DNA of 64,000 nucleotides, taken from contig JADLDO010000020.1 of NCBI GenBank assembly GCA_020846635.1, positions 248,001 through 312,000 of the forward strand. Reading direction: 5' to 3'. Both the position numbers and the translations under genes were made by a program. The notes under the pieces are model-generated. The model made no database searches, was not told the DNA's origin, and saw only the letters and a list, made by a program, of their open reading frames with translations. This DNA is from Caldilineaceae bacterium (GTDB lineage: Bacteria > Chloroflexota > Anaerolineae > Caldilineales > Caldilineaceae). Positions 1 to 64,000 of this stretch are shown piece by piece. Within the stretch, counting starts at the first letter, position 1, and the number at the start of each line of letters is the position of its first letter.

Positions 1-144
1 CTTCAGGATGAGACGCGTATGCATGTCTATGTAGCCGACAATCCGCTCACCGCGGTGGTGATGGGAACAGGGATGATCCTGGAGAAGCCTGAGTTCTATC
101 GGGAAACCCTGACCAGTATGCAGCGCAAAAGCACCATTCATTAG
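1..144 (+). CDS. mreB: Rod shape-determining protein MreB, C-terminal end (partial)
   Basis: Only the last 47 codons are in the window; the reading frame is open from base 1 and stops at TAG 142-144. The end matches the family C-terminus: a VAxNPLTAVVMGTG segment followed by a conserved LE and a short charged tail. MreB is the bacterial actin that organises lateral wall synthesis at the inner membrane. Immediately downstream come mreC, mreD, mrdA and rodA, the other core elongasome genes, which strongly supports the call despite the short fragment. The start and ATPase motifs lie outside the window. Confidence 0.85.
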   Translation, partial: LQDETRMHVYVADNPLTAVVMGTGMILEKPEFYRETLTSMQRKSTIH

Positions 145-255
145 CGATGCTTTGTCCCTTGTTTCCGCAATTGATTCTGCGATTGCCTTTGCAATCGTCA
201 CTACAACCGTCTCTGCGCGTATCTTTCCACAACGTAATTCCAAGACAAAAACCTT

Positions 256-1314
256 ATGCGTGATACCGAAAGAAGGCCGTGGTCGTTTGGCGATATTGGA
301 ATTCGCCTGGTGATTCTCGGTTTGGCCTCCCTGGTACTGATGGCTTTGCAGGTTACGGGCCGTCTGGAACCAGTGCAGAGCGCCATTACTCTATTGACTT
401 CCCCTGCACAACTGAGCGCGACGGGCGTGACCGAGAGCATGGCCGACGCGGTCGATTTTCTCTTTGAGCTACGCAATTTACGCCAGCGGAACGCCGAGTT
501 GGAGCAGGTCAACTCGAACTTGCTTGTCGAGAATTTTGAACTGCGCGAAGTGCAGCGTGAAAACGAACTCATGCGCCAGATGTTGGCCTTTGCACAGACG
601 CGGCCCGGCCTAGACCTGCGTGGCGCTCAGATTGTTGCCCAGGTCATCGGCCAGGAGAGCAACAACTTTCTGGGCTATATCATGCTCGACCTGGGCGCAA
701 ATCATGGTATTGAGGTGGGCTTTCCCGTGGTCACAGATCAAGGGCTTGTGGGGCGCATCAGCCAAGTGAATGATACGACCTCCAAAGTGCTCCTGATTGG
801 CGATTCCAGCAGCGCGGTCAATGCGCTTTTGCAAAGCAGTCGCCTCAATGGCGTAGTACGCGGCGCGCCGGGTGGCGACTTGATCATGGATTACATTCCC
901 CAGGGCAGAACCTTTTCCATTGGCGAAGTCGTGCTGACCTCTGGGCTGGGAGGACGTTTTCCCAAAGGCATTCCCATTGGTCAGGTCGTGGAGATCCGCC
1001 AGCGCGATATTGATGTCTTTCAACAGGCGGTTGTGCGCCCTACCGTGGACTTTCCCCGCCTGGAACTGGTGATGGTGGTGACGAACTTTGACCCGTTGGA
1101 GGATGTGCCGGAACTGCTGGTGCCGGAGGTTGCGCCCACAAGCGAGGATGGGGTGAATCCTTTGGAAGCGGAAGCGCCCCTGGATGGCGCTGCGCCGGAC
1201 GGGGGTGCAGTCGATGACGCGGGGCTGGATGCATCGCCTGTAGAGGGGGTGGCCCCAGATGTGAACCAGGCAGTGGAAGGTACGCCTCAATCGTCCGGCG
1301 AGGGTGGGCAGTGA
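256..1314 (+). CDS. mreC: Rod shape-determining protein MreC
   Basis: This 352-residue protein starts at ATG 256. It has one N-terminal membrane segment (about residues 17-37), a coiled-coil rich in Glu/Asn/Leu (about 73-112) and the periplasmic/extracellular beta-barrel domain (about 120-275) with the typical GANHGIEVGFPVVTDQGLVG stretch. The last 70 residues are an acidic Pro/Ala/Gly-rich tail that most MreC proteins lack and which is probably disordered. MreC links MreB to penicillin-binding protein 2 and RodA in the elongasome. The 111-base gap from mreB and the 4-base GTGA overlap with mreD point to one operon. Confidence 0.95.
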   Translation: MRDTERRPWSFGDIGIRLVILGLASLVLMALQVTGRLEPVQSAITLLTSPAQLSATGVTESMADAVDFLFELRNLRQRNAELEQVNSNLLVENFELREVQRENELMRQMLAFAQTRPGLDLRGAQIVAQVIGQESNNFLGYIMLDLGANHGIEVGFPVVTDQGLVGRISQVNDTTSKVLLIGDSSSAVNALLQSSRLNGVVRGAPGGDLIMDYIPQGRTFSIGEVVLTSGLGGRFPKGIPIGQVVEIRQRDIDVFQQAVVRPTVDFPRLELVMVVTNFDPLEDVPELLVPEVAPTSEDGVNPLEAEAPLDGAAPDGGAVDDAGLDASPVEGVAPDVNQAVEGTPQSSGEGGQ

Positions 1315-1826
1315 ACCGGGGCGCGCTCTACTACATGATGCTGCCGCTGATCGGCGCGGCCTGTCTTTTTCAGGCAACCGCGGCGGCGCGCATCAAAATC
1401 TATGATGTGAAGCCGGATCTTGTGCTGCTGCTGGTGGTGATTGGCACGCTGGTCTATGGGGGGCGTCTGGGACTGGTATGGGCCTTTTTCGGGGGGCTAG
1501 GGCTGGATATTTTCAGTGGTGGCCCGATGGGAAGCTCCAGCCTGGCTTTGATGGCTGCGGTGTTGGTGGCAAATTTTGGACATCGTACCTTGTCGCGTTT
1601 TAACGTCTTTGTGCCGCTGGTTGGCATGGTGGTGGGGACGTTGGCCTATGCGGGCGCTTACATGGGCATCTTAGGTGTGTTACAATATCTGGACGTAGCG
1701 CAGCACCAAATGCCTGTGCTTGCAACGGTGCAAAAAGTCGTTTTGCCTGCGATCGTCTATAACACCACGCTCATGGTCCTGTTGATCCCGTTTCTCAACC
1801 GGATTCCCGAAAGCCAAGATTTGTGA
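1311..1826 (+). CDS. mreD: Rod shape-determining protein MreD
   Basis: This 171-residue integral membrane protein starts at GTG 1311, which overlaps the TGA stop of mreC (translational coupling). It has five or so hydrophobic segments and the family signature near the N-terminus (KPDLVLLLVV) followed by the glycine-rich GLVWAFFGGLGLDIFSG loop. MreD is a membrane partner of MreC and the RodA/PBP2 complex in side-wall synthesis. Its length is normal for the family. Confidence 0.92.
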   Translation: MNRGALYYMMLPLIGAACLFQATAAARIKIYDVKPDLVLLLVVIGTLVYGGRLGLVWAFFGGLGLDIFSGGPMGSSSLALMAAVLVANFGHRTLSRFNVFVPLVGMVVGTLAYAGAYMGILGVLQYLDVAQHQMPVLATVQKVVLPAIVYNTTLMVLLIPFLNRIPESQDL

Positions 1827-1873
1827 GTGTCCTGTGAGAAATCGGGTGACGTTCGGGTTATTTGCCATACACT

Positions 1874-4063
1874 ATGTTTGAAACAACACGTAGGGATACC
1901 TCTCGCCTGTCCATTTTCCTCTTTCGGGCAGCGATTTTTCTGGTCTTTATCTTTGTGGGGGTGCGGCTCTATCAACTCCAAGTGATTGAAGGCAGCAGTT
2001 ATCGCCAAGATGCCGACAACAATCGTTTTGATTTGATTGAAGTGCCTCCCAAGCGCGGCGTGATCTATGACCGCACAGGTACAATTCTTGCGCGCAATCG
2101 TCCCAGCTTTGAAGTGGCGTTGGTCCCGGAAGACTTGCCTTTTGATGACCCGGAGACGGAGCTGGACGAAGAGGCATTAGCGATTGAAGAAGTTTTGCAT
2201 ACGATTGGCGCCGACAGCGACGAGGCTGTCGCGCTGCGGATCGCTGAGGTCCTCTTCTTGCGGTTGGGCCGCGCTGATTTTTCACGCACCGTGGGCGCTG
2301 CGGGCGTGCAACTCGACTATGTTACGGTGGCAGGCTCCACGCAGTTGATCTGGCGTGAGGATGGCAACGCACCGCAAGAGCTTGTCCAACCGCTGTTGTT
2401 GCCCGATATTTCTAAGCCCTTGCCGATGGAAGGGCTGGTGGCATTGGTGCGGCGGGCGATTACATTGGAGCGCCAGGGCAGCGCATCCAAGCCGGTGCCG
2501 ATTGTGGACTTGGTGACACAGGATCATGCCTTTGAAATTGAAGAAGCGCGTTGGCGGCTTCCAGCCGTTCGGGTCAACGAAGTTCCCGTTCGCGAGTATA
2601 CTGAGGGCGAACTCGTCAGCCATATTTTAGGCTTTATGGGGCCGATTCCAGCTTTTGCCGCGCAGGATTATAAGGAGCGCGGTTATACCAACCCCAATGA
2701 GCGCGTTGGGTTAAATGGGCTGGAATATTCCTACCAGCGCGAGTTGCGGGGCATCCCCGGCTATAAAAATGTCGAAGTTGATATTTTGGGGCGTGAGATG
2801 CGGACGGTGGGTGAGGTTGCCGAAGCTGTACCCGGCTCAAACCTGATTCTGAACATCGACGCCCGTTTGCAACGAGTGATGATGGATGCGCTGCAAGCCA
2901 AGATGACCGAGGTCGAGTCACCCTGGGGCGTGGCGATTGCAATGAACCCCATGACAGGTGCAGTGGAGGGCATGGTCAGCTTGCCCTCGTATGACAACAA
3001 TGTCTTTGCCGAAAAGATCAACGCAGAGTATTTGAAGCTGGAGGCAGACGAGCGCCGCCCCCTGATTAACTACGCGATTGGCGGTCTTTATCCCCCCGGT
3101 TCTACCTTTAAGATGGTAACATCCGCTGCTGCGCTGCAAGAGAAGGTCATCACACCCGATACACTACTCACCGATGCAGGCCCGATTTATTTGCCCAACC
3201 GTTTCTACCCCAATGATATGTCGTTGGCGCAGCCATTTGTGAGTTGGAACCACAAATATGGCATTTATCACGGGCCGATCAATGTCGTGCAGGCATTGGC
3301 GCTGTCGAATGACATTTTCTTCTATATGCTCGGCGGTGGCTATCCGCCTACCCAGTTTCAAGGGTTGGGTGTGCGCAACCTGGCAAAGTGGACTGAACTC
3401 TTTGGCTATGGGCCGGCTACAGGCATTGACTTGCCGGGTGAGGTCGGGGCAGTCGTGCCCGATGATCAGTGGAAGCGCCAGTTGTATGCGGAAAGCTGGA
3501 CAACAGGCGACAGCTACAATATGTCCATCGGGCAGGGCTTCGTGCTGGCGACGCCGCTGCAAGTCTTGGTGAGTACAGCAGCCGTGGCGAATGGCGGCAA
3601 GGTTGTACAGCCGCAGGTCGTCTATCAGATTACAGACGCCGCGGATGGGTTGCAGCGTGACTTTACGCCGCGCTTTACGCGTGAGTTGCCGCTGGATGAC
3701 GGGCTGATTGAGGTCGTGCAGCAAGGCATGTGGTCTGTCGTCAACGCGCCGAATGGCACAGGCTATGCCGTTAAGCTAGAGAATCCCGACATTGTGGTCG
3801 CAGGCAAAACGGGGACCGCAGAGTATTGTGATGCCATTCCAAAGGAAGATAATCCAGAGGAGCTAGATTGTCGTTACGTGGATAACCCAAATGGCCCTGA
3901 CTATCTGCCGACCCATGCGTGGATGGTTGCCTATGCGCCCTTTGAAGCGCCGGAGATTGCCGTTGTGGTCTTTGTCTATGATGGTGGCGAGGGTTCGGCG
4001 GTGGCTGCGCCCGTTGCCAAGACCATTTTAGAGGCCTATTTTAACGAGATTCATCCTCGCTAA
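1874..4063 (+). CDS. mrdA: Penicillin-binding protein 2 (elongasome transpeptidase)
   Basis: A class B PBP of about 729 residues. I prefer ATG 1874 over the in-frame TTG 1862, though neither has a clear ribosome site. An N-terminal membrane anchor (about residues 12-32) is followed by the pedestal domain with the PPKRGVIYDRTG box and then the transpeptidase domain. All three active-site motifs are visible: the STFK serine motif at about residue 410, the SND motif, and KTGTAE. An acidic Glu/Asp/Ala-rich insertion of about 100 residues sits in the pedestal region. It cross-links peptidoglycan with the RodA glycosyltransferase encoded three genes downstream. Confidence 0.95.
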   Translation: MFETTRRDTSRLSIFLFRAAIFLVFIFVGVRLYQLQVIEGSSYRQDADNNRFDLIEVPPKRGVIYDRTGTILARNRPSFEVALVPEDLPFDDPETELDEEALAIEEVLHTIGADSDEAVALRIAEVLFLRLGRADFSRTVGAAGVQLDYVTVAGSTQLIWREDGNAPQELVQPLLLPDISKPLPMEGLVALVRRAITLERQGSASKPVPIVDLVTQDHAFEIEEARWRLPAVRVNEVPVREYTEGELVSHILGFMGPIPAFAAQDYKERGYTNPNERVGLNGLEYSYQRELRGIPGYKNVEVDILGREMRTVGEVAEAVPGSNLILNIDARLQRVMMDALQAKMTEVESPWGVAIAMNPMTGAVEGMVSLPSYDNNVFAEKINAEYLKLEADERRPLINYAIGGLYPPGSTFKMVTSAAALQEKVITPDTLLTDAGPIYLPNRFYPNDMSLAQPFVSWNHKYGIYHGPINVVQALALSNDIFFYMLGGGYPPTQFQGLGVRNLAKWTELFGYGPATGIDLPGEVGAVVPDDQWKRQLYAESWTTGDSYNMSIGQGFVLATPLQVLVSTAAVANGGKVVQPQVVYQITDAADGLQRDFTPRFTRELPLDDGLIEVVQQGMWSVVNAPNGTGYAVKLENPDIVVAGKTGTAEYCDAIPKEDNPEELDCRYVDNPNGPDYLPTHAWMVAYAPFEAPEIAVVVFVYDGGEGSAVAAPVAKTILEAYFNEIHPR

Positions 4064-4138
4064 TGGCTGTTTGTGGGCGGCAGTTTGGCTGCCCTTGCGC
4101 TGTTGACGCTATAAGGAGCGGGCAGCGATTAGGTTCAT

Positions 4139-5281
4139 ATGATGTCACCGACCAAAGAGCTTGGCCCACAATCCAATCCAGAACAAGAGCCGGGCGCGCA
4201 GGGTGAGACGCTTTCGACACAGCGATCCGCGCGTCCTCTGGCTGTTCCTTTGGATTCTGTACCGCTGGATGGCGTACAGAAGGATGAGAGTAACGGGTCG
4301 GGCAAGGGTCATGGCGAGGAGCAAAATGGGAGCAATGGGGTGCATCATCATGGCGATGCGCCTCCTGTAGAGCTCTCTGGCGACGGGGCCAACAAAGCGG
4401 CTCCTGAGGCTGGACCGGCTGCTGCAGAAGATGTGCCTGCCGCGGATGAAGCGCCGGTGTTGACGGATGGCATGACCACGCCGCGCAGTGCTGTGAAGAT
4501 TAAGGGCCGTCCGGGCGGGGTATCGCTTGAGTTGGGCGAGGGTGATTGGGATGAGTTGATCCACTTGCTGGCGGATCGGCTGAACGCGGCGGAAGGTTTC
4601 TTCCGCGGTGGGCGTGTGGTGCTGGACGTGGGGCCGCGACCTCTGGTGGAAGAGCAACTGCGCCAGGTACGCAATTTGTTGGAGTTCCACGAGATGCAGT
4701 TGACGATTGTGCGCTCGACTGCGGAACGTACGCTCCAGGCAGCGATGGAGGTGGGAGTTTCCACCAGCAGCGAAGATCAGCACGAGCCGCAGCATGCTCC
4801 TGAGCCGCCGCTGATTGTGCCGGATGGGCCTCCCAATGCCTATACGCCAAGTCCCTATGTCACGCCGGAGGCTCTGCCCAATCGACCGAATCATTTTGTA
4901 CACCGAGGCAATTTGCGCTCCGGGCAGGTGTTACGCAAGACGGAAAGCATTGTTGTGATCGGCGATGTAAATCCTGGCGCCCAAGTGATTAGCGGTGGGG
5001 ATATTATGGTATGGGGACGGCTGCGCGGGGTGGCGCACGCAGGGGCAGACGGCAATCGTCGCGCTGTGGTGACAGCCATTGATTTTGTGCCCACGCAGTT
5101 GCGCATCGCTAACTTAACGGCGATTGCACCCGAACAAAAGAAGGGGCGCGGGGTGGGGCTGCTATTTTGGAAGAAAGAGCCTGACCGCCGCCCAGAGATT
5201 GCTCGCGTCATTGACGGTCGTATTGTGGTGGAACCGTGGGACGAAGGCAAGCCAAATGGCCTGGGCGTATGGCGCAAATAG
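4139..5281 (+). CDS. minC: Septum site-determining protein MinC
   Basis: A 380-residue protein starting at one of two adjacent ATGs (4139, 4142), with an AAGGAG-like site upstream at about 4112. The first 110 residues are low-complexity, acidic and Gly/Pro-rich, making it longer than the usual 230-270 residues. The N-terminal MinC domain follows (about 120-205), then a Pro-rich linker, then the C-terminal beta-helix domain (about 255-365) with HRGNLRSGQ, IVVIGDVNPGAQV and GDIMVWGRLRGVAHAG. MinC inhibits FtsZ assembly away from mid-cell and is recruited by MinD, encoded 27 bases downstream. Confidence 0.93.
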   Translation: MMSPTKELGPQSNPEQEPGAQGETLSTQRSARPLAVPLDSVPLDGVQKDESNGSGKGHGEEQNGSNGVHHHGDAPPVELSGDGANKAAPEAGPAAAEDVPAADEAPVLTDGMTTPRSAVKIKGRPGGVSLELGEGDWDELIHLLADRLNAAEGFFRGGRVVLDVGPRPLVEEQLRQVRNLLEFHEMQLTIVRSTAERTLQAAMEVGVSTSSEDQHEPQHAPEPPLIVPDGPPNAYTPSPYVTPEALPNRPNHFVHRGNLRSGQVLRKTESIVVIGDVNPGAQVISGGDIMVWGRLRGVAHAGADGNRRAVVTAIDFVPTQLRIANLTAIAPEQKKGRGVGLLFWKKEPDRRPEIARVIDGRIVVEPWDEGKPNGLGVWRK

Positions 5282-5308
5282 CATAGATGCCACCTGGAGA
5301 ATGATTTC

Positions 5309-6100
5309 ATGTCGGGTAGTGTCATTACGGTAACTTCCGGTAAGGGAGGAGTCGGTAAGACCACCACATCAGCCAACCTGGCAGTTGCACTGGCGTTGGC
5401 AGGCAAGCGAGTGATTGCGGTAGACGCAGATATCGGCCTGCGTAATCTTGACTTGGTGATGGGGCTTGAGAACCGGATTCTTCATGATTTGGTCGATGTG
5501 GTCGAGGGGCGCTGCGAACTTCAGCAAGCGTTGGTACGCGATACGCGTGTAGATTCATTGCATCTGCTCGCCGCGGCGCAAACGCGCGATAAGGCTGATG
5601 TCGGTATTCAGCAGATGGTCACGGTCTGCCGCACGCTGAGCCAGATGGCGGATTATGTGATCATCGACTCGCCCGCGGGGATTGAGCATGGCTTTCAGAG
5701 TGCTGTGGCTCCGGCGGATCGCGTCTTGATTGTGACCACGCCCGATGTGAGCGCGCTGCGTGATGCCGACAAGGTGATCTTTTTGTTGGAGCGCGACTGG
5801 AAGCACCAACCTGGGTTGGTGGTCAATCGCTACAACTACAAGCTCTCACGTACAGGTGAGCTGCGTGATGTGGATGACATTCTCGATATTTTGGCCGTTG
5901 ATCTTTTGGGTGTTGTGCCGGAGGATAAGAGCATTGTCCTCGCCACCGATCGGGGTACGCCGGTTTCGCTGAACAAGCGCATGTGGGTGAGCCAGGCATA
6001 CCGCAATATCGCGCAGCGTGTCATGGGCAACAATGTGCCCTTGATGGATTTCCGAGAGCCAGGTCTTTTTGAGGCGATTGGGCGGATCTTTGGACGTTAG
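5309..6100 (+). CDS. minD: Septum site-determining ATPase MinD
   Basis: A 263-residue protein of normal length. It has a deviant Walker A motif, GKGGVGKTT (residues 11-19), the ADIGLRNLDLVMGLE switch region, and a C-terminal amphipathic helix (about 252-263, ending IGRIFGR) that fits a membrane-targeting sequence. MinD dimerises on ATP at the membrane and recruits MinC. No minE follows: rodA begins 3 bases after the stop. This suggests that another topological factor (DivIVA/MinJ-like, or none) positions MinCD in this organism. Confidence 0.96.
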   Translation: MSGSVITVTSGKGGVGKTTTSANLAVALALAGKRVIAVDADIGLRNLDLVMGLENRILHDLVDVVEGRCELQQALVRDTRVDSLHLLAAAQTRDKADVGIQQMVTVCRTLSQMADYVIIDSPAGIEHGFQSAVAPADRVLIVTTPDVSALRDADKVIFLLERDWKHQPGLVVNRYNYKLSRTGELRDVDDILDILAVDLLGVVPEDKSIVLATDRGTPVSLNKRMWVSQAYRNIAQRVMGNNVPLMDFREPGLFEAIGRIFGR

Positions 6101-6103
6101 TCT

Positions 6104-7204
6104 ATGAATGAACGACTGCTTTGGCGTAATTTTGACTGGGCGCTTTGTATTGTGGTCCTGCTCTTGACGGGCATTGGCATCGCAATGGTCTACAGCGCCA
6201 CAGCCAACACGATTGATCTCTATGATTACTGGTCGAGGCAAGCGACCTTTGCCGCGGTCGGTTTAGTGGGCATGGTGATCGTCGCTTTCATCGACTATCG
6301 CCATTTGGAGATGCTGGCGCCGCCCGCCTTTCTTGCCTTTGTTGGCATGTTGGTGGCGGTATTTATCTTTGGCGAAAGCCAGGGTACAGGTTCGCAGCGG
6401 TGGATTTCCATCGGCGGGACATTGGTGCAGCCGACGGAGTTGGGCAAATTCCTGCTCATCATTTTTATGGCTTGGTACCTGAGTTGGTTCCAAGACCGCA
6501 TGTATAAACTGCAATACCTGATTGTTGCGCTGATACTTTTGCTAGGCCCATTGGTGCTGATCTACCTTCAGCCCAATCTGTCGATGACGCTGACCTATGC
6601 TTTCCTGGGCGGCACGTTGATTTTGATTGGCGGTATCCGCTATTGGCAGTTGTTTTTGCTGGTCGGCAGCGCGGCGTCCGCTGTCCCTATTTTGCTCGCC
6701 ACACTGCATGGCTATATGTTGCAGCGTCTTGAAATGTTCTTCTCCCCCGGCTCTAATCCTGAGGGGGAATTTAACATTGACCAGGCGTTGATTGCGATTG
6801 GCAATGGGGGATGGTTGGGGCGTGGCTTTGGACATGGCAGTCAGAACCAGTTGCACTTTCTACGTGTGCGTCACTCGGACTTTATCTACAGCGTCATTTC
6901 GGAGGAATTGGGTTGGGTGGGCGCAATGATCATCCTTGCCTTGCTCCTCTTTGTGGTCTGGCGGCTGCTGCGTATTGCGGATCGTGCGCAGGATCAGTTT
7001 GGGCGCTTGCTGGCAACAGGCGTGGCGGCGATTATCTTCTTCCAGACGGTGGTCAACGTGGGGATGAATTTGAGCTTGCTGCCGGTGACGGGGTTGACGC
7101 TGCCCTTTGTCAGCTATGGTGGCTCTAGTCTGATCTCGATGCTCTTGGCAATCGGTCTTGCCCAGAGTGTGGTCATGCGCCGCCGCAAGCTGGAGTTTGA
7201 TTAG
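6104..7204 (+). CDS. rodA: SEDS glycosyltransferase RodA
   Basis: A 366-residue polytopic protein (about ten membrane segments) of the SEDS family. Family features are the GTGSQRWISIGGTLVQPTE loop, the long extracellular loop with LHFLRVRHSDFIYSVISEE, whose Asp is the conserved catalytic residue, and the C-terminal LPFVSYGGSSL motif. RodA polymerises lipid II with PBP2. I call RodA rather than FtsW because the gene sits in the mre/mrdA operon; sequence alone does not fully separate the two. It is the last gene before a terminator. Confidence 0.92.
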   Translation: MNERLLWRNFDWALCIVVLLLTGIGIAMVYSATANTIDLYDYWSRQATFAAVGLVGMVIVAFIDYRHLEMLAPPAFLAFVGMLVAVFIFGESQGTGSQRWISIGGTLVQPTELGKFLLIIFMAWYLSWFQDRMYKLQYLIVALILLLGPLVLIYLQPNLSMTLTYAFLGGTLILIGGIRYWQLFLLVGSAASAVPILLATLHGYMLQRLEMFFSPGSNPEGEFNIDQALIAIGNGGWLGRGFGHGSQNQLHFLRVRHSDFIYSVISEELGWVGAMIILALLLFVVWRLLRIADRAQDQFGRLLATGVAAIIFFQTVVNVGMNLSLLPVTGLTLPFVSYGGSSLISMLLAIGLAQSVVMRRRKLEFD

Positions 7205-7228
7205 CAACCTACCAGGCCAACTAAGACC

Positions 7229-7278
7229 ACCCTCCCGCGCCCAAAGGGCTCCCGTCAGAAGCTTCCGGGAGGGTTTTT
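7229..7278 (+). terminator. Rho-independent terminator of the shape operon
   Basis: Inverted arms ACCCTCCCG (7229-7237) and CGGGAGGGT (7266-7274) are followed directly by TTTTTATT. The stem lies 25 bases after rodA and between convergent genes. Its right half (7259-7273, AAGCTTCCGGGAGGG) is identical to the arm of the palindromes at 15252 and 16349, so it is a decayed copy of the same repeat used as a terminator. Confidence 0.75.
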
Positions 7279-7280
7279 AT

Positions 7281-8045
7281 TCAGCCCAACGTTCGCCGCA
7301 AGAATTCCAATGCCGGTGCAGCTTCGGCCTGGAAATCCTCCCAGCGACATTCAATCGAAACCATCCTCTCATAGCGGGCCTGGCGCAAGGTATCCGCAAA
7401 TTCGGCATACGGATAGTGGCCCGATCCAGGGGCGCGGCGTCCTGTATCTGCGACATGGATGTGCTTGATCCACTTTTGATACTCCAGAATCTGGGCTAAT
7501 GGTTCCTGCTCTTCGTCCATATGGTAAAAATCGGCCAACACCTGAATGTTGGGCCGGTTCACGGCTTCTGCCAGGGAGACACCCTCGGCAACGCTGTGGA
7601 TGACGTTGGATTCCTTGCGGTTCAACGGCTCGATGACGACGGTGACGCCAGTGTCTTCCGCTGCGTCGGCAACGCGATGCAAAAAGGCGATGATCTGCTT
7701 GCGTGCCTCCTCTGCCGGAAAGCCATCGGGAATGGCACGCGCAACACCACTGCCAAAGACAATAATCTCGCTGCCAATCTCCTGCACGCGGGCCAATGCA
7801 TTGTCCACGTAGCGCCCGATGCGGCCCGCATCGACCTCCGGCCCGACGATCTTCAAGGCTCCGGGTAAAAAGACATTCAACGCGGCGACCGGTAGCGGCG
7901 CGGCTTTGTGTTGCGCGAGCATGGCAGAGACGGCGTCGCCATTTTCCTCCGGCAAGAGGGAGGTGACTTTGCACTCGATAAAGTCAAAGCCTGCGGCAAG
8001 GGCGATGGACGCCTCTTCGATGTTGCAGCAGCAGCCGATGCGCAT
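7281..8045 (-). CDS. Sugar phosphate isomerase/epimerase-like TIM-barrel protein
   Basis: A 254-residue protein of the xylose isomerase-like / AP-endonuclease-2 superfamily. Probable metal and substrate residues sit in the family positions: the Glu of VVIEPLNRKESN at about residue 150, the Asp/His of ADFYHMDEE, the His of KHIHVADTGRRAPG and the Glu of MVSIECRW. It resembles the hydroxypyruvate isomerase / D-tagatose epimerase group, but the substrate cannot be read from the sequence. The neighbouring VOC gene on the same strand is 42 bases upstream, so the two may be co-transcribed. Confidence 0.8.
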   Translation of the reverse strand: MRIGCCCNIEEASIALAAGFDFIECKVTSLLPEENGDAVSAMLAQHKAAPLPVAALNVFLPGALKIVGPEVDAGRIGRYVDNALARVQEIGSEIIVFGSGVARAIPDGFPAEEARKQIIAFLHRVADAAEDTGVTVVIEPLNRKESNVIHSVAEGVSLAEAVNRPNIQVLADFYHMDEEQEPLAQILEYQKWIKHIHVADTGRRAPGSGHYPYAEFADTLRQARYERMVSIECRWEDFQAEAAPALEFLRRTLG

Positions 8046-8087
8046 GATGAACTCTCCTTGATCTGTCCCTGTTTTTGGCTGAAATCA

Positions 8088-8468
8088 CTAAATCTCGGCG
8101 TAGATTTCCAGCATGTTCCCTTCTGGATCGGCAAAGTAGACGGTCCGGTGCCCCCTGGGCTGGTCAGTCGGCGGCTCCAAGATCGCCACGCCCTTTGCAA
8201 GAAGCTGCTGATAGCAAAGATCGACTTCTGCAGGAGTTACAAGAAAAGCAATTTGCACTCCTGGTAGCTCTGGGCGTACACCGCTACCGTCGTAGCCGCG
8301 CGTGCGCTTGCGTAGTGCAAGCAGCACTGAACCAGCGCGCAACGCCAGGCCTGTATCGGATTCTGAATCGACTGGAAAGTCAAAGAGATCGCGGTAGAAC
8401 GCCTTCATACGATCCAGGTCTTCACAGAGGACGATCACATAGGTTAGATGTAGAGCGGGTGTAAGCAT
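8088..8468 (-). CDS. VOC-family (glyoxalase/bleomycin-resistance fold) protein
   Basis: A single VOC domain of about 126 residues starting at ATG 8468; a longer in-frame extension to 8549 runs into the nuoN terminator hairpin and is unlikely. Paired beta-alpha-beta modules are visible: HLTYVIVLCEDLDRMKAFYRD at the start and the closing GHRTVYFADPEGNMLEIYAE, which carries the typical metal-ligand Glu. Members include lactoylglutathione lyase-like enzymes, dioxygenases and drug-binding proteins. No specific activity can be assigned. Confidence 0.8.
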   Translation of the reverse strand: MLTPALHLTYVIVLCEDLDRMKAFYRDLFDFPVDSESDTGLALRAGSVLLALRKRTRGYDGSGVRPELPGVQIAFLVTPAEVDLCYQQLLAKGVAILEPPTDQPRGHRTVYFADPEGNMLEIYAEI

Positions 8469-8533
8469 GGATGAGGCTCCTGGTGTTGGTATCACTGCTG
8501 TCCTGTGATCGAGTGGGCTATGGTGGAGAATAG

Positions 8534-8566
8534 AACGGCCTGGCTCCATGTGGAAACCAGGCCGTT
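8534..8566 (-). terminator. Probable terminator after the nuo operon
   Basis: A perfect 10-bp inverted repeat, AACGGCCTGG / CCAGGCCGTT (8534-8543 and 8557-8566) with a 13-base loop, lies 24 bases after the nuoN stop on the minus strand. The T-rich tract after it on the minus strand is weak (TTCTATTCT), so termination may be partial and may let transcription continue into the VOC gene. Confidence 0.55.
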
Positions 8567-8590
8567 GAATTTTGTTGCTGTTTCGGTTGT

Positions 8591-10039
8591 CTAACCGCCA
8601 AGCCCTGCGCGGAAGATGCCGAGCCAGAGGCCGGGATAGATGCCGATGAGAATGGTGAAGATGGCGGCAACGACGACGCCCACGCGCAAAACGGCGTTTT
8701 CGCGGCGTTCGGCGGTCTCTGCGCCGGAGGACTCAAAGTACATGGCGACGGTCACGCGCAGATAATAGTAGAGGCTCACGGCGCTGTTGAGCATGCCGAT
8801 CACTGCCAACCATGTCCAGCCACCATCGACGGCTGCCTTAAAGACAAAAAACTTACCAAAGAAGCCTGCCAGCGGGGGAATACCGCTGAGGCTGAACATG
8901 AAGATCGCCATCGTAAAGGCCAGCAGCGGCCACTGGTCGGCAATGCCTGCCGCGCGGTTTTGCAGCGCATCGTTGGCCTGCACCCTCTCCAGCGCCACGA
9001 CGATGGCGAAGGCGCCGATGTTCATAAAGGCATAGGTGAACAGGTAAAAGAGCGCGGCATCGGCTCCTGCGGGTGTGCCGGGAGCCAGGCCGACGAGAAT
9101 ATAACCGGCGTGGGCGATGCTGGAGTAAGCCAGCATGCGCTTAAGGCTAGTTTGGCGCAGTGCGGCAAAATTACCCAGCGTCATGGTCAGCACCGCCAGG
9201 ATTGCCAGCGCCCACCCCCATATGGGCTGCTCGGTGGGAACAGCCTCCAGCAAGACACGAATAAAGGCGGCAAAGCCTGCGGCCTTTGTGCCGACGCTCA
9301 TAAAGGCGGTGACGGGTGTGGGTGCGCCCTGATAGACATCGGGTGTCCACATATGGAAGGGGACAAGACTTACCTTAAAGGCAAAGCCCGCCACCAAGAG
9401 CGCAATCCCCGGATAGAGCAGTGTGGGATTGCCTGCGCCGGAGGCAAGCGTGTTGGCGATGACGCTGTATTGGGTGCTGCCCGCTGCCCCATAGATGAGC
9501 GCGCCACCATAGGCAAAAAAGCCGCTGGAAAAGGCTCCCAACAGGAAGTATTTCAGGCTGGCTTCTGTGCTGCGGGGGTTGCTGCGATGAAGCCCGCTGA
9601 GAATATAGAGCGCCAGCGAGAAGATTTCGAGCGCCAGAAAGACCACAATCAGGTCTGTGGCCGTTCCCATCATCATCATTCCCGATGCGGCCAAAAGCAG
9701 CAGCGCATAGTATGTGCCGGGTTGGCGGGTCACTTGGGGGATATAGTTGACGCTTACGAAAATCGACAAGGCAGTAGCAGTCAACACAATGAAGTTGAGA
9801 CCCAGCGCGAAGTGATCCGAAGTCGCCATCCCTTGAAAGGTCTGGACAGGCTGGTCCCAAAGCCACCAGCAAAGCCCTGCGCCTACGATGGTGCCGATCA
9901 ACGCCACCCAGGGAATCGCGCCTTTCGTGGCGTGCCGGGCATCGTTGCTGACCATATCGATTCCCATAATGATCAGCGCAAAGCCGATGATCGATAGTGC
10001 CGGCAGGAGCACGGCAAGGTTAATTTGGAGTGCATCCAT
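8591..10039 (-). CDS. nuoN: NADH-quinone oxidoreductase subunit N (complex I no. 1)
   Basis: A 482-residue antiporter-like membrane subunit with about 14 hydrophobic helices. Family marks include LKYFLLGAFSSGFFAYG, VPFHMWTPDVYQGAPTPVTAF and LKRMLAYSSIAHAGY, which carry the conserved Lys and His residues of the proton channel. It belongs to the distal membrane arm of complex I and pumps protons. It is the last gene of the minus-strand operon; nuoM ends 3 bases upstream of its start. Confidence 0.96.
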   Translation of the reverse strand: MDALQINLAVLLPALSIIGFALIIMGIDMVSNDARHATKGAIPWVALIGTIVGAGLCWWLWDQPVQTFQGMATSDHFALGLNFIVLTATALSIFVSVNYIPQVTRQPGTYYALLLLAASGMMMMGTATDLIVVFLALEIFSLALYILSGLHRSNPRSTEASLKYFLLGAFSSGFFAYGGALIYGAAGSTQYSVIANTLASGAGNPTLLYPGIALLVAGFAFKVSLVPFHMWTPDVYQGAPTPVTAFMSVGTKAAGFAAFIRVLLEAVPTEQPIWGWALAILAVLTMTLGNFAALRQTSLKRMLAYSSIAHAGYILVGLAPGTPAGADAALFYLFTYAFMNIGAFAIVVALERVQANDALQNRAAGIADQWPLLAFTMAIFMFSLSGIPPLAGFFGKFFVFKAAVDGGWTWLAVIGMLNSAVSLYYYLRVTVAMYFESSGAETAERRENAVLRVGVVVAAIFTILIGIYPGLWLGIFRAGLGG

Positions 10040-10042
10040 AGG

Positions 10043-11587
<1,545 letters not shown>

Positions 11588-11655
11588 TTTGGTCTATCCT
11601 GCTTTATAGCTTGAGCGCACAGCGCGCCGCGAAATTGGTCTAGGCGAAAATTGTC

Positions 11656-11698
11656 TAAGCATTGAATACTCTAGGCATTGAACATTACGCATTGAACA
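11656..11698 (-). repeat. Tandem repeat across the nuoL stop codon
   Basis: Read on the minus strand, TTCAATGCnTA occurs three times in a row. The first copy contains the last codons and TAA stop of nuoL; the next two follow at 14- and 16-base spacing. It looks like repeated local duplication of the gene end. Confidence 0.7.
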
Positions 11699-13580
11699 TA
11701 AAGAAAGCCACCAGCGCCACCACCCCAATCAGGATGCTCAACGCATAGGTTGGGATCGCTCCGTTTTGCAGGCGGCGGAAGCCTTCACCGAACCAAGCGC
11801 TCAATTTGGCTGTACCGTTGACAATTCCGTCGATGAACTTTTGATCGAATACACGGGCAAACCACTCTGAAATGCGCCACAGCGGTTGGACAATGGCCGC
11901 ATCGTAGAACTCATCCACGTACCACTTGTGCTCCAGCGCGGGAGCCAAGCCCCTGAAGCCTTCACTCAGGCGGCGAGGCCAACCTTCGTTGCGTACATAG
12001 CGGGCGAAGGCGATGACGAGGCCAAAGAGGGCAATGACGACGCTGAGTGTAATGGCGAGCAATTCCAGCGTCAACGATGGCTCGGTGTGGTGACCCAGAG
12101 CCGGTTCCAGCCATGTTTCCAGCGTCAGCACAAAGGGCAGATTGAGCAGCCCGCCCAAAACCGAGAGTGCTGCTAAAATCCAGAGTGGAATGGTCATCAG
12201 CGCAGGGCTTTCATGGGCATGATTATAGAGCCGCTTGTCACGCGGGGCTCCCAGGAAGGGAACAAAGACCGCGCGGAAGCTGTAGATTGCCGTCAGTAGG
12301 GCAGTCACCAGGCCGATCGCATAGAGAATCGGGTTGGCGACCAGCGCGCCCAGCAAGATAGCGTCTTTAGAGAAGAAACCCGCCAACGGGGGGATACCTG
12401 CCAGCGCCGCCGATCCAATCAGGAAGGTGCGGAAGGTAGTGGGCATCTTATCACGCAGCCCGCCCATCTTGCGGATGTCCAACTCGCCATGGGTGGCATG
12501 CATGACGCTGCCCGCGGCCAGGAACAAGAGCGCCTTGAAAAAGGCATGGGTGGTGAGGTGGAAGATGGCCGCGCCATAGGCCCCGACGCCAACCGCCAGC
12601 ATCATGTAACCCAACTGCGAGATGGTGGAATAGGCCAGGATTTTCTTGAGATCCGTCTGCACCAGGGCAATGGTAGCAGCGAAGAAGGCTGTCAGCGCCC
12701 CAATCCAGGCAGCGATGACCGATGCGTTTTCGGCAATGTGCCAGAGTTCATGGGTGCGGGCGATCATGTAGATACCCGCCGTGACCATGGTGGCGGCATG
12801 GATGAGCGCCGAGACAGGCGTGGGGCCTGCCATTGCGTCGGGCAGCCAGACGTAGAGAGGAATCTGCGCGCTCTTACCTGTGGCAGCCAGCAGGAGCATC
12901 AGGCAGATGAAGTTGGCAATCCCCACCGCCAGTCCACCGTTTTCAGCCAATGCAAAGACATCCAGGAAGGTCAGGCTGCCCAGGGTGGACCAGAGCGCAA
13001 TCATGGCGACGATCATGCCAAAGTCGCCGACGCGGTTGACGATGAACGCTTTCTTACCGGCATCCGCAAACCAGCCATAGGAGTCATCACGCTGGTCGAA
13101 CCAGAAGCCAATGAGCAGGTAGGATGCCAAGCCCACGCCTTCCCAACCCACAAACATGCCCAAGAAGCTGTCGGCGAGGACGAGGATGAGCATGGCAAAG
13201 ATGAAGAAGTTCAGATAGAAGAAGAAGCGTTGAACTCGTTCATCATGCTCCATATAGCTGATGGAGTAGATGTGGATCAGCGTGCCTACGCCGGTGACAA
13301 TCAGGCTCATGGTGACGCTCAGGGGATCAATGAGCAAGGCTGCATTGACGTTGAAGTCGCCGATGGTGATCCACTGCCAAAGTGGGACGGTGATCGTGCG
13401 CTCTTCGGCGGGCAGCCCCATGAGGCTTGTAAAGAGCCAGATAGCAATCAAGAAGGCCAGGGCAACCGCGCCGGAAGCCATGATGCCGATGTTGTGTCTG
13501 CCGATTTGGCGGCCAAACAGCAGATTGATGAGCGCTCCCAACAATGGAAAAGCTAATAATAACCACGCAAGCTCAAACAT
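11685..13580 (-). CDS. nuoL: NADH-quinone oxidoreductase subunit L (complex I no. 1)
   Basis: A 631-residue antiporter-like subunit. The N-terminal antiporter core contains [38 protein letters not shown] and [19 protein letters not shown]. The C-terminal part carries the amphipathic lateral helix and the final membrane segment typical of NuoL. It is the most distal proton-pumping subunit. The stop codon lies in a short tandem repeat (see the repeat at 11656-11698). Confidence 0.96.
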   Translation of the reverse strand: MFELAWLLLAFPLLGALINLLFGRQIGRHNIGIMASGAVALAFLIAIWLFTSLMGLPAEERTITVPLWQWITIGDFNVNAALLIDPLSVTMSLIVTGVGTLIHIYSISYMEHDERVQRFFFYLNFFIFAMLILVLADSFLGMFVGWEGVGLASYLLIGFWFDQRDDSYGWFADAGKKAFIVNRVGDFGMIVAMIALWSTLGSLTFLDVFALAENGGLAVGIANFICLMLLLAATGKSAQIPLYVWLPDAMAGPTPVSALIHAATMVTAGIYMIARTHELWHIAENASVIAAWIGALTAFFAATIALVQTDLKKILAYSTISQLGYMMLAVGVGAYGAAIFHLTTHAFFKALLFLAAGSVMHATHGELDIRKMGGLRDKMPTTFRTFLIGSAALAGIPPLAGFFSKDAILLGALVANPILYAIGLVTALLTAIYSFRAVFVPFLGAPRDKRLYNHAHESPALMTIPLWILAALSVLGGLLNLPFVLTLETWLEPALGHHTEPSLTLELLAITLSVVIALFGLVIAFARYVRNEGWPRRLSEGFRGLAPALEHKWYVDEFYDAAIVQPLWRISEWFARVFDQKFIDGIVNGTAKLSAWFGEGFRRLQNGAIPTYALSILIGVVALVAFFMFNA

Positions 13581-13640
13581 ACCGTAATCCTTTGGGTGCA
13601 GGTGTTGATGGCCCGCAGCACACCCAGGCGCTGCTCGTCC

Positions 13641-13668
13641 GTAGGGACATAATCGAGTGCGTCCCTAC
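13641..13668. repeat. Short palindrome GTAGGGAC / GTCCCTAC
   Basis: A perfect 8-bp inverted repeat with a 12-base spacer lies in the 135-base gap between nuoK and nuoL. Three GTGTACTAT direct repeats (about 13680-13712) lie between it and nuoK. No T-tract follows, so it is not an obvious terminator. It resembles dispersed GTAGGGAC-type intergenic palindromes. Confidence 0.55.
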
Positions 13669-13715
13669 CCCTAACCTCTGTGTACTATTCCGTGTACTAT
13701 GAGGTGTACTATGAG

Positions 13716-14018
13716 TTACCACTTGAGCAGTTTGACATCGTCAATATTGGTGGTGTCATTATGACGAGAGTTGGCAATGACAATTGCCAACCCCACGGCA
13801 ACTTCTGCCGCGGCCACAGCCATGATAATAAAAACAAAAACTTGTCCGTTGACATTGTCCCACTGTCGGCTGAGCGCAACCAGGGTGAGATTGACACTGT
13901 TGAGCATCAACTCTACGCACATCAGCAGGATCAGCGAACTGCGGCGCGTCAACACGCCGACGGCACCGATGGTGAAGATAAGAGCGCTAAGAATGAGATA
14001 ATAGCTTGTTGGAACCAC
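13716..14018 (-). CDS. nuoK: NADH-quinone oxidoreductase subunit K (complex I no. 1)
   Basis: A 100-residue subunit with three membrane helices. The two conserved membrane glutamates are present in LLMCVELMLNSVNL and [12 protein letters not shown]. NuoK sits beside NuoJ and NuoN and is part of the proton path linking the quinone site to the antiporter subunits. Start ATG 14018; its length is exactly typical. Confidence 0.96.
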   Translation of the reverse strand: MVPTSYYLILSALIFTIGAVGVLTRRSSLILLMCVELMLNSVNLTLVALSRQWDNVNGQVFVFIIMAVAAAEVAVGLAIVIANSRHNDTTNIDDVKLLKW

Positions 14019-14104
14019 AACATTCTCCTGTGGTCAGTTAACTGGATCGTTGAAAATTTGCACTGGACGTCGAAAGCCCCGCCACCCCACAGTGGGGCAG
14101 TTGC

Positions 14105-14620
14105 TTACAGGTCAGGATTTGCTTTTTGATAGCGTGCCAAAAGAAGCGCGCCCAACAACGCTACCAGCAGCAAGATCGCGGTCATCTCAAAGGGTAGAAT
14201 ATAGCGAGTAAAGAGCGCCATGCCTACGGTTTCCGGCGCACCCCCATTGATGGTCGATGTCGCCGTTGCCCCGCTGGGTGTCTCCACAAAGGCATAGATC
14301 ATGCTGGCGATGAGCGTCACCCCCAGGAGGATGCCCACAAAGGGGGTCCATGTGCGATGGCTGGCGCGCGTCTCAATCTTCTCGCTGCCAATCAACATAA
14401 TGACAAAGAGAATCAAAACCACGATGCCACCTGCATAAATAATTACCTGGGCCGCGGCCAAGAACTGCGCCTCGAGCGTGACATAAAATATGGCTAGGGT
14501 GACAAAGTTAACCAGCAGAAACAGAGCGCTGTGAATCGGTATACGGCTCGTAATCACCCCCACCGCGGAGGCTAGACAGACCGCGCCGATGACGATGAAA
14601 AAGAGAATAGATGGTGTCAT
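14105..14620 (-). CDS. nuoJ: NADH-quinone oxidoreductase subunit J (complex I no. 1)
   Basis: A 171-residue, five-helix membrane subunit when begun at ATG 14620; the upstream extension to 14707 is hydrophilic and unlike the family. The conserved YAGGIVVLILFVIMLIG segment, which holds the pi-bulge helix of NuoJ, is clear. It lies between nuoI and nuoK in the standard order. Confidence 0.93.
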   Translation of the reverse strand: MTPSILFFIVIGAVCLASAVGVITSRIPIHSALFLLVNFVTLAIFYVTLEAQFLAAAQVIIYAGGIVVLILFVIMLIGSEKIETRASHRTWTPFVGILLGVTLIASMIYAFVETPSGATATSTINGGAPETVGMALFTRYILPFEMTAILLLVALLGALLLARYQKANPDL

Positions 14621-14715
14621 CGTCTCATACTCCTCATAGACTTCGTGCGTCGGGCTGTGCGGCTCCCCTTCAGCGGCCTTTGCGCCAGATAGAAAGAGGA
14701 GCCGCACAGCTTGGA

Positions 14716-15186
14716 TTAATCTGGGCGAATGACCACGTTGGCTTCGGTCGGGTTGAGCAGTACGTCTTTGGTCAAGACGAAATCACGGCGGTTGTAACTC
14801 GCCATTGCAAACTCATGCCCCAGGACAATCGCCTCGGTGGGGCAGGCTTCCTCACAGTCGCCGCAAAAGAGGCAGCGCAGCAAGTTAAGCTCATAGACCG
14901 ATGCATAGCGCTCCCCAGGCGAATGGGGATTGTTGGGATCGTTCTGCTCTGCCTCTACGTAGATTGCGCCGGTGGGACAGGCGGCCTCGCAGAGCATACA
15001 GCCAATACAGCGCTCCATGCCATTTTCATAGCGGCGCAGTTCGTGCTTGCCCCGGAAGCGCGGATAGAGTGGAACCGGCTCTTCGGGGTATTGGGTCGTG
15101 ACAGGCTTCGTGGCAAACTGCTTGAGGGTGACCCCCATCGATTTGCCAATCTCGACTGCACCCCTGATGAAGTTGTTTAGGGCCAT
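14716..15186 (-). CDS. nuoI: NADH-quinone oxidoreductase subunit I (ferredoxin-like)
   Basis: A 156-residue peripheral-arm subunit with two [4Fe-4S] motifs: [12 protein letters not shown] at about residue 60 and [12 protein letters not shown] at about 100. These form clusters N6a and N6b, which pass electrons to NuoB. The N-terminal amphipathic helix contacts the membrane arm. Downstream nuoJ starts 95 bases away. Confidence 0.96.
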
Positions 15187-15251
15187 CTTTGCTATTTCCC
15201 TTTACTCAACCATTTCTTAGTGAACTAAGATTGTCGTGTTTGTGCATGTAA

Positions 15252-15282
15252 CCCTCCCGGAAGCTTAAAGCTTCCGGGAGGG
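15252..15282. repeat. Perfect 15-bp palindrome between nuoH and nuoI
   Basis: CCCTCCCGGAAGCTT (15252-15266), one A, then its exact reverse complement (15268-15282), in the 104-base gap. There is no T-tract, and it lies inside an operon, so mRNA processing or stabilisation (REP-like) is more likely than termination. Related copies occur at 16349-16381 and 7229-7274. Confidence 0.85.
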
Positions 15283-15290
15283 AAGGCGGT

Positions 15291-16277
15291 TCATTTGAAG
15301 AAGACCGTCAGGAGGACGGTGATGATCATGTAGGCGACCGAGACGGGCAGCAAGAATTTCCAGCTAAAGGCCATCAGTTGGTCATAGCGGGGGCGACCCA
15401 CGCTGGCGCGCACCCAAACAAAGATAAAGAGAAGAATCAGCACCTTGGCGGCTAGGACAAAAGGGCCAAGCCAGACAATGTCTCCCAGGAACCCAAACGG
15501 CAGCCGGTAGCCACCGAAGAAGAGGGTCGTCATGAGCACGCTCATGGTGATCATGTTCATGTACTCGGCGATCATAAAGAGCGAGAACTTGAGACCGCCA
15601 TATTCGGTTTGATAGCCCGCAACCAACTCGTTTTCGGTTTCGGGCAGGTCAAAGGGACTGCGATTGGTCTCCGCCAGGATGCAGATAAAGAAGAGCGGAA
15701 ACATGAGCCACAGCCACAGCCATTCCCACCAGACGCGCGGGGCTTCGACCAGGCCGACGAGGCTGAAGCTGCCCGCCAAGATCAAAATGCTGACCAAGAA
15801 CATGCCCATCGGCAGTTCATAGGAGATCATCTGTGCCGCAGAACGCAGCGCGCCCAGGAGCGAATAGTTGTTGTTGCTGCTCCATCCTGCCAGAATCAGC
15901 CCATAGCTCTCGATACCGGCAATGGCAAGAATCCAGAGAAAACCGACGTTGACATCGGCCACCACGGGGACGCCTCTGGCAATGGGCAGGACTGCCCAAA
16001 TCGCAATGGCCGGCAGCAGCGCTAACGCGGGGCCGAGAAGATAGACCCATTTGTCAACATGGTTCGGAATAATCTCTTCTTTGAAGATCGCTTTGACACC
16101 ATCCGCCGCAGGCTGGAGCAGGCCGAATTTACCGGCGCGATTTGGGCCATAGCGGGCACCAAAACGCCCAATGAGTTTGCGCTCGTACCAGGTGAGATAG
16201 GCGGCAGCGGTCAGCAAGCCGAAAATGAGCGCGAGTGTGCGCAGTATTGGAAAGACAACTAAATTCAGCCAGTCCAT
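15291..16277 (-). CDS. nuoH: NADH-quinone oxidoreductase subunit H (complex I no. 1)
   Basis: A 328-residue, eight-helix membrane subunit that forms the quinone-binding chamber with NuoB and NuoD. Conserved loops are present: RFGARYGPNRAGKFGLLQP and the acidic LAETNRSPFDLPETENELVAG, followed by EYGGLKF and the Glu of MIAEYMN. Length and motifs are typical. Palindromic repeats flank the gene on both sides. Confidence 0.96.
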   Translation of the reverse strand: MDWLNLVVFPILRTLALIFGLLTAAAYLTWYERKLIGRFGARYGPNRAGKFGLLQPAADGVKAIFKEEIIPNHVDKWVYLLGPALALLPAIAIWAVLPIARGVPVVADVNVGFLWILAIAGIESYGLILAGWSSNNNYSLLGALRSAAQMISYELPMGMFLVSILILAGSFSLVGLVEAPRVWWEWLWLWLMFPLFFICILAETNRSPFDLPETENELVAGYQTEYGGLKFSLFMIAEYMNMITMSVLMTTLFFGGYRLPFGFLGDIVWLGPFVLAAKVLILLFIFVWVRASVGRPRYDQLMAFSWKFLLPVSVAYMIITVLLTVFFK

Positions 16278-16348
16278 ACGGTATTCCCTGTTCCTGCATG
16301 GTGATGGTTGCTAATGGACTTATGCACTTGAAGCGCATTGCCACCGAA

Positions 16349-16381
16349 ACCCTCCCGGAAGCTTCGAGCTTTCGGGAGGGT
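16349..16381. repeat. 15-bp palindrome between nuoG and nuoH
   Basis: ACCCTCCCGGAAGCT and AGCTTTCGGGAGGGT are separated by TCG. All 15 positions pair if one G-T wobble is allowed. It is almost the same sequence as the palindrome at 15252 and also lies within the nuo operon without a T-tract. Confidence 0.8.
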
Positions 16382-16402
16382 GATAGTCCTGTGTGTAGGT
16401 GA

Positions 16403-18979
16403 TTAGGCGGCGACGGCCATTTCTTGGATGGCTACTTTGACTGTCACCGTCGTAATCGCCGCGTCGTCGCGCAAGTTGCCTACGGGTGCGCCCGCCAAGC
16501 TCTCTGGAATCCAGAGCGTGCCGGGCAAGACCTGTTCGCTGATTTTGGCTGCAAGGGTCAATTCGCCGCGCTCGTTTTGCACAACCAGCGGCGTACCCTC
16601 CTCGATACTGAGCTTTGCGGCATCGCTGGGGCTAATGCCCGCCGCGCGGCCAAAGGCCATGTTGCGCATCTGAGGCGTGAGCCGGAACATGTTGCCATCG
16701 TCATAGGTGACTGTACCGCTGACTAAGATCAGTTCTTGATCGGAGGGGCTAGCCACTTCGCCCTGCTTGAGTTCGCGCAACTGCGGCGCAGGACGCACGC
16801 TTGCGGCATCATACTGCTGCCCCTGATCGCCCAACGCGTCCCAGGTCAACCCTTTGTAGAGGGGGACGGTTTCGGAGATTTCACGGGTAATCGCCCGCTC
16901 GTCGGCATAGGGCCAGTTGTTGCCCATGCGCGTTGCCAGGTGATCCAGGATCATCCAGTCGGGGGCCGCTTTGCTTTGCGGGTCACGTACGGCCTTGTTG
17001 GCACGCTGCACGCGACGCTCCAGGTTGGTGAATGTGCCATCGACTTCGGCCCAACTTACAGCGGGCAGGACAACATCCGCCAGGGCTGCGGTTTGCGTCA
17101 ACATCAATTCCTGGACAACAAGAAGGTCAAGCTGCTCTAGGTTCTTGGCCCAGGTGTCATCTTCGCTCGCCGGGTCTGCGCCCATGACATAGAGCGCTTT
17201 GATTGCGCCGCCTGCCTCGTCCAACATGGCCTTGTAGCCCTTGCCGGGAGCGGTGGGCAGATTGCTCGTCCCCCACGCCTTTTGCAGAGCAGCGCGCGCT
17301 TGACTGTCATCCAGGGAAGCATAGCCCGGAAGCTGGTTGGGCAGAACCCCCATATCGCGCGCGCCGTGGCTGTTGGCGTCGAGGCCAATGTAAGAAAGGC
17401 GGTCATAGTGCCCCGTGATGTGGGCCAAGTTGGTGAGGCCATCGCGCACGATTTCGCCGCTTGTGCCTCGCGCTACCAGCGGGCCATAGATGATGAGCGC
17501 GTTCTTGCTTTGCGCCAGCAGTTCAGCGGCAGCTTTGACCGTTGCCGCATCAACGCCGGTCTGCTTGGTCAATTGATCATCGTTCACTGAAGGAAACTTG
17601 CCATCAACTTTGGGCTTCTCCTCCGGCAATGCCGCCGCTGCATAGCTCGACAGGGCATTGAGCAGCGCCGCTTCACTGCCTGGGCGATAGCCGAGATAGG
17701 GTTGTTCATAGCGGGTTAGCTCAATCTTGCGCGGGTGGGCAATGATGAGCTTGAGCCCGCCTTTGCGAATAGCTCGCTTCAGATGTACATCAAGAATCGG
17801 CAACTCTTCGCTTGGGTCAACGCCAAAGAGCATGACCGTATCCACCGCAGGATTTGGCCCATATTGCGGCTTCATCACATCAGCTAGGGCAGGGATACCG
17901 CCGGGCAGGGCTGCCATTGCGCTGCCGTCGCGGTAGTCAAGATTGTTGGTCCCCACCATCTGGCGGAAGAAGCGCTGGAAGAGATAGTTGGATTCATTGG
18001 AGAGCTTGGGGCTGCCAATGCCACCAATTGCATCTGCGCCATGCTGCTTCTTGACGGCACTGAGTTTGTCGGCGACAAATTGCAGCGCCTCTGACCAGGT
18101 TGCCGGGGCCAGTTGCCCATTCTTGCGTACCAGCGGTGTGGTCAGCCGTTCTTCGTGGTTGACCCACCCGTAGGCAAAGCGTGTTTTGTCATCGATCCAT
18201 TGATCGTTGACCAGCATGTTCTCGCGGCCCACCACGCGGCGCACGCGGTGGGTGCGGCTGTCCAGGCGGACGTTGCTGCCGATGGAGTCGTGCGGTGAAA
18301 TGCTTGCGGTGCGAACCACCTGCCAGTGGCGATAGTCAAAGCGGGCGACACGGTTGGTCAATGCGCCCACAGGGCAGATGTCAATGATATTGCCGCCCGT
18401 CTTGGAATCTACGGGTTTGCCATCTTGAATATCGATGATGGTTTCGCCGCCACGCTCGAAGAGACCGAGTTGGGGCTTGTCTTCCCACTCCTCCAGATAG
18501 CGGATACAGCGCCAGCAGACGACACACCGTTCTTGATCCAGGACAATCGTGTCGGAGATCAGATAGTGCTTCTTCTTGCGCCGCTTGGCCTCAACCAGTT
18601 GGCTGATGCCAGGGCCAAAGCGCATGGTCAGATCCTGCAAAGGACACTCGCCCCCCTTGTCACAGATGGGACAGTCGAGCGGGTGGTTGAGCAGGATAAA
18701 GGCCAGGTTGGCATCCTGCATCGCCTCGACTTGCTCTGTGTTGGTGCGGACGACCATGCCCTCTTTAACGGGTACAGAGCAAGCGGTTTGCAGCATGGGG
18801 CCGCGTGGCCCTTCGATCTCCACCATACACATGCGGCAGCAGGCCACAGGGTCTAGCTTCGGATGGCTGCAAAAGACGGGGATTTCGATGTTTAACGCGG
18901 CGGCTGCATCGACCACCAGGGTCCCATTGGGTACAGTGACCGGTTGATCATCAATGGAAAGGGTGACTTGATCGCTCAT
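16403..18979 (-). CDS. nuoG: NADH-quinone oxidoreductase subunit G
   Basis: An 858-residue peripheral-arm subunit. From the N-terminus: a [2Fe-2S] domain (CSHPKLDPVACCRMCMVEIEG), the His-Cys3 motif HPLDCPICDKGGEC for cluster N3-type binding, a CVVCWRCIRYLEEW...ICPVGAL [4Fe-4S] motif, and then a molybdopterin-oxidoreductase-like domain (about 240-750) that is non-catalytic in complex I. It ends with the molybdopterin dinucleotide-binding fold. The stop of the upstream nuoEF gene is 9 bases before its start. Confidence 0.96.
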   Translation of the reverse strand: MSDQVTLSIDDQPVTVPNGTLVVDAAAALNIEIPVFCSHPKLDPVACCRMCMVEIEGPRGPMLQTACSVPVKEGMVVRTNTEQVEAMQDANLAFILLNHPLDCPICDKGGECPLQDLTMRFGPGISQLVEAKRRKKKHYLISDTIVLDQERCVVCWRCIRYLEEWEDKPQLGLFERGGETIIDIQDGKPVDSKTGGNIIDICPVGALTNRVARFDYRHWQVVRTASISPHDSIGSNVRLDSRTHRVRRVVGRENMLVNDQWIDDKTRFAYGWVNHEERLTTPLVRKNGQLAPATWSEALQFVADKLSAVKKQHGADAIGGIGSPKLSNESNYLFQRFFRQMVGTNNLDYRDGSAMAALPGGIPALADVMKPQYGPNPAVDTVMLFGVDPSEELPILDVHLKRAIRKGGLKLIIAHPRKIELTRYEQPYLGYRPGSEAALLNALSSYAAAALPEEKPKVDGKFPSVNDDQLTKQTGVDAATVKAAAELLAQSKNALIIYGPLVARGTSGEIVRDGLTNLAHITGHYDRLSYIGLDANSHGARDMGVLPNQLPGYASLDDSQARAALQKAWGTSNLPTAPGKGYKAMLDEAGGAIKALYVMGADPASEDDTWAKNLEQLDLLVVQELMLTQTAALADVVLPAVSWAEVDGTFTNLERRVQRANKAVRDPQSKAAPDWMILDHLATRMGNNWPYADERAITREISETVPLYKGLTWDALGDQGQQYDAASVRPAPQLRELKQGEVASPSDQELILVSGTVTYDDGNMFRLTPQMRNMAFGRAAGISPSDAAKLSIEEGTPLVVQNERGELTLAAKISEQVLPGTLWIPESLAGAPVGNLRDDAAITTVTVKVAIQEMAVAA

Positions 18980-18988
18980 GGCTGAAAT

Positions 18989-21004
18989 TTACCTATTTCC
19001 CTCATCGTGCGGGGTGCGTGTGCCCTGCCGGGTTCCATTGCCCGCCACATGGTCACGGTTGAGAGGCATATCACCAATCGGTGGTATTGCACTGTCGCGC
19101 AACACACTCGCCGAGCCGGTATCCGGTCGATAGATAGGCCGGATGGGAAGGAGCGGGCCAATGTCCTGTGGGTTGGTTTCGTCGATGTGGGTAATAAATT
19201 CGTTGCGGAATTTTGCAAGATTGCTTTGCAGGCCCCACACCGCAGCATCGCCAAATGGACAGAAACTCTTGCCTGCAATGAAGCGGCTGACGTGCTCCAT
19301 CAATTCTAAATCCTTGTCACGACCCCCGCCCGCCTCGATACGCATTAAGATCGTTTCGAGCCAGCCGGTTCCCTCGCGACAGGGCGTACACTTGCCACAG
19401 CTTTCTTCGCGATAGAAGCTGAGGGTGCGGCGAGCGACCTCGACCATCGAGGTGCGTTCATCTATGGCAATGACACCTGCCGAGCCGAGCAATGATCCCG
19501 CCGCGGCTACGCTCTCATAGTCGAGTGCCGTGTCAATCTGATCCATGGTCAGCAACTTCATTGAAAGGCCACCCGGTACGATGGCTTTGAGTGGCGCGTT
19601 TTCGTCTTGTGGCCCGCCGCCATGGGTGTAGATTAACTCGCGCAGCGGTACGGCGTGGGGCAATTCGTACAGGCCCGGATATTTCACGTTGCCGGAAAGG
19701 CAGAAGATGCGCATCCCTGGGCTTTTTTCAGTGCCAAAGCCCTTATACCAATCGACACCATGCCGCATGACCTGGGTTACGTTACAGATCGATTCGACGT
19801 TGTTGACAATCGTCGGCTTGGCATACAAGCCCTCAACGGCCGGGAAGGGAGGCTTCATGCGCGGGTGACCACGATAGCCCTCTAAACTGCTCAGGAGCGC
19901 AGTCTCTTCGCCACACTCATAGGCTCCGGCCCCGCGATGGACGACAATCTCCAGGTTTTTGTCTGTGCCAAAGATGCCCTGGCCTAGATAGCCTTTAGCC
20001 TTTGCCTCTTGGATAGCGCCCACTAAGCGTGTATAGGCAAAGTAGTATTCGCCGCGGATGTAGATAAAGGCCTTTTCCGCTTGAATCGCAAAAGAACTGA
20101 GGATGATGCCCTCAATCAATTGATGCGGGTCATATTCCATGACCATGCGATCCTTGAAGGTTCCTGGTTCCGACTCGTCGGCGTTGACCACAAGATAGCG
20201 GGGGAAGGCAGGGGCCAGGAAGCTCCACTTCGTGCCGGTGGGGAAGCCTGCGCCGCCGCGGCCACGAATACCGCTCGCCTTGACCTGCTCCAGCACTTCT
20301 TCCGGCTTCATTTCGGTCAGTACACGTTTGGCCGCGCCATAGCCGCCATCGGCCTCAAAGGTTTCGAGGGTGTGGCTGTTGGGCTTGGCTGCGCGTGCCA
20401 GCAGGTAGAGCTGTTCCATGCCACCGTGGCGATAAGGGCCGGCGGCTTTGCCTTCGCCCTGGGGATCGCCTTCAGGCGTCCAACGCTCCAGGGTCTCAAA
20501 GGCTTTGCCCTGGTTGACCAAATTGATCATCTTGGCGACATCTTCCGCCGAATCCAACTCCTCGAAATAGCGGATTTTGCCACTCTTGGTTTCGGTAATA
20601 CTGACCATCGGCGCAGTGCCACAGGAGCCAAGACATTCCATATGGTCGAGGGCAAACTTTGTATCTGCGGTCTGCTCGCCGTGGTGAATGCCCAGTTGGT
20701 CTTCCAGATGGTGCATACACTCGCTGGAGCCGCGCAACATGCAAGGAACGTTGGTGCAGACTTCAATATGATAGTCGCCCTTTGGTTCCTCATGGAACAT
20801 ATTATAGAAGCCAACCACTGCGCCAACTTCTGCCGGCTCAAGCTCCAACATTTCGGCTAGCTCGTTTTGTGCTTCAACTTTGCAATAGCCAAACTCGCGT
20901 TGGATGACATAGAGCGCGGGCAGAATTGCCGAACGCTGACGCCCGGCGGGATATAGATCCATCCATTTACGGATTTCTGCACGTACTGACTCGGAAAGAA
21001 TCAT
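18989..21004 (-). CDS. nuoEF: NuoE-NuoF fusion, NADH-oxidising module of complex I
   Basis: A 671-residue protein joining two normally separate subunits. Residues 1-165 are NuoE: a thioredoxin-like fold with four [2Fe-2S] ligands, the Cys pair in CTNVPC near residue 82 and the pair in ECLGSCG near 125. Residues about 190-610 are NuoF, with the FMN/NADH glycine-rich GRGGAGFPTG near 247 and the [4Fe-4S] SCGKCTPCREG near 535, closed by CPFGDAAVW. The last 45 residues are an Arg/Asp-rich tail. The join resembles the HoxF-type arrangement of NAD-reducing hydrogenases, but the gene order is that of complex I. No frameshift or stop separates the halves. Confidence 0.94.
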   Translation of the reverse strand: MILSESVRAEIRKWMDLYPAGRQRSAILPALYVIQREFGYCKVEAQNELAEMLELEPAEVGAVVGFYNMFHEEPKGDYHIEVCTNVPCMLRGSSECMHHLEDQLGIHHGEQTADTKFALDHMECLGSCGTAPMVSITETKSGKIRYFEELDSAEDVAKMINLVNQGKAFETLERWTPEGDPQGEGKAAGPYRHGGMEQLYLLARAAKPNSHTLETFEADGGYGAAKRVLTEMKPEEVLEQVKASGIRGRGGAGFPTGTKWSFLAPAFPRYLVVNADESEPGTFKDRMVMEYDPHQLIEGIILSSFAIQAEKAFIYIRGEYYFAYTRLVGAIQEAKAKGYLGQGIFGTDKNLEIVVHRGAGAYECGEETALLSSLEGYRGHPRMKPPFPAVEGLYAKPTIVNNVESICNVTQVMRHGVDWYKGFGTEKSPGMRIFCLSGNVKYPGLYELPHAVPLRELIYTHGGGPQDENAPLKAIVPGGLSMKLLTMDQIDTALDYESVAAAGSLLGSAGVIAIDERTSMVEVARRTLSFYREESCGKCTPCREGTGWLETILMRIEAGGGRDKDLELMEHVSRFIAGKSFCPFGDAAVWGLQSNLAKFRNEFITHIDETNPQDIGPLLPIRPIYRPDTGSASVLRDSAIPPIGDMPLNRDHVAGNGTRQGTRTPHDEGNR

Positions 21005-21033
21005 GTTGCGTCTCGTTTCCTCTTGCGCCCTTC

Positions 21034-22881
21034 TTAGCGGTCAACATCGCCCAAGACGATGTCAATGGAGCCGATGTTGGTGACAACGTCGGAGATCGTA
21101 AGCCCCTTGCACATCTTGCTAATGGCGAAAAGATTGTTAAAACTTGGCCCACGCACATGCAGGCGATAGGGAACAGCCGAGCCGTCGCTCACCACAAAGT
21201 AACCCAGTTCACCCTTGCTGGCTTCAATGCCCTGATAGACGATGCCAGGAGGCACGCGGAAACCTTCCGTCATCAGCTTAAAGTGATGGATGAGAGCTTC
21301 CATGCTCACATCCAACTCGGCGCGGGGGGGCAGGCTGACCTTGCGGTCGTCTATGCGGAAGATGCCGTCGGGCAGGTTGTTGACGGCCTGTTCAAGGATA
21401 CGTACACTCTGACGCATCTCCTCGATACGCACAAGATAGCGCGCATAGCAGTCGCCATCCGTAAAGACCGGAACCTTGAAGTCATAATTCTGGTAATCGC
21501 CATACGGCGCATCGCGGCGCAGGTCCCAATCAACACCGCTCCCACGCAGCATCGGGCCAGTGAGACCCATGTTGATCACGTCTGCGCGGCTTAGGTAGCC
21601 AATGCCCTGCAAACGTTCCTGCCAGACAGGGGCATCCGTCATCATGCTCTCGTAGTCGTCAAAGTAGCGGGGCAGGATGGCGAGCAGATCGCGTAGATTG
21701 GTCAGGAAGGCGGGGGGCAGGTCCTTCCAAACGCCGCCGATGCGAAGATAGCTCACGGTCAGACGGGCTCCGCAGGCCATTTCGAATAGGTCGAGGATGC
21801 GTTCGCGCTCACGCGTGGCGTACATCATCACGGCGAGGCCTGTGCCGGAGACATCCATGACGTGGGTTCCCAGCCAAAAGAGATGTGAGGCGATACGCTG
21901 TAACTCGCCCATGATCACGCGGATGACTTTGGCACGTTCCGGCACGTCGATACCCAACAGCTTTTCGACGGTGAGACAGTAGCCGAAGTTGTTGAGCATG
22001 GGCGAAAGATAGTCCATGCGATCTGTATAATAGACAAAGTCTTTATAGCGCTTGTTCTCGCCGGTCTTTTCAAAGCCGCTGTGCAGATAGCCCAAATCGG
22101 GATCGATGTTGACAACCGTCTCCCCATCAAGCTCGACCACCAGACGCAACACACCGTGGGTGCTGGGGTGGTGGGGGCCCATGTTGAGCACCATGTTCTG
22201 TATATCCATGCCCGGCGGCAGCGCAGGCTCGACGCTTTCCGCAGGCAGAACCTGTTTGCCCAAAGTCTCAAACTGGGGGTCGTCCCAGGTCAAGGTAAAG
22301 GGAACTTCTTCGCCCCCCTCGGGGATGTCCTTGCGCAGCGGATGATAGGGCCAGCGTTCGGGCATGAGAATGCGTCGCGGGTCGGGATGACCGGCGAAAT
22401 TCACCCCCATCAGATCAAGCACTTCACGTTCCGGCCAAATTGCACCGGCAAAGACGCCCGCCAAACTCGGCACAGTGGGCTTTGTCGGGTCGCCATCGAT
22501 GCTGTTGGCGGGCGACAAAATCATCAGGTGCTGCTTGCGTTGATAGGAACGCAGTTGATAGGCGGTATGAAATCGTGCATCGCTGCCGGCAATGGGCAGC
22601 TTCAAACGGTCGATGGCTGTGACATCCACCAGCGCCTCATAGGCCAAACTTGGGTCATTCTTGACGAATTCGGCGAGTTCTACGAGCCGTTCCGGCTTGA
22701 CATAGACCATTTGCTGGCCGTTGTGCAGGCCAGCCTCAAGGATGTCTTCGCCAAAACGTTCGACAATGCGCTTGGTATCTTCACTCTCGCCGGTCGGCAC
22801 TGGGGCCAATGCAGGGATTGACGGATCGTTTAGCCCCGGCAGAGTTTCATATTCACGATAACGCGGAGAGACATTTAGCAT
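21034..22881 (-). CDS. nuoCD: NuoC-NuoD fusion, quinone-site subunit of complex I
   Basis: A 615-residue fusion. Residues about 30-190 are NuoC (including GAIWPEREVLDLMGVNFAGHPD) and about 225-615 are the 49-kDa NuoD domain (NMGPHHPSTHGVLRLVVELDGE, VDWDLRRDAPYGDY). The His of GPHHPSTHG belongs to the quinone-reduction site. I place the start at ATG 22881 because GTTGGAG lies six bases upstream; the in-frame TTG 22893 is inside that ribosome site. The ribosome site itself is tandemly duplicated (22888-22909). NuoCD fusions are known in enterobacteria. Confidence 0.94.
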   Translation of the reverse strand: MLNVSPRYREYETLPGLNDPSIPALAPVPTGESEDTKRIVERFGEDILEAGLHNGQQMVYVKPERLVELAEFVKNDPSLAYEALVDVTAIDRLKLPIAGSDARFHTAYQLRSYQRKQHLMILSPANSIDGDPTKPTVPSLAGVFAGAIWPEREVLDLMGVNFAGHPDPRRILMPERWPYHPLRKDIPEGGEEVPFTLTWDDPQFETLGKQVLPAESVEPALPPGMDIQNMVLNMGPHHPSTHGVLRLVVELDGETVVNIDPDLGYLHSGFEKTGENKRYKDFVYYTDRMDYLSPMLNNFGYCLTVEKLLGIDVPERAKVIRVIMGELQRIASHLFWLGTHVMDVSGTGLAVMMYATRERERILDLFEMACGARLTVSYLRIGGVWKDLPPAFLTNLRDLLAILPRYFDDYESMMTDAPVWQERLQGIGYLSRADVINMGLTGPMLRGSGVDWDLRRDAPYGDYQNYDFKVPVFTDGDCYARYLVRIEEMRQSVRILEQAVNNLPDGIFRIDDRKVSLPPRAELDVSMEALIHHFKLMTEGFRVPPGIVYQGIEASKGELGYFVVSDGSAVPYRLHVRGPSFNNLFAISKMCKGLTISDVVTNIGSIDIVLGDVDR

Positions 22882-22887
22882 TGGCTG

Positions 22888-22932
22888 CTCCAACTATTCT
22901 CCAACTATTGAAGATCAGAACTGAAGATCAGA
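22888..22932 (-). repeat. Two tandem duplications upstream of nuoCD, one copying the ribosome site
   Basis: CTCCAACTATT is repeated head to tail at 22888-22898 and 22899-22909; on the minus strand this doubles the segment AATAGTTGGAG, which includes the ribosome-binding sequence. Right next to it TGAAGATCAGA occurs at 22909-22919 and 22922-22932. Confidence 0.75.
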
Positions 22933-22952
22933 GTATTTCTGATATGAATGGC

Positions 22953-23510
22953 TTATGCAGGTTGCTTGGCGCGCAGTGATTCCAGCGGTGCAATATCATC
23001 TGGACGAACAAAGGGTTCTGCTGCTTCGGCGCGGTAGTATTGGGCGAAAGTCTCTTTGCGCTGTTTGTCACGCAGCTTGTCAAGCGCAAAGAGCAGCGCT
23101 TCCGGGCGGGGGGGACAGCCAGGCACATAGACATCGACAGGCAGTATCTTGTCTACACCCTGAATGATGGCGTAATTGTTAAACGGGCCTCCGGCGCTGG
23201 CGCAGATGCCCATGGCGATAACCCACTTGGGCTCCAGCATTTGGTCATAGATGCGCTTGATGACCGGGGCCATCTTGTTGGCAACGCGACCGGAGACAAT
23301 CATCAGGTCTGCCTGGCGCGGGCTGGCACGCATGATTTCCGCGCCATAGCGCCCAATGTCATTGCGCGGGTCGCTGGCGGCAATCATTTCCATCGCACAA
23401 CAGGCAAGGCCAAAGAGCAAGGGCCATGTGCTGTTGGCACGACCCCAGTTTACCAAACTTTCCAGAGTGGTGGTTACGATGCCCTCTGGTAATTTATCTT
23501 CAAGACCCAT
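22953..23510 (-). CDS. nuoB: NADH-quinone oxidoreductase subunit B
   Basis: A 185-residue peripheral-arm subunit carrying the terminal [4Fe-4S] cluster N2. The tandem cysteines are visible in [12 protein letters not shown], with the further ligands in [12 protein letters not shown] and VPGCPPRPE. It hands electrons to the quinone bound between NuoB, NuoD and NuoH. It lies between nuoA and nuoCD in the usual order. Confidence 0.96.
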
Positions 23511-23573
23511 CTTAAATCCTTCCTATAGACAGTATTGCCTTTGTGGGCCAATGCTGGTAGGGCATGAAACGAG

Positions 23574-23948
23574 CTAGTCTTGCAGGTCGAGCGCGCCCTT
23601 TTTCCACTCATAGAGCAGCCCGATGATCAGGATCAGGAGGAAGAAACCCATGGGCAGCAGTGCCATGCCCATGCTGAAGTTGTCGCGCAGGTCACGGATG
23701 ATCGCTGCCCACGGATACATAAAGAGTATCTCAATATCGAAGAGGATAAAGAGCATTGCCACCAGATAATACTTGACTGGGAAGCGACGGCGCGCATCGT
23801 GAAAGGGGATGATCCCCGACTCATAGGCTTCTAACTTTTGTTTGTTGGCTTTGGTTGGGCCCAAAAGGGCGGGGACAGTAACGGCGATGATTGAAAAGCC
23901 GGTGGCAATTACCACCAGAATGAGCAGCGGTAAGTAATCAATAGCCAC
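23574..23948 (-). CDS. nuoA: NADH-quinone oxidoreductase subunit A (complex I no. 1)
   Basis: A 124-residue, three-helix membrane subunit with the family segment KLEAYESGIIPF and the helix YYLVAMLFILFDIEILFMYP, including its conserved acidic residues. The start is GTG 23948, preceded by GGAGAGG nine bases upstream. It is the first gene of the minus-strand complex I operon, which faces the second complex I operon across a 742-base divergent region. Confidence 0.95.
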   Translation of the reverse strand: MAIDYLPLLILVVIATGFSIIAVTVPALLGPTKANKQKLEAYESGIIPFHDARRRFPVKYYLVAMLFILFDIEILFMYPWAAIIRDLRDNFSMGMALLPMGFFLLILIIGLLYEWKKGALDLQD

Positions 23949-24690
23949 GGATGCCTGCCTCTCCTCTAAATAATGCTTTCAAAGAATACTTTGCTTTGCA
24001 AAACTTCGGGTGAAGTTTCTACTCACTGAACGTTCCAGAGATCGCAACCCGTTTCGACGCCAAAGGGTATCATTGAGGCTGCTAATGGGCAGATTTGCCC
24101 AACAGTATAATCTTGCGGGCTTTTTCTCTCTGTGTGCATCGTCTCTATGTGCTTAAGCTTTGTGTTCTGTGTGATATGCTCATGCTCAAGACACGCGCAT
24201 CAACCGCGGTGTGGTCGGCAGGAATCTATTGTGCCTTAGGATACCCGATTGTGCGAAAATTAACAGTCCGAGGACAAAAGATTGACCCAACACATAGGGT
24301 GTGTTGAGTCACAACAGGTGCGTGCTCAAGGATTAGTGAGTGCCGCCAGACCGTTTGTAAATTCTATCACGAGCGGATCGGCGTGTCAACCCAAGTTAAG
24401 TGTTTTGTGAAAAAAGGTACAGAATCTTGTTTCAATTCGGTTTTGCGTCTATTGAAATTTTCTTTTGATGAAAGGTATGCTATCCTACGCAAGCGTTTGT
24501 TACTTTATACACAAACCACAAACCACCCGAAATGCAGCAAGTTTGACCAGGCGCAAAACTCACCTAAGTCATTGATGAGCCAATTGATAGACAAATGAGC
24601 TTGTTCAGCAGAAGAACAAGCCGGAAGTACAAGGTCGCCTGTTACAAGGAGCCTCTGAGCAGGGGCTAGGTCGTAAGGAGCTATGAGGTC
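23949..24690. other. Divergent regulatory region between the two nuo operons
   Basis: 742 bases with no credible gene; the short ORFs here have no recognisable features. The middle (about 24000-24600) is visibly more AT-rich than the coding sequence on either side. The ribosome site for nuoA no. 1 is at the left edge. A TATACT hexamer on the minus strand (24104-24109) could be a -10 element, but no good -35 accompanies it. A sigma-70-like promoter for the right operon is listed separately. No tRNA, riboswitch or clear operator palindrome was seen. Confidence 0.6.
24452..24481 (+). promoter_or_regulatory. Candidate sigma-70 promoter for the second nuo operon
   Basis: TTGAAA (24452-24457), an 18-base spacer, then TATGCT (24476-24481), in the AT-rich stretch about 210 bases before nuoA no. 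2. It is the best match to the consensus on this strand in the gap, but not experimentally supported. Confidence 0.4.
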
Positions 24691-25047
24691 ATGCTGAGTA
24701 ACTATGCCTTCGTTCTCATCTTGAGTGTGCTGGCGTTTACATTGCCGCTGGTTGCCGTGGTTTTGGGTTGGCTGCTTGGCCCCAAGCGTCCCGACTCGGT
24801 GAAGAATGCAACCTATGAAAGCGGTGTTGAGACGATTGGCGATACATGGGTGCAGTTTCGAGCCCAGTATTATCTGATCGGGCTTATCTTCTTGATCTTC
24901 GATGTTGAAGTCATCTTCCTTTTTCCAATCGCCCTTGCCTATGAACAATTGAGCCTGTTTGGGGTCGCAGCAACAATCACCTTTGTGGTGATCCTGCTCT
25001 TGGGCCTCTTCTTGGAATGGCGTAAAGGGGCATTGGAGTGGCAGTAA
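24691..25047 (+). CDS. nuoA2: NADH-quinone oxidoreductase subunit A (complex I no. 2)
   Basis: A 118-residue, three-helix subunit with NATYESGVETIGD and the helix YYLIGLIFLIFDVEVIFLFP. It is clearly a paralogue, not a copy, of nuoA no. 1, since outside the motifs the sequences differ widely. It opens a plus-strand operon that encodes only membrane-arm subunits. Confidence 0.95.
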   Translation: MLSNYAFVLILSVLAFTLPLVAVVLGWLLGPKRPDSVKNATYESGVETIGDTWVQFRAQYYLIGLIFLIFDVEVIFLFPIALAYEQLSLFGVAATITFVVILLLGLFLEWRKGALEWQ

Positions 25048-25095
25048 GCTATTTAGAACTCTCATTCTTCGAGTTGTTATGAGTTGGAGGAATCA

Positions 25096-26319
25096 ATGCT
25101 GAATTGGAGTGCTGGTCTCTCCGAATTCCTAATGAGCCTGGGGATGCCTGAAGCGGTTGCGATGGGCGTTACCATGTTTGTAGGTGCGCTGGTGCTGGCG
25201 AGCATCGGGCCGGTCTTGGCGCTGATACTCATCCATATCACGCGCAAGGTGATTAGTCGTCTCCAGGATCGCCTCGGGCCTAACCGCCTGGGCCCGTGGG
25301 GTATTTTTCAGTCGGCGGCAGATGCGGTTAAGCTTCTTTCCAAAGAGGATATCCGTCCCGCCGAAGCTGATGTGATTGCGTATACGATTGCGCCTCTCCT
25401 GTCCGTTTTTGGCGTGATCATGTCGCTGGCCGTAATTCCCTTTGCCAATGGCTTGATTGGCGTTGACCTAAATGTCGGTGTGCTCTTTTTGGTGGCGTTG
25501 GGGTCGGTTGGGATCATGGCGGCGTTGATGGCGGGCTGGAGCAGCAACAACAAGTATGCACTGCTGGCTGGTTTCCGCGTGGTCGCACAACTGCTCTCGT
25601 ATGAAATCCCCATGGTGCTGGCGATGTTAGGGCCGGTGCTGCTGGTGGGGACGATGCGCATGAATGAACTGGCGGCCTTCCAGCGTTTAGAGATTGGCGG
25701 CTTCAACCTGGGGTTCGGCTATATTGGCTTCATCATGCCTGCCGTGGTGCTGATCTACTTCACCAGCGCGCTGGCCGAAAGTGAACAGACGCCCTTTGAC
25801 TTGTTGGAAGCTGAGTCGGAGTTGATCGCCGGTTTCCATATTGAGTATTCGGGCATGAAGTTTGCCATGTTCTTCCTGGCTCAATTCCTCAATGCCTTTT
25901 TCCTCGGCTCGATCATGGTGGTGCTTTTCTTCGGTGGGTGGCAGGGGCCATTTGTGGATCAGGTTCCCATCCTGGGGTTGGTCTATTTCTTGGCGAAAAG
26001 CTTTGCTGTCTATACCATCATGCAGTGGGTGCGAGGGACTTTCCCCCGCGTGCGCATCGACCAGATGATGGCCTTTGCGTGGAAGGTGCTGGTGCCGCTG
26101 ATTCTGGGGTTGATCCTGTGGCAGATGGTGGCGCTGAAGCTGCCCGTGGCAACATGGATTCAGTATGTTCTGATCTTCGCCGGCAATGTGGTGGGGATTT
26201 GGGTGGTCGTAAGAGTTCTCTCCCGCTACTTCCGCAGCGAGACGTTGCGCACCAAGCGTTCTTTTGCGCCTCGGTCGCTCATCGGCACGATGCGACCCGC
26301 CCCCGAAGCGGGCGATTAG
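25096..26319 (+). CDS. nuoH2: NADH-quinone oxidoreductase subunit H (complex I no. 2)
   Basis: A 407-residue membrane subunit. The start is ATG 25096, with GGAGG five bases upstream, rather than TTG 25084. The quinone-chamber loops are present ([38 protein letters not shown]). It is longer than NuoH no. 1 because of an extra N-terminal helix region and a basic C-terminal tail of about 50 residues. Two positions differ from the usual pattern: NR is replaced in the SEQTPFDL segment, and the Glu of the AEY motif is Gln (residue 263, FLAQFLN). Whether the quinone site works as in NuoH no. 1 is open. Confidence 0.94.
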
Positions 26320-26452
26320 ACTGGGGACAGGGCCGCAATATGAGCAGAGGGATAGCATGTTGTGGCCGTATGGCGAGTCGAAGCGTATCATTGGTTCATA
26401 GAACAAGTTGGATGCGGCTAGAACCGCAACATGCGTAAGGGGTTGTGCGACG

Positions 26453-26989
26453 ATGGATATATTGTCTGAACTATTTCCGCTGCCACCAATACCAACGATT
26501 CAGCAGGCAGTTTTTATCGCACTGGCGCTTTTTACGGTGGTAGGTGCGTTGATTGTGGCGGTTGCGCCCAATCTATACCATAACGCCTTAGGATTGATAG
26601 CTTCCTTTTTTGGCGTGGCAGGTGTCTATGCGCTGCTGGAGGCCGAATTCCTGGCCGTCAGCCAAGTGCTTATCTATGTGGGGGCAATCTCCACCCTGAT
26701 CACCTTTGCCATCATGCTCACGCGTGGCATGATGTATGGTCGTACATCATCGACCAACCGGCAGGTGGTCACAGCGTCGATCATGGCCGCGCTTCTGTTC
26801 TTCGTGCTGTGGGGCGTCCTCAGTCATGTGCCGTGGCCGGAAGTTGGCGCAGACTTGCCGAATGGCGAGTTGATCATCGCAACGTTGGGCGAACTTTTTG
26901 TCACAAGCTATTTGATTCCTTTTGAAATGATGGCGTTGCTGCTGTTAGTGGCGCTGGCCGGTGCCTTGATGCTGGCACGCGATAACTAA
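26453..26989 (+). CDS. nuoJ2: NADH-quinone oxidoreductase subunit J (complex I no. 2)
   Basis: A 178-residue, five-helix subunit starting at ATG 26453; the in-frame TTG 26408 would add an unlike hydrophilic segment. The core helix [21 protein letters not shown] matches NuoJ. The 133-base gap after nuoH no. 2 shows no gene. Confidence 0.92.
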
Positions 26990-27009
26990 ACTTTAAGGAC
27001 AAAAGCATT

Positions 27010-27321
27010 ATGGTCCCGCTGACTTGGTATCTGGTTCTTGCTGCTTTTCTTTTTTGTACAGGTCTCTATACAGCCCTGGCCCGGCGTAATGCTGTGGCGG
27101 CGCTCATGGGCATTGAGCTGATGCTCAACGCTGTCAATATCAACCTAATCGCTTTCTGGCGCTATGGGACAGCGGTGGAGCTGCTGGAAGGGCAGGTGTT
27201 CGCCATCTTTGTCATCGCCGTGGCAGCAGCCGAAGTGGCGGTGGGCTTGGCGCTGGTGATTTCGGTCTACCGCGGTCGCCGCACCATCAACTTGGATGAG
27301 TTGGACACCCTCAAAGGATAG
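27010..27321 (+). CDS. nuoK2: NADH-quinone oxidoreductase subunit K (complex I no. 2)
   Basis: A 103-residue, three-helix subunit with both conserved glutamates, in [13 protein letters not shown] and [13 protein letters not shown]. It starts 20 bases after nuoJ no. 2, behind an AAGGAC-like site. Its stop codon lies in a duplicated AAAGGATAGTTG motif. Confidence 0.95.
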
Positions 27322-27363
27322 TTGCGCACGATAGAAGTAAAAGATAGTAGTAAAGGATAGTTG
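27313..27363 (+). repeat. Repeat across the nuoK2 stop codon
   Basis: AAAGGATAGTTG occurs at 27313-27324, where it contains the TAG stop of nuoK no. 2, and again at 27352-27363. A diverged copy, AAAAGATAGTAG, lies between them at 27339-27350. Confidence 0.7.
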
Positions 27364-27376
27364 TGTAGCATAGCTC

Positions 27377-27736
27377 ATGCCCAAACAGTTGTTGACCGGA
27401 ACGTTGGATGAGCAGTGTGAATTCCTCTACGATCTTGCGCTGCAAAAGATGCAGCAGGGGAACTACACTGGGGCGGTTCATGCGCTCAAAGAGATTGTCA
27501 AGCATAAGCCGGAGTTTCGCGATGCCGGTGTGGTTTTGGCCGAAGCCAAGCGGCGCAAGTCGGAACAAAGCCAATTGCTCTGGTTTGCCTTTGGGGGCGC
27601 AGCGCTCTTCGTCTTTATTGGGACAGTGCTCCAGGTGGAAAATGATTTTCTCTTTTTAGGACTCATTGCCGCAGGTGCGCTTGTTGGCTTCCTTGTGGGA
27701 AATTTAGTGCGGCGTCTACGCCGCTCGACAAAGTGA
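27377..27736 (+). CDS. Small TPR-like membrane protein inside the second nuo operon
   Basis: A 119-residue protein of unknown function encoded between nuoK and nuoL. Residues about 8-60 look like one to two tetratricopeptide-type helix pairs (ALQKMQQGNYTGAVHALKEI), followed by two hydrophobic helices (about 66-88 and 90-112) and a basic C-terminal tail, which would place the TPR part in the cytoplasm. The same strand, the short gap (55 bases) and the position inside the operon suggest an accessory or assembly role for the second complex I; that is inference. No complex I subunit of this type is known to me. Confidence 0.75.
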   Translation: MPKQLLTGTLDEQCEFLYDLALQKMQQGNYTGAVHALKEIVKHKPEFRDAGVVLAEAKRRKSEQSQLLWFAFGGAALFVFIGTVLQVENDFLFLGLIAAGALVGFLVGNLVRRLRRSTK

Positions 27737-27873
27737 TCAATCAATTATAGTTGGTGCCTGGAGCTTTTTCTTGGCCCATGCACATCACTGATTTGGCTTG
27801 AGTTTCGTATTGTAGTCCTGCATTTCAGTGTTGTGAGCGGATTCATTCCTGAACGCAAAGCGAGGTTGCTTGA

Positions 27874-30108
27874 ATGGAAGGATTTCTCAATATCGCCTGG
27901 CTGGTGCCGGTTCCACCCTTCCTAGCTTTTGTGGCGATTCTGCTTTTCCTCAACCCCAATAAAACCGTCAGCGCCCTGACCGCCATTATTGGCGCAGTGC
28001 TCAGCCTGATTATCGCATGGCCGATCGCCTTTACGGCGTTCACCACTGAGCATTTCGGCGAACACCCGGTCTATGGAGAGCTGTTCCATATTCCAACGGG
28101 CGTGACGAGCTTCATGGTGGGGTTCCAGGTTGACCCGGCCAATGCGCTGATGCTCTTTATGTCATCGTTCCTGCTGGTAATGATCTTCATCTATGCCAGC
28201 GGCTACATGACCTTCCCGGCGCATCTTGCCCCGGAGATGTATCCTGTTTCCTATCAACAGGGACGGGATCCGCGCTACAGCCGCTTCATGGCGTACATCA
28301 GCTTGTTCGCCACGGGGATGCTGGGGTTGATCGTCTCCAACTCACTGCTCACCTTCTTTATCTTTTGGGAGATCATGGGGCTGTGTTCGTATCTGCTGAT
28401 CGGTTTCTGGTATGAGAAACCGGCGGCGCGCTCTGCCAATATCAAGGCGTTCATGACCACGCGCGTCGGCGATACGATCATGCTGGTTGGCATGATACTG
28501 CTCTACATCAAGAGCGAGCCTTCGAGCCTGCAATTCAACGAGATTTTGCAGATCGGCAACTTGCAGAGCCTTGCCGAGCAGATGGTGACAATTCCGCTCT
28601 TGGACATCACGGTGCCGTGGCTGGCGCTGATTGCTGTGCTGATCTTCTTTGGCACCGTGGGCAAGAGCGCGCAATTCCCCCTCCATGTCTGGTTGCCCGA
28701 TGCGATGGAAGGGCCGACCCCTGTCAGCGCCATGATTCATGCGGCGACGATGGTTTCGGCAGGTGTCTTTTTGGTGGTGCGTCTCTTCCCGCTCTTTGCG
28801 GCTGCGGGCGAAGCCGCGCCGGGCGTGCTGCGTTTCGTTGCCTTTACCGGCGCGTTTACCGCCATCTTTGCAGCGACGATTGCTGTGGCGCAGTGGGACA
28901 TCAAGCGGGTGCTGGCCTATTCGACCATTAGCCAGCTTGGTTTCATGGTTGCTGCGTTGGGCATCGGCGCCTATGGCCCGGCACTCTTCCACCTGATTAC
29001 CCATGCCTTCTTCAAGGCGCTCTTGTTCCTCGGCTCCGGCAGCGTGATTCACGGGGTGGAGCATGGCTTCCATCACGCCCATGCGCATGATGCACATGGA
29101 CATGACGAACACGCTGCCCACGCACCGGTCGCGCTGCTGAACCGCCGCGATGGGGTGCTGGACGTGAATGATCCGCAGGATATGCGCAACATGGGTGGCT
29201 TGCTGGGGCGGATGCCCATCACCGCCTGGACCTTTATCATCGGCGGGTTGTCGTTGAGCGGGTTCCCCTTCATCACGGCTGGTTTCTGGTCGAAGGATGA
29301 GATCCTTGCTTCGGCTTGGTTTGGACAGAATACCTGGGTCTTCTGGACGTTGGCGGTCGCGGCTTTCCTGACCGCTTTCTATACGGCACGCCAGATCAGC
29401 CTGACCTTCTTGGGCCGTCCGCGCAGCGAAGGCGCGGCGCATGCGCCGGAGAGCGTCGCGTCGATGACCTGGCCTTTGATCCTGATTAGCCCCTTTGCGA
29501 TTGCTTTAGGCTGGGCGGGGATTCCCGAACACTTCCCTGTCATCGGTGGCATCATTCCAAACTGGCTGGAGCATTATCTGGAGCCTTATGTGACTTATCA
29601 GGGTTTCCATGTTGCCCACCCAGAGTTCAACATGATGCCGCTGTTGGTCTCTTTAGGGGTGGCGCTGGGCGGCTTGCTCATTGGTTTTGTGGTCTATGGT
29701 CGCGGTCTGCGTGAAGGCCAGGTTGACCCGTTGCGTAACGTGATGGGGCCGCTGTGGATGGTCTTCCACCGCAAGTACTATGTGGATGAGCTTTACAACG
29801 CAACGATCATCCCCTTCACGTTGGGATTGAGCAAGTTCCTCTACTTGTTCGATGATAAGTGGGTGATTGACCCCATTGTTGACGGAATCGGAAGCTTGGC
29901 AGTCTGGTTCTCCAAGTTGATGGCGACGATTGACCGTGTGGTGGTCGATGGCACCGTCAATGGGACTGGCTGGTTGGCCGACCGCATGGGCCGGATGCTG
30001 CGCCAAACGCAGGACGGGCATGTCCAGGTCTATTTGATGGTTGCTGTCGTAACGGTAACGGTCTGGCTGTTGTTGAAGGCCATGCCGATTCTCCTGACGC
30101 TGGTGTAG
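27874..30108 (+). CDS. nuoL2: NADH-quinone oxidoreductase subunit L (complex I no. 2)
   Basis: A 744-residue antiporter-like subunit, over 100 residues longer than NuoL no. 1. The core motifs are intact: [55 protein letters not shown]. An unusual His/Asp/Ala-rich loop (about residues 395-420, with runs such as [17 protein letters not shown]) is inserted before the conserved DMRNMGGL segment. The C-terminus carries the lateral helix and extra membrane segment of NuoL. The loop could bind metal, but that is only suggested by composition. Confidence 0.95.
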
Positions 30109-30110
30109 CA

Positions 30111-30170
30111 GGAGGGATGAAGGTTGAGGGATGAAGAGCAGAGTAGTCACTTCTCATCCCTCATCCTTAG
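30111..30170. repeat. Palindromic intergenic element, family GAGGGATGAA (copy 1)
   Basis: Left arm AGGTTGAGGGATGAAG (30121-30136) pairs with CTTCTCATCCCTCATCCT (30151-30168), with a 2-base bulge. The first 26 bases (30113-30138) match 49616-49641 at 23 of 26 positions. It lies between nuoL2 and nuoM2. Confidence 0.65.
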
Positions 30171-30262
30171 GTCAAATGGTAGTTTCGATATGAGATGCAT
30201 TGCTATTAGATTCGTTGCGGTCTTTTTGAACGCCAAAACAGGGATCTGCGGAGGATAATTCG

Positions 30263-31873
<1,611 letters not shown>

Positions 31874-31885
31874 AGGGGGCGTATC

Positions 31886-33385
31886 TTGAACGAGATCGGC
31901 TTTGGCGCACTGGGCGGGATTCTCCCTGAGATTGTCCTGCTGATCGGTGGCCTCCTGATCCTGCTGTTGGACATGGCTCAAGGCCGTGAACAAGATTCGG
32001 GGCGGGGCTTTATGGCCGTCACGGTGATCTTTCTCATCGTTGCGCTGGTGGGTGTCGTCCTGCAGTTGGGGATGGATCCGCATACTGTGATTGCGATGGT
32101 GGACATTGATCCGTTTGCGACCTTCCTCAAGATCCTGATCTATACGGGCATGATCTTGGTGGCAATCGGTGGTGGCAGTTTCATGAACAAGCACGCCACA
32201 GGGCGCGGCGAGTTCTGGACGCTCTTTATCTTTGTCACGTTGGCAATGAGCATTGCCGTGAGCGCCAACAACCTGCTTCTACTCTTCTTGGCGATTGAGT
32301 TCTTGTCAATCACCAGCTATATTTTGGCAGGCATCCTGCGTGAAAATCGTCGCAGCGCCGAGGCGGGGTTGAAATACTTCCTCTATGGCTCGGTGGCGTC
32401 GGCGGGAATGCTCTATGGCATGAGCCTGCTCTATGGCGCGAGCAGCAGCATCTACTTTACGGGAATTGCTGAAGCATTAGCCGCAAATCCAGACCTGGGC
32501 GCACTGATCCTACCTGCGGCCATGCTGACGTTGGTCGGGTTTGGCTTCAAGGCCAGCCTTGCGCCCTTCTACCAATGGGCGCCGGACGTCTACGATGGCG
32601 CGCCCACGCCCATCACCGCCTATCTCTCGACCGCTTCCAAAGCTGTTGGTTTTGCGGTGATGGCGCGCACGCTGATTGTTGCGCTGGGGGCATACCGGGT
32701 GGATTGGGTGCCGATCCTGGCAGGTTTCAGCATTCTGACCATGACCGTTGGCAATCTCATCGCCCTGCGCCAGACCAGCATCAAGCGCATGTTGGCCTAT
32801 AGCTCTGTTGCACAAGCGGGCTATGTGCTGATGGGGCTAACTGCGGTGGTCTCCAGCGGCTCCGGCGACATTACCCTGCTGGGCATGAATGGGCTTAACG
32901 GGCTCTTGCTCTATCTCTTTGCCTATCTCTTTACCAACATTGGGGCCTTTATGGTCGTGTTGGCGGTAGAAGATACCACGGGCAGCACAGAGATCGGTGC
33001 CTTTACCAATCTTGTGCAAAGAGCGCCTGGGTTGGCATGGGGGATGTTTATTCTGCTGCTCAGCCTAACGGGTATCCCGTTGACGGGCGGCTTTGTGGGC
33101 AAGTTCTATGTCTTTGGGGCTGCTGTCCAGCACCAGTATTTTTGGCTGGTGGGTGTGGCACTCATCAACGTGGGCATCGCTGCATACTACTATCTGAATC
33201 TTGTACGTGCGATGTTCTTCCCCGGCAAGGAAGATGTCGCGCCAGTGCGGCTGGCAGTGCCGGTACAGTTGCAGTTTGTGGTGATGGTTTGTGTGGTTGT
33301 CACCATCTGGATCGGGCTGTATCCACCCAATGTTCTCGAATGGGTCAACGATGCCTCGCGCCAACTGCTTGCGCTGATGCCGTAA
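31886..33385 (+). CDS. nuoN2: NADH-quinone oxidoreductase subunit N (complex I no. 2)
   Basis: A 499-residue antiporter-like subunit starting at TTG 31886, behind AAAGGGGG. Typical motifs are LKYFLYGSVASAGMLYG, APFYQWAPDVYDGAPTPITAY and IKRMLAYSSVAQAGYVLMG. It ends the second nuo operon; a strong terminator lies 26 bases downstream. There is no nuoB, C, D, E, F, G or I on this side. Confidence 0.95.
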   Translation: MNEIGFGALGGILPEIVLLIGGLLILLLDMAQGREQDSGRGFMAVTVIFLIVALVGVVLQLGMDPHTVIAMVDIDPFATFLKILIYTGMILVAIGGGSFMNKHATGRGEFWTLFIFVTLAMSIAVSANNLLLLFLAIEFLSITSYILAGILRENRRSAEAGLKYFLYGSVASAGMLYGMSLLYGASSSIYFTGIAEALAANPDLGALILPAAMLTLVGFGFKASLAPFYQWAPDVYDGAPTPITAYLSTASKAVGFAVMARTLIVALGAYRVDWVPILAGFSILTMTVGNLIALRQTSIKRMLAYSSVAQAGYVLMGLTAVVSSGSGDITLLGMNGLNGLLLYLFAYLFTNIGAFMVVLAVEDTTGSTEIGAFTNLVQRAPGLAWGMFILLLSLTGIPLTGGFVGKFYVFGAAVQHQYFWLVGVALINVGIAAYYYLNLVRAMFFPGKEDVAPVRLAVPVQLQFVVMVCVVVTIWIGLYPPNVLEWVNDASRQLLALMP

Positions 33386-33411
33386 CGCTGCCCTCGTTTG
33401 GATGGGTAGAT

Positions 33412-33456
33412 ACGTCAAGGGGGGAACTCGTTTCCTCCCTTGACGTTTGTTTTATA
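33412..33456 (+). terminator. Rho-independent terminator of the second nuo operon
   Basis: ACGTCAAGGGGGGA (33412-33425) pairs with TCCTCCCTTGACGT (33433-33446) over 14 bp with one G-T wobble and a 7-base loop. TTTGTTTTAT follows. Confidence 0.85.
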
Positions 33457-33636
33457 AATGCGTTTTATAGATGGACTTATGGGGCTGTTTTACAGGCTGT
33501 TGAGAGGTTGTCTGCGTCTCTTTTCCGCTTTGCCGGCGTCTTATTTGTATAGGGGCCGGCACGACAGATACGCTCTGTCTGGCTGTACAAACCCACTTGC
33601 GATTTTGATTCAATACCTTTTAGAGCATTCCGGTTG

Positions 33637-35394
33637 ATGGTGAAGACATTGTGGCTCCGGCGCGCGTGGCTGCGCTTCCTCGCCTATCTAAACAGGGCAG
33701 TAACCTGGATCGCCCTGACTGTGCTGTTAACGGCCTGGCTGTTGCCGGGCTTGGTGCGCGCTCAGGCAGGAGTCATCCCCACGCGCAACGCGCCCCTGAG
33801 TCTTGCCGTTTTGCCAGGACAGCCGGATCGAGTCCTGGTCGGCACGATCAACGCACCGGATCCTGCCCCGATCTATCTTTTTCGCAGCACCGATGGCGCG
33901 GTGAGTTGGGCCGCCTCCGGTGAAGGCATGATCCCCAACATTAGCCTTGCCGGTATCGCCGTGGATCCGAAAGACCCCAACTTGGTCTTGGCGGGCGATG
34001 GCGGTTTTGGTCATATGTTCCGCAGTCGCGATGGCGGAGCCACCTGGGAGGAATTGGCGCATTTCAAGGCATTACTCGCCGAGAACGCTGCGGTGGGTGA
34101 ACTCTATTCTGTAGAGGAGAATGGGGGCAGCGTCTTCTATGCCTCCACACGCTATGAAGGGGTTTTTCGCTCACCCAACGGGGGCGACATTTGGCAAAAG
34201 CTGGATGTGGGTTTGGTGGGTGAAGCGCGCCGCGTGCGTGAAGTGCTGATGTTCAACGGGACGCTTTATGCTGGTACTCATGCGGGGCTCTACCGGCTTT
34301 TGCCCTCCAGTTCTGCATGGGAGTTTGTGCCGGGTCTGCCCAATACTTTGATTGTCTGGAGCCTGTGGAGTCTGGGCGATACGATCTATGCAGGGACAGG
34401 GCAGGGGTTGTATGCCAGCCAGGATGGGCTGACGTGGACGCCTGCGCCCAATTTCCCATCCACGATTGTATATGACATCGTCGATACAGGGACGCGTATT
34501 GTTGCCGCCACAGAGATCGGGCTGTGGGTTGGGATTGGCGAGACATGGCAGCAAGCCACGCTCAACGGCTCGCCCTATGGTGGTGTTGTCAAAGCGGTGG
34601 CAAATACGCCAAAAGCGCCACGCACGATCTATGCGGCGAGCGACCTGGATTGGGTCTTGCGTAGTGATGACGAGGGGCTAAACTTCTTCTCGATCACCGC
34701 TATGCCGCCGCTGGATGTGGCCGCGGCCTTAGCCACACCGACACCGACGCCCACCCCATCGCCGACACCAACCGATACGGCGACGCCAACCGCCACGCCG
34801 ACTGAGACACCGACCGCTACCCCCACGGCAACGCCGACGGATACACCCATTCCGACCGATACGCCGCTGCCAACTGAGACACCGATCCCGACGGAAACGC
34901 CCACAGAAACAGCGTTGCCCACGGTGACGCCTACCGGCACCGAAATGACTTTGCCAGGTGGTCTGGGTGGCTTGATGGGCGCGACACCTGCTTCGAGCGA
35001 AGAAATTTCGCCGGCGATTGCCGTGGATGTTCCTCCGGCTGCACCCGATACGCCGACGCCGGTTCCGCCAACCCCTGTGCCACCAACGCCTCTGCCGACC
35101 GATACGATCGCGCCGGTGGCGGAAATGCCAACGGCTACGCCCGCTCTGCCTGCGACGACCGTAGCCGCGGAAGTGGCAGTTGTGCCGCAGGAGCCACCGA
35201 CCACACTCCCCACGCCGACCATGACGCCAACTGTGACGGAAACGCCGCAACCGGCGGCGACGCGCGAGCCGATTGATGTGGCCGCGGTCATCTCGGTCAG
35301 TCTGCCACCCGTTTTTGTGGGGGCTGGGGTGCTGCTGGTGTTTGTCATCGTTGCGGCGGGGTTGTCGCTGGTGCGCGGCCCGCGCGATATTTGA
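33637..35394 (+). CDS. Secreted/membrane-anchored beta-propeller protein with Asp-box repeats
   Basis: About 585 residues, ATG 33637 preferred over TTG 33634. An N-terminal signal/anchor helix (about 20-42) is followed by a propeller domain with at least five Asp-box-like repeats ([44 protein letters not shown]), as in sialidases and Ycf48-type proteins. Next comes a long Pro/Thr-rich stalk (about 365-545), a C-terminal membrane helix and a short basic tail. It probably displays a ligand-binding propeller on the cell surface. No catalytic residues of sialidases were recognised. The stop overlaps the possible TTG start of the next gene. Confidence 0.8.
34726..35270 (+). repeat. Low-complexity Pro/Thr codon repeats (ACGCCGACC-type)
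   Basis: Degenerate tandem ACN-CCN codons encode the P/T/A-rich stalk of the propeller protein. Open reading frames seen on the opposite strand here (rich in Gly/Val) are artefacts of this composition. Confidence 0.7.
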
Positions 35395-35417
35395 TTGAGT
35401 CCAAACAATTACTTGAT

Positions 35418-37103
35418 ATGCCTTCACTCGAATCACTCCTGCCCTTGCTCACAGCGGCGCATGTCGCACAGGGGGAGCCAGCCCATATTGAATTTGCAGG
35501 CGTCACCTCTGACAGCCGCGCGGTTGTGCCAGGGGCGCTCTTTGTCGCTATCCAGGGCTACAATGTCGATGGGCATCGCTATATCCCCGCGGCGCTGGAA
35601 AAAGGCGCGGTGGCAGTGATTGGCACGCGGCCATTCGTGGAATTGGTTGCAGATGGCATCCAGATTCCCTCGACTGCGCCCTATATCGAAGTTGCCAACA
35701 GCCGCCTGGCGTTGGCACAGGTGAGCGCCGCGCTCTATGACTTTCCAAGTCGCGATCTGACGGTGATTGGGGTGACGGGGACGGATGGCAAGACGACCAC
35801 TGCCACGCTGATCGAAAGCATCGCCAACGTTGCGACCCGTTCAGAGCAAGATGAACCGGGGGATGTCGGGGTCATCACGACCGTAGCCGCGCGTATCCGT
35901 GGACAGGAGAGCGAAACGGGTTTTCATGTCACCACACCCGACGCTACCGAGGTGCAGCGCTATTTGGCGGAGATGCGTGCTGCGAGCTGTCGCTATGCCA
36001 TCGTCGAAAGCACTAGCTTTGGCCTGGACCAAGAGCGGGTGGCCGCGGTCGATTTTGATATTGCCGCCGTGACCAACATCACGCATGAGCATCTGGATAT
36101 TCACGGCACACGCGATGCCTATGTCCAGGCAAAGGCCAAACTCTTCCGCGCCCTCTACACACGCAGTGCCAAAGCGGACCTGCCGCGCTGCGCCGTACTC
36201 AATGGGGATGATGAGGGGAGCTATGGGGCGCTTTGTGCGGCATTGGACGAAGAAAGCGCGCGCCACGATTTTCGCGTGCCGCGCCGGGTCTATGGGGTGC
36301 GCGCCAGCCTGGATGAAGCGCGTGCGGCGCTGGTCGCAGGGACGTTGGATGTCGTCGCAACGGATGTGCAGTACACGCCGCGCGAGACTCGCTTTACGCT
36401 GCTCTGGCAGGATAATGACGTTGAGAATGATTTTGAAATTGTCACGCCTCTTATTGGCGATTTCAACGTCTACAATATTACCTGCGCCGCGACTGTGGCC
36501 CTTGCCCTAGGGCTCTCACCGGCCACCATCCGCCAGGGTGTGAGCGAAATGACGGGGGTGTCCGGGCGAATGGAGCGGATTGAGGCAGGGCAGGATTTCC
36601 TGGCTGTTGTGGATTTCGCCCATTCTCCCTTTAGTCTCGAACGCGCTTTGCATACCTTGCGCCCGTTGGTGGGGCTCTCTCCAAGCGGCCAACCGGGCCG
36701 GTTGATTGCCGTCTTTGGCAGCGCGGGCCTGCGTGACAAGGCCAAGCGCGGCTTGATGGGCGAGATTAGTGGGCGGCTGGCAGATTTCAGCGTCGTTACT
36801 GCCGAAGACCCGCGCACCGAGGATTTGGATTTGATCAACCAGGCCATTGCCGAAGGGGTTCGACAGTCGGGCGTGGGTCGCAGATATGCAGTCGTCCCCG
36901 ACCGTACAGAGGCGATTCAGCTAGCAGTGGACATTGCCCAGCCCGGCGATGTGGTTGCAGCGTTTGGCAAGGGGCATGAGCGAAGCATGTGCTATGGCAC
37001 GACGGAGTATCCGTGGAGTGATCAGGAAGCCATGCGCAATGCGCTCCAGCGGCGCGTTGCCCAAAGCGGGGGACAGGGCAGGCAGAGAGGTAATCCAGCC
37101 TGA
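35418..37103 (+). CDS. MurE-like UDP-MurNAc-tripeptide synthetase / Mur ligase
   Basis: A three-domain Mur ligase of about 561 residues from ATG 35418; an in-frame TTG at 35391 overlaps the previous stop and could also be used. N-terminal UDP-sugar domain (SDSRAVVPGALFVAIQGYNVDGH), ATP loop GVTGTDGKTTT, central HEHLDIHGT and the Lys of AKAKLF, and C-terminal GKGHE are present. Two positions differ from standard MurE: HSPFSLE replaces the usual HTPD/A-type segment, and EDPR replaces the DNPR motif that selects diaminopimelate. It may therefore add another amino acid or be a second, divergent MurE. It is not in a dcw cluster here. Confidence 0.8.
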   Translation: MPSLESLLPLLTAAHVAQGEPAHIEFAGVTSDSRAVVPGALFVAIQGYNVDGHRYIPAALEKGAVAVIGTRPFVELVADGIQIPSTAPYIEVANSRLALAQVSAALYDFPSRDLTVIGVTGTDGKTTTATLIESIANVATRSEQDEPGDVGVITTVAARIRGQESETGFHVTTPDATEVQRYLAEMRAASCRYAIVESTSFGLDQERVAAVDFDIAAVTNITHEHLDIHGTRDAYVQAKAKLFRALYTRSAKADLPRCAVLNGDDEGSYGALCAALDEESARHDFRVPRRVYGVRASLDEARAALVAGTLDVVATDVQYTPRETRFTLLWQDNDVENDFEIVTPLIGDFNVYNITCAATVALALGLSPATIRQGVSEMTGVSGRMERIEAGQDFLAVVDFAHSPFSLERALHTLRPLVGLSPSGQPGRLIAVFGSAGLRDKAKRGLMGEISGRLADFSVVTAEDPRTEDLDLINQAIAEGVRQSGVGRRYAVVPDRTEAIQLAVDIAQPGDVVAAFGKGHERSMCYGTTEYPWSDQEAMRNALQRRVAQSGGQGRQRGNPA

Positions 37104-37110
37104 ACGGCAG

Positions 37111-37139
37111 TTGTGCCTTCCCCTGAAGTAGTGTATGAT
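37111..37139 (+). promoter_or_regulatory. Candidate sigma-70 promoter for the repeat lipoprotein
   Basis: TTGTGC (37111-37116), a 17-base spacer and TATGAT (37134-37139), about 110 bases before the ATG. Only a consensus match. Confidence 0.45.
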
Positions 37140-37249
37140 TTCTCCGATTCTGTCTACTTATCGGGCAATTTCCGCCTAATCTTCTAGTGAAATTTCTTTT
37201 GATCGCGCACATACTCACCATCATCAAAGCATATAAAAGGAGACTGGGC

Positions 37250-38923
37250 ATGCAGGCGAGACCCAAGATTGTCAAGATCTTAGTTGTCGCACTACTTGTC
37301 AGTCTGATATTGGCCGCCTGTGGCGGGGGTAGTACGGGCAAGACCTGGTTTAATCTACCTTCGGCCAAAGTCCACATCCAGCCGGATGGCGCAATGCGGG
37401 TGTGGGGTCTCAATGTAGGCTATTTCCCGCAGCCTGCTTTGATCCAACAACTGCAGGCTGCCAATGTTCAGCAACTTGAGATCCGGATCGGCTATAACGG
37501 GATTCATGTCTTGGCAAACGGTCAGGATCTGCCCTACATAAAGTGGGATGAAGCCTCAGTACAGACCTTGCAGGGGATTCTGCCCCAACTGCCAAATGTG
37601 CCCAACGCCAACATGATCGCCAGCGCGCTTCCCTGGCTGCGTACCATCGGCCTGGGCGTCGTCTTGGATATGCCTTTGGCCCAGGGACAAAGCGAGTTGG
37701 ATATTCCACGCTGGAGCGGGGAAAGCACAATTACGGCAACCACGCCGACCTCGCCAACCCTCGGCCCGATTACCATCGGTAGCCTGGCGTTTGACCCACA
37801 GGGGCAAGCGATTATTGAGGGCGTTCCCGCCTCAACGCTAGAACAAGCCCTGGGGGTTGCGCTGCCGTCGTTGGACGCAAATACATTGGGTATCCTGCAA
37901 GGTCTGGGCGCACAAGTGGTGCAGGTCAAGGTGCAGCCCAATGGCATTGACCTATCGCTCAACGACCGCCCGCTGCCAGGAATTGCTTGGGACGAGCCAC
38001 GGTTGAATACCTTGCTCACCAATGTGCCTGCCTTTGTGGCTGACCCGGCTTTGGTGGAGACGCTGAACCAAGTGGTGCCGCTTTTGAATGGGGCGGATGT
38101 GACGCTTGCCGTATCCTTTACAGGGGAACAGGCAGCGGACACAGTCCTGGCTCCGATTGAACTAAACATCTCTGAAACGGGCGATTTGAGCCTGTTGGGG
38201 ATTCCCGTAGCCCCAGGCGCAGTTCCGGCAGATGCACTGGCTAGCTTGCAAAAAGCCAATGTGCAGCAGCTTGCGCTTTCGGTACAACCTACCGGGCTCT
38301 ACATAGCCGCCAACGGGCAGACGCTGCCCACGGTGACATGGACGGAGGAGTCGCTGCCGATTTTGGCACAGGTCATCGGGCCGATGGCTGGTGGCGCTGA
38401 CCTCATCAACACAGTGCTGCCTGTTGCACTGGGATTGGGGCCAAATGTCAAGATCAATGTCCCACCGGCGGCGGGTGCGGCGGCAGTTGAAGTGCCGGAT
38501 CAGGTTGAGTTTGCGATTCAGCCTGTGGAAGCCGCTGCACAAGCGCCCGTACTCAACGTTAACCTGGCGGTTGATGGAGCGGGTAACTTGCTTGCGCTGG
38601 GTGGTTTTACGGCTGAGGAGTTCTCCCAGTTGGGGATCAGCCTGCCCACTTTGCCAGTTGAGTCGTTGGCTGCCTTGCGTACCGCGGGTGTGCAGCAGTT
38701 GGATCTTGACACCGAGCCGGGTATCCTGAATGTATTGTTGGATGGCAGCAATGCGTTGTCCCTCAACTATGACGAGGCATCGATTATGACGACGCTGGAC
38801 ATTGCCACACCCTTCCTGGGAGATTCGCCGATTACGGTCCCAGAGGTGAACCAACTGCTGCGTGAGCAGATTATCCCGCAGGTCCTGGTTTCCAACGCCA
38901 ATGTGACGGTGGATTTGGAATAG
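37250..38923 (+). CDS. Lipoprotein made of four internal repeats, unknown function
   Basis: 557 residues from ATG 37250, which has AAAGGAG seven bases upstream; the longer frame from 37187 lacks this. A lipoprotein signal peptide ends in LAAC with the lipidated Cys at residue 24. The rest is four diverged repeats of roughly 120-150 residues. Each contains a helix ending in VQQL-type sequence (ANVQQLEI, AQVVQVKV, ANVQQLAL, AGVQQLDL) and then a strand-turn motif such as NGIHVLANGQDLPYIKWDE, PTGLYIAANGQTLPTVTW or NVLLDGSNALSLNYDE. It should sit on the outer face of the membrane. I recognise no family. Confidence 0.8.
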   Translation: MQARPKIVKILVVALLVSLILAACGGGSTGKTWFNLPSAKVHIQPDGAMRVWGLNVGYFPQPALIQQLQAANVQQLEIRIGYNGIHVLANGQDLPYIKWDEASVQTLQGILPQLPNVPNANMIASALPWLRTIGLGVVLDMPLAQGQSELDIPRWSGESTITATTPTSPTLGPITIGSLAFDPQGQAIIEGVPASTLEQALGVALPSLDANTLGILQGLGAQVVQVKVQPNGIDLSLNDRPLPGIAWDEPRLNTLLTNVPAFVADPALVETLNQVVPLLNGADVTLAVSFTGEQAADTVLAPIELNISETGDLSLLGIPVAPGAVPADALASLQKANVQQLALSVQPTGLYIAANGQTLPTVTWTEESLPILAQVIGPMAGGADLINTVLPVALGLGPNVKINVPPAAGAAAVEVPDQVEFAIQPVEAAAQAPVLNVNLAVDGAGNLLALGGFTAEEFSQLGISLPTLPVESLAALRTAGVQQLDLDTEPGILNVLLDGSNALSLNYDEASIMTTLDIATPFLGDSPITVPEVNQLLREQIIPQVLVSNANVTVDLE

Positions 38924-38947
38924 TAGGGCCATCCCCCACGGAGTTAG

Positions 38948-41581
38948 CTACCAATGAAGTGACAAGCCGCTGCCGGTTTCGGTGGCGGCTTTTGTTTGAT
39001 CTTTTTCAGGCTGTTCATGCCCACCGGCGATGAGCAGGGCCAACGCTGCCCAATTCCACCCTGCCAGCGGAGGCAGCGCTTGGAAGGCGTCCATCTGGGC
39101 ATGGGCCGCGGCCGCGATCAGCCCTGTCAACAGGCCTATTTGCAGCCATGTTAACCTATGCCGCTTCTGCTGCGTCCAATCATAGACGAGCAGCCCAACC
39201 GCCAGCAGCCATAGAAGCGCCAGTAGCCCGCCGCTGGTCACGATTTCCAGCCAGAGAAGATGCGGATGGCGCAGGTTGGGGTCAGCATTGGAGGTGAGCG
39301 ATAGATACGCCGGAAAGCTCCACCAAAAGCCATCTGGCCCCACGCCAAACAGGAAATGGTCGAACCAAAGCGCAACAGAGGGGAGCCAGCCGTCCACGCG
39401 CGCCATCAAGGTGGCAATGTTCATCAGGCGCGCCCGCCATATCCACAGCACAATCGCCAGCCCTATCCCCGCGGCTGCCAACAATCCCGCCAGCACGCGG
39501 CGCGACGGCAGTCGTATGGTGTGATGGCTCAGGAGGAACAACATCCCGGCAGGCAGCCCCAGAAGCACTGCGCCGCGACTGCCCGTTAGGAACAACGCAG
39601 CGCCCGTTGCGATGGCCCCCACACCCCACTGCCACCTCGCTCTGCCTCTACTCATCAGCGTGAGCCCGACGGTGATGGCAAGGGTTCTAATGAGGTAGAG
39701 CGCAGTATGGTTGGATGAGAAAGCGGGGCCTGTCAGGCGGCGCATGCCATCCACTGCGGTTCCACCCCCTTGCAGCCAGTCGATAAGACCGAAAGCAGTG
39801 AGCAGCAGACCTCCCGCCGCAAGCGCCACAACCAAGATGTGGGTGCGATGCAGGGTTGTGGACCAGGTGCGGATGAGCAGAAAGAGCAGGACAGGAACAA
39901 TGACCAGGTCGAGCATCCCGCGCCAGTAGGCCGGCCAATACCAGACGCCCGTTGCACTCAACGCCATGACCAGCACCCAACTCAACGCCACGCCAAGCCA
40001 GTGGTCGCGGGGGGGCGCTTTTGGGCGTTGCAGCCAGATTGCAGGCAGCAGGCAGAGCAGGGCCGCTTGTGTGGGGGGGATGGTCCAGCGCTGATCCAGC
40101 CAGACGAACTCCTTGTGATAATCGTGGAAGGGCAGCAGCGCCAATGTCAAGGCCAGCCCCAAACGGGGTTGTGCGGCAAAGCCGAGCGCGGTGATGGCCC
40201 AACAGAGCAAGATCAGCGGAGGCCACTCGGCAAGGTAGTAGACAAGCAGGAGCAGCGCCCAACCTGCTCCCCGCTGCCATGCTGGACGACTGAGCCACTG
40301 CGCTTGCCACTGTCCCCACGGCAGCATCCGGGCGGCAGCCATGCCACGCCAGAGCAACCCCACCACGGCAAGCCCCCAGAGCGCGACAGGTGTCCACAGG
40401 GCAAGCGCAGGCGCAGGCAGGCTGCGCGGGCGCGGCTGGTTAAAGAGGGCGGTTGATGTAGTGCGGAAGGCTTCTGCCAGTTGCGGCGTGAGGGCAAAGC
40501 CTGTTGTGGCACTGGTGAGCGGGGGTGTTGCTGCGGGCCAGCCCATCGCCACGACCCAGGGCCACTCATGATAGGCCATCTCCAGCGCGGCGACGGCAAA
40601 GATGCGCTGCTGCTCGGCGCTGACACTCTTCCAGGCTGTGCCGGGCAGACGATTCCAGCCATAGCGGATCAGCCAAATCGGAGTTTCTCCATCGCCGGCG
40701 CCGAGCATGGTTTGGCGTACCAACAGTGTGCGTCGTAAATTGAGCGCGCGACGGTCGACACGCGGGTCGTCCGGCCGCGTGGCAAAGCCAAAAGGCTGGA
40801 TGGCTACGCCGTCGAAATAGGGTGCGGCTCCCGCGGCATAAAGACGGTTCAGAAAATAGCGTTCGTCTTGGGCCAGGTGGCCGCGGTCGGAAGTCGGGGC
40901 CAGCGCAGCCAGCAGGATTTGTGCGTCGGCGTCTGTTTCGCGAATGGCCGAAGCTGCGGCTTTGAGCAGGCGCGCATAGTTCACCGGCTCGATATGGCTC
41001 TCGCCCCAATGGGGTGCGATATTGGGTTCATCCCAAATTTGATAGGTCTGCACCTGGTCGCCATAGCGCAGAGCTACGGCTTTGGCAAAGCGGGCGAAGG
41101 TGGTCGGGTCGGCAGGGGGGGCAAGCGGGCCATTGATGCTGTTCCGGTCATTGGGCGCACGTACCCACAGGGGGCTGCCATCCAACAAGAGAATAGGAAC
41201 CAGTTTGGCTTCATCAAGCAGGGCGAGGGCGCGGTCAACCTGCTGCCATTGATAGTCGCCGGGCGACGGCTCGATCTGGTCCCATGCCAGCCGGATTCGT
41301 GCCCAGCCAAAGCCCGCTGTAACCAATTCTTTCAGATCGCTGTTTGGATCGGTTTGTGATAACGTTGCGAGATCGAGGTTGATGCCCAGAAAAGGCAGTG
41401 AACTGGGGGGCGGCAGCGGGTGATGGATCAGGAAGGGGCTGGGGAGCCCGATGGTTTGGTCACGTAGCTGGCGCTGGGCCAGGTCAATCTGGGCGAGAAC
41501 CAGGCAAATCGCTGCGAAGATGAGCAGCAGCCGCAGCAGGGCCAGCGCAAAAGAGATCCTCGAACGGTGCGATGAGGGCAT
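38948..41581 (-). CDS. Glycoside-hydrolase-like / O-antigen ligase (Wzy/WaaL-type) fusion protein
   Basis: An 877-residue protein. After an N-terminal membrane segment, residues about 50-370 form a clan-A glycosidase-like barrel (WARIRLAWDQIEPSPGDYQW; the acid/base-type motif WDEPN near residue 183). Where such enzymes have the nucleophile in a TE-GW strand, this protein reads LIRYGWN (about 305), so the nucleophile Glu appears to be Arg and the barrel may only bind glycan. Residues about 385-870 are a polytopic domain with O-antigen ligase marks: SSNHTALYLIRTL, TGSRGAVLLGLPAG and HPHLLWLEIVTSGGL. It probably acts in surface-polysaccharide polymerisation or ligation. It starts 14 bases after the CHAT gene, so the two are likely co-transcribed. 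Confidence 0.82.
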   Translation of the reverse strand: MPSSHRSRISFALALLRLLLIFAAICLVLAQIDLAQRQLRDQTIGLPSPFLIHHPLPPPSSLPFLGINLDLATLSQTDPNSDLKELVTAGFGWARIRLAWDQIEPSPGDYQWQQVDRALALLDEAKLVPILLLDGSPLWVRAPNDRNSINGPLAPPADPTTFARFAKAVALRYGDQVQTYQIWDEPNIAPHWGESHIEPVNYARLLKAAASAIRETDADAQILLAALAPTSDRGHLAQDERYFLNRLYAAGAAPYFDGVAIQPFGFATRPDDPRVDRRALNLRRTLLVRQTMLGAGDGETPIWLIRYGWNRLPGTAWKSVSAEQQRIFAVAALEMAYHEWPWVVAMGWPAATPPLTSATTGFALTPQLAEAFRTTSTALFNQPRPRSLPAPALALWTPVALWGLAVVGLLWRGMAAARMLPWGQWQAQWLSRPAWQRGAGWALLLLVYYLAEWPPLILLCWAITALGFAAQPRLGLALTLALLPFHDYHKEFVWLDQRWTIPPTQAALLCLLPAIWLQRPKAPPRDHWLGVALSWVLVMALSATGVWYWPAYWRGMLDLVIVPVLLFLLIRTWSTTLHRTHILVVALAAGGLLLTAFGLIDWLQGGGTAVDGMRRLTGPAFSSNHTALYLIRTLAITVGLTLMSRGRARWQWGVGAIATGAALFLTGSRGAVLLGLPAGMLFLLSHHTIRLPSRRVLAGLLAAAGIGLAIVLWIWRARLMNIATLMARVDGWLPSVALWFDHFLFGVGPDGFWWSFPAYLSLTSNADPNLRHPHLLWLEIVTSGGLLALLWLLAVGLLVYDWTQQKRHRLTWLQIGLLTGLIAAAAHAQMDAFQALPPLAGWNWAALALLIAGGHEQPEKDQTKAATETGSGLSLHW
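38964..38998 (+). terminator. Terminator of the lipoprotein gene, inside the convergent gene
   Basis: AAGCCGCTGCCG (38964-38975) pairs with CGGTGGCGGCTT (38980-38991) with two G-T wobbles, then TTTTGTTTG. The hairpin lies within the last codons of the opposite-strand gene. Confidence 0.65.
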
Positions 41582-41595
41582 GGCGTTGTGGCAGG

Positions 41596-43014
41596 TTAGC
41601 CCTTGTTGGCGTCTTCGATCAACCGTTTTACGCGTAGCAGCGCCGCCTTATAGCGTCGATATTCGATGACCTTTTCGCCATAGGTGGCGCTATCGGGCTG
41701 CTTGACCAGGGCTGCCAGTTGATAGAGCAAGCTGCGTAACTCCTCGACAAGGTTGATCCATTTGCTGCGTAGAAAATAGAAGTCGGCGGGAAGCTGTTCG
41801 ACATTGGTCGTCGCGACCATTGTATCGATCCATTGTCCTTCAGCCTCGATGTCTAGGCTCGGTGGGCGGACAGGCAGCGGGCTGCTTTCTACCCTGCGCG
41901 CCTCCCCATCACCCGGATTGGGGCCAAAAGAAAAGATAGTACCGTTGCCACTGTTGAGCCAGAGTACCGGCGTGCCGAAGCTGAAATCGCCGGGATTGGC
42001 AGCATAGAGACCGCTGCGCGCCGCGCTCATGGCGAGATCAATCGCCCCAGGACAGGAGCCACCGATCAATTCTTCGTAGAGAAAATGGGCGAAGTCGATG
42101 GCGGCGTCGTCACGAATGGCATATTGCATGGCAATGATAGCAGGCACACCCGCTTGCAGCAATTGTGTGGCTACGCCGGCAAAAGGATGAGGCCCCGCAG
42201 GGCGCGCAGCCAAACAGCTATTGAGAAAGGCCAACTTGACGGAGGGTGAGCGTTCCATGACCGCGCGCAAGGACTGCGCTGGGCTCAATACGGGGCGACC
42301 CCGCTGCCAAAGCTGAAGGCCATTGGGTTCGCCATGCCCGATGAAGTGCAGAATCGCGGGCTTCACCTTTGCCAGCTTGCTGCGTAGGTCCGTGATGGTA
42401 AAGGTTCCCGTCAACTTTTCTACCTGGACAAGATCGTTGCCGGCCTTGTCTGTGCCAAGCGTTCGCATGATCTGGTGGACTTCTGCGATTTCGCGTTCGC
42501 TGTCGATGGCTTTGCTGGGGTCGTCGGGAGCCGCAATGAGCACGCGCAGGGGCAGCGGAACCTGCAAACGGCGTGACGGCCCTACATGGCGATAGATGGT
42601 CGCCACGCGCACCAATGCAAAGTGGGGATGGGCCGCAAAGATCACCCCCCGATCCGCATCATAGAGGCTTTCCCAGGGCAGCGCGGCCACAAAGGGCGGC
42701 TGGAGATCCAAGCGCAGCCGCAGCCCTTCTATTCTTTCTCGCTCAATATCGGCGCGGGCCGCGATCCAGAGTTCACGTACATCTCCTTGCATCAGCGCAT
42801 CCCACAGGCGGCTGCCCACGGCCGTGAGTGCGTCGGCGTCAGGCGTAATCATGGAGTTCGCCAACGTCTGATAAGCCTTGTGCCATACCGGGTCGAGGAT
42901 GCTGGGCGCGAAGCTGCCATTGGCTGTATAGGAGCCATAGCGCGCCGTAATAGCATAGGGCGTGCTTGCTCCTTGAATCATAATATCAAAATCCGCCAAC
43001 GTGCAGTTCGCCAT
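41596..43014 (-). CDS. CHAT-domain (caspase-like) protein
   Basis: A 472-residue protein. The CHAT peptidase core spans about residues 80-365, with LDLQPPFVAALPWESLYD at its start, the catalytic-type His in LHFIGHGEPNG (about 225) and Cys in LAFLNSCLAARP (about 267), and the later GVPAIIAMQYAIRDDAA and GTPVLWL segments. The C-terminal 100 residues are helical and charged, without a recognised domain. CHAT proteins are cysteine peptidases of the caspase clan found in signalling, regulated cell death and defence systems. No partner sensor (TPR, NACHT, Cas7-11) is encoded nearby, so the role is open. ATG 43014 has AGGATC just upstream. Confidence 0.88.
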   Translation of the reverse strand: MANCTLADFDIMIQGASTPYAITARYGSYTANGSFAPSILDPVWHKAYQTLANSMITPDADALTAVGSRLWDALMQGDVRELWIAARADIERERIEGLRLRLDLQPPFVAALPWESLYDADRGVIFAAHPHFALVRVATIYRHVGPSRRLQVPLPLRVLIAAPDDPSKAIDSEREIAEVHQIMRTLGTDKAGNDLVQVEKLTGTFTITDLRSKLAKVKPAILHFIGHGEPNGLQLWQRGRPVLSPAQSLRAVMERSPSVKLAFLNSCLAARPAGPHPFAGVATQLLQAGVPAIIAMQYAIRDDAAIDFAHFLYEELIGGSCPGAIDLAMSAARSGLYAANPGDFSFGTPVLWLNSGNGTIFSFGPNPGDGEARRVESSPLPVRPPSLDIEAEGQWIDTMVATTNVEQLPADFYFLRSKWINLVEELRSLLYQLAALVKQPDSATYGEKVIEYRRYKAALLRVKRLIEDANKG

Positions 43015-43040
43015 GATCCTGCCGTAATCCTCCCGTCAAA

Positions 43041-43069
43041 TTGACAGGGCTATCCCTGCCTCGTACAAT
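43041..43069 (+). promoter_or_regulatory. Near-consensus sigma-70 promoter
   Basis: TTGACA (43041-43046), exactly 17 bases, TACAAT (43064-43069). It lies in the divergent gap and drives rightward transcription into the membrane protein gene at 43177, with a predicted leader of about 100 bases. Confidence 0.75.
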
Positions 43070-43176
43070 GAACCGGCTTGCTATCTATGCAAGACGTTTG
43101 AATCTGCTATTCGTTATGGCAGAAACTTATACGCTTCCAAAGAATATGCGAATTTTAGCCTGGTCTAACTACTTAC

Positions 43177-44163
43177 ATGCGTGCAAATCCGCCTGAACAA
43201 CTTGGCCCCCTGCTTGAAAATTGGACACGAAATCGCCAGTTTCGGCTGCGCCCGCTTTTGCGGCGTGGACAGCGGCGGCTGCTGGCCCTCATCACGCGCA
43301 TCCGCATGGGGCGGCAAGTGGCGGATGTTGACTATCGAGACCGGATCAGCGTGGCGACGTGGATGGTGGTATTGGGGTGGGGGCTAAGTCTGCTTGTGCG
43401 CTTGCCGACCGCTGAGGTTAGTTTCTGGGCGTTGGGTTCGCCGGTTGCCATTTCGATCACAGGAACCTTGTTGGCGGCTTTCTTTCTGGCGATTATGGCC
43501 GCTGCCGGTGCTGAAAGTGTGGTATCGGTGCATCCGCTTTTTGTGGCGCGCCAGGCACGTATACACACCTGGTCGTTCTGGGCGCTGCCGATGGCGCTGG
43601 CGATCATCACCACAGTGCTGCTGCCGCTGGTGAGCAGCGCCTTGATGCAGGTGGTCGCGCTCGCGTTGAGCGGTGTGCTGCTGGCTGCGGCCTATTTTGG
43701 TCTCTATGCCACTGTGGAGCGGGGCAAGCCAAGATTCAGACGCTCGCGTCTCTGGCTGGATGCGCTCGCCTACGGTTCGGCGTTGATCCTCTTTCTCTTT
43801 GTCTACCAGACGCGCACGCGCAGCCTGCTTTCGGGTACGCTGGTCGCCGTGACGGCGATGCTGCTGGCTGCCGAGATTTTGCGTACCGCTACCCCCCGCT
43901 CGAGCGCGGCCCTGACCTATAGTGGTATCATTGGCCTGGTTTTGGGCCAGGTGACTTGGGCGCTGAACTATTGGGTGCTGCCGGGGCTGACAGGTGGGCT
44001 GCTGTTGCTGTTGATCTTCTATTTGCTGGTGGGGATCGGCCAACAGGGCTTGCAAGAGCGGTTGACCGCGCGGGTCATGTGGGAATTTGTGATCTTTGGT
44101 CTGATGGCGCTGGCACTGATTGCGCTGGTTGGCCCAGGCTTTAGCTTTGCGACCTCTCCTTAG
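43177..44163 (+). CDS. Polytopic membrane protein of unknown function
   Basis: A 328-residue protein with a basic, Arg-rich N-terminal cytosolic segment (about 1-60) and about eight hydrophobic helices. There are few charged residues in the helices and no transporter motif I recognise. It is divergent from the CHAT gene and shares its upstream region. The convergent panE gene ends 35 bases beyond its stop, and no hairpin lies between them. Confidence 0.7.
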   Translation: MRANPPEQLGPLLENWTRNRQFRLRPLLRRGQRRLLALITRIRMGRQVADVDYRDRISVATWMVVLGWGLSLLVRLPTAEVSFWALGSPVAISITGTLLAAFFLAIMAAAGAESVVSVHPLFVARQARIHTWSFWALPMALAIITTVLLPLVSSALMQVVALALSGVLLAAAYFGLYATVERGKPRFRRSRLWLDALAYGSALILFLFVYQTRTRSLLSGTLVAVTAMLLAAEILRTATPRSSAALTYSGIIGLVLGQVTWALNYWVLPGLTGGLLLLLIFYLLVGIGQQGLQERLTARVMWEFVIFGLMALALIALVGPGFSFATSP

Positions 44164-44198
44164 CGCTTCCTCGCTTCCTTATTCCTAATCTCTTGTTT

Positions 44199-45272
44199 CT
44201 AATTCTTTGTGTGCTGATAGGCTTGCGCGCCTGTCACCAACTTTTCTACGTTGCCCCGCCAGGATTCTTGCTGTTGAGGATCTGCCAGCAGCGCGGTGAC
44301 TGTGTCGGTCAATAGGGCATTGATCGGCGTCGAAATGCCTACCTCCTGACCCCGTACCACCACTGCGCCATTCAACCAACCGATTTCGCTTTTGCGTTTG
44401 CCCTGGTGCAGGTCAATGTGCAGGCTGGGCAGCTTGTCGCCGCGCGCGCCCCTCACCTGGCGGCGTAGGATGCCACGCAAGAGGGCATTGGGGGCGCGGC
44501 GGATGAGTGGGGCCAGCCATGCAAAGGGATAGCTGCCGAGGTTGACCGGTGGAATCTGGGCGGCAGCCATGACGGCGAGGGCCTCACGCCAGGCGGCGAT
44601 CTCGAGATCGACGACGCGTGCATCGGCAAAGAGGCGGGCGGGCGGCTGGTCGAGAATGGCGCTGGTTGCATTGCCCATCATGTTCATGAGCAGCTTTGTC
44701 CACTTCATACCGGGGGCGTTTGAATAGCGTTTTGCCTTAAATCCTGCGGCTAGGAATGCACTGTGAACGGCTTCGACCAGGGCTGCGGGTGTGTGCGATG
44801 ACCAGGGGCTAAGCCCCATCGTGAAGCTAGGCCGGTCAATGCGGATGAGCGCCGGGCCTTGCACGCTGACAGGGGTGGTGAGCGTGCCTGCGATCACCTG
44901 CCCGTCCCCCCAAGCGGCGGCGATGGCTTCCTCGTTGCCCACACCATTTTGCAGGCTGAGGATAACCGGGCGTCCCTCGATGGAAACTGCGCTGGTCAGT
45001 TCGTCTAGAGCGGTGGCAGTGTCATAGCTCTTGACGGTTAGAATTGCCAGGTCATAGGATTCGCCGCCTGCAAAGGCGTCACGGGTGCTGCCCGCGGCGT
45101 TGACGGTGCGGATGACCTGCTCATCTTCGCCATAGCGCAAGCGCAGGCCCAGATCTGCCACAGCTGCAGCAAAGTGGGGTCGCCCGACCAATGTAACGTT
45201 CTCTCCTGCCAATGCCAGTTTGCCACCGACCAAACAGCCAATTGCCCCTGCGCCAATCACCAAGATCCTCAC
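44199..45272 (-). CDS. panE: Ketopantoate reductase family protein (PanE/ApbA)
   Basis: A 357-residue NADP-dependent oxidoreductase. The N-terminal Rossmann motif is GAGAIGCLVGGKLALAG, followed by LTVKSYDTATALDEL with the family Lys and SLQNGVGNEEAIA; the C-terminal domain holds KWTKLLMNMMGNATSA. It would reduce 2-dehydropantoate to pantoate for coenzyme A synthesis. It is 40-50 residues longer than typical. Its GTG start overlaps the glpC stop (GTGA), so it is translated from the glycerol operon, an odd place for a pantothenate gene. A different 2-oxo acid substrate is possible. Confidence 0.82.
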   Translation of the reverse strand: MRILVIGAGAIGCLVGGKLALAGENVTLVGRPHFAAAVADLGLRLRYGEDEQVIRTVNAAGSTRDAFAGGESYDLAILTVKSYDTATALDELTSAVSIEGRPVILSLQNGVGNEEAIAAAWGDGQVIAGTLTTPVSVQGPALIRIDRPSFTMGLSPWSSHTPAALVEAVHSAFLAAGFKAKRYSNAPGMKWTKLLMNMMGNATSAILDQPPARLFADARVVDLEIAAWREALAVMAAAQIPPVNLGSYPFAWLAPLIRRAPNALLRGILRRQVRGARGDKLPSLHIDLHQGKRKSEIGWLNGAVVVRGQEVGISTPINALLTDTVTALLADPQQQESWRGNVEKLVTGAQAYQHTKN

Positions 45273-46531
45273 ACCAATGCTCGCTTCTCTAAGTCATAGA
45301 GACCATAGGCAGCGGCGAGAATTTCGATGGGGTGGCGGCTGGGGATGCTCGTGCCATGCTCCAACTGCCAGCGACAAGTTTCGGAATCACATGCAGTATA
45401 GGTCACTTCGGCCCCTTGCGCGCGCACGAAGCTAAATAATTCTGCGCCTACATCCATCGCGATCTGATATTTTTCACTCTTGTAGCCATAGGTTCCGGCG
45501 ATACCGCAACAGCGGGCAAAGCTCTCGCGCACTTCTAGGCCGGGGATCAGGCCGAGGATTTCCAGGGCCGGTTTGCCGATGCGATGGGCGCGCTGCTGGC
45601 AGGGCGCATGATAGGGCAAGAGCAGGGGCAGCGTGCGGAAATCGGTACGCAGTTCGCCTTGCTCATGAAGCTCATGCAGCCATTCAAAGATGTCCCAGGT
45701 GCCGTGAATCAGCTCTTTACTGGCCTCATCGTGCATATCGAGCAGTTCGGGCGCTTCTTCCTTGAGGGTGAGCGTGCAGCTTGTGCTGGTGCCGATGATG
45801 GGGAAGCCGCCGCGCGCAAAGCTGGAGAGGGTGGCGACGTTGCGCTGGTGATAGCCGCGCGCGGCGGCAAATTCACCATTGCTCAACATGGGCAGCCCAC
45901 AGCAATTTTGGGGGGGGACGATGACCTCATAGCCATGATGTTCAAAGACGGCAATGGCGGCTTTGCCCACAAAAGGCTCATAGTATTGGGTGGCGCAGGC
46001 GTGAAAGTAGACGACTTTCTTGGGGCTGCGCAGCCGTTTGCGGGAGGTGCGCTGCAACCATTCGCGCAGCGAACCCTTCTCGCTCCAACGGGGCAAGGGC
46101 GCTTCCCGCGCAATCCCCAGCACCTTATCTGCCAAGAGCCGGCTGAGGGGATTGTGCAGGGCTAGATTGGCAACGGTGGGTGCGATGTTGCCGAGCTTGC
46201 CGAGTAATTCATTGCGCCCAAGCAGCCGGTTACGCAGCGGCACGCCCGACTTGGCGACAATCTGGGCGCGGGCGCGCGCGTTGATCTCGGCAATCTTAAC
46301 GCCCGTGGGGCAGACATCGTTGCAGACACGACAGCCTGAACAGTAATCCACTGACGCGTCAGGCGACTCCTCCTGGCCTGGTTCACGAAAACGCTGCGCC
46401 TGTGGCCCGACATACTTGGGGCCAGGAAAGCGGTCGGTGACCGCGGAAACGGGGCAGTAGGCGGTACAGATATTGCATTTGATACATTCGTCGAGCGTAT
46501 GATCGACGGATTCCCAAGAGATGGTGTGCAT
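45269..46531 (-). CDS. glpC: Anaerobic glycerol-3-phosphate dehydrogenase subunit C
   Basis: A 420-residue iron-sulphur membrane-associated subunit. Two [4Fe-4S] motifs lie near the N-terminus (CIKCNICTAYCP, CSGCRVCNDVCP). Two cysteine-rich CCG modules follow, the first with NCCGLP near residue 210 and the second with RCCGIAGTYG near 340. GlpC anchors GlpAB and carries electrons to menaquinone. glpB lies immediately upstream (its stop is 4 bases before this start). Confidence 0.93.
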   Translation of the reverse strand: MHTISWESVDHTLDECIKCNICTAYCPVSAVTDRFPGPKYVGPQAQRFREPGQEESPDASVDYCSGCRVCNDVCPTGVKIAEINARARAQIVAKSGVPLRNRLLGRNELLGKLGNIAPTVANLALHNPLSRLLADKVLGIAREAPLPRWSEKGSLREWLQRTSRKRLRSPKKVVYFHACATQYYEPFVGKAAIAVFEHHGYEVIVPPQNCCGLPMLSNGEFAAARGYHQRNVATLSSFARGGFPIIGTSTSCTLTLKEEAPELLDMHDEASKELIHGTWDIFEWLHELHEQGELRTDFRTLPLLLPYHAPCQQRAHRIGKPALEILGLIPGLEVRESFARCCGIAGTYGYKSEKYQIAMDVGAELFSFVRAQGAEVTYTACDSETCRWQLEHGTSIPSRHPIEILAAAYGLYDLEKRALV

Positions 46532-46535
46532 AGGT

Positions 46536-47787
46536 TTATATCATTTGGCGCTGCGCCAGAATCGCCTGTGCTGCCGCGGCCCCTGTCGCCAGGGCGAGGG
46601 CTTCATGGCTGCGGGTGCGGATGGAGTCGGCATGGGCGAGCAAGTTGCCTGCGGCCCACAGGTTGCTATAGAGGACGCTGCCCTGCGCGTCAACAGGCTG
46701 CCATGCAGGGTTGACCTGTACGCCCCCTTGAAAGATCGGATGACCGGCAGGGTCGAGAAATTCAGGACGAAACCAATGGCCGCGGCTGGCAGGCATGGAC
46801 AAGGGCAGGTTAAAGAGCGTTTCCCAACTGCGCCCGGTGTGATCGCTGTTAAAGCCGCCCCCCAAAAAGCCGCCTGTGGCAAGTAGATACGTTCTGGCGC
46901 GGTGGCGCAAGGGGCGCGCGCTGGTGGCAGTGGCAACCCAGGCGATACTATCACCCTCTGTGCCAAATTCCACCGCAGCCATGTTGCTCTCTACACGCCC
47001 CCCGAATTGCCCTAACCGCCTTACCAGCGCGTGATGGAGGCGCAGACCGGGGACGCTGGGCGGTAAAGTAGGAATTTCGGCAACCGGCGCGCCGGTAACG
47101 CTTTGCAGCTTGGCGATCACTTGCGGGTGTTGTGCTAAACCCAGAATGGCAGGAAAGGCGATGCGCTCACCGGGCGTTACGATATGGCGCAGCACCTCGC
47201 CAAGCGCGTCCAGGCGCGCCAGATCATCGAGTCCCTCGGCCAAATGGACATTGTTGGGATTGGTGCGATCCGTGATCAGCGACAGGGGCAGGATATGGGC
47301 GCGGGCCGCGTGACCCTGGCGGCGCAGATTTTCGGCGATGAGCGCAGGATAGAAGTCATTGAAGTGATCAAAACCCACAATCAGCAGCGGCGATGGGTCA
47401 TCCAGCCGCGCGGCTGCCTGGGCAGTGGGCGCAAGATAGGCGGGGCGCTTGGCTCCCACGGCACTGGGCAGCCAGAGATTGGCCTCATCTGCTGCACCAG
47501 AATAGACAAGACCCTCATCTGCCAACCACCCTTGTAGCTCTGCCAACGCTTGGCGCAGCGTCACATCTCCCACTTGGCGCAGGGGATGGGGCGCGGGCAG
47601 GTGGTTAAGCGCAGCAAAGGGGGCATCTATCGGGCTGTTGTCAGGCAGATAGCCGAGCAGGTCGATGGTGGCTGCGCTCCAGTGCAGAGCGTTGAGGCCT
47701 TTGGTAATTACACGCACTGACAGCCCAGCCTGGGCCGCGTAGATCGCCGCGGTCAGCCCCGATAGCCCCGCGCCGATGACAAGCAGA

Positions 47788-47795
<8 letters not shown>
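46536..47795 (-). CDS. glpB: Anaerobic glycerol-3-phosphate dehydrogenase subunit B
   Basis: A 419-residue flavoprotein from ATG 47795, which overlaps the glpA stop in ATGCTTGA; a longer upstream frame would run deep into glpA. The N-terminal dinucleotide-binding motif is VIGAGLSGLTAAIYAAQAGL, and the C-terminal part ends with YSNLWAAGNLLAHADSIRTRSHEALALATG, typical of the GlpB fold (quoted in part: NLWAAGNLLAHAD). It transfers electrons between GlpA and GlpC. Confidence 0.92.
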
Positions 47796-49569
<1,774 letters not shown>

Positions 49570-49615
49570 GGGTCTATTGTACTCTGGGGTGGAATGTGGG
49601 GCAAAGGGAGGAAGA

Positions 49616-49675
49616 AGGGATGAAGGAGGAGGGATGAAAAGAGATCGTATCGATATACTCTGCTTTCATCCTTCA
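49616..49675. repeat. Palindromic intergenic element, family GAGGGATGAA (copy 2)
   Basis: GGAGGGATGAAAAG (49628-49641) pairs imperfectly with CTTTCATCCTTC (49663-49674). The left half matches the element at 30113-30138 at 23 of 26 positions. It occupies the gap between the EI gene and glpA. Confidence 0.6.
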
Positions 49676-49681
49676 TTCTTT

Positions 49682-51439
49682 CTATATTGTCGCTAGCAGC
49701 GCACGCACGGCTGCCGCGCTACTACAAGCTAATGCTGCCGTTGCCAACTGGCGGCAGTGGGCCATGTCCAGGTCGCGCACGGTTTCTTTAATAATGGGGA
49801 CGGCAAAGAGGGGAACGCTGAGTTCGTTGACGCCGAGGCCGAGGAGCAGCGGCGTGGCGAGTGGATCACCGGCGATCTCGCCACAGAGTGAGACGGGTTT
49901 GCCCGCGGCTTGGGCGGCGATGCAGGTCTGGTAGATCAGGTGCAGAACGGCAGGGTGGAGGGGGTCGGCGAGGTTGGCGACGATGCTGTTGGTGCGGTCA
50001 CTGGCAAGGACATATTGGGCGAGATCGTTGGTGCCGATGCTGAAGAAATCGACAAGGGGCGCGAGCGAGGCGGCGATCAGCGCGGCGGAGGGAACTTCGA
50101 TCATGATGCCCAATTTTAGGTGGGGCAGATCGTCGCTTTCTGTGGTGTCACAGTCGAAATTGGCATGTGGGGGAGTGGCGTTGAGGATAGATCGTACGCT
50201 TAGGATTTCTTCGGCGGTGCTGATCATGGGCAGCATGAAGCGCACTTCGACCGGCGCTTGGGCCGGATTTTGGGCCGGATCCTGGGCAGCATGGGCCGCA
50301 GCTTGCAGGGCGCAGTATTGCACGCGCAGCAATTCCGGCTCGGCAAGGAGCAGGCGAATCCCGCGCCGGCCCAAGAAGGGATTATCCTCGCGGTGGTGGA
50401 CAATGTAGCTTACGGGTTTGTCGCCACCGGCATCAAGGGCGCGCACGGTGAGTTGGCGGTTGACCTGGGTGATAAACTCGGCGTAGGTCGCGCGCTGTTC
50501 GTCATAGCTCGGCGGGATGGCGCGCCCTTGAAAGAGATATTCGGTGCGAAGGAGGCCAATGCCGTCTGCGCCCATGCTGCGGCTCTGGCTTACTTCTTGG
50601 GGACTGTTGGCGTTGGCGAGGATGGGAACGTGGACACCATCGCGTGTGTAGGCTGGTTTGTGGGCGTGGGTGAGGGCAAGCACGCCCGCGGCAAGATACT
50701 CCTGCTGCTCGCTGCTGTAGCGCTCCATCACTGCCGCGTCAATGTTGACCAGGAAGTGCCCCTCGTTGCCATCCACAACCGCATTTTGCCCCGGCAGGAG
50801 GTGGAGCAGCGACGGGCCAAGCGCACAGACGAGGGGGATGCCTTGACTGCGTGCCAAGATGGCCGAATGGGCTGTGGGTGTGCTGTAGGCGAGGGCAATG
50901 CCCACGACATGATCGACGGGAAGCTGCGCCAGGTCAGAAAGCGTTAGGTCTTCGGCAACCAGGATCGTCTGCGGCGGCAGTTGCGTAAGCTGCGGGCGGC
51001 TCAAGGCTTCGCCCAATTGGGTCAGCAGCCGTTGGCCCAAGTCCAGAATATCAATGGCCCGCCCGGCAAAATATTCGTCTTCAAAGGAGCGAAAGAGGTC
51101 AGCCAGGTTGCTGATGACCTTGTGGGTCGCAGCCGCGGCAGAGAGATGCTCTTCATAGATGGCAGCCTGCACCCAATCGAGCAAGGTTCTGTCCTGCAAG
51201 ATGGCGCGGTGAGCGGCAAAAATTTCGCCCACGAACGAATTCGGGTTCGCTTCGAGTTCCTCTAACTCGGCATCGACGTGGGCGTGCGCGGTAAGAAAGG
51301 TCTGCCATTCTTCCTGGGGATCAATGGCTGCCTCATCGGCAGTGGGCGCGATGGGCGCGGCCAGGCCAGGACGATAGAGATGCAGCGCGCCAATGCCAAT
51401 TCCGGGCGCGGCGGCAAGACCTTGCATGATCTGAGTCAT
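49682..51439 (-). CDS. ptsI: PTS enzyme I (phosphoenolpyruvate-protein phosphotransferase)
   Basis: A 585-residue protein. The N-terminal His domain has the phosphorylated His in STPTAHSAILARSQGIPLV (about residue 190). The C-terminal PEP-binding barrel has GIGLLRTEYLF, FSIGTNDLAQYVLASDRTN and the catalytic Cys in SLCGEIAGDP. It takes phosphate from PEP and passes it to HPr. No sugar-specific EII permease is encoded in the window; the adjacent dhaM indicates that this EI serves dihydroxyacetone phosphorylation. Confidence 0.93.
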   Translation of the reverse strand: MTQIMQGLAAAPGIGIGALHLYRPGLAAPIAPTADEAAIDPQEEWQTFLTAHAHVDAELEELEANPNSFVGEIFAAHRAILQDRTLLDWVQAAIYEEHLSAAAATHKVISNLADLFRSFEDEYFAGRAIDILDLGQRLLTQLGEALSRPQLTQLPPQTILVAEDLTLSDLAQLPVDHVVGIALAYSTPTAHSAILARSQGIPLVCALGPSLLHLLPGQNAVVDGNEGHFLVNIDAAVMERYSSEQQEYLAAGVLALTHAHKPAYTRDGVHVPILANANSPQEVSQSRSMGADGIGLLRTEYLFQGRAIPPSYDEQRATYAEFITQVNRQLTVRALDAGGDKPVSYIVHHREDNPFLGRRGIRLLLAEPELLRVQYCALQAAAHAAQDPAQNPAQAPVEVRFMLPMISTAEEILSVRSILNATPPHANFDCDTTESDDLPHLKLGIMIEVPSAALIAASLAPLVDFFSIGTNDLAQYVLASDRTNSIVANLADPLHPAVLHLIYQTCIAAQAAGKPVSLCGEIAGDPLATPLLLGLGVNELSVPLFAVPIIKETVRDLDMAHCRQLATAALACSSAAAVRALLATI

Positions 51440-51524
51440 GGAGATACCTGATTCACGGATATACCTCGGTCATGGCTCAACTGCCTCTAGCTTCAGAGCA
51501 CGCGCCGCTGGGCGAGGGCAGGAA

Positions 51525-51812
51525 TCAGTCTGCGTCGTCGCCTGTGACAAAGATTTGGCATACCGCTGAAATGGCGTCCTGCGCGTCCGGCCCGGCTGCA
51601 GCCAAACGCAAGGTATGCCCCTGGCGTGCTTGGAGCTGCATCAGTTGGAGGATGCTCTTGACATCGACCACAGGTGAAGGCCGCGACAGGTTTTCCGCGG
51701 TGATGGTACAGTGATATTGATTGGCGACTTTGACTAAATCTTTGCCCACCCGCAGATGTAAACCTAAGGGGTCGGAGATTGTAATGCTGGTGCTGACTGG
51801 TTCCGTTGTCAT
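51525..51812 (-). CDS. HPr-family phosphocarrier protein
   Basis: A 95-residue HPr-fold protein starting at ATG 51812; the upstream extension to 51863 is unlike the family. The phospho-His is expected in DPLGLHLRVGKDL, where the usual HARPA reads HLRVG. The regulatory-Ser region DVKSILQLMQL keeps the Ser, and GHTLRLAAAGPDAQDAI matches the third helix area. It sits between the EI gene and dhaM, so it most likely relays phosphate from EI to DhaM. Confidence 0.85.
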   Translation of the reverse strand: MTTEPVSTSITISDPLGLHLRVGKDLVKVANQYHCTITAENLSRPSPVVDVKSILQLMQLQARQGHTLRLAAAGPDAQDAISAVCQIFVTGDDAD

Positions 51813-51899
51813 ACGTCTACTGTCTCGCTGTGAAAAAGAAGTTCGCATGGAATGCGAATGCATGTGACGTCCTTACTCTAGCTTCCTCTAGTCGCGTGC

Positions 51900-52325
51900 T
51901 CACCCGAATCCGGCGCGCGGGAGCACTTTGGCAATCCGGCTGACGGCTTCGGCAGCATCGTTGATTTCTGCTAAGGTGCGATCCAGTCCTGCTTCAATGG
52001 CGGCAATGATGGATCCCTCGACCAGTGGCGCGTTGCTGATGAGACAGCGCGCCTGTAGCTCTGGGTCAAGCATGTCCACTGCGGTTTCGGCGCTGAGGAC
52101 AGCACTTCCCAGATCGACAAGAATGAGCACACCCTCACAGTTGGGATTGGCCTGGATGGCGTCAAGGATGGCAAGGGCATTGGTACCAAAATGAAAGTCG
52201 CCGTGGTTGTCTTCCACACCCCCTACCGCGGCTACGGTTAAATCGGGGGGTGCCATAAAGCGGACTAGCTCGGCCAATCCTTCGGCCAACTGGCGACTGT
52301 GTGAAACAAGTACGAGATGAATCAT
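51900..52325 (-). CDS. dhaM: Dihydroxyacetone kinase phosphotransferase subunit DhaM
   Basis: A 141-residue, single-domain, EIIA-mannose-like subunit starting at ATG 52325. The active-site His is at the N-terminus (LVLVSHSRQLAEG), and GVLILVDLGSAVLSAETAVD is the family core. E. coli DhaM carries fused HPr and EI-like domains; here they are separate genes downstream. It rephosphorylates ADP bound to DhaL. Confidence 0.93.
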   Translation of the reverse strand: MIHLVLVSHSRQLAEGLAELVRFMAPPDLTVAAVGGVEDNHGDFHFGTNALAILDAIQANPNCEGVLILVDLGSAVLSAETAVDMLDPELQARCLISNAPLVEGSIIAAIEAGLDRTLAEINDAAEAVSRIAKVLPRAGFG

Positions 52326-52350
52326 CGGTCGTTTATGCGCTTTCGTGGGA

Positions 52351-52370
52351 CGCTTCAACCCGCTTCAACC
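52351..52370 (-). repeat. Exact 10-bp tandem duplication across the glpK stop
   Basis: CGCTTCAACC occurs twice head to tail. On the minus strand the upstream copy contains the TGA stop of glpK (GCGGGTTGAA repeated). Confidence 0.8.
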
Positions 52371-53882
52371 CGCATCGACCCAATCAAAAGTGCGGGTAAC
52401 GGCCTTTTTCCAACCGGCAAAGCCCACTGCTCGCTGGGTATCGTCGATCTGAGGGTTCCATACCTGGTCGACTTGCCAATTGGTGCATAGGTCGTCCAGG
52501 CTCTTCCAAAAACCCACGGCTAACCCTGCGGCATAGGCTGCGCCGAGGCTGGTGGTCTCTGCCACTTTGGGACGGATGACTTCAACGCCCAGTATATCGG
52601 CTTGAAGCTGCATGAGGAAATTGTTGACGGTTGCGCCGCCATCCACCTTGAGCGTTTGCAGCGGCACGCCGCTGTCAGCGTTCATGGCTTCCAGGACTTC
52701 GCGCGTTTGATAGCAGATGGATTCCAGCGCGGCGCGTACAATATGAGCGCGGTTGACATAACGGGTGAGGCCGACGATCACGCCGCGGGCATCGCTGCGC
52801 CAGTAGGGGGCAAAGAGACCGCTAAAGGCGGGCACAAGATAGCAGCCGCCGCTATCCTTGACACTCTGGGCAATCTCCTCTGTCTCTGAGGCATGCGCGA
52901 TCAGTTGTAGATTGTCGCGCAGCCACTGCACCGTCGCGCCCGCCATCGCAATCGAGCCCTCCAGCGCATAGACAGGAGGTTGCTCGCCCATTTGATAGCA
53001 GACCGTGGTGAGCAGCCCATTTTGGCTGTGGACAATCTCGCTGCCGGTGTTGAGGATCATAAAACAGCCGGTGCCATAGGTGTTCTTGGCCTCACCAGGG
53101 CGGAAGCAGGTCTGTCCCACGGTGGCAGCTTGCTGGTCGCCCAAATCTCCCGCTAAAAGCACTTCGCCACGGAAGGGGCCATTGGCAAGCGTTGTGCCAT
53201 AGCCTGCCGGGTCGCTGCTAGGGCGAATGGTGGGGAGCAGCGCACGCGGCACTCGCAAAATCTCCAGCAGTTCGTCGTCCCAATCCAACGTCTGTAAATC
53301 CATGAGCATGGTGCGGCTGGCGTTGGTGGGGTCGGTGATGTGCGCGCCGCCGGTGAGATGCCAGATGAGCCAGCTATCCACTGTGCCAAAGAGCAATTCG
53401 CCCTGCTCGGCGCGGCTGCGTGCGCCGGATACATTGTCCAGCAGCCAGCGAATTTTGGGGCCGGAGAAGTAGGTGGCAATGGGCAGCCCACTCTTGCGAT
53501 AGATGAGATCGGCGTGGCCTTGCGCCTGGAGTTCCTGGCAGATGCGGTCGGTGCGGGTGTCCTGCCAGACGATGGCATTGTAGACGGGCTCACCGGTAGC
53601 GCGCTCCCAGATGATGGTTGTTTCACGTTGATTAGTGATCCCGACGGCGGCAAGGTCGGCATGGGTGACCTGCGCCTTTGCCAATGTTGCGCCAATGATC
53701 TGGCGAGTGCGCTCCCAAATCTCCAACGGGTCATGCTCTACCCAACCACTTTGCGGGAAGATTTGGCGATGTTCGCGCTGGTCATGGGCAACGACATTGC
53801 CGTGGGGGTCAAAGAGCATGAAACGACTGCTGGTAGTGCCAGAGTCAATTGCGCCGACAAGTGTACCGTCGAGGGAGGGCAT
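52365..53882 (-). CDS. glpK: Glycerol kinase
   Basis: A 505-residue FGGY-family kinase. The N-terminal ATPase motif is [15 protein letters not shown], followed by [16 protein letters not shown], the substrate region [18 protein letters not shown] and the C-terminal FGGY motif around [17 protein letters not shown]. It phosphorylates glycerol to glycerol 3-phosphate, the substrate of the GlpABC enzyme encoded downstream. It lies between dhaL (14 bases upstream) and dhaM. Confidence 0.96.
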
Positions 53883-53896
53883 GGCAAATCCTTCGT

Positions 53897-54610
53897 TTAC
53901 GTTGGCCGCGAAACTTTGGCCGGTGTCTCCGCAGCCTGGCGATTGGCTGCCGCCGGTGCGCCGGTAGACTCGCCTAAAGTCTCTGCTGCGCTCTCAAGCA
54001 GGTAGTAGAGGCTGGTTGCGCCGGGGTCTTGATGGCCGATGGCGCGCGGGCCAAGATAGCTGGCGCGGCCCCGGTTGGCCTGAAGCTCGACTGTGTTCTG
54101 CATCCCCATTTCTGCGGCGGAGCGCGCGGCTTCGAGCGCTGCCGCGACGCTAAGGCCCTCTTTGGCCGCGGCTTCCAATGCTTCGACCGCAGGCTGAAGC
54201 GCATCAATCATCGTCTTGTCGCCTAGCTGCGCTTTGCCCCGCTGCTGGATGCCTTCTAGCCCGGCGCGGAACATGGTTGCCAGTTCATCCAGCGTGATCG
54301 CACTGGCCTGTTGGCCCACCTGTGCCGCGCGCAGGAAAAACGCGCCGTAGAGTGGCCCGGCGGCTCCACCCACATTCGAGATCAAGGTCATGGCGACAGC
54401 GCGCAAGAGCGAGCTAACGTCGTCATGGCGAAATTCCGGGTCGGCCATCCGCTCACAGATTTTGCGTGTGCCGCGGCGCATGTTGGCCCCGTGGTCAGCA
54501 TCCCCAATGGCGGCGTCCAACTCAGTCAATAAGGCTTCCTGGCTCTTGATGCGGCTGGCGTAGGTGACGAGCCATTGCCGTAATTGCGCCAGCGTAATTT
54601 CCTGGCCCAT
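53897..54610 (-). CDS. dhaL: Dihydroxyacetone kinase ADP-binding subunit DhaL
   Basis: A 237-residue subunit with the Mg-ADP-binding Asp cluster in [17 protein letters not shown] and the [18 protein letters not shown] loop. The C-terminal 30 residues are an Ala/Thr-rich extension beyond the usual 210-residue length. DhaL carries a bound ADP that is phosphorylated by DhaM and passes phosphate to dihydroxyacetone on DhaK. A GGGAGA site lies upstream of ATG 54610. Confidence 0.94.
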
Positions 54611-54623
54611 GATTTCTCCCTTA

Positions 54624-54658
54624 CCCCTTTGAATAAAAAGGGGCCTTCGCCGAAAGGC
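54624..54658 (-). promoter_or_regulatory. Two adjacent hairpins between dhaK and dhaL
   Basis: Read on the minus strand, a GCCTT...AAGGC stem (54643-54658) is followed by CCCCTTT...AAAGGGG (54624-54643). The second stem could sequester bases near the dhaL ribosome site, or adjust the dhaK:dhaL mRNA ratio. It has a T-rich loop rather than a trailing T-tract. Confidence 0.4.
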
Positions 54659-54670
54659 GATCTAGCCATT

Positions 54671-54696
54671 GTCTACCAATTGAGTCTACCAATTGA
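54671..54696 (-). repeat. Exact 13-bp tandem duplication across the dhaK stop
   Basis: GTCTACCAATTGA occurs at 54671-54683 and 54684-54696 with no gap. The second copy (upstream on the minus strand) contains the last codons and TAG stop of dhaK. Confidence 0.8.
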
Positions 54697-55672
54697 GCGC
54701 AGGCGTGTGAACCGGCGCATCCCAAAACGCTTTGAGGTCAGGGTCAAGCCGCAGCAAGGTCACCATACAGCCGGCCATATCCAGGCTGGTGATATAGTTA
54801 CCCACCAACTGGCGGGCTACGACCAGGCCCGCGGACGTTAGGAGATGGTGGAGATGATGAAAGACGATATAGAGTTCTTGCAGTGGAGTCCCGCCCAATC
54901 CACTGACCAGAGCCAGCACTTCGTCACCAGGACGCAAGGTGAGGTCGACGAGAATCGCCTCTGCAAGCTGCTCGACAATGCTATCTGCCCGATCGAGGGG
55001 GAGACGATGACGACCTGCCTCGCCATGAATACCGACACCCAACTCCATGTAATGTGGCGGTAGGTAGAAGGTCGGGCGGCCCAGGTTGGGCGCGGTACAA
55101 CTGCTCAACGCCACACCCATGCTGCGCGCTTGCTGCACAACGCGGTGAGCGATAGCAGTCACCGCTTCGAGTGAGTGGCCCGCTTCCGCCGCAGCGCCCG
55201 CGATCTTCTCGACCAGGACCGCTGCGCCCATGCCACGACGATTGGCGGCTTGTTCTACGGCTACATCGTCATTAACCAGCACAGTGGCGATGTCGAAGCC
55301 CTCGTCGCGCGCCAGTTCAACGGCTACGTCGGTGTTGAGGACGCCCCCCATATAGTTTTTGACGACATAGAGCGCACCGGCATTCCCATAGACTGCGCGC
55401 GTTGCGGCGAGATATTGGTCGGGCGTCGGGCTGGTGAAGATGGCCCCAGGGCAAGCTGCATCCAACATTCCCTTGCCCACATAGCCGACATTGAGCGGTT
55501 CATGACCACTGCCGCTGCCGCTGACGATGGCAACTTTCCCGCGGATGGGGGCGTCGGCACGAAGGACCATAGGGGGGTCAAAATGCACTCGGAGAAGCTG
55601 CGGGTGCGCCAATTGGAGACCATGCAGGCTCTCGGTAACGGCATCAGCAGGGTCATTGATCAGCTTTTGCAT
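54686..55672 (-). CDS. dhaK: Dihydroxyacetone kinase substrate-binding subunit DhaK
   Basis: A 328-residue protein from ATG 55672 (an upstream extension to 55720 is unlike the family). The dihydroxyacetone-binding loop is SGSGSGHEPLNVGYVGKGMLDAA, quoted here as its core GSGSGHEP, and the His that covalently binds the substrate is in ELGVGIHGEAG (about residue 218). It is the first gene of the glycerol/dihydroxyacetone operon. No DhaS or DhaR regulator gene is adjacent. No clear ribosome site precedes the chosen ATG. Confidence 0.94.
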   Translation of the reverse strand: MQKLINDPADAVTESLHGLQLAHPQLLRVHFDPPMVLRADAPIRGKVAIVSGSGSGHEPLNVGYVGKGMLDAACPGAIFTSPTPDQYLAATRAVYGNAGALYVVKNYMGGVLNTDVAVELARDEGFDIATVLVNDDVAVEQAANRRGMGAAVLVEKIAGAAAEAGHSLEAVTAIAHRVVQQARSMGVALSSCTAPNLGRPTFYLPPHYMELGVGIHGEAGRHRLPLDRADSIVEQLAEAILVDLTLRPGDEVLALVSGLGGTPLQELYIVFHHLHHLLTSAGLVVARQLVGNYITSLDMAGCMVTLLRLDPDLKAFWDAPVHTPALNW

Positions 55673-55784
55673 AACATGTCGCGATGTCCGCCGCAGCAAC
55701 TTTGCGCGGCCCCGCAGCAATGCCGAAGCACTGATGGGCGGATAGGGAACGGGAAGCCAAGAGAGCTACTAGATTCTGTCTGCT

Positions 55785-55813
55785 ATTGTAGCGGGTTTGG
55801 CTGGATTGGGCAA
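55785..55813 (-). promoter_or_regulatory. Sigma-70-like promoter of the dha/glp operon
   Basis: On the minus strand: TTGCCC (complement of 55808-55813), a 17-base spacer, TACAAT (complement of 55785-55790). The predicted start of transcription is about 105 bases before dhaK. Confidence 0.6.
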
Positions 55814-55885
55814 TAGCATCGCGGATGGGAAAGAACTCGATCTTCGCACCTGTCGCAAGGGATGTTGTTGGAGGCGGAGTAGGAA

Positions 55886-56023
55886 CTAGATGCGGAAGCC
55901 GTTGGCGAGGAGCAGGTAGCCAAGCCATATGGACGCGGCCCACAGGCCGAGCGCGAATAGTTGCAATAGCAGAGCTTCCAAGCAGAAACGCGGCCCTGGG
56001 TTGGGATCTTTCTTGTCGCTCAA
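55886..56023 (-). CDS. Possible small membrane protein
   Basis: A 45-residue frame from TTG 56023, with an AAAGG site about 15 bases upstream, located 22 bases after the SGNH-hydrolase stop on the same strand. The N-terminus is charged (SDKKDPNPGPRF), followed by one or two hydrophobic segments ending NGFRI. It may be a real tail gene of that transcript. There is no homology evidence. Confidence 0.35.
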   Translation of the reverse strand: MSDKKDPNPGPRFCLEALLLQLFALGLWAASIWLGYLLLANGFRI

Positions 56024-56045
56024 GGGGGACTCTTGGCCTTTGTTA

Positions 56046-56861
56046 TTATCGAGATAGCTTCGGCATAAACAGCCGCTCGGACACAGGTGTGCCATTCTTT
56101 TGCCGCGGCAGCGGGGTCGCGCCAGGCGTGACTGTGGGTGTACTCGTCGCGGTCATGGTTGGCGTTGGCGTAGCTGTCGCGGTTGGTGTGGCTGTTTGTG
56201 TGGCCGTAGGTGTAGGCGTAGGTGTAGGCGGGGCGAGAACGCCTGCGATGCGCTGGGCAATGGCGGCATGACCAGCGTCGCCGGGATGGGTGCAGATGGC
56301 ATCGGCTGGGGCGCAGCTGGGGAATTGGTAATTCCCGCCCCGGTTTAGGTCGAATACAGGCACAAACTCAATGCCATTCTGTGCGGCGATTGCCTCATTG
56401 CGCTCTTCTAGGTGTTTGTGATACCAGACGCCGGTGAGGATCGTGCGCGTGGGCGCAGCGGTGTCAAGGATGCCCTGCATGCGTGCGATGTACTCCTCTT
56501 CGGTGACTTTGCCACCATTGTCGCCAATTTGGACGACAATCACGCCGGGCTGAAATGCCAGCAGTGCGTCTGCCAGCAGGTCCAGGTCACACCAGGGGAT
56601 TGTGCAGCCGACGACGTAGATTTCAGGCGCAACGCCTGTAGTAGCGGCAAGAGTTAGTTGCACGCGGTGGACGTAATCGTGGTCGGGTTGGGTGGCTGCC
56701 ATACCCCACCATCCTGTGTGTGACTCAAGCGGGTAGCTGCGCGTGATGGAATTACCGACAAAGAGGATGCGCTGCGGCTGAGGTGTCGCGTCTTGAGTAT
56801 AGACGACAATGGGCGCGCCAATAAGCATGGCAGCGAGCAGTGCGGCAAGTACGGATTTCAC
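56046..56861 (-). CDS. Secreted SGNH/GDSL-type hydrolase with Pro/Thr stalk
   Basis: 271 residues, GTG start 56861 with AAGGAG upstream. A signal peptide (about 1-22) precedes the SGNH domain: the Ser block LFVGNSITRS (about 35), the Gly/Asn blocks including VVQIGDN, and the catalytic Asp-His block HPGDAGHAA near 190. A Thr/Pro-rich stalk of about 50 residues follows, and the protein ends RLFMPKLSR, a hydrophobic-basic tail. Such enzymes deacylate polysaccharides, peptidoglycan or lipids; the substrate cannot be told from sequence. Confidence 0.82.
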   Translation of the reverse strand: MKSVLAALLAAMLIGAPIVVYTQDATPQPQRILFVGNSITRSYPLESHTGWWGMAATQPDHDYVHRVQLTLAATTGVAPEIYVVGCTIPWCDLDLLADALLAFQPGVIVVQIGDNGGKVTEEEYIARMQGILDTAAPTRTILTGVWYHKHLEERNEAIAAQNGIEFVPVFDLNRGGNYQFPSCAPADAICTHPGDAGHAAIAQRIAGVLAPPTPTPTPTATQTATPTATATPTPTMTATSTPTVTPGATPLPRQKNGTPVSERLFMPKLSR

Positions 56862-57131
56862 GGGGGATCTCCTTCGGTTGATTTGGGTTTAGCTCAGTTT
56901 ACCACAGGCTGGGTGGTTTTGCGTCAGTCAATTCGCTGACAAATGGGTAAAGCACAAATGCCAGGATCATGGAGCCACCTGGTTTTGTTGTTCGTCATAC
57001 GACTGTTTGGGTTGCGACGAGCGTTTGACAGGAGCGGACGAGTAGGTAAAATTGGCGAGAATATCCACATCCATTGCCCAGAAACGGGACTCCCCATTCA
57101 CGAAATGAGTAAAGCGAAAGGATAGGACTCA

Positions 57132-57941
57132 ATGGCAACTCCGCATTCGCAGCAGCCCAAAGAGGCATGGAATAACGGCAATGCGTATGATGCCTATATG
57201 GGCCGTTGGAGCCGGCTTGTCGCGCCTGAGTTTTTGCGGTGGCTGGCGATTCCAGCGCACAGTCGTTGGCTTGACGTGGGATGCGGAACAGGCGCGCTCA
57301 CCCAATCCATTCTACAATTGATGGAGCCTGCTGCCGTCACCGCGCTTGATAATTCCCCCTATTATGTCGCATTTGCTCGTGAGCAGGTGCATGATGACCG
57401 GGTTCAGTTTGATCAAGGCGACGCACAGGCATTACCTGTTGAAAGTAGCGCGTACGATGCTGTCGTATCGGGATTAATGCTGAATTTCGTGCCGCAACCT
57501 TCTGTTGCCCTGGCAGAAATGGCGCGAGCTGCGCGCGCGGGAGGTGTGGTGGCGCTCTATGTCTGGGACTACGCAGGCCAGATGCAGTTCACGCGCTGCT
57601 TTTGGGATGCGGCTACAGCCTTAGATCCCGCAGCACAGGCGCTCGATCAAGGACGACGGTTTCCGATCTGCCACCCGACCGCTCTGCTAGAGCATTTTCA
57701 ACGCGCGGGATTGACTGATGTAGAAACATGCGCGTTGGATGTGCAAACTACGTTCAAGGATTTTAACGATTACTGGCTGCCCATGCTGGGCGGTCAGGGA
57801 GCCATACCCACTTATGTGTCGTCACTGGACGAGGCAGATCATTTAGCCCTGTGTGAGCGGCTCTCCTCTATGCTGCCCACTGCCGCAGATGGTTCCATTC
57901 TGCTGAACGCGCGCGCCTGGGCAGTTCGCGGTATCTGCTGA
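57132..57941 (+). CDS. Class I SAM-dependent methyltransferase
   Basis: A 269-residue protein with the SAM-binding motif I WLDVGCGTGALTQSI (about residue 46), motif II-type acidic residue in ALDNS and the GDAQALPVESSAYDAVVSG region. It resembles UbiE/ArsM-like small-molecule methyltransferases, but the substrate is unknown. It is separated by 340 bases from the mobile-element genes and is the last gene with host-like composition on this side. Confidence 0.85.
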   Translation: MATPHSQQPKEAWNNGNAYDAYMGRWSRLVAPEFLRWLAIPAHSRWLDVGCGTGALTQSILQLMEPAAVTALDNSPYYVAFAREQVHDDRVQFDQGDAQALPVESSAYDAVVSGLMLNFVPQPSVALAEMARAARAGGVVALYVWDYAGQMQFTRCFWDAATALDPAAQALDQGRRFPICHPTALLEHFQRAGLTDVETCALDVQTTFKDFNDYWLPMLGGQGAIPTYVSSLDEADHLALCERLSSMLPTAADGSILLNARAWAVRGIC

Positions 57942-58281
57942 GGTCAACTGGCGGGCAGATGTATGGCATGGCTGTATGGCTGCTAAGAAGCTAAGGGGCA
58001 AATCGTCTCTAGCGGCATCCAGAGGTTCATGACTCAGAGATTTCTCCATTTATTTGTCATATATTTGTCGGTTGCGCGAAAGGGCAAGCTCGACTATCCT
58101 TCTTTTGCCCAACAAAAAAGCCCTGTCTGTGTCCAGCACAGGCAAGGCCCTGTCAGTCGCTGAAGCAGCGTTGACCGTGGATAGATTAATACACCATCCC
58201 CCACGATCTCTGCACCCTTTGGCTTTTGGCCGGGGGTGTTTTGTTGTTCATTCTTTATCGATGTATATAGGGAAAGCAATC
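57942..58281. other. Gap between host genes and the mobile element
   Basis: 340 bases without a convincing gene. It holds a minus-strand terminator-like hairpin (58114-58148) with no minus-strand gene feeding it, and a weaker GC-rich inverted repeat near 58215-58250 (CACCC/GGGTG followed by TTTTGTTG). The left end of the inserted element probably lies here, but no attachment-site duplication can be shown because the right end is outside the window. Confidence 0.45.
58114..58148 (-). terminator. Orphan rho-independent terminator, leftward
   Basis: On the minus strand GCCTTGCCTGTG (58148-58137) pairs with CACAGACAGGGC (58131-58120) with one mismatch and one wobble, followed by TTTTTT. No minus-strand gene precedes it within 1.8 kb, so it may belong to a gene split off by the insertion. 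Confidence 0.6.
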
Positions 58282-58560
58282 ATGGAAGAACAGACGATAG
58301 AACGACCGAACTCGTCACTCGTATTGTTTATTTTTGCCTGTCTTGGGCTTTGCGCTGCCGGCTACGCCGTGGTCCTCAACACAGAAGAAGGAAAGCAACT
58401 CGCCCAGGATCAGACCTGGCTAACAGTTGTGCTGGGGAACAGTTTGATCCTCTTCTTTCTGCGTATATTGTTGCCTCGTTACTACTGGAACCTGATCGCC
58501 ATGAGCTTCATTGTGGCCGGGACGCCCATGATCGCACGCAGCATCGTTAATAAGAGCTAG
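58282..58560 (+). CDS. Small two-helix membrane protein, paralogue of the one at 61216
   Basis: A 92-residue protein from ATG 58282. Two or three hydrophobic helices span about residues 12-32, 46-60 and 68-86. The segment TWLTVVLGNSLILFFLRILLP and the end MIARSIVNKS align with TWLTVVVGVGVNLAILCFVLP and IIRSLINEY of the protein at 61216. The function is unknown; its size and topology would fit a holin, an exclusion protein or another phage membrane protein. Confidence 0.65.
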   Translation: MEEQTIERPNSSLVLFIFACLGLCAAGYAVVLNTEEGKQLAQDQTWLTVVLGNSLILFFLRILLPRYYWNLIAMSFIVAGTPMIARSIVNKS

Positions 58561-58587
58561 ACCACTCACACAGGAGTTTGCCAAGCC

Positions 58588-58884
58588 ATGACAACTGAAA
58601 ATACAGAATCCCTCAAAAGCCTGTGCGCGGTGGTGCCGGCTGCAATGCTTGCGGTCGCACACTGGTTACCGTGGAAGCAGATGCTTGGCCGCGATCTGCA
58701 TCGCTTGGAGGCTTACGCCATTGGTACCACTGCTATCGTAGGGACGGCTCTGGTAGCTATGTCGCAGAGTGATGGAGACAACGAGGATCACATGACGATG
58801 CTGGCTACTGCCGCGGTGTCAGCCGGGATGGGAACCCTGGCAGCATGGGCAGTGGATGCACTAACAGCGGAACCTACACGATAG
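58588..58884 (+). CDS. Small membrane protein of the mobile element
   Basis: A 98-residue protein with ACAGGAG before ATG 58588. Hydrophobic stretches lie at about 10-30, 42-60 and 68-90, separated by Asp/Glu-rich turns. It has no recognised family. It sits 27 bases after the previous small gene and 9 bases before the nuclease-like gene, suggesting a three-gene unit. Confidence 0.6.
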   Translation: MTTENTESLKSLCAVVPAAMLAVAHWLPWKQMLGRDLHRLEAYAIGTTAIVGTALVAMSQSDGDNEDHMTMLATAAVSAGMGTLAAWAVDALTAEPTR

Positions 58885-58893
58885 GAGTGACTA

Positions 58894-59727
58894 ATGCCAT
58901 ACGACAACAAGGCTCTGATAGGCGTTGTGAACAGTCAAGGCTATCTCTTGCAACAGGCCGTCGAGCACATAGTCAGGACGGGTAATGGAACGCAAATAAA
59001 CCAGTGGAACGTAGTTAGTAGTGAGCACTATTGGGAAAATACTGACCGGGAACAGAGCGGCTACATAGATCTGCTTATTAGGTATGCCTCGGATGGAATT
59101 ATGGGGGTCGTGGAATGCAAGAGGTATGCAGAGGAAACACCTTGGATTTTTCTGTGCCCGGATGATGAACCTGCCGATGTACGCTATTCCTCTCTATATT
59201 GGGCGCACAAAACCCGGCAATTTGGCAATAAGATGGGATTCTATGAGTTTGTCTATTGCCCAACTAGCCGCGCCGCCAAGTTCTGCATAGTGCGTGGGCA
59301 GGCAAAAGAAAAGCCTATGCTGGAACGAATCGCAGGGGAACTACTATATTCAGTCGAGGCACTTGCAAAACAGTATTCTTCACTGCCAAACATCCCAAGT
59401 GGCTCTTCGATTTTTGTGCCAATTATTGTTACTACTGCCCAGCTCTACATATGTAAATATGATCAGCAGAATATTGAACCCGAGAGTGGAACTCTAAATT
59501 TGGATCACGCGCAATTTGAGAAAGTGCCATTCATTCGCTTTCACAAGGTCTTTACGAATACCGACGTTGATCTCAACTCAATTGAACAATTCTCAGAGAT
59601 CGAGAAGAGGCAAAGTCAGACAGTGATGGTTGTGCAGATTAACTCACTGTCTGAATTCCTGTCGAGTCGCCACAACTTAACGAGTCCAGGGGGAGTAATG
59701 CGTATGCCTTGGCAGCCGCCCCTTTGA
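58894..59727 (+). CDS. Protein with a restriction-endonuclease-like (PD-(D/E)XK) motif
   Basis: A 277-residue hypothetical protein. The region GYIDLLIRYASDGIMGVVECKRY (Asp near residue 52, then E-C-K near 68) fits the D...ExK catalytic core of PD-(D/E)XK nucleases. The remaining sequence is mixed alpha/beta with no second domain I recognise. Codon use is more AT-rich than in the host genes, consistent with transfer. It follows two small membrane-protein genes, so a membrane-linked defence or exclusion unit is conceivable, but this is speculation. Confidence 0.6.
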   Translation: MPYDNKALIGVVNSQGYLLQQAVEHIVRTGNGTQINQWNVVSSEHYWENTDREQSGYIDLLIRYASDGIMGVVECKRYAEETPWIFLCPDDEPADVRYSSLYWAHKTRQFGNKMGFYEFVYCPTSRAAKFCIVRGQAKEKPMLERIAGELLYSVEALAKQYSSLPNIPSGSSIFVPIIVTTAQLYICKYDQQNIEPESGTLNLDHAQFEKVPFIRFHKVFTNTDVDLNSIEQFSEIEKRQSQTVMVVQINSLSEFLSSRHNLTSPGGVMRMPWQPPL

Positions 59728-60038
59728 TGCCCCAGAGGGCTCCTCAACACCGTTGAGGTATTGAAACAGCGGGCGGTTTTCGGCGAGGAATCCCCAATGT
59801 AAGAACGCGAGCAGCGAGGGGATTCCTCCCGTTGGTCGGAATGACCGCGGCGAGAGCATGTCAAAACGCCACTTTTGATATAGCTCTGGGATGGGAAAGA
59901 GTGTTTGGTGGGTGGGGTGACTACGCGTGCAAGGCGAGGGAACGGGGAAATAAAAATACGGGACCAGCCCACGCCACAATCTTTCAACTGTGACGTTCCC
60001 CCGAAGGGAAGAGTCCAGTCCCGTTTTTTCGCCGTATG
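59728..60038. other. Non-coding gap with two hairpins, between convergent genes
   Basis: 311 bases without a gene. A perfect 11-bp inverted repeat, GAGGAATCCCC / GGGGATTCCTC (59785-59795, 59818-59828), has a 22-base loop. Further right, ACGGGAC (59958-59964) pairs with GTCCCGT (60018-60024), enclosing a TTCCC/GGGAA hairpin and followed by six Ts. It probably terminates the rightward genes before the opposing integrase gene. No tRNA-like sequence was found. Confidence 0.55.
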
Positions 60039-61040
60039 CTACTCGTCAAATGGCACGAAGAGCGACAGCGGCGATACGAGATCAAGACGAATATCATCGA
60101 CCTCCAACAGCGTATATTCGTCGGTCTGCGAGTAACTCGCATGACCAAGCTGCCGCCGCAATAGGTCTGCCGACACCTTGTCGGGGCGACTGCGCCGGTA
60201 GTGCGTAGCAAAGGCGCGGCGTAAATCGTGCGGGCCAACGATCTGTTCGTCCAATGACGCCCGCGCAATTGCGTTTTTGACTACCTTGTAGATACCTTGA
60301 CCTGTCAGTCTCTCGCCGCGTTGCCCCATGAAGAGCGGGCCGTGGCTGCGCTCGATGGAATCCAGGTAGGCAACGATGATCTTTCCCGTCGCACAATCAA
60401 AGGCAGCATCCCGCTGGCCGTCCTTGTTGGCCCTGGTGCGCTTGCCCACCACGCTGGCGTGACCGGAATGGTCAGCCTCAACCACAACATTCTCCACGTT
60501 CAAATGTGATACTTCCGCCCGACGTAAGCCCATGCCCATGAGCATGGCAACGATAGCGCGATCCCGCAGTGGGTCACGTCCGTGACCAGCTACCTCAAGC
60601 AACTGGTGGAGTGACAAGACGCCCACAGCCTTGCGCTTGGGCGGTCCTCCATCCGCGCTGGGGACCCACTTGGTATAGTCCCGCTCAACATAGCCCGCAT
60701 CAAACGCCCAGCGAAACATCTCTTTGATCCGCTTAATGATGGTGGCGCGGGTATGGTAAGCGATCTGTCGTTTTGTGTAAGGCGATATGGCGGTCCTCAA
60801 ATATCGCTCGAACAAGACGAAATCATCTGGCTTCAGCAGCCATTCGCGCGGAGGCCCTTCCGCCTCCCACCAGTCCGTGAACCAGCGCAGTTGGTATTCA
60901 TAGCCATCGACAGTTAGCTGGTTATCCATCCTCGCACGACGACGCCGGATGTACTCGCCAATCAGCCAATTCAGATGGCGAGCATCCAACACAGCAACGC
61001 GCGGCTCACGACGGATCGCGCCTACGTCCGCAGACAACAT
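60039..61040 (-). CDS. Tyrosine recombinase/integrase
   Basis: 333 residues from ATG 61040, which has GGAGG six bases upstream. The N-terminal SAM-like core-binding domain (about 20-120) is followed by the catalytic domain with Arg in GMGLRRAEVSHL (about 170), the HxxR box PHDLRRAFATHY (about 271), LGHASYSQTDEY with the second His and the nucleophile Tyr (about 307). It closely follows the XerC/phage-integrase pattern and is intact. It probably catalyses insertion and excision of the element that begins near here. Confidence 0.93.
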   Translation of the reverse strand: MLSADVGAIRREPRVAVLDARHLNWLIGEYIRRRRARMDNQLTVDGYEYQLRWFTDWWEAEGPPREWLLKPDDFVLFERYLRTAISPYTKRQIAYHTRATIIKRIKEMFRWAFDAGYVERDYTKWVPSADGGPPKRKAVGVLSLHQLLEVAGHGRDPLRDRAIVAMLMGMGLRRAEVSHLNVENVVVEADHSGHASVVGKRTRANKDGQRDAAFDCATGKIIVAYLDSIERSHGPLFMGQRGERLTGQGIYKVVKNAIARASLDEQIVGPHDLRRAFATHYRRSRPDKVSADLLRRQLGHASYSQTDEYTLLEVDDIRLDLVSPLSLFVPFDE

Positions 61041-61215
61041 TACATTCCTCCATTTGCTAGGGTTCTTCACCACGAGGGTTGCGGCTTGATGATCCCGACG
61101 CAAATTCGGTGCAGGTCGCTATTAGCAGTAGCGGCCTACGTTGTTTGTCCTATTTAGTTGTACGTCAAACGGGTTACCAGGCCCGACACACGCACTATAG
61201 CAAGGAATCTGCTCC

Positions 61216-61476
61216 ATGTCTACGAAATTCCGAATTATCGCGGCTGTTTGGGGTGCAATTTGGGCACTCTGCCTACAAAGGACGCAGTGGGGGCGCTGGC
61301 TGGCGCTGCATCGTACCTGGCTGACGGTCGTGGTTGGCGTCGGTGTCAACCTCGCAATCCTCTGTTTCGTGCTGCCACGCAACCTCTGGCTACGCGCCTT
61401 CGAGGTCTTTGCGCTCTCCAGTGTGGGCGTCATTATACGGAGCCTCATCAATGAGTATCGGAACGATGCCGCCTAA
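61216..61476 (+). CDS. Small membrane protein, paralogue of the one at 58282
   Basis: An 86-residue protein starting at ATG 61216. A short basic N-terminus and two to three hydrophobic helices are visible, with TWLTVVVGVGVN and IIRSLINEY shared with the 58282 protein. Its end overlaps the next start by 11 bases (ATGCCGCCTAA). It is the first gene rightward from the integrase, in the likely early operon. Confidence 0.65.
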   Translation: MSTKFRIIAAVWGAIWALCLQRTQWGRWLALHRTWLTVVVGVGVNLAILCFVLPRNLWLRAFEVFALSSVGVIIRSLINEYRNDAA

Positions 61477-61762
61477 GAAGCGGGGCGAATACAAGCCCCG
61501 GCTTGCCACAACCACCAAGACTCATCTCGACACCATCGTTGACAGAAGCGTGAGCGGTCACAGCCACCTACGAGAAATCGTAGAGTGGCTCAACTGCGAA
61601 CGCACCGCCGCAAAGATGAACATGGACAAGGCAAGACAGGCACGCGCCGGCGAACTCAGCCACGCCGTGGCCCAACTGGCATTGGATTGGGCCGACATCG
61701 AACGCGCCGCACGCGAAGCACGCGACGGCAAGATTGTGGATACGAAGGAAAAGGAAACATGA
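61466..61762 (+). CDS. Small hydrophilic protein of unknown function
   Basis: A 98-residue protein, Lys/Arg/Glu/Ala-rich and mostly helical. I choose ATG 61466 because it overlaps the preceding stop; ATG 61451 is also possible. The N-terminus is basic (MPPKKRGEYKPR), and a helical region with alternating Ala/Arg/Glu follows. It could be a small DNA-binding or regulatory phage protein, but no motif proves this. Confidence 0.55.
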   Translation: MPPKKRGEYKPRLATTTKTHLDTIVDRSVSGHSHLREIVEWLNCERTAAKMNMDKARQARAGELSHAVAQLALDWADIERAAREARDGKIVDTKEKET

Positions 61763-61805
61763 CAGACGCAATCCCCCGCGGGAGTGGTACGGAGGAGGGG
61801 TAGGT

Positions 61806-62828
61806 ATGGCAAAAGGCAAGAGAGCCAGAGCAGAAGAAGACATTGAGGTCAACGATGGGAGAGAGTTCCCCTTCTTCATCATCGGCAATGCCCTGATTAC
61901 TGACTACGGCGCAAAGATAGGTGCGTATGGAGTAGCTGTCTACAACGTGCTTGCCATGTATGCAGGGCAGAGCGACAAGTCGTGGCCTTCCTACCAGAAG
62001 ATCGCAGACCTGATAGGGATCAGCAGGCAGAAGGCATTTGACACAGTTGCCCTGTTGGTAGACCTGGGGTTAGTCACCAAGAAAAATCGCTATAACGATT
62101 CCGGTGATAAGACCTCAAACCTCTACACCCTAACCAAGCAAGCGGCATGGGGTAGTACACAGGATAGACTACCCCCTAGTACACCACATGGACTACCCCT
62201 AGTACACGACATAGACTACCGTAGTCCACACGGTGTACATGATCAAGACTCATTGAACAATACTCAATTGGAACAAGAAGAGAGAGAGGGCGCGAGCGCC
62301 CAGCCCTCCCCCCCGCCTTCGTCGCCTGCTCACGAAGTGGATGTTGAGTTCATGGCGGACGTTCCACCCACACACCCCATTCCAGAAAAAGCGTCACCAC
62401 CCACTAAAGCGCCGCGCGGCGCGTGCAAGCTTCAACTGCTCAACGGCAAGATTCCGGCGGGGACGGGCGACAGGCCCGACCGCGTCTACCACGAGATCCA
62501 CCCATTGGATGACGACCGCTGCAAACTCAATGACGCGCAGCGCAAGGCCATCGAGGCAACGGTCACAGATCTCCTGCTCTGGCGCGAGGTCGTCATCGCC
62601 TGGGCATTGGCAGGCAACAAACCAACCAACATCCGCGGCCAACTCGACTGGTATCGAGATCCCAGCCGCTTCAGAAAGGAGAACCACCATGCAGGCACTG
62701 GCGGACATAATGGAGCGAATCGTTCCGGTAACGGCACCTACCAGCCCCCCGAAGCCGCACCCTTCACCCAGGAACAATGGCGCGAGTGGCTGGCAAACCG
62801 ACCCCCCGAAGAAATCCCGCCCTACTGA
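61806..62828 (+). CDS. Phage/plasmid-type replication initiator with winged-helix domain
   Basis: 340 residues from ATG 61806, preceded by GGAGGAGGGG. The N-terminal region (about 20-110) holds a helix-turn-helix, SYQKIADLIGISRQKAFDTV, followed by LVDLGLVTKK, as in phage replication and DnaD-like proteins. A disordered Ser/Pro/Thr/Glu-rich linker (about 115-190) is encoded by DNA with direct repeats (62153-62241), and a C-terminal helical domain follows. The end overlaps the helicase-loader gene by 140 bases in another frame. The arrangement resembles lambda O, whose gene contains the origin iterons, next to P. Confidence 0.75.
   Translation: MAKGKRARAEEDIEVNDGREFPFFIIGNALITDYGAKIGAYGVAVYNVLAMYAGQSDKSWPSYQKIADLIGISRQKAFDTVALLVDLGLVTKKNRYNDSGDKTSNLYTLTKQAAWGSTQDRLPPSTPHGLPLVHDIDYRSPHGVHDQDSLNNTQLEQEEREGASAQPSPPPSSPAHEVDVEFMADVPPTHPIPEKASPPTKAPRGACKLQLLNGKIPAGTGDRPDRVYHEIHPLDDDRCKLNDAQRKAIEATVTDLLLWREVVIAWALAGNKPTNIRGQLDWYRDPSRFRKENHHAGTGGHNGANRSGNGTYQPPEAAPFTQEQWREWLANRPPEEIPPY
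62153..62241 (+). repeat. Iteron-like direct repeats inside the initiator gene (candidate origin)
   Basis: Three direct repeats start at 62153, 62177 and 62200: TAGTACAC, three to four variable bases, AT(A/G)GACTACC plus Cs, spaced 24 and 23 bases. A fourth, partial copy (TAGTCCAC) begins 22 bases later at 62222 and runs into GTGTAC. Each unit is also partly palindromic (GTAGT...ACTAC). The host protein region is low-complexity linker, so the DNA rather than the peptide seems to be under selection. Confidence 0.7.
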
Positions 62829-63582
62829 TGGCTGCAAGTGCGGTGGCGCGGGGCATGTGCTGGTGGACGACGGCCACACCGGCAAGCTGGTGCGCTGCCC
62901 CGACTGCACCGACTGGCTGGCGCACAGCCGCCTCACGCCGGAGGAGCAGGCGCACACACTCGACGACATTGCCGACCGCGACGACGACAGCCGCGGCGAA
63001 ATGCTGGCGCTGCGCTTCCTGGGCAAAGAGATGCTGGCGGACCCGTTCGGCTTCCTGAGCATCTGGGGAAAAAAGGGCGGCGGCAAGTCGCTGCTGCTGA
63101 CCGCGTTGATTGCGGAGTTCTGCCGCGCTGGGCGCAACGCTCGTTACTTCAACGCCGGAGAGATCGTCTCCCTGCTCTCGCCGGGCGACGACAAGGAGAT
63201 CGACGGCTTCCGCCATGTAGCAGGCAACCCCGATGCGTGCAAGGCAGCGTTGAAGGCAGTGCCGGTACTGGCAATCGACGAGGTAGACAAGCTCAAATGG
63301 ACGGCCTGGCAGGTGCAGCAAATTGGCGAAGTAATCGAACATCGCCATCGCCATGCCGAAAGCTTGGTCACGCTCTTTGCCATGAATCGCCCACCCTGGG
63401 AATGGCAGAACGCCGGGGAGGTGGAGCACATCGCCAGCCGCCTGAGCGATGGCCGGTTCTATCGCCGCTGGCCCGACGACAAGCTGCGCTGGCTGCCCAA
63501 GTGCGCGGGTAGCAAGCCGGAACTGCCGGGGCTGTTCGAAGTAACGCTGGCCGACATTCGACCCAGACTGCGAAGGTGGTGA
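62689..63582 (+). CDS. DnaC-like helicase loader ATPase
   Basis: 297 residues from ATG 62689, which has AGAAAGGAGA ahead and lies inside the end of the initiator gene. The N-terminus has a possible zinc site (CKC...CPDC at about 49-73). An AAA+ core follows: Walker A GKKGGGKS (about 127-134), Walker B VLAIDEVD (about 192-199), sensor region LVTLFAMNRPP and an Arg-containing HIASRLSDGRFY. It resembles DnaC/DnaI/IstB ATPases and probably loads the replicative helicase at the adjacent iterons. Confidence 0.85.
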   Translation: MQALADIMERIVPVTAPTSPPKPHPSPRNNGASGWQTDPPKKSRPTDGCKCGGAGHVLVDDGHTGKLVRCPDCTDWLAHSRLTPEEQAHTLDDIADRDDDSRGEMLALRFLGKEMLADPFGFLSIWGKKGGGKSLLLTALIAEFCRAGRNARYFNAGEIVSLLSPGDDKEIDGFRHVAGNPDACKAALKAVPVLAIDEVDKLKWTAWQVQQIGEVIEHRHRHAESLVTLFAMNRPPWEWQNAGEVEHIASRLSDGRFYRRWPDDKLRWLPKCAGSKPELPGLFEVTLADIRPRLRRW

Positions 63583-63586
63583 CGCG

Positions 63587-64000
63587 ATGGACTATCAGAT
63601 CTACCAGGGTGATTGCATCGAGACAATGCGCGGGATTGAGCCTGGCACCGTGCAAACCTGTGTCACGTCGCCACCCTATTTTGGACTTCGTGACTATCAA
63701 ACTGCGACCTGGGAGGGCGGCGATCCTGGGTGCGACCATAAGCCGAGCAGCACACCGGGCCGACGCGGTCTGGCGTCATCCACACTGGCCGGCGGCAAGG
63801 CTACAACGGGCTGCTTGCAGACAGGTTATGGAGGAATATGCCCTCGCTGTGGTGCTATACGTATTGACCAGCAAATCGGCCTGGAAGACACACCCGACGC
63901 CTACGTTGCCAAATTGGTTGACGTGTTCCGCGAGGTGCGTCGGCTGCTGCGCGACGATGGCACGCTCTGGCTTAACCTCGGAGACAGCTACAACGGGAGT
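63587..64000 (+). CDS. DNA methyltransferase (N4-cytosine/N6-adenine type), partial
   Basis: The first 138 residues only; the window ends inside the gene. The catalytic motif TSPPY is at residues 27-31, followed by a Cys/His insertion (CDH near 49, CPRC near 95) that looks like a zinc ribbon, and then the LVDVFREVRRLLRDDGTLWLNLGDSY region with the SAM-binding strand. This layout is common among prophage and mobile-element methyltransferases. The target-recognition part and any cognate nuclease lie outside the window. It starts 4 bases after the helicase-loader stop. Confidence 0.85.
   Translation, partial: MDYQIYQGDCIETMRGIEPGTVQTCVTSPPYFGLRDYQTATWEGGDPGCDHKPSSTPGRRGLASSTLAGGKATTGCLQTGYGGICPRCGAIRIDQQIGLEDTPDAYVAKLVDVFREVRRLLRDDGTLWLNLGDSYNGS

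What the first reader, a model, noticed from the sequence alone, without database searches (positions are those of the whole stretch)
24691..33385. Second complex I locus with all membrane-arm genes but no peripheral arm, plus an extra gene
The plus-strand cluster encodes A, H, J, K, L, M and N but none of B, C, D, E, F, G or I, while the complete 12-gene operon faces it across a shared 742-base region. The two sets are diverged paralogues, so this is not a recent duplication. The second set may share the peripheral arm of the first, or use another electron-input module encoded elsewhere (for example ferredoxin- or hydrogenase-like). The 119-residue TPR/membrane protein encoded between K and L has no counterpart in known complex I operons.
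Basis: partly seen in the sequence, partly recalled or inferred. Interest (0 to 1): 0.75.

Follow-up and report, generated by a model that had tools for sequence, protein, structure and literature searches.

The report
Split second complex I, stretched pump subunit
The lone membrane-arm genes are half of a second respiratory complex I whose other half sits elsewhere in this Caldilineaceae-type genome; the split is ordinary for the group, but one pump subunit seems built for more pump modules than the genes supply, and a small unknown partner gene comes along.

Summary
The + strand cluster 24691-33385 encodes NuoA, H, J, K, X, L, M, N; the complete 12-gene operon faces it across 742 bp. The layout recurs in its family, Caldilineaceae (Chloroflexota), and in class relatives. 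Separated nuoBCDI with fused nuoCD is in print for Chloroflexi '2M' complexes (PMC7117926, citing Chadwick 2018). Two things are not routine. (1) X (27377-27736), a TPR-like membrane protein, is in 35 of 37 family genomes and under purifying selection. (2) NuoL2 has the 26-residue lateral-helix extension said to mark a fourth pump subunit, yet no second nuoM was found for this complex. In relatives the helix steps as about 45+26n residues, up to four units; the 12 loci counted above two units by length (11 by eye) each show one nuoM. Verdict: new variant of a known kind.

The parts
24691..25047 (+). nuoA2
   Evidence: PF00507 E 1.2e-33; 35% to nuoA1
25084..26319 (+). nuoH2, 411 aa, longer than nuoH1 (328 aa)
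   Evidence: PF00146 E 2.5e-100; orthologues in family and class
26408..26989 (+). nuoJ2
   Evidence: PF00499 E 3.3e-31
27010..27321 (+). nuoK2
   Evidence: PF00420 E 1.7e-27; NF004322 above its cut-off
27377..27736 (+). gene X: 119 aa, TPR-like helical hairpin (about residues 10-43), then two long helices holding two hydrophobic stretches (membrane hairpin by inspection)
   Evidence: 35 of 37 family genomes; in 30 loci checked K2 upstream in 30, L2 downstream in 29; model pLDDT 86; dN/dS 0.06-0.24 in relatives and own-G002
27874..30108 (+). nuoL2, 744 aa
   Evidence: TIGR01974 542 bits
29776..30009 (+). lateral helix HL of NuoL2 (residues 635-712), one 26-residue unit longer than in NuoL1
   Evidence: alignment; 71 against 45 residues; one helix in the model at pLDDT about 47-72
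30263..31873 (+). nuoM2, the only nuoM of this operon
   Evidence: TIGR01972 523 bits; own genome has two NuoM over cut-off, one per operon
31886..33385 (+). nuoN2
   Evidence: TIGR01770 363 bits
23949..24690 (.). 742-bp region between the divergent operons
   Evidence: coordinates; divergent nuoA1 seen upstream of nuoA2 in 23 of 30 H2 loci within the fetched flank
8591..23948 (-). complete first operon nuoA B CD EF G H I J K L M N (complex 1)

Best explanation
The cluster is the membrane arm of a second, complete complex I without NuoE, F and G. Its Q-module (NuoB, fused NuoCD, NuoI) is made from a separate operon on contig C47 and joins this arm, with X as a lineage-specific accessory subunit or assembly factor. 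It most likely takes electrons at NuoI from a soluble low-potential carrier, ferredoxin being the first candidate, passes them over NuoI and NuoB to the quinone (menaquinone, by analogy with the phylum), and pumps protons through H/J/K and N, M, L. It belongs to a Chloroflexota lineage in which the lateral helix of NuoL is lengthened by one 26-residue unit; here only one nuoM goes with it. Shown: gene content, second Q-module, recurring layout, common descent with joined operons, helix length, NuoM count. Inferred: co-assembly, electron donor, role of X.
For: Orphan B2-CD2-I2 at C47:324065-327635; that stretch has the window's tetranucleotide make-up, mean correlation 0.90 against 0.89-0.94 among window pieces. 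In 37 family genomes H2 orthologues occur in 35 and CD2 orthologues in 33, never CD2 without H2 (counted). B2 precedes and a NuoI gene follows CD2 in 30 of 30 loci; no B2 or CD2 in the 1.5-kb flanks of 30 of 30 H2 loci. In G031, one contig, the halves are 1.16 Mb apart. In class relatives G037, G041, G044 the same subunits lie in one operon, and Chloroflexales loci L214 and L224 carry A-B-C-D-I-H-J-K-L-M-M-N. The NuoD tree puts CD2 with the other split copies (21 rows, SH-aLRT 99), apart from CD1. Only two NuoF-family genes in the genome, EF1 and the Hox-type one. Three 2-oxoacid:ferredoxin oxidoreductase-family matches.
Against: No protein evidence of co-assembly. G029 (94% complete) and G030 (74%) have H2 but no CD2 orthologue in the bin; G003 and G015 have neither, nor X. 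G047 carries NuoE, F and G genes beside its B2-CD2-I2, so NADH input is possible in at least one relative, and complex 1's EF/G could in principle serve both arms. The genome bin has 8.6% estimated contamination.
Confidence: 0.85

Rival explanations
1. Set 2 borrows the peripheral arm (B1, CD1, EF1, G1, I1) of the neighbouring operon, giving two membrane arms on one electron-input arm.
For: Divergent neighbours in 23 of 30 family loci; no other NuoF besides the Hox-type gene; G029 and G030 show H2 without a CD2 orthologue.
Against: A dedicated B2-CD2-I2 exists and occurs with set 2 in 33 of 35 family genomes that have H2; the same subunits share one operon in relatives; G041, G044 and G054 show only the set-2 type of CD and H.
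Confidence: 0.05
2. The complex is a four-pump machine in which the single NuoM is built in twice, the lengthened NuoL helix acting as the ruler that fixes the number of pump modules.
For: Helix length 71 = 45+26; PMC9040806 reports a 26-residue HL insertion postulated to span four pumps (passages); lengths cluster in steps of 26 up to four units; nine genomes with three or four units have one NuoM over cut-off; lag 26 is the best self-match in the three- and four-unit sets.
Against: No structure or stoichiometry. Helix length may drift by tandem duplication without extra subunits. Four of 18 lengths above 76 fall off the steps by more than 3 residues. The second NuoM of 2M complexes forms a separate lineage, which suggests the extra slot wants its own subunit. 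Seven of the 16 three- or four-unit genomes have a further NuoM elsewhere.
Confidence: 0.2
3. The single-M, long-helix state is a leftover: a 2M ancestor lost its second nuoM and the helix has not shrunk, so its anchor sits further along the arm.
For: 2M relatives in the same class; L206 looks like such a loss.
Against: In the concatenated tree the single-M long-helix rows branch around the 2M clades with three changes of M number in all (unrooted parsimony), so loss would have to be old or repeated; the extra unit is kept in all six family NuoL measured.
Confidence: 0.35

Closest known systems
Chloroflexi 2M complex I (Chadwick et al. 2018, not held; seen only through passages of PMC7117926, PMC8004040, PMC6606698)
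   Same: fused nuoCD, nuoBCDI away from the membrane operon, lengthened NuoL
   Different: one nuoM instead of two; gene X between nuoK and nuoL
Chloroflexus aurantiacus second nuo set Caur_1976-1987 (PMC3150298, passages)
   Same: second complex I in the same phylum, no nuoG
   Different: B, C, D, I inside the cluster and two nuoM; no X listed in the passages
[quoted passage not shown]
   Same: no NADH module; a ferredoxin or other soluble protein is proposed as donor
   Different: single operon; helix length and X not compared here
Complex_I_1 and Complex_I_2 of Ca. Manganitrophaceae (PMC9040806, passages)
   Same: HL insertion reported in complexes of canonical gene content
   Different: other phylum; no separate B-CD-I and no gene like X mentioned in the passages seen

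Membership tests
EFG-less complex I (11-subunit type) | A, B, C, D, H, I, J, K, L, M, N all encoded | tested here: met
   set 2 in the window plus B2-CD2-I2 on C47
EFG-less complex I (11-subunit type) | no NuoE, F, G of its own | tested here: met
   NuoF family: only EF1 and a Hox-type gene in the genome; E and G were not searched on their own
EFG-less complex I (11-subunit type) | does not oxidise NADH by itself | not testable with these tools
   needs the protein
Chloroflexi 2M complex I | fused nuoCD and nuoBCDI apart from the membrane operon | tested here: met
Chloroflexi 2M complex I | HL extension in NuoL (26 residues in PMC9040806) | tested here: met
   71 against 45 residues
Chloroflexi 2M complex I | second nuoM | tested here: not met
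   one nuoM in the operon; two NuoM over cut-off in the genome, one per operon
TPR proteins (gene X) | TPR motif over curated cut-off | tested here: inconclusive
   TPR_19 matches 24 of 26 members at E<=1; window copy best E 0.0022, below cut-off; Foldseek TPR matches with E 0.08 and more, several at 1.1-1.2 A over 47-49 columns, none at E<=0.001
NiFe hydrogenase-type input module | hydrogenase large subunit in place of NuoD | tested here: not met
   CD2 scores best against NuoC/NuoD models

The most novel reading that the evidence does not exclude
The lateral helix of NuoL is a modular ruler that lengthens in 26-residue steps, one per pump module, and in many Anaerolineae, this one included, the added slots are filled by further copies of the one NuoM, giving complex I with four to six antiporter-like subunits from three genes and a higher proton yield per electron pair.
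Probability: 0.2. Interest if true: 0.88.

Novelty: new variant of a known kind. Interest (0 to 1): 0.55.

Why it matters
The proton yield of complex I is usually tied to its three antiporter-like subunits, and what the NuoL lateral helix does is debated (my own knowledge; PMC3274701 seen in a listing only). A lineage where helix length and number of nuoM genes come apart, in near-fixed steps, makes the ruler idea directly testable by structure or mass spectrometry. X adds a conserved small candidate subunit to an enzyme whose bacterial core is thought to be well known.

Tried and rejected
Hydrogenase-like input: the C23 NuoB-family hit sits in a HoxFUYH-type hydrogenase cluster; rejected as partner. 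A hidden second NuoM: the remaining antiporter-like genes are an Mrp operon on C54 and a weak NuoN-like 503-aa frame (66 bits); rejected. X as the filler of the extra slot: it is absent from 19 of 25 single-M long-helix loci, so it cannot be the general filler. X elsewhere in the phylum: 36 of 400 sampled genomes match, but apart from the own copy the listed matches are partial TPR-region stretches in frames of 229 aa or more. The hit in G048 (E 9.9e-5, 1405-aa frame) was not counted as X. Foldseek gave no match to X at E<=0.001. A PufY/protein-U match of the hairpin had E 0.5 and was not used. Pattern-based helix measuring missed 9 of 132 frames; by eye L199 and L294 hold one unit less than their length suggests, with an insertion.

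Full report
What is there. The + strand cluster encodes NuoA, H, J, K, an extra protein X, then NuoL, M and N; the facing operon is complete with 12 genes, two of them fusions. The paralogues are 29-52% identical. The genome's family was named through the scan of named genomes: the best four of 80 NuoH loci are Caldilineaceae (three by title, one Litorilinea, placed there by taxonomy).

The missing half. Searching the window's own genome (6.85 Mb, 79 contigs) for the NuoB and 49-kDa families gave three NuoB-family places and two NuoD places, one of the latter in two pieces. One of each is the first operon. A NuoB-family place on C23 lies in a HoxFUYH-type hydrogenase cluster. The third, on C47, is an operon of NuoB (304 aa), fused NuoCD (592 aa) and NuoI (266 aa) without a membrane arm beside it. 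NuoB and NuoI there keep the cysteine motifs of their clusters (by inspection). The stretch has the window's base-word make-up, which speaks against contamination.

The halves belong together. Of 61 genomes (own plus 60 relatives) 57 match CD2 and 57 match H2 when first-set copies are counted too. Within the 37 family genomes, by identity, H2 orthologues are in 35 and CD2 orthologues in 33: G003 and G015 lack both, G029 and G030 show H2 alone. In 30 of 30 CD2 loci B2 precedes and a NuoI gene follows (in L052 it is matched mainly by I1); in 30 of 30 H2 loci A2 precedes and no B2 or CD2 is seen in the 1.5-kb flanks. In the one-contig genome G031 the halves are 1.16 Mb apart. In class relatives G037, G041 and G044 the same subunits form one operon. 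Of 81 loci scored (named and unnamed), 62 have A followed directly by H, 16 have B, C, D with the operon, 3 could not be scored; for the named ones I did not look for the other half. Chloroflexales loci L214 and L224 show A-B-C-D-I-H-J-K-L-M-M-N; lifting the block B-C-D-I out of that order gives the layout seen here. The NuoD tree groups CD2 with the split copies (21 rows, SH-aLRT 99), apart from CD1. Downstream of B2-CD2-I2 a metal-dependent hydrolase, a DUF1858 protein, a 123-aa protein, an FAD oxidoreductase and an ApbC/Mrp-type iron-sulphur carrier recur in many of the 20 relatives' loci fetched, not in all.

What is known. Tang et al. (PMC3150298, passages) and PMC8004040 (passages) describe a second nuo set in Chloroflexus. 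PMC7117926 (passages), citing Chadwick 2018, states that Chloroflexi 2M complexes have nuoBCDI separated from the operon with fused nuoCD. Chadwick 2018 itself is not held. The split is therefore not new.

Gene X. It is found in 35 of 37 genomes of the family (not in G003, 69% complete, nor G015), the same 35 that have H2, and clearly in one more family, G056; also in the four named Caldilineaceae loci and in L154 (E 4e-21). Its place was checked in 30 loci: K2 upstream in 30, L2 downstream in 29 (L027 shows none). dN/dS is 0.06-0.24 in 11 measurable pairs of 12. Its first half is TPR-like but below curated cut-offs; the model (pLDDT 86) shows helices 10-26, 30-43, 47-84, 90-118, the last two holding the hydrophobic stretches. 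I read it as a hairpin-anchored accessory or assembly protein with a cytoplasmic TPR; that is inference.

The stretched helix. NuoL2 has 71 residues between the D-x-x-Y and Q-x-G marks, NuoL1 has 45. The extra residues repeat the pattern of the neighbouring stretch. All six family NuoL measured have it. PMC9040806 (passages) reports a 26-residue HL insertion, cites the view that it spans a fourth pump, and notes it also in complexes of canonical gene content. The own genome has two NuoM over NCBI's cut-off, one per operon; of the 37 family genomes 33 have two (G003, G007 and G026 counted with a partial frame), G019 three, and G006, G015 and G030 one (counted from the listing). So no spare NuoM was found for complex 2.

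Steps of 26. Of 107 distinct measured NuoL (123 of 132 frames measurable), 103 lie within 3 residues of 45+26n; of the 18 lengths above 76, 14 do, and 81, 93, 103 and 113 do not. The step was chosen after seeing the data. Of 89 distinct loci with N seen, units and nuoM are: one unit with one M 5; two with one 24; two with two 41; two with none 1; three with one 7; four with one 5; unmeasured 6. By eye L199 holds two units and L294 three. The multi-unit loci were sought with a four-unit query among 396 class genomes and I fetched only some, so these numbers are not frequencies. Of 16 genomes with three or four units searched for NuoM, nine have one over cut-off (G054, G617, G708, G665, G698, G621, G042, G546, G530), six have two (G716, G658, G491, G469, G457, G483) and G528 has three. 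These bins are 76-97% complete. Self-match of the helix peaks at lag 26 in the three- and four-unit sets, and at 27 then 26 in the two-unit set, above shuffles. The model of NuoL2 shows one helix 635-712, at pLDDT about 47-72 per ten-residue block.

Order of events. In a quick tree of 83 rows the long helix marks a clade of 74 rows, and L222 outside it; nuoM number changes three times, the split four, helix length twice, X twice. Single-M rows branch around the 2M groups, and their NuoM is sister to the first M of the 2M operons, while the second M lies with outgroup NuoM. Supports are SH-aLRT from short searches and the counts are unrooted, so the order is tentative.

Electron donor. No further NuoF beyond EF1 and the Hox-type gene and three 2-oxoacid:ferredoxin oxidoreductase-family matches favour ferredoxin; G047, with NuoE, F and G genes beside its second arm, is a caution.

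In print? The library searches touching this were made; beyond PMC9040806 I saw nothing in those listings on a long helix with one NuoM, on more than two helix units, or on X. I read passages of six papers and no whole paper that bears on it.

Noticed in passing
G000:C23:437486-451845 (part in L008): HoxFUYH-type NiFe hydrogenase cluster with a 1218-aa frame of the pyruvate:ferredoxin oxidoreductase family about 9 kb away.
   Followed up: partly
L122 (G047): NuoB-like, NuoE, NuoF and NuoG genes, with PIN-domain and M42 peptidase genes, directly beside B2-CD2-I2 in this class relative.
   Followed up: partly
L127:6989-7228 (-): A 79-aa frame between nuoK and nuoL of G050 with a weak X-like stretch (E 0.03), perhaps a remnant of X.
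   Followed up: no
window 35391-37103: A Mur-ligase gene downstream of nuoN2; similar genes follow nuoN in several class relatives.
   Followed up: no
L007:10065-13635: NuoB2 and NuoI2 both end in alanine-rich, charged tails that the first-set proteins lack; perhaps docking sites.
   Followed up: no
G000:C54:282566-283321: 503-aa frame weakly like NuoN (66 bits), away from the complex I operons.
   Followed up: partly

What the first reader, a model, noticed from the sequence alone, without database searches (positions are those of the whole stretch)
62153..62241. Candidate replication origin: iterons inside the initiator gene
Three and a half direct repeats of 22-24 bp with a conserved 5' half (TAGTACAC) and 3' half (GACTACC) fall in the low-complexity linker of a winged-helix initiator, and the next gene is a DnaC-like loader. 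This is the lambda O/P layout in an otherwise unrelated element.
Basis: partly seen in the sequence, partly recalled or inferred. Interest (0 to 1): 0.65.

Follow-up and report, generated by a model that had tools for sequence, protein, structure and literature searches.

The report
Lambda-type replication origin inside initiator gene
A phage-like mobile element in a Chloroflexota bacterium carries, inside the gene for its replication starter protein, four short repeated sites followed at once by an easily melted stretch; this is the layout of the phage lambda replication origin, and relatives keep the layout while the repeat sequence itself changes.

Summary
There are four iterons, not three and a half: three direct (62155-62172, 62179-62196, 62202-62219) and one inverted (62221-62238). 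They are the only four perfect GTACACNNNNNRGACTAC sites in the 6.85-Mb genome. They repeat at the DNA level: 0 of 300 synonymous-codon shuffles reach the observed score, and 19 of 27 direct repeat pairs are out of frame. The least stable 45 bp of 60000-64000 starts at 62236, directly after the array. The gene encodes a winged-helix protein matching O-like PHROG families, and a DnaC-like loader follows.

Comparison supports an origin. In 59 of 69 non-redundant homologs the densest repeats lie inside the initiator gene. The window and its five closest relatives all have iterons about 21-24 bp apart followed by an A-rich segment, but the iteron sequences differ. Annotated lambda ori matches: four 18-bp iterons over 85 bp against 84 bp here.

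Verdict: a lambda-type in-gene replication origin, a new member of a known kind. Binding and unwinding were not tested.

The parts
61806..62828 (+). O-like replication initiator (340 aa): winged helix about residues 20-110, linker, C-terminal domain
   Evidence: phrog_270 1.2e-13, phrog_391 'O-like' 1.2e-10; HTH_36 8.6e-5, below Pfam cut-off; predicted winged helix, pLDDT 81, pTM 0.72; best BFVD fold match is a phage replicon initiation protein
62155..62172 (+). iteron 1 core GTACACAGGATAGACTAC (unit 62153-62175)
62179..62196 (+). iteron 2 core GTACACCACATGGACTAC (unit 62177-62199)
62202..62219 (+). iteron 3 core GTACACGACATAGACTAC (unit 62200-62222), read in a different frame from iterons 1 and 2
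62221..62238 (-). iteron 4 core, inverted (GTACACCGTGTGGACTAC on the minus strand)
   Evidence: I5; perfect match
62236..62286 (.). candidate unwinding element: A-rich, three approximate 14-16-bp units GATCAAGACTCATT / GAACAATACTCAATTG / GAACAAGAAGAGAG
   Evidence: least stable 45 bp of 60000-64000 starts at 62236, 99.8th percentile of the window; TRF 14-bp array 62240-62278; top strand 21 A against 8 T
62689..63582 (+). DnaC-like helicase loader (start codon inferred; overlaps the end of the initiator gene in another frame)
   Evidence: phrog_50 2.3e-8 and phrog_3277 2.7e-6, DnaC-like helicase loader; IstB/AAA below cut-off
60039..61103 (-). tyrosine integrase at the presumed edge of the element
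   Evidence: PF00589 1.8e-17
63587..64000 (+). N6/N4 DNA methyltransferase (runs on past the window)
   Evidence: PF01555 7e-53 for the whole protein

Best explanation
This is the replication origin of an integrated phage-like element, of the phage lambda type. The gene at 61806-62828 makes an O-like initiator. Its winged-helix domain, probably as dimers because each iteron has partial dyad symmetry, binds the four iterons that lie in its own coding sequence. The iterons are spaced about two helical turns apart, so the bound proteins would stack into an O-some-like complex. That complex strains the DNA and opens the A-rich segment 62236-62286. The initiator's C-terminal domain then recruits the DnaC-like loader encoded next door, which places the host DnaB helicase on the opened strands. 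Shown here: the sequence elements, their DNA-level constraint, the melting minimum, and conserved layout with diverging iterons. Inferred: binding, dimerisation, unwinding, loader contact and helicase loading.
For: Four perfect sites in 6.85 Mb, all within 84 bp. DNA-level repetition: score 31 against 7.1 +/- 2.5, 0 of 300 synonymous shuffles. Least stable 45 bp of the surrounding 4 kb starts at 62236. The same adjacency holds in lambda, L058, L059 and L006. Annotated lambda ori has four 18-bp iterons at 20, 24, 23 spacing, against 24, 23, 19 here. In 59 of 69 non-redundant homologs the densest repeat window is inside the initiator ORF, which is on average 24% of each locus. 55 of 67 exceed all synonymous shuffles. 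42 of 51 have a dominant repeat distance of 18-25 or 42-46 bp. O-like PHROG matches and DnaC-like neighbour. Lambda O binds its 18-bp dyad iterons as dimers and strains the adjacent AT-rich region (PMC6022878; PMC5043065).
Against: No binding, unwinding or replication data. Dyad symmetry of each iteron is imperfect (19 symmetric pairs against 14.4 in shuffles, p = 0.003). The segment is only about 64% A+T, against 76% in lambda. In L057 the least stable segment lies 83 bp beyond the iterons rather than next to them. Ten of 69 homologs do not have their densest repeats in the gene, two of which look like GntR regulators. The contig ends about 11 kb past the window, so the whole element was not seen.
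Confidence: 0.9

Rival explanations
1. The repeats are operators: the protein binds them to regulate its own gene or the downstream genes, and replication starts elsewhere.
For: The fold matches many MarR-type and other winged-helix regulators. Palindromic sites suit a repressor.
Against: The array sits about 350 bp inside the gene, not at a promoter, and no plus-strand promoter-like site was found nearby. A melting minimum adjoins the array. Homologs with other iteron sequences keep both parts. The protein's best family matches are replication initiators.
Confidence: 0.05
2. The DNA repeats are a by-product of repetition in a low-complexity protein linker with no role as DNA.
For: The linker is low complexity, and in many gamma-proteobacterial relatives most repeat pairs are in frame.
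Against: Synonymous shuffles never reach the window's score; copy 3 is in another frame and copy 4 is inverted. 55 of 67 homologs also exceed all shuffles.
Confidence: 0.02
3. It was a functional origin, but the integrated element is now defective, so the origin is a relic.
For: The element lies in a chromosomal contig and its far end was not seen.
Against: Integrase, initiator, loader and methyltransferase are all open reading frames, and the iterons match perfectly at their core.
Confidence: 0.15

Closest known systems
Phage lambda origin (ori-lambda) inside gene O
   Same: Origin inside the initiator gene just after the DNA-binding domain; four 18-bp iterons with dyad symmetry over 84-85 bp; strand-asymmetric A-rich segment directly downstream; helicase-loader gene next (PMC6022878, PMC4488673).
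   Different: Iteron sequence is unrelated (lambda ATCCCTCAAAACGAGGGA); the fourth iteron is inverted; the A-rich segment is less A+T-rich (0.64 against 0.76); the loader is DnaC/IstB-like AAA+, while lambda uses P.
Origins of Shiga-phage O genes (P27, 933W)
   Same: Iterons plus AT-rich tract in the middle of O (PMC7466680).
   Different: Six iterons with lambda-like sequence; enterobacterial hosts.
Iteron plasmids (RK2, F, P1)
   Same: Iteron array next to an A+T-rich element with short repeats; RK2 TrfA binds one strand of its 13-mers (PMC4081077).
   Different: The match here is to phage O-like families and not to plasmid Rep families; plasmid iterons bind monomeric initiators (PMC5043065).
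DnaD-type phage replisome organisers
   Same: Winged-helix fold related to the DnaD N-terminal domain (2vn2 E = 0.002; 2v79) and weaker phrog_186 and phrog_7882 matches.
   Different: O-like PHROG matches are stronger.

Membership tests
Lambda-type in-gene origin (O/ori module) | Iteron array inside the initiator's own gene, after the DNA-binding domain | tested here: met
Lambda-type in-gene origin (O/ori module) | About four iterons of 18-20 bp spaced about two helical turns | tested here: met
   Cores of 18 bp, spacing 24, 23, 19; lambda 20, 24, 23
Lambda-type in-gene origin (O/ori module) | Dyad symmetry within each iteron | tested here: met
   Partial: 19 symmetric pairs against 14.4 in shuffles, p = 0.003
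Lambda-type in-gene origin (O/ori module) | Adjacent A+T-rich, strand-asymmetric unwinding segment | tested here: met
Lambda-type in-gene origin (O/ori module) | Initiator related to O proteins | tested here: met
   PHROG O-like families 391 and 8540; fold match to protein O of phage Min27. No match to a Pfam O family; only HTH_36 below cut-off
Lambda-type in-gene origin (O/ori module) | Helicase-loader gene directly downstream | tested here: met
   DnaC-like loader
Lambda O/P module in the strict sense | Loader homologous to lambda P | tested here: inconclusive
   The loader matches DnaC-like PHROGs and AAA/IstB models, none named P; no direct comparison with lambda P was made
Lambda-type in-gene origin (O/ori module) | Initiator binds iterons and opens the A+T-rich segment | not testable with these tools
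   needs footprinting and unwinding assays
Lambda-type in-gene origin (O/ori module) | Requirement for transcription near the origin | not tested
   known for lambda (PMC5043065); no expression data here
Iteron plasmid replicon | Rep protein of a plasmid iteron-initiator family | tested here: not met
   No plasmid Rep family among Pfam, PHROGs or NCBIfam matches

The most novel reading that the evidence does not exclude
The A-rich segment is more than a passive melting site. In the window and close relatives it is built of 12-16-bp direct repeats (GAWCAAKAYYCA-like in four elements, in different reading frames in two of them) that stay recognisable while the iterons turn over. The initiator or loader would read these repeats as single strands, as TrfA reads the RK2 13-mers. 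A related idea is that winged helix, iterons and C-terminal loader-contact domain are exchanged as modules, as the second element in the same genome suggests.
Probability: 0.3. Interest if true: 0.55.

Novelty: new member of a known kind. Interest (0 to 1): 0.42.

Why it matters
Lambda's origin has been called 'curiously' placed inside gene O (PMC4488673). The comparison here indicates that the placement is common among O-like initiators in distant hosts, including Chloroflexota, with kept geometry and changing iteron sequence. That gives a ready way to look for origins in uncultured phages (just after the winged helix of the O-like gene) and a natural set of initiator-iteron pairs for working out DNA recognition.

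Tried and rejected
A viral-contig search with the whole window protein gave no relative; alignments were needed. An exact pair of the A-rich repeat motif as a DNA probe in viral-contig hit mostly unrelated places, with only one initiator among six, so it is not a usable signature. Across all homologs, matches to GAWCAAKAYYCA were only slightly above synonymous shuffles (43 against 32), so no general conserved unwinding motif is claimed. An automatic comparison of A+T content downstream of arrays gave no overall enrichment; its array-end detection often ran past the arrays, so only the hand-delimited arrays were used, which is a small set chosen after that negative result. L016 looked like a close homolog without significant repeats; direct inspection found three 18-bp iterons 23 and 22 bp apart, written as a pattern after seeing them. 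Rfam gave no match.

Full report
Setting. The window is positions 248001-312000 of contig C20 in a 6.85-Mb assembly. A genome of the same family (G037) carries an initiator identical to one in a contig titled Chloroflexota bacterium MAG29_KBP, so the host is taken to be a Chloroflexota bacterium (inference). The element holds a tyrosine integrase (60039-61103, minus strand), the initiator (61806-62828), a DnaC-like loader, an N6/N4 methyltransferase and, past the window, a polymerase beta-thumb protein, an HNH endonuclease, a ParA-like protein, a DUF3102 protein and a pyrophosphatase. The contig ends about 11 kb past the window, so whether it is a prophage or an integrated plasmid was not settled.

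The repeats. Direct copies of 23 bp lie at 62153, 62177 and 62200, the strongest tandem array in the window. A fourth, inverted copy lies at 62221-62238. Pattern GTACACNNNNNRGACTAC has exactly four perfect matches in the whole genome, all here. The pattern was written after seeing the sites, so the count shows uniqueness rather than a test of significance. The significance tests are the next two.

DNA-level constraint. With the protein held constant and synonymous codons permuted, the repeat score in the gene falls from 31 to 7.1 +/- 2.5, and none of 300 permutations reaches it. Nineteen of 27 direct repeat pairs are out of frame. So this is repetition of DNA, not of protein.

Unwinding segment. 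Nearest-neighbour stability gives 62236-62280 as the least stable 45 bp between 60000 and 64000, and in the 99.8th percentile of the whole window. It is strand-asymmetric: 62241-62286 has 21 A and 8 T on the top strand, and the corresponding lambda segment 26 and 8. It consists of three approximate 14-16-bp units (and sequence).

Initiator and loader. The initiator matches PHROG replication-initiation families, including O-like ones. A six-member alignment gives a predicted winged helix with mean pLDDT 81 and pTM 0.72, whose best viral fold matches include a phage replicon initiation protein and protein O of phage Min27. The next gene matches DnaC-like helicase loaders. Its likely start, 62689, lies inside the end of the initiator gene (inference from the sequence).

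Comparison. Homologs were collected from genomes of the phylum, viral contigs and genome contigs and reduced to 69 non-redundant loci including the window and lambda. In 59 the densest repeat window is centred inside the initiator ORF, which averages 24% of the locus, and in most it lies just after the winged helix. In 55 of 67 the score exceeds all 60 synonymous shuffles (300 for the window). In a subset of 51, from which loci with weak repeats had been left out, the dominant repeat distance is 18-25 or 42-46 bp in 42, that is two or four helical turns. The homolog set was gathered by sequence similarity and still contains related members, so these counts are not fully independent.

Close relatives. 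L006/L137, L057, L058, L059 and L016 share 34-47% identity with the window's winged-helix region. All carry iterons about 21-24 bp apart in the same linker, with different sequences: TAGTACAC..GACTACC (window), CATGCACCAGGTGCATG (L006), TAGTGACTCACAGACACTA (L057), TAGTTCCCCACAGGAACC (L058), CGTAGTGCACCACGTGA (L059) and CCCGTYYRYCACRCAAAC (L016). In the window, lambda, L058, L059 and L006 the least stable 45 bp of the gene begins within -5 to +11 bp of the array end; in L057 it begins 83 bp away. These array ends were set by hand. An automatic version over 52 loci showed no A+T enrichment downstream, so the adjacency is shown for this small set only.

Lambda as yardstick. The annotated lambda record has iterons at 39034-39051, 39054-39071, 39078-39095 and 39101-39118: four 18-bp sites over 85 bp, against four 18-bp cores over 84 bp here. 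Published work says lambda O binds each iteron as a dimer, that the array is followed by an AT-rich region which is strained and opened, and that both parts are needed (PMC6022878; PMC4488673; PMC5043065; PMC7466680).

A second case in the same genome. Locus L005 carries an initiator with an unrelated N-terminal family (phrog_1408) and a DnaC-like loader. Its C-terminal stretch is 51% identical to the window's over 45 residues. Its linker also has palindromic CCACCTGG / CCAGGTGG repeats followed by AAATAAAGATC repeats. This suggests that DNA-binding domain, iterons and C-terminal domain can be exchanged as modules.

Limits. No binding, unwinding or replication was measured. The A-rich repeat motif is shared by four close relatives, but across all homologs it is not clearly above the synonymous null. 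In gamma-proteobacterial relatives a different sequence, ACCAGTCACTCTTT..GAACCAGTCAATGAACC, follows the arrays, the second part in two reading frames; its meaning is open.

Conclusion. This is a lambda-type origin inside an O-like initiator gene, a new member of a known kind. The added value is the comparative evidence that placement and spacing are kept while iteron sequence changes.

Noticed in passing
L005:8273-9692 (G000:C27, end of contig): Second initiator plus DnaC-like loader pair in the same genome, with a different DNA-binding domain, similar C-terminal stretch, and its own palindromic repeats and A-rich repeats in the linker.
   Followed up: partly
62689-62828: The loader's likely start codon lies inside the initiator gene, giving an overlap of about 140 bp in another frame; the loader reading frame in L005 also starts inside its initiator gene.
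   Followed up: no
62288-62301: GC-rich hairpin GGGCGCGAGCGCCC directly after the A-rich segment.
   Followed up: no
L061, L063, L066, L084, L131 and other gamma-proteobacterial O-like loci, 200-380 bp after the match start: Conserved DNA ACCAGTCACTCTTT and GAACCAGTCAATGAACC after the iteron arrays, the second part in two reading frames.
   Followed up: partly
L016, after position 2352: In this close relative the gene after the initiator resembles a DnaB-type replicative helicase rather than a loader (read from the sequence).
   Followed up: no
13680-13715: Three tandem 12-bp copies of GTGTACTATGAG, which partly match the iteron pattern on the minus strand with 3 mismatches; probably chance.
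   Followed up: no
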